This document shows positions 1 through 18,138 of a DNA stretch of 18,138 nucleotides, piece after piece. Both the position numbers and the translations under genes were made by a program. Numbering within the stretch: position 1 is the first letter of the stretch; each line of letters opens with the position of its first letter. Source of the DNA: Candidatus Omnitrophota bacterium (lineage in GTDB: Bacteria; Omnitrophota; Gorgyraeia; Zapsychrales; JANLHA01). The notes beneath the pieces were generated by a model. That model searched no databases. It was given only the letters and a program-made list of their open reading frames with translations, and was not told the origin of the DNA. The stretch is from assembly GCA_024653845.1 (NCBI GenBank), contig JANLHA010000279.1, forward strand, positions 1 through 18,138, given 5' to 3'.

Positions 1-582
1 CGGAACCAGCCCACCCATGACTCGCTGCCGAGTCTTTTGTGGAGCATCAAACCAATCGTTCAGATCTGCTGCAATCAAAATGAACCGATCACCCTCAACT
101 GCCCGCGAATCCTGCCATTGACGGGAGCTATAATATTTCCCCCGATAAAGATTACCCCATCGGAAATTCAACAGCGCTTCCTGGATGGCGTCGGGATCAT
201 AATCAATTCCCACTACACGGCGAGCGCCGAGGCGCAGGGCCACCAAGGCCGGGATACCAACGCCAACCCCATCGAACTCCACAACTTGTCCTTTCAATTG
301 ATTGCGGATTGCTAGCAAGGAGGCAATGACCGTCAGTGCATAAGGCGAATAGACATGAGGGTTTTCTAAGACAATGATTTGATTAAGATAAGCCTTAATC
401 ACCGCCGGATCAATTGTGACGTCTTTGCTCACAATCACTCGCGACCCCACGCGCAAATATCGGCTGGCTGCTTCTCCCACATCCATCACCGTCTCAAAAC
501 CCACCCCTTGATCCACCATGACAACGCCTCGTTCCACCGTCAAGTGGTTGTCTCTAATGATTCTTTCCTCGATGTCTTTCCA
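1..582 (-). repeat. SAM-methyltransferase-like domain copy 2, cut by the window edge
   Basis: The blocks RYLRVGSRVIVSKDV, VEFDGVGVGIPALVALRLGA (motif I), RRVVGIDYDPDAIQEALLNF (motif II plus helix) and RFILIAADLNDWFD (motif III-like) match copy 1 in order and spacing, with LVALRLGA or HVALRLGA as the shared core. The nucleotides under the core have diverged, so the duplication is not recent. The substrate is unknown. Confidence 0.65.
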
Positions 583-1074
583 ATTGCCCATTTCTAAAGT
601 GACGTCGGCAACGGCAATTGTTTCTTTTCTCTTCGCAGAAATAGCTAAATAGACGTGATAAGGCGCCCCAGGATTTGCATAGAAAGGCCTCTCATGATGC
701 ATAGCAATGCTATTCTGAAAATGTCGGTCCCGCAACCAATGAGAATCTGCTCTTGCCCAAGAAATGCTTTGGGATGAATGTCGAGGATCAATTCTTTCAA
801 AATACCGCCCCACGACCAATCCTGACAAATTCCGTCGATCAACCGTCAACTGCCACCTGAGGTTCACAGATAAAGGCACGTGTCGTGCAGTGCTAACAAT
901 CAAAATATCAACGGCAGCAGACATTCTCTGTCGTTCGAAAGAATAATTTCTGCTTCTTGACTGCCGAGCATCTTCATGAACCAAGACAAATTGTTCTTTG
1001 TTAACCGCGGCGGCCGAGAAATCATCGTCGGCCAAGAGAAGCTTCCCTTGATAACCAGCCCGCGCCAAAATCTT
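1..1074 (-). CDS. In-frame continuation of the giant gene after the TAA: rest of methyltransferase copy 1 plus copy 2
   Basis: The minus-strand frame of the giant gene stays open for 358 codons after the TAA, to the window edge. It begins KILARAGYQGKLLLADDD, which supplies the helix and third strand missing from the methyltransferase-like fold that the stop interrupts, and DILIVSTARH looks like the fourth strand. From about 582 down to 1 follows a second, complete-looking copy of the same domain. If translated separately, candidate starts are TTG at 1068 or ATG at 924 (MSAAVDILIV); neither has a clear ribosome binding site and both would start inside the fold. It is therefore either the 3' part of a gene broken by a nonsense change or sequencing error, a readthrough product, or a domain-split second gene. 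It is truncated by the window. Confidence 0.75.
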
Positions 1075-1479
1075 TTATGTTTCTTTCAAGACACTAAAGT
1101 TCTCATCAACAATAACCACCTGCCGGGCTCCTAAACGCAGCGCCACATGCGCCAAAAGACCTGATCCTTCGCCATCAATTTCCACCATCTGATCTTTCAA
1201 AGGATGCTCCAACATGCCGGCGATGACCGGAATCAATTCCTGACTTAAAGAGCCCCGTGTCGGGACAACAAAAATCTGGCGAAGAAGATAAGGAACAGTT
1301 TCTGGAGGGATGGGCAAAACTAAATCTTTAGTGACGAAGATTAATGACCCTATCCGTAGATATCGACCCTGCCCTTTTTCTGCCCGAACAACGTTGAAAC
1401 CTTTTCCTGTCCCTAACAAGGCAACGCGACTGCTCAAGGAGATTAGACCATTGTGCTGCAAAATTACTTTTTCCAGCCA
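583..1479 (-). repeat. SAM-methyltransferase-like domain copy 1, interrupted by the TAA (from residue 5539)
   Basis: The lead-in RYLRIGSLIFVTKD is followed by VEIDGEGSGLLAHVALRLGA (motif I glycine loop, 5640-5645) and VVIVDEN (motif II acid, D5663). The TAA then falls in the next helix, and the fold resumes in frame with KLLLADDDF (strand 3) and VDILIVST (strand 4). The Rossmann-type order matches class I methyltransferases. A copy with the same blocks begins 299 codons later. Without the part beyond the stop, the cofactor pocket would be incomplete. Confidence 0.6.
1075..1077 (-). other. Single in-frame TAA inside a methyltransferase fold
   Basis: The codon reads TAA on the minus strand between LKET and KILARAG. 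The second methyltransferase copy has uninterrupted sequence at the same place (IQEALLNFRWGN). The site is one substitution away from CAA, GAA or AAA, any of which would suit an amphipathic helix. It is the only stop in 6,046 codons of this frame. Confidence 0.9.
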
Positions 1480-4400
1480 ATGCAAATCCACATCGTCTTC
1501 TTTGACTTCAGAAGGTCGTTCGGTCAGCAATATCCTCTGCAAATCTTGATCCATTACAATTTCATAACCAGGTTCGTCAGAGACATAGATCATCAGATCA
1601 AAATCTTTTGAATTATTTCGCAAATGATGAATAGTTTTACGCAAGGCCTGGTCGTCATCGTCTCCCTCAAAATGGAAACGCTCATGTTCTCTCAAGATGA
1701 TGCGTAAAAAGAAAAGCCATGTGGCTCGGAGGGATTCGTAATGAAAATAATTTTGTGGATCTTGGCCGCCGGAGAATTCAACCAATTTATCCAACACAAA
1801 CAGATGTAAATAAAGCGTCTGACGATCCGACGAGACCGCCATGATTTTGTTGCCGGTATTTTTGAAATCGGATGTGACCACGACACGCTTGCCCTCCGGC
1901 TCCAATAAAGCATATAAATAAGAAGAAACGTTAGCTAACTCCTGGCTGGCTTTAACGCGCAAAGCCAGCCAGGCTTCTTGTTCGGCTGCTGTGCCAATCT
2001 TGGCCTTCATGGAGTCACTGAAAACAGCGTCGTTCAGAGTCACGGCAGCAGAACCCGAACCAGCAAGAACAACTTCCGCCTTGAAATCATCGGCGCGATA
2101 CCGTCGGCGGGCGGCCAGCGTCGGTGCAAACGGGGCGGGAAGCGGTTCGGCATTTTGCCCGACGCGGGCGGCCTCGCGTCTTTGTTCAACGTCGGCGCGG
2201 ATTTCTTTCAAATAGGTCAGAAGACCTTTACGGACAATCTTCACTCGATTGCCATCGGCGTCACTTTTAGTGACCATAAAATCATCCGGCCGTCCGGTAA
2301 GCCTGCAACACACCAGCCGATGAGTTCTCCTCCACATTATATAATCTGGTATCGCATACCCATAAAAAGCCTCCCTTGACGCATCCGCCTCACTGCTATA
2401 AATGATCACTGGGGTGTTGATTCCTGAATCTGGAGATTTGATCGCATCCAAAAATGTTCCCGCGCCAAATTGCGTGTCTGTTGGCCAATGGGCATCCAAA
2501 ATAACCACATCAATAGGAAGCCCTAGCTGTTCATTCATCTGGAGAAACTTGATCAATGAATCCACAATTTCGCGATCTGTTCCCACGCTCGCATTGAAAA
2601 GGATTAATTCGTAGGGACCAATTTCTGAACGAATTTCCAAAATATCTTTAATCGGCTCCGCGAGATGATCATCAACCACCAGAATCCTCAGAGGAATGCC
2701 CTCTCCATCCGTCGATACAAGAAGAGAACCGTATTGATCGAGTGGGCCTTGAATTCTTGGGTCTTCATACTGCGCATCCACGATGATGGCACCAGATTTT
2801 TCGGTTATTTGGAAAACCGCGTTTCTCTCGCGAAGAGCCTGGGCATGGCCTACGGCCATGGCTGTTAACGCCTCTTGATCCGTCGAGATCAGAATCAACG
2901 ATACTCTGTTGCCGCCATTGCCATTGAGATCCATCAGAATGCGACGCACTCCATCGGAAGTATAAACTCGCCGGACTTTTTGCGTTACATATGACTCCAT
3001 CACATGCTGAGCTTCTCGGGCGGCGTTTTCTAAATGAGTTCTGCCATTGAGCTCGTGGATAAATACAAGAACCAAATTGTAAGCGGGGTTGGCAAGAATG
3101 AGCGTTTGGATGTAAACAGTGTGGGTGAGAGGATCATAATAGGCGCCGAAGGTAATATTTTTTGAATCAATCATGCGCAGCGTCGGGAGACCTTTGACAA
3201 CATTCAGGTGATCTTGACCCAACACACGCATCGCTTCGTTACGCGCCGGCGTAAGCTGTTTCCCTTCGTTCCTTCGAGGTTTCCGCCCATGTCCTGCGGT
3301 TGCAATTTCGGCGAGAGTTTTTTCGATGGGATAATCGTTATACCCTCCGTCTTCGGTGATGGCCAGTTGTCCAACGACATCTGGCGCTTGCAGCGTCACC
3401 CGATTTTGCCGACGGGCAAATAAGAACATGGTCACAGTTTCTTTCGGCAGACGGATGCGAACCATGGTCCGGTATCCTTTTTGCGAGGAGGGCAGATATT
3501 CCATCTGGCCACCATTGGCCACAATCGTCTGGGACGCGTCACGCACTCCAACTTTCTGCGCACCCAAACGAGGATAACCTCTGGAGGCGGAAGAATTCGC
3601 CAGCACAATCCAGATCCCGTTCTCAAGACGTCGAGTATTTGCCCAATCCACTCCAATTCCATTATCAAGAATCTCTATCATCCATTCTTGGGGCGTTTCA
3701 TAAACGCGCAAGAGGATCGCCCCTGTTTCTCTTGCTCGGGCATACGCATCGAAAGCATTTTTAAGAAGCTCTGCCAACACTTCGTCGGCATCATAAGATC
3801 CTCTTCCCAAAAGCCAAATCCATGTGAGCCCCGATTGAAGACTTCGGATCTTTGTTTCTGCACGAGAAAGATGGAAGAAGTCATATTCTTCCATCCGGAG
3901 TCTCTTAGCAAGCCGCAGCACAGCCCCCTCTTGAGGGATCGCTTCAGGAAGCAAAGATTCTTCAATGGCTTTCGGATCCAATCTGCTTTGCATGAGGCGA
4001 TTGAATGCCCTCTCGATGACAATCAAGCCAATCAAAGTGCCAAGAGTTCTTCGGGTGGCTTCAAGAATTTGCGGATGCTGTATGAAATAAAGAATTGTCT
4101 GATCTTGTGCTTTTTCTTCGTCTGACCCTTGCGCATGAAACGCCTCATGCCCGTCGATCATCCCCTGAAAGAAGAGCTCGAAATCTCTCGCCGCTTCAAA
4201 ATCTTCACGATGGATCCGTTCAACCATTTGATCAACATTGAAAAGATGAATGTAGAGTATTTGAGTGTTTTCATCAAATGCGGCGAGGGCCTTTTGGGTC
4301 AGGGAAGAATTTGAGGTAAGAATGATTTCTCGCACTTCGTCCACCGGCGGACCGCGGCGCAAATAGAAAGAAGCGAGAATCAATTGACGAATGGCGCGAA

Positions 4401-7400
4401 TTTCTTCTTCTGTCAGCCGCCTGCCCAATTGATGCTCGACGCTAATCTCTAATCCACGGATAACCACTTTGCCTTGATAAATTGGTTTGCCTTCATATTC
4501 GGCGACGACGCTGGGGGCTAATCGATACGGCGCAGACAGCGGACCTGGCTTGTCAGATCCGTGAGCATCATCAGCTTCATCCTGAGACCCTTGTAAAACT
4601 GTGCGCTGCCTTAATGCTTCTTGTCGACGGAATTCCGCACTTTCGCTCATATAACGAACCATGCCACTGACCATTTCTCCATCGGAGACACCTTGTTTGA
4701 TCGGGCCTTGGACTGCGACCGCGACACGACGACTGAATCTCTTAGATATTCTATAAAACACTGACAAACCAAGCAAGTAAACGAACCCTGATAACGCGAT
4801 CACGTCGGCAACATTGGCATAGGCATAGAGCTCGCCGCCTTTTCGAATCGGAATGAAGTCAACAACAGGAAAAATATTTGTGAAAATTTGAGGTGTTGCT
4901 GAAAGAACAAGTCCGTAACCAATGGACACAGACAAAGCAAATCGTCCACCCTCTTTTCTGTACCATCTGAAGATGCTGAATAAAATCCAGAATGGAATCA
5001 ACGCAGCAAATATTGTCACAAATTCATCACTAATCCTGGGCAATAGTTGCTGGGCGACGGCCTTGCGAGTCACTGAGATCGATTCAAAATGATGGAAAAA
5101 TGTTGTGACCGAAAGGTGTTTGGTGATTTGGTCAATGACAGCACCAAGGCTAGCAATCAAAAGGATGGTTGTCACCAGGGTCCGTCGGAGAATCAGTCGC
5201 GGATCTTTTCCATGCTTAACATATCGATGAAGGATAACCATTAAGGTCGCCAGCATCGCAGATAAAACCATGCCATGAAACGTTCCTGCCTGAGTCATCT
5301 CAATCAAATCTTTTTCTACGCTATGGGAAGCAATCAAGTCGAAAGGCTCTGAAGCCATCGCCCAATTGCTAAAAAGCCCGGTAAAAATAGCCGCCACGAT
5401 TTGCATCATCCGTCGCGCTGTGAACGATGGGCCTCGACGTAAATTCGGTCGACCTGATCCATTTCCTCCAGCCGGTCCTTGCCCTCCTCCTTGCGGCGAT
5501 GGCGGCTGCGATCCTCCGTTACGGATGCGTCGAACGAGCTCAAGAAGTCCATTCTTCGTCAATCGGTTCTTTAAATCGGCGAGAAACGCTTGCAATCTGA
5601 AACGCTGAGATATTTGAGTGTGCCGTGTAAAATAAGTTTCAACGACCTTCCAGGCATCACGAACTTCAGGATCTTGATGGAACAAATCGTTCACCGATGG
5701 CGTTCCGGTTTCTAATCCTTGAAGGATATCTTGTTGAGGAGTAATCTCTTCGGGTTGTCGTGAACGCACAGGTGTAGACACTCGAGGGGCTGGACGCGGA
5801 CTTGCAGGCGAAGACGGCGCTGAGCTGGATGAAGGAGGTGGCAAGTTCGAAGAGCTTGGAGAGTCTATACGCTCTTTCTTCGAGAATATTCTCACCAGAA
5901 CAAAAATCAGAGCTATCGGTGCTCCCAAAACAAGAAGAATATAAAAAAGCTCCGTGAAGATATCAATGCCTTGTGGGTGGCTTGCTTCATTATAGCCTTG
6001 GCCAAAGGACGAGCGGGTCAAAACAACCAAGGTTGCTAAAATGAAGGCTACGTGTTGACCAACTTTGATGATTTTTCCACCGAGGCTAGCCAGCCAAGGC
6101 GCCAGTCTTCGACGATGATGCTGGCTCCAAGTTCTATAATCTTGATCCGAAATCTTCTGACCTTCTTTCTCTACGAGAACCGTAACAATGTCTTGAGTAG
6201 TCGGAACAATCGTAGCCTCAATCCCTTGGGCTTCAACAAAGCTGGCAAAAGACCCCACCGCCTCATCCAACGCATGACGACGATCTGAAATAAATACCGC
6301 CGCCTGCCTGGAGTTCTCTTGAATCAAGATGATTTCAACCTCCCGGATCTGGTCGATCCGACGGACAATCACATCGTCATGGCCATTGAACAACCGGATT
6401 TCTCGCAAAGCCGGAATCATTTGGGCAAACGCAGCGTCGGCCACGATGCCAAAAATTTCTGGCTGGTTGAGAACATTAATCGTGGCACTCAAAACATCCA
6501 AATTCCGATGGTAATATTCGATGTTACGCTGCCAAACACTCACCTCTTCTGTAGCACCTGTCTTCAAAATGTCTTCGACGTGCAACATTTCATGCCCATC
6601 AACTTGGCCTTTGAAGAAAAGTCTTAGGTTCTCGGCTTCGACGAGTAAGCCTTGGGTTTTGAGTTCGATGTATTTATTGATAAAGAAAGAATCGATGTAG
6701 AAGAATTTCTGATCGGGAGAGACGGTGAAAAGTTTTCCTTGAAGCTGAGAAACGTCGTTGGTGATCCAAATGGTCGGCGGCGCACGATTGAGATAACTGG
6801 GAACCGCGAGCAATTCTTCAATGGCTTCAACTTCACGATATCTTAAAGCTCTTCCAAACAATCCTCGATTCACAAGAACGTCTTTTCTAGCTGTCACTGT
6901 GACAAAAGCCGAGAATTCTTTGGACTTCAAGGCTCGGCGGGCCTCTTTGATCGGCGCCATCGGGCTGGGGTGATTTTCGCCCTGCGCAGCGGCGACTTGG
7001 GCGGCGATTTGCTGATAACCGCGAGAGAGGGCAAAGAAATCTTCTGTCGGCATTCTATTTTCATCGAACCGCTGTAAATATTGAATCCAATCAACTCCCC
7101 TCACAATTTCGGGATATCCGAATCCGGCACCTGGCATGAACCGCGCAATGGCTTCAAGCACATTTTCCACCCAGGGGAAACGCATACACTGGCCGTCTCT
7201 GCATGTCACACGAGCGAGCATCGTAGGCTGGCCAATAATAACGTTTTGAATTCCCATCTCGTTCAAAATCTCAATTTCTTCTCGATACCGCTCTGCAATT
7301 TCCTCAACAGTTTCTAAAAGTTCGTCATACCCCCAAAATTCCCCCTCAGGCGTTGGTTCTCCTCTCTGAAGGCCGGTGACAACTTTCATCCCGTTGAAGT

Positions 7401-10400
7401 TATTGAAATTTCTGCTCAATTGTTCTCTGATATCAGCATTAACACCTCTGAGCGAATAATCAGCCAAGAATATAGAATGAACCGGATCTTCTTGACGATA
7501 AATTCCAGCGAGTTCATTTAAGAATCCATAGAATCGGCCGATTTCAACGACCCCTTCTTCATTAAAGAAATGTTGTCGAATGATGTGCCAAACATCACGA
7601 TCTTCTCCCAAATGATCGAATGCTGTATTATCTTGGATGGATTCAGGGGTTTGAAAACCAAAGAACTCGACGGCAGCAACCGATTCTCCCAGGCGAGAGG
7701 CCCACTGCGCAAATTCACGAATCAACTGGCGGACCAGGTCCAGATGATATTGAACAGGATCTATCCCGTTGGGAACCGGAGGATAAAACTCATTGCTTGC
7801 CCCCCATCCGGCATAATGTGTTAACACAACTTTTAAGCCCATGTTGGCAAAGCGACGAATCAAATCTTCTAAAGGCTGGGGATCAAAGTGAACAAAATGA
7901 TTAGGCGGCATTCCAATCCAAATACGATTGTGGCCATTGGCGGCTAAGATAGGAGCCACCTGATCGACAAATTCCAATGTGCGCATGTACTCACGACTAT
8001 CATGGATGGGACGGCCGTCGACGACGCGTGGCAATCCAAAGTAATAATTCCCATGCCCTCCTAAATAAATATTTTCAGGGACAGGGGTCCTGCCTGCATC
8101 CGCCTGAGCATCCGGTTGGGCGTCAGGAGATGCACCGGCATCCGCATCACGGGCCGCATCCACCCCAAGATCAGAAGTCGCATCAGCACCTAAATCAGTT
8201 TCCATGTCACGTCCCATATCTGGGGTTGCGTCAATAGCTGCATCGCGTCCAGCGTCGGCAAAAGCATCACGGGCCGCATCCACCCCTGCCTCAACCGTGG
8301 CGTCAACTCCCAAATCACGCGCTGCATCTGAAGCTCCCATCATATCTTGAGCCGCTCCGGCATCAGAAACCATTCCCTCGTCGGGAACTTGGCCATCAAT
8401 CGTATCCCCTTCATGCAAAGGCTCTGTTCGGCCGCAAGCAGCGGCCCATAATGCGGAAAGGACTGCCGGCAGATCTCGTCGGGTGATTCCTGAGTTGCTG
8501 GCGGTATTCCTTTTTGATCCTCGATGATTTCTTCCCAATTTTTTCCAAACGATCATGCCAGCAACAACAATCACAGCCAGTGCAACCCACGGTCCCACAT
8601 AAATATGAGTTGCAAAAATTCCCGCTAATCCTGTCAAAATCAAAATCCCACCTTCATTAACTTGTTCAAAATTCCTTGTGGGATCAAAAATTTGCATGTC
8701 ATGGTCCGCGATTCCCGTCGATACTTTTGTGCCATTAACCCGTGCCGGGGTCTTTCTACTGGCCACCTGCACCTCGTCACCCATGATTTTATTCACATCG
8801 ATCAATTCCAATTCATACAACAATTCCAATACCGCCCACCTATCAATACCAATCGAATAAATATTAGAAACAACGCCTCTCAAACTCTTCACGGCGGCTT
8901 GTAATTGGGCTCGTCGATCATCTCGAGTCCCGTTAAAAACCTGCAAAGAAAGACCATCAATCAAGGCCACTTGACCATGAGCGAAAACTCCGTAATCAAA
9001 ACCGATGTTCTTAAGATCAATGTCCGTCATCCCAGCCTGCAATTGAGCATCATAATTTTTTAAGAAGCTCTGAATGACACGTTTAATCCGCTGAATTGCT
9101 TCGCGATCGCCGTCCTTATAAAATGTCCATTGGGATTGAACATATTCGCCTAATGATTCCAAAGGCATCAGCATGGTTCTGAATTGTTCATCCATTTCCA
9201 CTTCAAAAATTTCATGATAGGGTCGACGGGAATGACGCTGATCCAAGACAAACAACATGGTTAACCATGCGTCGACATTGTTTTTAAGATAATAGGCTGT
9301 ATAAATGCGGGCCTGTTCTTCTTTCATTCCTCGAACATGATAAAATTCGTGTTTATCAATGACGATGTTCGCCAAAAACTTTAAGAGGTTTTGATACTCA
9401 AGATGGCGCTTGGCTTGCTTGAGAGCAACTAATCGGTCAACTCCAAAAAGATGAATGTTCAATTCGCGAGGATTGGCTGCAGCGAGAGAATTTTCAGTGA
9501 GACTAAAATCAGAGGTGAGGAACACAGCAACGGGTTCGTTATCTTTGTTGACCGGGGGGCCGCGTTTCAATTCTTCGGAGGCCATGACCAAATCTCGAAC
9601 CACTTCGCGCTGGAGATCATTCAATGAACCATTTTCCTCTTGGACAACCACGACACTTTCTCCATCGATCGCAACTTTGCCCTTATACGCATTCTCCGGT
9701 CCTTGACGATCAGCATAAACTCTACGAGCCGCTTGCGTCGGGGTAAAAGGCGCGGGAAAGGCTACATCGTCTTCTTCTTGCGCTTGCTCTTCCTCTACAG
9801 CACCTTCAAAAGCAGATTCCTGTTCCAGTGCGCTGACATGAATAGTGATCACAGCCCCTTCTGGCGATATTTCGACTTCCGTTATAGAGTCAATGAGATT
9901 TCGATACCATTCATTAATAGCGGCAGCCATCGTCATACGTCGTGCATCTTCCTTAGTATCCAGCGATGGGCTTTCGAGGGACGATCCAATGACCGGCAAA
10001 TTTACAAAAGGCACTTGAGGGAAAGCTGGCGGAACGACCACGGTTGGAACGGCCATATCTGAAAATGGATTGGAATTTTGTCCTGCTTGCACAGCGCCGT
10101 TGGCCACAACGTCTCTTGCCGGCTGCTGCTGGCCTTTTCCTTCAACGGGGGAAAATGCCTTGGCATCTGCTGCATCTACGGCACCCTCTTCTCGACGAGG
10201 ATTGGTTGGCAATGCTTTGTTTTGATCATTCCGGCCGACCACATAGACTAACAAAACAACCAAACCAAACGTTAGCGTTGCCCACAAGCCGCGCAGGCGA
10301 CGGACCAAGCTCTTGCGAGATGCAGAAGTGCTCAACTTATCTTCTCCTTCAGAAAACGCAAGAAACGATGAAGTCGAAAACCCAATGAGCAGTATGAGGA

Positions 10401-13400
10401 TCAGTACCAATCCGATATTCATTTCAATAATCCGACGGTATCCTTCAGAAAGAGCCCGGAATGCAGGCTTGGCTGCAAAATTTTGTTCATCATCAAAGAG
10501 CGCTAAACCTGAAGAAGCCGGATCAATCACCGCATCTTTCCAATATTCTGCAAAATATTCATGCCAGAGCAGCCCGGCGAGGATCTCTCGTTCGCCAGCG
10601 TTAGCTCCGGGAGCAAACACTCTCAAAGCTTCGGTCACATTCTGAGCGAATTGCACTTGGCCTTCATCACCGAGCGGTCCCGTTGAGGAATACCCAAATT
10701 CGCCAATCAACACACGATCGACTCCCAAATTATGAGAAAATTCCATCTGTTCGCGATAGTAGCCTCGTAACGTCTCGACGGACAAGACCTGTGCATTGAC
10801 AATTCCGTCGGGATAGGTGTTCAAGGCGATGCCATCAAAATTGTTCATGTGGGGAGCGATCAACTCAATTTGTTCTTCAAATAATTCACCATGTCCCAAG
10901 AACACCAAACGATCTCCATCTTCGGCCTTGTATTCCGCGGCCAAATCATTCATCAAATCGTGATATTCTCCAGGAGTTAAGTTAATGGTGTCCCAAGGAT
11001 TACCGCCGCTGAAAAAGATCCGACTGGCGCCGGCCACATAATATTCATTTTCATTGCCCAATTGCACCGCAGCGATCGCATCGCCTTGCGCGCGAACCCA
11101 GCGGGCAAAGGCACGAACCTGATTTCTCAAAATTTGCAAATTCTCCGGCGTAGGATTGGCCAAGAGGAATTCGCCCTGGGCATTCGTTCCATACATCGCA
11201 AAGAACAGCGGCAATGTGCGAATGCCATGATTGCGATAAAGATCGCGCGTGAATTGTCCGACGACAGCTTCATCAGCGGCGGTCAAATGATTCGGAGGAA
11301 GATATGTTTTGATGGTGCTGTGATCGTTGCCAGCAAGCACTGCAGCAACTTGGCCGATGGGTTCAACAACCGGTAAAAAGTTCTGATGAAAAGCGGTGAT
11401 GTCCTGCGCGGAGGCTCGTGAGCCCGTATATTGAGCTGCACCACCAAGAATCAGTTCCGTCTGAGGTCGAACCATTCCGCCATCAACACCTGCATCGCCG
11501 GCGATCGCATCCGCAGCATCTGTTTCCACGAAAGCCACATCGACTGGAGGAACGGTTGCGTCATTTACTCCGGCATCTGCTAAAATTCCCGCATCATCCA
11601 CACGTGCATCCGGAGTCAATACGTCTTCGACACTGCTGTCTGCAGCACCAGCATCACGAGAACGATTTACATCATCTGCGCATCCTAAGAAAGAAACGAT
11701 CAAGGGAAGGATCAGTGTTGCGGCAATGAATCTTTGGAGGAAGGATCGAGTCGCTTTCAAATTCGGCGCGCGGGCAGCGACGGAGTGGCGCAACAAAAGA
11801 TTCTTCAAAAGGCGCGCCATCCAAAAACCGAATCCAACGAAAAGAGCCCCTAAGACAATAGCCTTAGCCACTAACGGCAATGCGGCCCAGACAACAACTC
11901 CGACGACAAAAACCAAGAGCGGGGCGACGTGAACGCTCGTCCTAACATCATGACTTGAATTGGATCCCGAGGTGCCTTCCCGGCCTCTTTCCTGCTCTTC
12001 TTTCATTCTGGTCAAAGCAATATTCAATTGATATAAATATTTTGCCGTCGCTTGAGTGTTCCTTGCTCCCATCTCACGATTGGAAACCATCACCTGATCT
12101 GATGGAGCAACCGCCTCGCTGCCTACGTAACCAAGCAAATCCACGGACGCCGCCGAGCCAAGGAAATTATCAAAGTAAATAACCCTCGCAGAATCACTCA
12201 ACTTTCTTTTCAGCTTTCTGATGCCCTCTTCGCGATTAACTCCTTTAGGCATGATGACTACAGATGTACGGCCATGAAGCCGAATCTCAATATCTGGATC
12301 GCTAATTAATGTTGTGAAAAACAACAAAAACGTTGTGCGGATATTTTGCAAAATATCCCGGCGAACAAATTCCTGGCGCTCATCTTCCGTCGCTGATTTT
12401 CCGGCCAAATCAAACTCAATACGGGACACTGGTCGTCGCCCCTGAACAACAATGGAATCTTTTCCAACAGGAAGATCCAATTCACGAATCAATCTTATTA
12501 ATGCCTTTTGAATTCTTTCTTTGTCTCGTTGCAAGAAACCAAGCGAAGTACTCACAGATTTGAAACGACCCTGAATAGGATAATATTGGTAAATTTTTGC
12601 AGAATCCAATACAGCTACATAAATATAGTAATCAGGAGCGAAGAGATCTCTCGTCCGCGCAATGTCTCGATAAGTATCTAAAAGCACTGCCTTCGTCTCT
12701 TTCAGATCTCTCCCGGTCATCACAAAAATACGACCACGATTTCCTAACAGATAGGCGACCTCCACCATCTGATAAACAATTTCCTCACGAACCTGTTTTT
12801 CTGAATATTCTCGCAATGTTCCCGTAACATCGAATCCGACGAGAAGACGTTCATCTTGAGAAACTCGCAGAGACTCAACCATGGCAGCAATCCGTAAGTC
12901 CATGCCCATGCTCACTCCCAACACATCTGCCAACGTCAAATGGATTCCACTTCTTTCAGCCAACACCGCGCTCAAAAGACGCGTGGCCATAGCATACATA
13001 AATAAAGGATGTTTAGGGGCTTCGTGAGGACGAATATTGTATGGAATGGTTGAAGCCACAACATTGGCCGTCAAGGCAAAATAGCGTACAAGATCAACCC
13101 CTGCTTCCCCAGTTATTCGGGCAAGGGGTTGATCTTCTCTTGTTAAAAATTCTAAAAACAATCTTGAAAGTTCCTGATACTGTCGCACCGCTGCTTGGGG
13201 ACGAACAAAAAAGCTCAGATGATTTTGCGTCTCCTGGCCATCGCCATTTCTTCTCGTATGGCTTACAAAATATCCTTCTTTCTCAAGGAGTGCATAACCG
13301 TGCAGCGCAAAAATACCTTCACCCAATTTAGCTAATTCATAATAAATATCATATCCAATTCTTCCTCCCCGAGGATCAATCAGCACAAAATCTGCCGAAG

Positions 13401-16400
13401 CTTGGCCGCCTTCGAGCTGACGATAATTCATCAAAATATTTTCCGCCGAAAGATCTCCATGGATACGATAAAGTCGCTTTGGTGCTAAACGATTACCGAA
13501 GGCTTCTACCACGACATCCAATAAATCCAACAAATGAGGGAATGGCTGCCCGTTGACCACAACCGGTCCTTGAGCAAGATCCACAAAAACAGGAGAAAGC
13601 TCTGCGGCGTGGGCTAAGTTGTTTCTCACTTTCCCAAGAAGGAAGCTTTCAATATATCTATCAGGTACAACATCGCCCATCGGGCGATAAAATCCATCGG
13701 CAATCAATGTTTCAAAGATATGTTCTATGATTTCCAAAGCCTGTTGAGCGCTGATTTTCCCGATGACAATTAATTGCTCTAACGTCATCCATTCAGCTTC
13801 ATCATAATAAGGATATTCATACCAGGTGATCCCTTCTCCTTGGGCGATCGAGAAATCAAGCACTCTCACAAAATGCTGACCTTCTTGACCAGAAAGGGAT
13901 CTTAAAAATTCAATCTCGCGAACAAGTTTAATATCCTGAGTTTGAGGATTACCTTTCTCTTCTTTACGCACCAAAAGATGCCCATCTTTTCGGATCAACA
14001 TCACGCGCGCTAAGGCACCGCCCCAGAAATATCTGACAATTTCAAATCCTTCCGCACGCTGAGCAACGGCGGCCGTCCTACCTTCGTACCATAAAACTTC
14101 TTGAAGTTGGGTATCGCTGACAGGCAGAACGCGAGCGGCATCCGCCAATTGGACCGCCGAAACGGCCTTAAAATCACGAATACGCCCAACGGTACGGAAA
14201 GCTGCGGTATAAGAAGCCGAATTCTGGGTCATGTCCCCTGCGGTTCCCTCCACATAAAAACGTCCATCCTCAAAACGCAAATCCCACCCCTGCCCTGCGT
14301 GAACAATGCTGGAAATCTGATTAAGTTTATAGAAATTACGGAAAGTACTATAACTGCCTCGCCCCTCGGCTACACCCGCATCAACCTTTTTCAGGAGTTC
14401 CGGATTTCCAGCAATCTTGCGGCCTTCGATCAGATGAATATGTCCCTCATCACTAAAGAGATATGCGCCTTTCTGAGGCTGGCCGGAATAATTGGCCACC
14501 ATCTCCACGATGGTGTTGTAACCGCTTCTCATCATTTTCATGGCATAAGCCAACTTTCGCGCGGGAGCAATCTCATCAATCAGAAACCTCGTCAAATCAT
14601 TCACCCGATGAGTCCCGACCATATCCACGCCCTGGCTCATCAAATACTGCTGCAAAGAACCTTCAAAATACGTCCGCTCATATTGTCTTCGTCCGCTGGA
14701 TTGAAGCCGGAAGGCCATGTGAGGACGTGTCAAAAGATACAAAGGATCGGTATTTCCAATAGGATGGCGAGGAGAATTTGTATCTAATGAAAAATTCCCG
14801 TTTCCTAAAAGCCTATATCCTCCAAAAACCCATTGGGAAACAAACCACACATTTTTAGGATTGAATCCAAAGAAATTATGAGAATAAATGTCGCCCAGGA
14901 TTTCGTCAGCGTTATTATCATTGACGGCAATAATCAATTTCTGTCGAGAGATCACGGCTTCCGGTTTCTGCCCCCGTGCTCGAGCAAGACTTTCCAAATA
15001 TCCTCGATACATCACCAACTGGCGTTGTCCCATCGTATAAGTGAACCGTCCACTCGAGGCCACATAGGCACTGATCGCAGGAGCCAGAGAATGATCAGGA
15101 TGACGGTACAAGAATTCCTGCATCGCCATAACAGGATCCAGCATATACAAACTCATGGATTCGGCGACCGATGTTCCCAATCCCCGTAAAGAACGACGCA
15201 TCCTTGTCATAGACCCAGCAAAAAAGAATAAAGGAACATATTGTCCTTGCAATTGGACAGATTCGGCAAGGGCGATATCGGCATCTGTGAACCCCTGCTC
15301 ATCAAGCAAAGGTGGCTCAACCATTTCAACTTCACCATGAGGCCGATATCGATTCAATTCATTCACATGGCCATCGATTTCCTGTCCTAAAACTTCAGCT
15401 TCTTTTATACGCCCACTGATTATCAAATTCTCATACTGGCTAACGATTCCGCTGAATTTATGTCTGTGCGGCCCTAACAATTCTTGCATCTGCTTATCAA
15501 GCCAAACTGAGGATCCAATGAGCATACCCTCCTTGGCGACATCACTTCGATGGAAAGAAAGAACAATTTGGACATCTCTTCCAAATTTCGCATCTGCTCT
15601 TACACCATAAATGGCTGGATTATCTAACACCGCAACCACCGCCTGGAGAACACCAATATTTCTGTGTAAGAATTCGAGATGTTCTTCCTGCACTCGCTCT
15701 TCATCCGTTGTTCCTGTACTTAAAAGGTCAACGATGTGGGAAACTTCGTGACCATCAATCAAGCCCACCAAGAAAAGTCGGAATGTTTGATAATCAGAAC
15801 CATGTAATTTTGAAAGGATCGCTAAGGCTTGAATAGAAATATTCAAACGGATGCGATCCCCATGCCGGGAAACTGTGGCGATCTTGCCGTCAGGCAGGAC
15901 ATCAATCACGATATCCAGGCTTTCAGGCTGTGGACGACTAAGGTATTCAGAATTTATAATTAAATCTCTAAAAATATCTATCAGCGGACGTGCAAACCAC
16001 CCCAAGCTATCCCAACTGCTGCTAACATAAACAGCTCCAATTCCACCGACGTGGACAGCTTGCAAGGAATCACCTTGGGGTTGAGGACGAGGATTAATGA
16101 AGAAAAATGGGGCTGGATGAACTTCAATATTTTCTTCTTGCGCATTCGGGGCCCGGGCAGCGACGTGATTTCTCAAAAGCAATCTCTTGAGGAGCAATCG
16201 GATGGTGATGAAACCAGCACCGACAACGAGCGTGGCTAAGACCGCAACTTTGATCACACCAGGCAATGCCAGCAAAAGAACTAGACCTCCCCAAATGGCT
16301 AAAGGTACAAAGCTCAATCTCAATTTCACATCGCTTCCACCCGTCGATCTCTCGGCGTTAGAAGAACGACGCGCGGCTTCAGCTGTCTGTTGAGCTGCGG

Positions 16401-18138
16401 TTAAAACCTGACGCAAATATTCTATAGCAGCCCTCTGCTCTTGCACTTGACGACTACTGGATTGCATTCTCTCCTGAGCTGATTGAAGTTCCCAATCCAT
16501 GGCACTTGCCATTACCCGGGCTTGAGCCAACGCAGCTGCAGCCTCTTGAGCTCGACCATTCTGTTGTTCTGCTGCTTGGGCTTGATCATTCAGTTCCAGG
16601 GCTTGCTGAGCTGCACCACTGGCAACTTTTTCTGCTGGTCCGATATCTCTTCTTAATCTTGCAACCTCTTGCGCTAAACTTCGAACCGTTTGCGTTGCGC
16701 CTTGCTCGACTTCTTCAGCCCTTTGAAGTTCTCGTTCTGCACGACGCAAATCTTCTTGAGCTTGGCTCACAGCATCTTCAGCTCGACGAAGAACATCCGC
16801 AGCTCGACGAGCTTCCGCTGCGGAATCAACTATTTCTGCGGATTGCACAATAGGTTCTCTGCCCATTCCCGTTGGGCCATCGCGATACGGCGTGGGATCT
16901 GAAGGAGTGGACGGATTGCCAGGACCGCGACGCAAGAGAAAATCCAAGACCAATCTCCAATAAGGACGACCTGCAATTTTGGCCAACGCTTCTTTGGCGT
17001 ATCCATAACTCTGATGAGTCAAAACAATGGAAATTTTGGTGGTTAAGGCTTCAACGGCATAGCTCATAGCGCCTTGTAAATAGTTCCCAACCACCATTTC
17101 ATAAACCTTCTTAATCACCGCACGCTCAAAGATGGCCACAATTTTACCCGTGGCGATAACCCCCAAAATAGCAATTGCAACACCTTGAAGAACATTAAAG
17201 AGCTCGTCGTAGCTGACTGCCATTTGATGAGTTCCGACAGTCAAACTCAACACTGGTGGCATCGGAGCAATCACAAACCATCCCAGCAGCGACATCGTCA
17301 TCCAATACACACGAGCAGCTTCCGAGATGAATCGTCGCAAGTATGGATGTTTGGCATCGGAGATGTATTTACCACCTTTAACGCCGATCATGATGCCAAA
17401 GAACAAAATCAATCCCAAGCTGATCGCACCGCTGGTGATCCAGAGATCTCCAGCCATGGCCACGCCAAAGGCCTTGGAGAAAATCAGATAAGAAAGGCCT
17501 TTGAGGGTGACGAATCCGGCGATAAATCCAACCCATTTGGCGACAAGGTCACCGGCTCCGCCTAAAATCGTTGCGCCACGTTTGTGGTTCATCACAAACA
17601 TCCCGGTGATCAACGCTGTACCGAAAATGAGAATTGGAAAGAACATCAAAACGTTCAAGAAGTCCAACTTAGAGACCCCGAGGATCTGAATTCCAGTTAA
17701 TAAAATACCCACGATCAGAACCGCCAAAACGCTACCGATCTTCACATTGCCCAATTGCGGTCGGCCGAGCAAGGAGTACAAAACAATCGCGCCAAAGGCC
17801 AAACCTAGAGCAAACAATCCTAGCGGAGAGAGCGTGAAACCAAAGAATGAAATTGCCGCGCCTTGGAGGCCCATAATAAGCGTGGTTGCCAAAACGGCGA
17901 GCAAGCCCGTCTTAAAGAAACCTTTGCCATTGAAGAGGAAAGTGAGAAGACCTAAAACGCCCAACACGAGAACGACCGCAGGGAACGTCATGCCAAAGAA
18001 CGTCACCACCCCGCCCATGGCCTTTGCGACAGCAGCAATCAATACGACATTGAGAATCGGATTCAATGCTTTTATTTTAAGCACGGTCTTCATGCCTTTG
18101 TATTGAGATATTTTCTTGAAGAAACCGTCAATAATTTG
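1075..18138 (-). CDS. Giant multidomain membrane protein or polyprotein, partial at the 5' end
   Basis: This is a continuous reading frame of 5,672 codons from ATG 18093 to TAA 1075. The ATG is unlikely to be the true start: the 15 upstream codons to the window edge are open, read like protein (QIIDGFFKKISQYKG), and no well-spaced Shine-Dalgarno precedes it. Domains in order include a polytopic membrane region, coiled coil, five HExxH modules (HExxH at residues 782, 2915, 3834, 4649, 5470), UDP-sugar pyrophosphorylase-like, APH-like kinase, HAD-like, two lipobox/Asp-Ala linker/GH-A-like units, LspA-like, HATPase, receiver and methyltransferase. Many modules occur in other bacteria as separate proteins, so the gene looks like a fusion of duplicated cassettes. 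Giant proteins of this style are known from Omnitrophota. The cellular role is unknown; membrane anchoring with envelope-facing domains is inferred. The frame also continues beyond its stop (see 1-1074). Confidence 0.9.
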   Translation of the reverse strand, partial: QIIDGFFKKISQYKGMKTVLKIKALNPILNVVLIAAVAKAMGGVVTFFGMTFPAVVLVLGVLGLLTFLFNGKGFFKTGLLAVLATTLIMGLQGAAISFFGFTLSPLGLFALGLAFGAIVLYSLLGRPQLGNVKIGSVLAVLIVGILLTGIQILGVSKLDFLNVLMFFPILIFGTALITGMFVMNHKRGATILGGAGDLVAKWVGFIAGFVTLKGLSYLIFSKAFGVAMAGDLWITSGAISLGLILFFGIMIGVKGGKYISDAKHPYLRRFISEAARVYWMTMSLLGWFVIAPMPPVLSLTVGTHQMAVSYDELFNVLQGVAIAILGVIATGKIVAIFERAVIKKVYEMVVGNYLQGAMSYAVEALTTKISIVLTHQSYGYAKEALAKIAGRPYWRLVLDFLLRRGPGNPSTPSDPTPYRDGPTGMGREPIVQSAEIVDSAAEARRAADVLRRAEDAVSQAQEDLRRAERELQRAEEVEQGATQTVRSLAQEVARLRRDIGPAEKVASGAAQQALELNDQAQAAEQQNGRAQEAAAALAQARVMASAMDWELQSAQERMQSSSRQVQEQRAAIEYLRQVLTAAQQTAEAARRSSNAERSTGGSDVKLRLSFVPLAIWGGLVLLLALPGVIKVAVLATLVVGAGFITIRLLLKRLLLRNHVAARAPNAQEENIEVHPAPFFFINPRPQPQGDSLQAVHVGGIGAVYVSSSWDSLGWFARPLIDIFRDLIINSEYLSRPQPESLDIVIDVLPDGKIATVSRHGDRIRLNISIQALAILSKLHGSDYQTFRLFLVGLIDGHEVSHIVDLLSTGTTDEERVQEEHLEFLHRNIGVLQAVVAVLDNPAIYGVRADAKFGRDVQIVLSFHRSDVAKEGMLIGSSVWLDKQMQELLGPHRHKFSGIVSQYENLIISGRIKEAEVLGQEIDGHVNELNRYRPHGEVEMVEPPLLDEQGFTDADIALAESVQLQGQYVPLFFFAGSMTRMRRSLRGLGTSVAESMSLYMLDPVMAMQEFLYRHPDHSLAPAISAYVASSGRFTYTMGQRQLVMYRGYLESLARARGQKPEAVISRQKLIIAVNDNNADEILGDIYSHNFFGFNPKNVWFVSQWVFGGYRLLGNGNFSLDTNSPRHPIGNTDPLYLLTRPHMAFRLQSSGRRQYERTYFEGSLQQYLMSQGVDMVGTHRVNDLTRFLIDEIAPARKLAYAMKMMRSGYNTIVEMVANYSGQPQKGAYLFSDEGHIHLIEGRKIAGNPELLKKVDAGVAEGRGSYSTFRNFYKLNQISSIVHAGQGWDLRFEDGRFYVEGTAGDMTQNSASYTAAFRTVGRIRDFKAVSAVQLADAARVLPVSDTQLQEVLWYEGRTAAVAQRAEGFEIVRYFWGGALARVMLIRKDGHLLVRKEEKGNPQTQDIKLVREIEFLRSLSGQEGQHFVRVLDFSIAQGEGITWYEYPYYDEAEWMTLEQLIVIGKISAQQALEIIEHIFETLIADGFYRPMGDVVPDRYIESFLLGKVRNNLAHAAELSPVFVDLAQGPVVVNGQPFPHLLDLLDVVVEAFGNRLAPKRLYRIHGDLSAENILMNYRQLEGGQASADFVLIDPRGGRIGYDIYYELAKLGEGIFALHGYALLEKEGYFVSHTRRNGDGQETQNHLSFFVRPQAAVRQYQELSRLFLEFLTREDQPLARITGEAGVDLVRYFALTANVVASTIPYNIRPHEAPKHPLFMYAMATRLLSAVLAERSGIHLTLADVLGVSMGMDLRIAAMVESLRVSQDERLLVGFDVTGTLREYSEKQVREEIVYQMVEVAYLLGNRGRIFVMTGRDLKETKAVLLDTYRDIARTRDLFAPDYYIYVAVLDSAKIYQYYPIQGRFKSVSTSLGFLQRDKERIQKALIRLIRELDLPVGKDSIVVQGRRPVSRIEFDLAGKSATEDERQEFVRRDILQNIRTTFLLFFTTLISDPDIEIRLHGRTSVVIMPKGVNREEGIRKLKRKLSDSARVIYFDNFLGSAASVDLLGYVGSEAVAPSDQVMVSNREMGARNTQATAKYLYQLNIALTRMKEEQERGREGTSGSNSSHDVRTSVHVAPLLVFVVGVVVWAALPLVAKAIVLGALFVGFGFWMARLLKNLLLRHSVAARAPNLKATRSFLQRFIAATLILPLIVSFLGCADDVNRSRDAGAADSSVEDVLTPDARVDDAGILADAGVNDATVPPVDVAFVETDAADAIAGDAGVDGGMVRPQTELILGGAAQYTGSRASAQDITAFHQNFLPVVEPIGQVAAVLAGNDHSTIKTYLPPNHLTAADEAVVGQFTRDLYRNHGIRTLPLFFAMYGTNAQGEFLLANPTPENLQILRNQVRAFARWVRAQGDAIAAVQLGNENEYYVAGASRIFFSGGNPWDTINLTPGEYHDLMNDLAAEYKAEDGDRLVFLGHGELFEEQIELIAPHMNNFDGIALNTYPDGIVNAQVLSVETLRGYYREQMEFSHNLGVDRVLIGEFGYSSTGPLGDEGQVQFAQNVTEALRVFAPGANAGEREILAGLLWHEYFAEYWKDAVIDPASSGLALFDDEQNFAAKPAFRALSEGYRRIIEMNIGLVLILILLIGFSTSSFLAFSEGEDKLSTSASRKSLVRRLRGLWATLTFGLVVLLVYVVGRNDQNKALPTNPRREEGAVDAADAKAFSPVEGKGQQQPARDVVANGAVQAGQNSNPFSDMAVPTVVVPPAFPQVPFVNLPVIGSSLESPSLDTKEDARRMTMAAAINEWYRNLIDSITEVEISPEGAVITIHVSALEQESAFEGAVEEEQAQEEDDVAFPAPFTPTQAARRVYADRQGPENAYKGKVAIDGESVVVVQEENGSLNDLQREVVRDLVMASEELKRGPPVNKDNEPVAVFLTSDFSLTENSLAAANPRELNIHLFGVDRLVALKQAKRHLEYQNLLKFLANIVIDKHEFYHVRGMKEEQARIYTAYYLKNNVDAWLTMLFVLDQRHSRRPYHEIFEVEMDEQFRTMLMPLESLGEYVQSQWTFYKDGDREAIQRIKRVIQSFLKNYDAQLQAGMTDIDLKNIGFDYGVFAHGQVALIDGLSLQVFNGTRDDRRAQLQAAVKSLRGVVSNIYSIGIDRWAVLELLYELELIDVNKIMGDEVQVASRKTPARVNGTKVSTGIADHDMQIFDPTRNFEQVNEGGILILTGLAGIFATHIYVGPWVALAVIVVAGMIVWKKLGRNHRGSKRNTASNSGITRRDLPAVLSALWAAACGRTEPLHEGDTIDGQVPDEGMVSDAGAAQDMMGASDAARDLGVDATVEAGVDAARDAFADAGRDAAIDATPDMGRDMETDLGADATSDLGVDAARDADAGASPDAQPDAQADAGRTPVPENIYLGGHGNYYFGLPRVVDGRPIHDSREYMRTLEFVDQVAPILAANGHNRIWIGMPPNHFVHFDPQPLEDLIRRFANMGLKVVLTHYAGWGASNEFYPPVPNGIDPVQYHLDLVRQLIREFAQWASRLGESVAAVEFFGFQTPESIQDNTAFDHLGEDRDVWHIIRQHFFNEEGVVEIGRFYGFLNELAGIYRQEDPVHSIFLADYSLRGVNADIREQLSRNFNNFNGMKVVTGLQRGEPTPEGEFWGYDELLETVEEIAERYREEIEILNEMGIQNVIIGQPTMLARVTCRDGQCMRFPWVENVLEAIARFMPGAGFGYPEIVRGVDWIQYLQRFDENRMPTEDFFALSRGYQQIAAQVAAAQGENHPSPMAPIKEARRALKSKEFSAFVTVTARKDVLVNRGLFGRALRYREVEAIEELLAVPSYLNRAPPTIWITNDVSQLQGKLFTVSPDQKFFYIDSFFINKYIELKTQGLLVEAENLRLFFKGQVDGHEMLHVEDILKTGATEEVSVWQRNIEYYHRNLDVLSATINVLNQPEIFGIVADAAFAQMIPALREIRLFNGHDDVIVRRIDQIREVEIILIQENSRQAAVFISDRRHALDEAVGSFASFVEAQGIEATIVPTTQDIVTVLVEKEGQKISDQDYRTWSQHHRRRLAPWLASLGGKIIKVGQHVAFILATLVVLTRSSFGQGYNEASHPQGIDIFTELFYILLVLGAPIALIFVLVRIFSKKERIDSPSSSNLPPPSSSSAPSSPASPRPAPRVSTPVRSRQPEEITPQQDILQGLETGTPSVNDLFHQDPEVRDAWKVVETYFTRHTQISQRFRLQAFLADLKNRLTKNGLLELVRRIRNGGSQPPSPQGGGQGPAGGNGSGRPNLRRGPSFTARRMMQIVAAIFTGLFSNWAMASEPFDLIASHSVEKDLIEMTQAGTFHGMVLSAMLATLMVILHRYVKHGKDPRLILRRTLVTTILLIASLGAVIDQITKHLSVTTFFHHFESISVTRKAVAQQLLPRISDEFVTIFAALIPFWILFSIFRWYRKEGGRFALSVSIGYGLVLSATPQIFTNIFPVVDFIPIRKGGELYAYANVADVIALSGFVYLLGLSVFYRISKRFSRRVAVAVQGPIKQGVSDGEMVSGMVRYMSESAEFRRQEALRQRTVLQGSQDEADDAHGSDKPGPLSAPYRLAPSVVAEYEGKPIYQGKVVIRGLEISVEHQLGRRLTEEEIRAIRQLILASFYLRRGPPVDEVREIILTSNSSLTQKALAAFDENTQILYIHLFNVDQMVERIHREDFEAARDFELFFQGMIDGHEAFHAQGSDEEKAQDQTILYFIQHPQILEATRRTLGTLIGLIVIERAFNRLMQSRLDPKAIEESLLPEAIPQEGAVLRLAKRLRMEEYDFFHLSRAETKIRSLQSGLTWIWLLGRGSYDADEVLAELLKNAFDAYARARETGAILLRVYETPQEWMIEILDNGIGVDWANTRRLENGIWIVLANSSASRGYPRLGAQKVGVRDASQTIVANGGQMEYLPSSQKGYRTMVRIRLPKETVTMFLFARRQNRVTLQAPDVVGQLAITEDGGYNDYPIEKTLAEIATAGHGRKPRRNEGKQLTPARNEAMRVLGQDHLNVVKGLPTLRMIDSKNITFGAYYDPLTHTVYIQTLILANPAYNLVLVFIHELNGRTHLENAAREAQHVMESYVTQKVRRVYTSDGVRRILMDLNGNGGNRVSLILISTDQEALTAMAVGHAQALRERNAVFQITEKSGAIIVDAQYEDPRIQGPLDQYGSLLVSTDGEGIPLRILVVDDHLAEPIKDILEIRSEIGPYELILFNASVGTDREIVDSLIKFLQMNEQLGLPIDVVILDAHWPTDTQFGAGTFLDAIKSPDSGINTPVIIYSSEADASREAFYGYAIPDYIMWRRTHRLVCCRLTGRPDDFMVTKSDADGNRVKIVRKGLLTYLKEIRADVEQRREAARVGQNAEPLPAPFAPTLAARRRYRADDFKAEVVLAGSGSAAVTLNDAVFSDSMKAKIGTAAEQEAWLALRVKASQELANVSSYLYALLEPEGKRVVVTSDFKNTGNKIMAVSSDRQTLYLHLFVLDKLVEFSGGQDPQNYFHYESLRATWLFFLRIILREHERFHFEGDDDDQALRKTIHHLRNNSKDFDLMIYVSDEPGYEIVMDQDLQRILLTERPSEVKEDDVDLHWLEKVILQHNGLISLSSRVALLGTGKGFNVVRAEKGQGRYLRIGSLIFVTKDLVLPIPPETVPYLLRQIFVVPTRGSLSQELIPVIAGMLEHPLKDQMVEIDGEGSGLLAHVALRLGARQVVIVDENFSVLKET
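1594..2145 (-). repeat. HExxH module E (residues 5317-5500)
   Basis: The module opens PAPFAPTLAARRRY, very like module B (PAPFTPTQAARRVY). It then has a beta-rich part, the strand ending VVTSDFKNTG, TLYLHLFVLDKLVEF and ILREHERFHFEGDDDDQA with HERFH at residues 5470-5474. The motif fits HExxHxxGxxD, the spacing of snapalysin-like metzincins, and is the most canonical third-ligand candidate of the five. It lies between the receiver-like and methyltransferase-like domains. Confidence 0.65.
2329..2694 (-). other. Response-regulator receiver-like domain (about residues 5134-5255)
   Basis: RILVVDDHLAEP carries the acidic pair D5141-D5142. VVILDAHWPTD places the phosphoacceptor Asp at D5200, and VIIYSSEAD supplies the conserved Ser/Thr at the end of strand 4. 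The usual Lys at the end of strand 5 is not seen: IPDYIMWRR has Trp where YLxKP would put Lys. It therefore probably binds metal and may be phosphorylated, but signalling would be atypical. It sits downstream of the ATPase domain, suggesting a hybrid two-component unit inside the giant chain. No DNA-binding output domain follows. Confidence 0.7.
2704..3366 (-). other. Region with HELNGRTH motif, family unknown (about residues 4910-5130)
   Basis: A strand-like stretch, AYYDPLTHTVYIQTL, precedes LVLVFIHELNGRTHLENAAREAQHV (H5013, E5014, H5020). This is a His-Glu pair with a second His seven residues on, not a standard HExxH. The surrounding pattern (hydrophobic strand ending before HE, acidic helix after) is like that of the five HExxH modules, so it may be a distant relative or a different metal site. 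The second half (VSLILISTDQEALTAMAVGHAQ and AIIVDAQY) is alpha/beta with no recognised family. Confidence 0.4.
3442..3876 (-). other. Histidine-kinase-type ATPase domain, HATPase_c/GHKL (about residues 4740-4884)
   Basis: The N-box reads ELLKNAFDAYARAR (N4779) and the G1 box DNGIGVDW (D4810, G4812, G4814). A glycine/lysine segment, LGAQKVGVRDASQ, and the strand pair GGQMEYLPSSQKGYRTMVRI complete the Bergerat fold. These are the ATP-binding features of GHKL proteins (histidine kinases, Hsp90, MutL). No HisKA-type helix with a phosphorylatable His is visible upstream. The domain may therefore act in trans, be a pure ATPase, or phosphorylate the receiver-like domain about 250 residues downstream in the same chain, which is inference. 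Confidence 0.8.
4024..4533 (-). repeat. HExxH module D (residues 4521-4690)
   Basis: The blocks in order are SAPYRLAPSVVAEYEG, YQGKVVIRGLEISVE, the helix ILASFYLRRGPPVD, the strand ending TSNSSLT, LYIHLFNVDQMVE, and IDGHEAFHAQGSDEEKA with HEAFH at residues 4649-4653. It is closest to module B (shared RGPPV, HLFxVD and HExxHxxGxxEE). A helical tail follows and leads into the ATPase domain without an obvious linker. Confidence 0.65.
4729..5415 (-). other. Signal-like segment and signal peptidase II (LspA)-like membrane domain (residues 4227-4455)
   Basis: RRMMQIVAAIFTGLFSNWAM, followed by A4247 and S4248, looks like a Sec signal with an AMA cleavage site. Four or five hydrophobic helices follow. 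LspA-type motifs appear in order: GAVIDQITKHL (D4321, K4325), then VVDFIPI (D4412) and ANVADVIALSG (N4427, D4430). The two Asp are 18 residues apart, close to the catalytic pair in known LspA, whose motifs read VvDfi and FNvADs. The GNxxDR motif expected just before VVDF is replaced by TNIF. This enzyme family cleaves lipoprotein signal peptides at the membrane. The domain may therefore be active, altered or vestigial. Confidence 0.6.
5419..6081 (-). other. Two membrane segments, Ser/Pro-rich linker and Gly-rich linker (about residues 4005-4225)
   Basis: Hydrophobic segments lie at HVAFILATLVVLTRSSFGQ (to about 4033) and LFYILLVLGAPIALIFVLV (about 4047-4065). A disordered Ser/Pro stretch follows (about 4075-4113, for example PPPSSSSAPSSPASPRPAP), then a helical block with TPSVNDLFHQDPEVRDAWK, then a Gly/Pro-rich linker ending NLRRGPSFTARR. 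No enzyme domain is recognised. The region tethers the LspA-like domain. Confidence 0.65.
6439..6969 (-). repeat. HExxH module C (residues 3709-3885)
   Basis: The module opens SPMAPIKEARRALK, then has LLAVPSYLNRAPP, the strand IWITNDVSQLQG, FYIDSFFINKYIE and finally VDGHEMLHVEDILKTGATEE with HEMLH at residues 3834-3838. It aligns best with module A, sharing the longer HExxH-to-Gly spacing and the tail with YHRN. A strand-helix block (AVFISDRRHAL onward) follows up to the next membrane segment; I do not recognise it. Peptidase activity is inferred from the motif only. Confidence 0.65.
7015..8076 (-). other. GH-like barrel 2, catalytic glutamates lost (residues 3340-3693)
   Basis: It is a clear relative of barrel 1. 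It starts IYLGGHGNYYF, keeps the PPNH loop and ends FFALSRGYQQI (barrel 1: FRALSEGYRRI). At the acid/base position AAVQLGNENE of barrel 1 becomes AAVEFFGFQTPE, so the Asn-Glu pair is gone. At the nucleophile position VLIGEFGYSS becomes VIIGQPTMLA, with Gln at 3622. Loss of both suggests a pseudoenzyme, perhaps a carbohydrate-binding or structural domain. An extra Cys pair occurs in TCRDGQC, which could form a disulfide outside the membrane. The barrel sits behind the second lipoprotein-like signal in the same arrangement as barrel 1. Confidence 0.65.
8144..8166. repeat. Exact 23-bp direct repeat, copy 1
   Basis: These 23 bases recur exactly at 8264-8286, 120 bp (40 codons) away and in frame, encoding GVDAARDA on the minus strand in both places. 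This is a sign of recent linker growth by slippage or unequal recombination. Confidence 0.85.
8264..8286. repeat. Exact 23-bp direct repeat, copy 2
   Basis: This is the partner of 8144-8166, inside the Asp/Ala-rich linker. With only two copies and a coding context it is not a CRISPR. Confidence 0.85.
8524..8652 (-). repeat. Membrane hairpin 3 (residues 3148-3190)
   Basis: The segment GILILTGLAGIFATHIYVG and the stretch PWVALAVIVVAGMIVWKK form a hairpin that ends in the basic tail LGRNHRGSKRN. Its length and position, just before a lipoprotein-like signal, match hairpin 2, although the VAARAPN motif is gone. It is probably a more diverged copy of the same unit. Confidence 0.65.
9259..9756 (-). 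repeat. HExxH module B (residues 2780-2945)
   Basis: The module opens PAPFTPTQAARR, followed by KGKVAIDGESVVVVQEENG, the helix ASEELKRGPPVN, a strand ending TSDFSLT, then NIHLFGVDRL and DKHEFYHVRGMKEEQA with HEFYH at residues 2915-2919. The spacing HExxHxxGxxE resembles the metzincin HExxHxxGxxH/D, with Glu at the third-ligand position. Modules D and E show the same spacing. After the motif, about 200 helical residues lead to the third membrane hairpin. Peptidase activity is inferred. Confidence 0.65.
10231..10422 (-). other. Membrane segment pair (residues 2558-2621)
   Basis: Two hydrophobic stretches, LVLILILLIGFSTSSFLAF (2562-2580) and LWATLTFGLVVLLVYVVG (2603-2620), flank a charged loop with SRKSLVRRLRG. 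They follow GH-like barrel 1 and bring the chain back to the membrane. A low-complexity stretch of about 150 residues without a recognisable domain follows before HExxH module B. Confidence 0.7.
10429..11454 (-). other. Clan GH-A-like glycoside hydrolase barrel 1, catalytic residues present (residues 2214-2555)
   Basis: The length (about 340 residues) and strand-helix rhythm suit a TIM barrel. Two motifs match clan GH-A enzymes (such as GH5 or GH39): QLGNENEYY, where N2347-E2348 would be the Asn-Glu pair carrying the acid/base, and VLIGEFGYSS, where E2465 would be the nucleophile. A WHEYF segment follows near the end, as expected for the last strand. Other blocks shared with barrel 2 are LGG at the start, the PPNH loop and SEGY or SRGY at the end. 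The domain is presumably displayed outside the cytoplasmic membrane on its Asp/Ala tether. The substrate, perhaps a polysaccharide of the envelope or of prey, is not readable. Confidence 0.65.
11455..11760 (-). other. Embedded lipoprotein-like signal 1 and Asp/Ala-rich linker (residues 2112-2213)
   Basis: A basic n-region (KATRSFLQR) is followed by a hydrophobic core (FIAATLILPLIVS) and FLGC at C2138, which resembles a lipobox ([LVI][ASTVI][GAS]C; Phe at -3 is atypical). About 75 residues rich in Asp, Ala, Val and Gly then lead into the GH-like barrel. This is the usual layout of an exported lipoprotein with a flexible tether, but here it lies in the middle of a longer chain. In the chain as read, the segment could simply be a third membrane helix. 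Confidence 0.65.
11761..11928 (-). repeat. Membrane hairpin ending in VAARAPN, copy 2 (residues 2056-2111)
   Basis: The hydrophobic hairpin and the tail LLKNLLLRHSVAARAPN repeat copy 1 (residues 596-650) almost without gaps. The seven residues VAARAPN are identical and the nucleotides under them are also similar (near 16144-16165 and 11761-11780). Here the hairpin runs straight into a lipoprotein-like signal rather than a HExxH module. Confidence 0.75.
12019..12861 (-). other. HAD-superfamily phosphatase-like domain (about residues 1745-2025)
   Basis: Motif I reads LLVGFDVTGTLREY, with the presumed nucleophile D1755; the usual general-acid Asp two residues later is Thr (DxTGT instead of DxDGT). 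Motif II looks like IFVMTGRDL, motif III like KGVNREEGIRKL (K1950), and motif IV like IYFDNFLGSAASVD (D1975 and D1985). The layout suits a Cof/sucrose-phosphatase-type (IIB) HAD enzyme. A Thr at the second position of motif I is seen in P-type ATPases and some phosphonatases, so phosphatase activity is uncertain. The domain follows the kinase-like domain directly, and together they could be an antagonistic pair. Confidence 0.65.
12949..14046 (-). other. Aminoglycoside-phosphotransferase-like kinase domain (about residues 1350-1715)
   Basis: Kinase-like motifs occur in the right order: a possible beta-3 lysine in LLVRKEE (K1377), the catalytic loop HGDLSAENIL (H1545, D1547, N1552) and the metal-binding segment LIDPRGGRIGYD (D1573). 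The HGDxxxxN plus xDPR pair is typical of the APH/choline-kinase type of protein-kinase-like fold. The hinge may be at WYEYPYYDE. These residues are what an active phosphotransferase needs. The substrate is unknown; the neighbouring UDPGP-like and HAD-like regions hint at sugars or other small metabolites, which is inference. Confidence 0.75.
14269..15246 (-). other. Degenerate UDP-sugar pyrophosphorylase-like (UDPGP) region (about residues 950-1275)
   Basis: The order of blocks resembles the UDPGP nucleotidyltransferase family. A strand plus glycine loop lies at PLFFFAGSMTRM (G960), where the family has AGGxGTRxG. It is followed by KLIIAVNDNNADEI and FFGFNPKNVWFVSQWVFGG (family: fF..n.yFGl...nv.ff.Q), HRVNDLTRF (family: VDN) and KGAYLFSDEGHIHLIEGRKI (family: KGGtl...g...liE...i). 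The nucleotide-binding loop is poorly kept and VDN reads VND, so I expect an inactive or altered domain. The call rests on pattern memory only; a profile search would decide it. Confidence 0.4.
15595..16116 (-). repeat. HExxH module A (residues 660-833)
   Basis: This is the first of five related modules. It opens with a Pro-rich linker (PAPFFF), followed by a beta-rich part, then DGHEVSHIVDLLSTGTTDEE with HEVSH at residues 782-786. HExxH is the zinc-binding and catalytic signature of many metallopeptidases, so the module is peptidase-like, but no family is recognised. Its tail (HLEFLHRNIGVLQ, then VLDNPAIYGV) closely matches module C (NIEYYHRNLDVLS, then VLNQPEIFGI), so A and C form a subgroup. 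Compared with B, D and E there are about five extra residues between HExxH and the conserved Gly. Residues 834-950 continue as helical sequence of unknown role. Confidence 0.65.
16144..16308 (-). repeat. Membrane hairpin ending in VAARAPN, copy 1 (residues 596-650)
   Basis: Two hydrophobic helices (about 596-611 and 616-635) are followed by a basic, Leu-rich tail, LLLKRLLLRNHVAARAPN. The same unit recurs at residues 2056-2111 with nearly identical length and tail. The proline between the helices (P611, matching P2073) is kept. The hairpin precedes HExxH module A here. Confidence 0.75.
16354..16836 (-). other. Ala/Glu/Gln/Arg-rich coiled coil (about residues 420-580)
   Basis: About 160 residues are dominated by Ala, Glu, Gln and Arg with heptad-like spacing and almost no Pro or Gly, for example AEDAVSQAQEDLRRAERELQ. 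The segment follows the first membrane block and leads directly into a membrane hairpin, so it probably forms a stalk or oligomerisation rod between two membrane anchors. The low-complexity composition prevents any family assignment. Confidence 0.75.
16936..18138 (-). other. N-terminal polytopic membrane region (residues 1-386)
   Basis: About nine to eleven hydrophobic segments can be counted, for example around residues 12-33, 35-54, 61-80, 88-106, 118-140, 146-168, 185-208 and 215-238, with further ones between 260 and 330. They are separated by short Gly- or Lys-containing loops. The region ends in a basic stretch, FLLRRGPGN, at residues 385-393, followed by a Pro-rich linker. I do not recognise a transporter family and see no charged functional motif within the segments. 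The region would fix the chain in the inner membrane. The segment at 18094-18138 codes for the basic, amphipathic lead-in QIIDGFFKKISQYKG. Confidence 0.8.

Follow-up and report, generated by a model that had tools for sequence, protein, structure and literature searches.

The cytochrome b/c1 precursor FbcH of Bradyrhizobium is a polyprotein that is cut by signal peptidase, and both there and in the polyproteins of the Flaviviridae the cutter is signal peptidase I. Giant genes are reportedly the subject of a 2023 preprint by West-Roberts. In the membrane polyproteins of the Flaviviridae, as outlined in PMC7601889, internal signal sequences are the cleavage points of a multi-protein chain. Giant ORFs have been described in the Omnitrophota, for example that of a 39,678-aa protein of Ca. 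Velamenicoccus archaeovorus, with a size criterion of more than 20 kb (Seymour et al. 2023, PMC10066038). Neither 'polyprotein' nor 'signal peptide' occurs anywhere in the main text of that paper, and a search of the literature by titles and abstract openings, preprints aside, found no account of processing of giant Omnitrophota chains or of embedded lipoboxes.

The frame considered here lies in a window (the whole stretch of DNA analysed, 18,138 nucleotides) that is one entire contig. It measures at least 17 kb, truncated where the contig stops on one side and ended by an in-frame stop near the other. The host genome is probably that of an Omnitrophota bacterium: among the 120 best matches listed for a profile that includes its own LspA, eight carry an organism name, in every case Omnitrophota or Omnitrophica, and one is named as a metagenome. 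The frame resembles the giant ORFs in its presumed phylum, in being one huge frame with membrane segments, and in having carbohydrate-related pieces but few domains that are recognised. It differs from them in its embedded lipoprotein and Tat-like signals, its embedded LspA-like domain and its proposed processing, which the passages drawn on from PMC10066038 do not mention. Recoded stops as the origin of the long frame were ruled out by reasoning, because reassigned stops break, and do not join, frames under table 11. Residues are numbered as in P0001; the numbers of the initial annotation, counted from the ATG at 18093, are lower by 15. The frame and its general domains are:

1075..18138, minus strand: giant frame of 5687 aa that runs off the contig at its open 5' end; first ATG considered at 18093
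1..1068, minus strand: continuation of the frame past an in-frame TAA (1075-1077), open at the contig end; the paralogue alignment spans the stop
17104..18093, minus strand: polytopic membrane region, residues about 19-342, from Kyte-Doolittle hydrophobic segments
13420..14034, minus strand: APH-like kinase domain (PF01636, E 0.0015; weak, under the Pfam cut-off)
12202..12513, minus strand: HAD/PMM-like phosphatase domain (PF03332, E 7.4e-5)
3439..3786, minus strand: HATPase-like domain (PF02518, E 1.7e-5, just under the Pfam cut-off)
2980..3255, minus strand: HELxGxxH domain, common to contig C210 (two copies) and G018
970..1476, minus strand: methyltransferase-like domain, copy 1, broken by the in-frame TAA at 1075-1077
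64..573, minus strand: methyltransferase-like (PrmA-like) domain, copy 2 (PF06325, E 8.5e-6)

A Pfam match to TetR_C_2 (E 3.2e-5), covering 32 residues of a signal-like segment, is considered false, and E-values of similar size therefore call for caution here. A protein database search with residues 2000-4700 returned the chain itself as sole match.

Two modules in this frame are built like bacterial lipoproteins, with a basic n-region, a hydrophobic h-region, a lipobox, a tether and a folded barrel. Their signals, however, are internal, more than 2100 and more than 3200 residues past the frame start, whereas those of lipoproteins are N-terminal. The modules consist of:

11815..11949, minus strand: hydrophobic stretch upstream of signal 1, from hydrophobicity; probably a hairpin
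11680..11751, minus strand: embedded lipoprotein signal 1, lipobox FLGC, C2153 (C2138 in the initial annotation), codon 11680-11682
11470..11679, minus strand: Asp/Ala tether 1, 70 aa, net charge -14, without Lys
10423..11469, minus strand: GH-A-like barrel 1, NEN..Y and GEF motifs kept
10231..10440, minus strand: two hydrophobic segments after barrel 1, overlapping its last residues
8542..8652, minus strand: hydrophobic segment or segments upstream of signal 2, from hydrophobicity
8434..8493, minus strand: embedded lipoprotein signal 2, Tat-like RR, then AAAC, C3235 (C3220 in the initial annotation), codon 8434-8436
8086..8433, minus strand: Asp/Ala tether 2, 116 aa, net charge -22, without Lys
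6988..8085, minus strand: GH-A-like barrel 2, paralogue of barrel 1, catalytic Glu motifs lost

The initial annotation had proposed lipoboxes at these two cysteines, each after a basic and hydrophobic segment and before an Asp/Ala tether, and a barrel behind each. The sequence bears this out: a paralogous glycosidase-like barrel follows each lipobox and tether, and the interval 4729-11760 fits the parts described. Asp and Ala make up 43-44% of the tethers as against 15% across the chain, and the basic loops, taken to run from where the hydrophobic segment before them stops as far as the first residues of the signal, carry net charges of +7 (28 residues, signal 1) and +6 (23 residues, signal 2). 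Only 6 of 6044 positions are cysteines, and two of these are the lipobox residues C2153 and C3235. Both fit a looser, PROSITE-style lipoprotein pattern, for which 0.13 chance matches are expected among 6 cysteines. A lipobox criterion devised after both sites had been seen holds at 29 of the 6044 positions, so that two of six cysteines would be hit by chance with P about 3e-4; a stricter first filter found C2153 only, C3235 needing the relaxed filter or the PROSITE-style pattern. By segment counting the topology of signal 2 is ambiguous, as the preceding segment needs an odd number of membrane crossings. Taken together, both embedded lipoprotein signals are real as judged from sequence. A hairpin at residues 604-651 resembles those of the signals; it is followed by an HExxH domain, has no lipobox, and its loop has net charge 0.

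The barrels share 25% identity in their best segment, and the modules about 25-32%; both modules retain the hydrophobic stretch, basic loop, lipobox and acidic tether. The barrels can be assigned to GH clan A only weakly: PF00150 reaches E 0.054 and PF02836 E 0.016, either match arising in one of three members. Barrel 1 and its homologue in a 5271-aa frame of G019, which are 38% identical, carry NEN..Y and (G/S)E(F/Y), which we take to be the catalytic Glu after Asn and the nucleophile Glu of this clan; barrel 2 has neither. Upstream of the G019 barrel lies a signal of the Tat type, which has RR and ends in AxA, and upstream of a weaker homologue in a 5239-aa frame of G118 a Sec-like segment. 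Across the homologues with predicted signals (window, G019 and G118), the presence of a signal thus stays while its class changes.

Other giant frames show related features. A 4475-aa frame of G042 joins an LspA homologue to Fic and NUDIX domains of the cytosolic type, and also has a signal, behind which comes the outer-membrane barrel LpxR (E 9.2e-66). Its embedded LspA reaches 34.4-36.3 bits in Pfam, over the 25-bit cut-off, and E 1.7e-8 with TIGR00077 (34.5 bits against a model cut-off of 73.95), and as a sequence match it is clearer than the domain of the window. A 16827-aa frame of G028 has a lipobox, KKRIRMVVLAALLALAGC, at residue 8288; alone this lipobox is not significant (P 0.08 against its 37 cysteines). 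In 12 further frames of at least 2000 aa (176,913 aa in all), some stretches of which had been inspected beforehand, the unchanged relaxed criterion gave 8 lipobox-like cysteines out of 862, against 2.5 expected; the shortest frame, of 2900 aa, contributed 3 cysteines and no match. This rate, 9.3 per 1000 cysteines, compares with 3-4 for hydrophobic residues. When a hydrophilic flank was required after the cysteine, two candidates remained (G021 and G022), no clear excess. In view of this weakening under both controls, embedded lipoboxes are claimed for few chains only. Some of the lipobox-like matches in the 12 frames resemble plain membrane segments.

Embedded Tat-like motifs matched 26 times (17 places) across 21 frames, whose block shuffles gave 7.75, overlapping matches being counted twice in frames and shuffles alike; of the first nine chains, two (G008 and G040) were covered to 20 kb only. 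Three fixed patterns occurred 3, 3 and 16 times, against 0.6 (maximum 4), 0.1 (maximum 1) and 6.9 (maximum 15) in shuffles. Pfam named no enzyme family in eight stretches after embedded Tat-like signals.

In the host genome, an lspA-lgt pair lies on contig C271 (6986-7399 and 7436-8134, about 40 bases apart), and a phylum-wide search gave LspA matches in 233 of 245 genomes. The host genome, which is 87% complete, yielded no S26 signal peptidase I. With an ordinary LspA beside Lgt in the genome, these enzymes would be likelier agents than the embedded domain, if the chain is processed.

We lean, at slightly less than even confidence, towards a giant chain that is processed at its embedded lipoboxes by ordinary Lgt and LspA. 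The frame would have been built by the joining and duplication of genes for exported proteins, with no stops between them, the joined modules keeping their own export signals. Each of the two lipoprotein modules would then comprise a hydrophobic hairpin, a basic loop, a lipobox signal, an acidic tether and a barrel. During synthesis the chain would be threaded into the membrane, Lgt would lipidate the cysteine of each embedded lipobox, and host LspA would cut before the lipidated cysteine, so that a downstream piece comes free whose new N-terminus bears a lipid-anchored barrel. In favour of this reading are the two lipobox cysteines among six, the matching make-up of the two paralogous modules, the signals ahead of the G019 and G118 homologues, the G028 lipobox, the G042 frame, and the Lgt and canonical LspA of the host; against it stand the hairpin at residues 604-651, the barrel homologues with no obvious signal, the lack of a clear excess of lipobox-like cysteines in the 12 further frames, the ambiguous topology of signal 2 and the negative result for S26 signal peptidase I. 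The frame can be read from the DNA, as can the predicted signals, the paralogy of the modules, the presence of lspA and lgt side by side in the host and the homologues with other signal classes; threading, lipidation and cleavage are what we infer from them. The likeness to the Flaviviridae, where internal signals are cleavage points (PMC7601889), is a proposed one. The frame differs from those polyproteins and from FbcH in that its lipoboxes point to Lgt and LspA, in a bacterial host and in chains of thousands of residues.

Rather less probably, though well within reach, the chain may stay whole as a giant surface or membrane protein, in which the former signals now do no more than span the membrane and the cysteines of the lipoboxes are left over from fused lipoprotein genes. 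This would agree with the view published for the phylum in PMC10066038, which gives its giant proteins membrane helices and roles at the surface. Fusion by stop loss would account for the architecture, a new mechanism being unneeded. Furthermore, an obvious signal stands directly upstream in only four of the eight barrel homologues (the window's two, G019 and G118), none being found by eye upstream of those in G125, G270, G095 and G257. However, remnants are expected to decay, yet both modules, at about 25-32% identity, keep lipobox, basic loop and tether, and two lipobox cysteines are kept in a frame of just six. The G042 frame is also difficult to reconcile with an intact product, since its mix of LspA-like membrane, cytosolic-type and outer-membrane parts would hardly be workable as one uncut chain.

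A chain cut by its own zincin-like domains, which are spread between the modules, is distinctly unlikely. Five paralogous copies occur in the window:

15565..16143, minus strand: HExxH (zincin-like) domain, copy 1
9151..9789, minus strand: HExxH domain, copy 2
6391..6996, minus strand: HExxH domain, copy 3
3979..4575, minus strand: HExxH domain, copy 4
1501..2190, minus strand: HExxH domain, copy 5

HE..H is invariant in all five. Of 54 genomes, 13 had matches to the domain, 27 in all, and each match lay within an open frame of at least 1506 aa, which ties the domain to giant frames. Against such cutting, no cleavage site was recognised, and peptidase activity is a guess from the motif, as family and structure searches found no known family or structure.

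The initial annotation had suggested instead that the chain processes itself, its embedded LspA-like domain cutting the embedded lipoboxes. The parts concerned are:

5353..5421, minus strand: signal-peptide-like segment TARRMMQIVAAIFTGLFSNWAMA/S, preceding the LspA-like region, read from the translation
4765..5154, minus strand: LspA-like domain, PF01252 over 2-139 of 142, under the cut-off

The domain is indeed present in the same frame as both lipoboxes. Like LspA (Peptidase A8, PF01252, TIGR00077), it has D..K, V-x-D and N-x-A-D in order (DQITK 4336-4340, VVDF 4425-4428, NVAD 4442-4445), and D4427 and D4445 align with the catalytic Asp118 and Asp136 of S. aureus LspA. A regular expression of the three motifs (D..K, VVD, NVAD), composed after the domain was seen, matches only the embedded domains of G000 and G042 among nine chains, and has 0 matches in 19.7 million shuffled residues. 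LspA-like domains in frames of more than 4000 aa occur in two of 81 genomes of the order, among 78 matches listed. A second embedded LspA, in G018 (E 4e-5), was rejected as a membrane-composition match to a stretch without any LspA motif.

Self-processing nevertheless seems very unlikely. In contrast to LspA, the domain sits within a giant chain and keeps 7 of 14 conserved residues (the set taken from PMC6952399), while the canonical LspA of the host has 14 of 14. Counterparts of Asn52, Gly54, Asn106, Asp109 and Arg110, among others, are lacking; in S. aureus, the data given in PMC6952399 put activity at 0% for R110A and 7% for N52A. The domain scores 18.7 / 21.7 bits against the 25-bit cut-off of PF01252 and E 0.023 at best in NCBIfam, and a profile from 120 listed LspA proteins gives 4.5 bits, which 148 of 2000 block shuffles reach. 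Two AlphaFold2 models gave no confident LspA fold, and neither the protein database (425 candidates, E up to 10) nor a scan of named genomes yielded a relative. Furthermore, G042, despite its clearer LspA, has no lipobox by the criterion used, and the frames with lipobox candidates (G028, G021 and G022) have no match to the motif pattern. The domain is a divergent homologue of LspA and probably not the protease that cuts the lipoboxes.

Separate products from internal translation starts are the least likely. The modules do resemble complete proteins, and M2573 (MNIGLVLILILL...) resembles a gene start by eye. However, in-frame starts show no enrichment of preceding Shine-Dalgarno-like sites of at least 5 bases (12 among 513 starts, compared with 14 among 634 and 1 among 58 in the two other frames, host use of such sites not being established), and no ATG stands just ahead of either lipoprotein signal, the nearest upstream being M2107 and M3195.

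A wider idea, possible but doubtful, is that the giant frames of Omnitrophota are polyproteins. They would be stop-less series of secretome modules with Sec, Tat or lipoprotein signals, separated after synthesis by host signal peptidases and, in some chains, with the aid of modified embedded LspA-like domains; the giant 'proteins' would then mostly not exist. Giant Omnitrophota frames were already known, and the embedded signals make the wholeness of their products testable, as they yield predictions at the level of residues: globomycin-sensitive N-termini would newly arise at C2153 and C3235 (C2138 and C3220 in the initial annotation). The normal machinery of the cell may thus cut the giant chain, which would then not act as one molecule, and, if cleavage takes place, many a very large protein predicted in this phylum would have to be regarded as a bacterial polyprotein.

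The window spans the whole of contig C186 (18138 bp), which belongs to a source genome (G000) of 2.07 Mb that is 87% complete, and the chain is read from it. On the minus strand, a frame that is already open at the contig end (18138) has 5687 residues before its first stop, a TAA at 1077-1075; beyond it the same reading frame stays open to the other contig end. This TAA lies inside a methyltransferase-like domain of which a second copy follows downstream, and in a chunk-against-chunk comparison the alignment of the two copies spans it. It may be a sequencing error, a recent nonsense mutation or a site of readthrough; the sequence fits each. A second contig of this genome (C210; L052 1-4518) is one frame of 1506 residues with the domain order HExxH, methyltransferase-like (by eye) and HELxGxxH, as in the chain, and may be a continuation or second copy of it. 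Named relatives of its LspA, together with Ca. Zapsychrus exili, place the genome by inference in the phylum Omnitrophota. Giant frames are documented there, and published work terms their roles poorly understood (PMC10066038) and their integrity unclear (PMC12057145).

As the initial annotation described, the chain contains two lipobox-like sequences, FLGC at C2153 and AAAC at C3235 (2138 and 3220 in its numbering, which is 15 lower). Upstream of each come first a hydrophobic stretch, then a loop of basic charge (net +7 and +6, respectively), and directly downstream an acidic tether (net -14 and -22, respectively); both tethers consist for 43-44% of Asp and Ala and have zero lysine. At a third hydrophobic stretch of like kind (residues 604-651), the next element is an HExxH domain, and the basic excess is absent. 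The two lipobox cysteines are among six in 6044 positions. By our own criterion, devised after both sites had been seen, 29 of the 6044 positions would pass, and two of six cysteines would do so by chance with P about 3e-4; an earlier, stricter filter had passed C2153 and not C3235. With a PROSITE-style lipoprotein pattern, 0.13 matches are expected among the six cysteines. In the nine chains examined first, lipobox positions account for 36.6 per 1000 cysteines (3/82) versus 4-7 per 1000 for Leu, Val or Gly. Most of the giant frames examined are cysteine-poor (0 to 0.6%; 0.7-0.9% in the two largest), compared with 1.43% in 39 open frames of 200-1200 aa from later-fetched contigs (240 in 16827 aa).

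The module comparison also bore out a barrel downstream of each lipobox. By chunk-against-chunk comparison, the chain is internally duplicated, with five HExxH domains, two barrels and two methyltransferase-like domains. The barrels share 25% identity over the best segment and 32% across the aligned signal-tether-barrel region. In barrel 1 the two glutamate motifs of clan GH-A glycosidases, the first of them asparagine-glutamate, are retained; barrel 2 has lost both, and the family assignment is weak. A barrel profile run on 285 genomes gave strong matches outside the window in a 16310-aa frame of G125 and a 9350-aa frame of G270, and a separate search added a homologue in G019 (5271-aa frame); the weaker matches, which often lie in frames some 400-700 aa long, probably represent other glycosidases. 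HE..H is invariant across the five HExxH copies. This zincin-like family (in the window e.g. 1501-2190 and 6391-6996; L013-L037) was matched 27 times, in 13 of 54 genomes and always inside open frames of 1506 aa or more, and Pfam and PDB searches returned no known family or structure for it. It is possible that it is both a marker and a protease of giant chains.

The chain had further been proposed to be a self-processing polyprotein, an embedded LspA-like domain cutting both lipoboxes. The catalytic aspartates are indeed kept. Aligned to LspA proteins, the domain keeps 7 of 14 conserved residues (Asp21, Lys25, Val116, Asp118, Asn133, Ala135, Asp136) and is without Asn52, Gly54, Gly102, Asn106, Asp109, Arg110 and Phe132; the ordinary LspA of the genome has all 14. 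In S. aureus LspA, R110A is reported to be inactive and N52A to have 7% activity (PMC6952399). AlphaFold2 gave no confident LspA fold, with pTM 0.31 without and 0.37 with an alignment. Pfam PF01252 spans the domain almost fully, with a score below cut-off. Three LspA motifs in order occur, among nine chains, in the window and G042 only, with none in 19.7 million shuffled residues and none in 12 later-fetched frames. Against a profile of 120 listed LspA proteins, the domain scores 4.5 bits, which 148 of 2000 block shuffles also reach, and that of G042 12.0 bits, which none of 2000 reaches. With the domain alone as query, no relative was found in the protein database and named genomes searched. 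The domain is probably a divergent LspA homologue and probably without ordinary LspA activity. Order-wide, an LspA match is present in 73 of 81 genomes, and frames above 4000 aa hold two of the 78 matches listed, those of the window and G042.

The second chain with such a domain, in genome G042, is composed as follows:

L062 3902-17326, + strand, 4475-aa frame: TPR, Fic, endonuclease/phosphatase-like, LspA-like, NUDIX, signal and LpxR barrel, second Fic, Tat-type signal

Its LspA-like domain matches TIGR00077 (E 1.7e-8) and its Tat-type signal PF10518 (E 0.0043), both below cut-off, and the internal signal together with the full LpxR outer-membrane barrel that it precedes (E 9.2e-66) takes up residues about 2506-2915. 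Twelve SSPV tetrapeptides occur along the frame (0.07 expected), many between domains (by eye). Because their synonymous codons vary, it seems to be the peptide sequence that is maintained; SSPV is possibly a cleavage or linker motif of this genome. An LspA belongs in the inner membrane, LpxR in the outer one, and NUDIX and Fic in the cytosol, destinations that one uncut chain could hardly all reach.

Other giant frames also carry internal signals. By eye, four of eight barrel homologues, counting the two of the window, have one just upstream; G019 has a Tat-type signal there with an AxA end (SNAISRRSILRGIVGVAAATIANAVAGGVKEAQAQ), G118 a hydrophobic, Sec-like stretch whose last residues are QIQA, and none was seen by eye in G125, G270, G095 and G257. 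The 16827-aa frame of G028 has a mid-frame lipobox, likewise downstream of a hydrophobic stretch and basic residues. With the criterion unchanged, 12 later-fetched frames (two on one contig) have 8 lipobox-like cysteines in 862 versus 2.5 expected, an excess that shrinks to 2 cysteines when a hydrophilic downstream part is required. Embedded lipoboxes thus recur in giant frames, and because of this shrinkage the claim is firm for few chains only. A 35884-aa frame (G021:C68, L080-L085) has a lipobox-like site at residue 7942 and two identical Tat-type signals (GISRRSFLKQSSQ...) spaced 2044 residues apart, which suggests a large internal duplication. A 9937-aa frame (G018:C24; L009, L007, L008) contains a site-2-protease-like HEIGHIVAA and helicase-like stretches (by eye). 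A literature search among journal papers gave, in the portions consulted, no account of embedded lipoprotein signals or polyprotein processing in giant Omnitrophota frames.

For the window chain, staying whole and uncut is nearly as likely as processing, and counting the hydrophobic segments leaves the topology at signal 2 ambiguous. In genome G000, lspA and lgt adjoin, and no S26 signal peptidase I was matched in this 87%-complete genome (12 of 14 control genomes matched). In the processing scheme, hairpins would bring the chain back to the cytosol and the basic loop would set the orientation of the next signal, a step that rests on the positive-inside rule. The lipobox would then be presented to the Lgt and LspA encoded by the genome. 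Most likely, the embedded lipoboxes would be used by these ordinary enzymes, and lipidation and a cut at each would yield lipid-anchored barrels.
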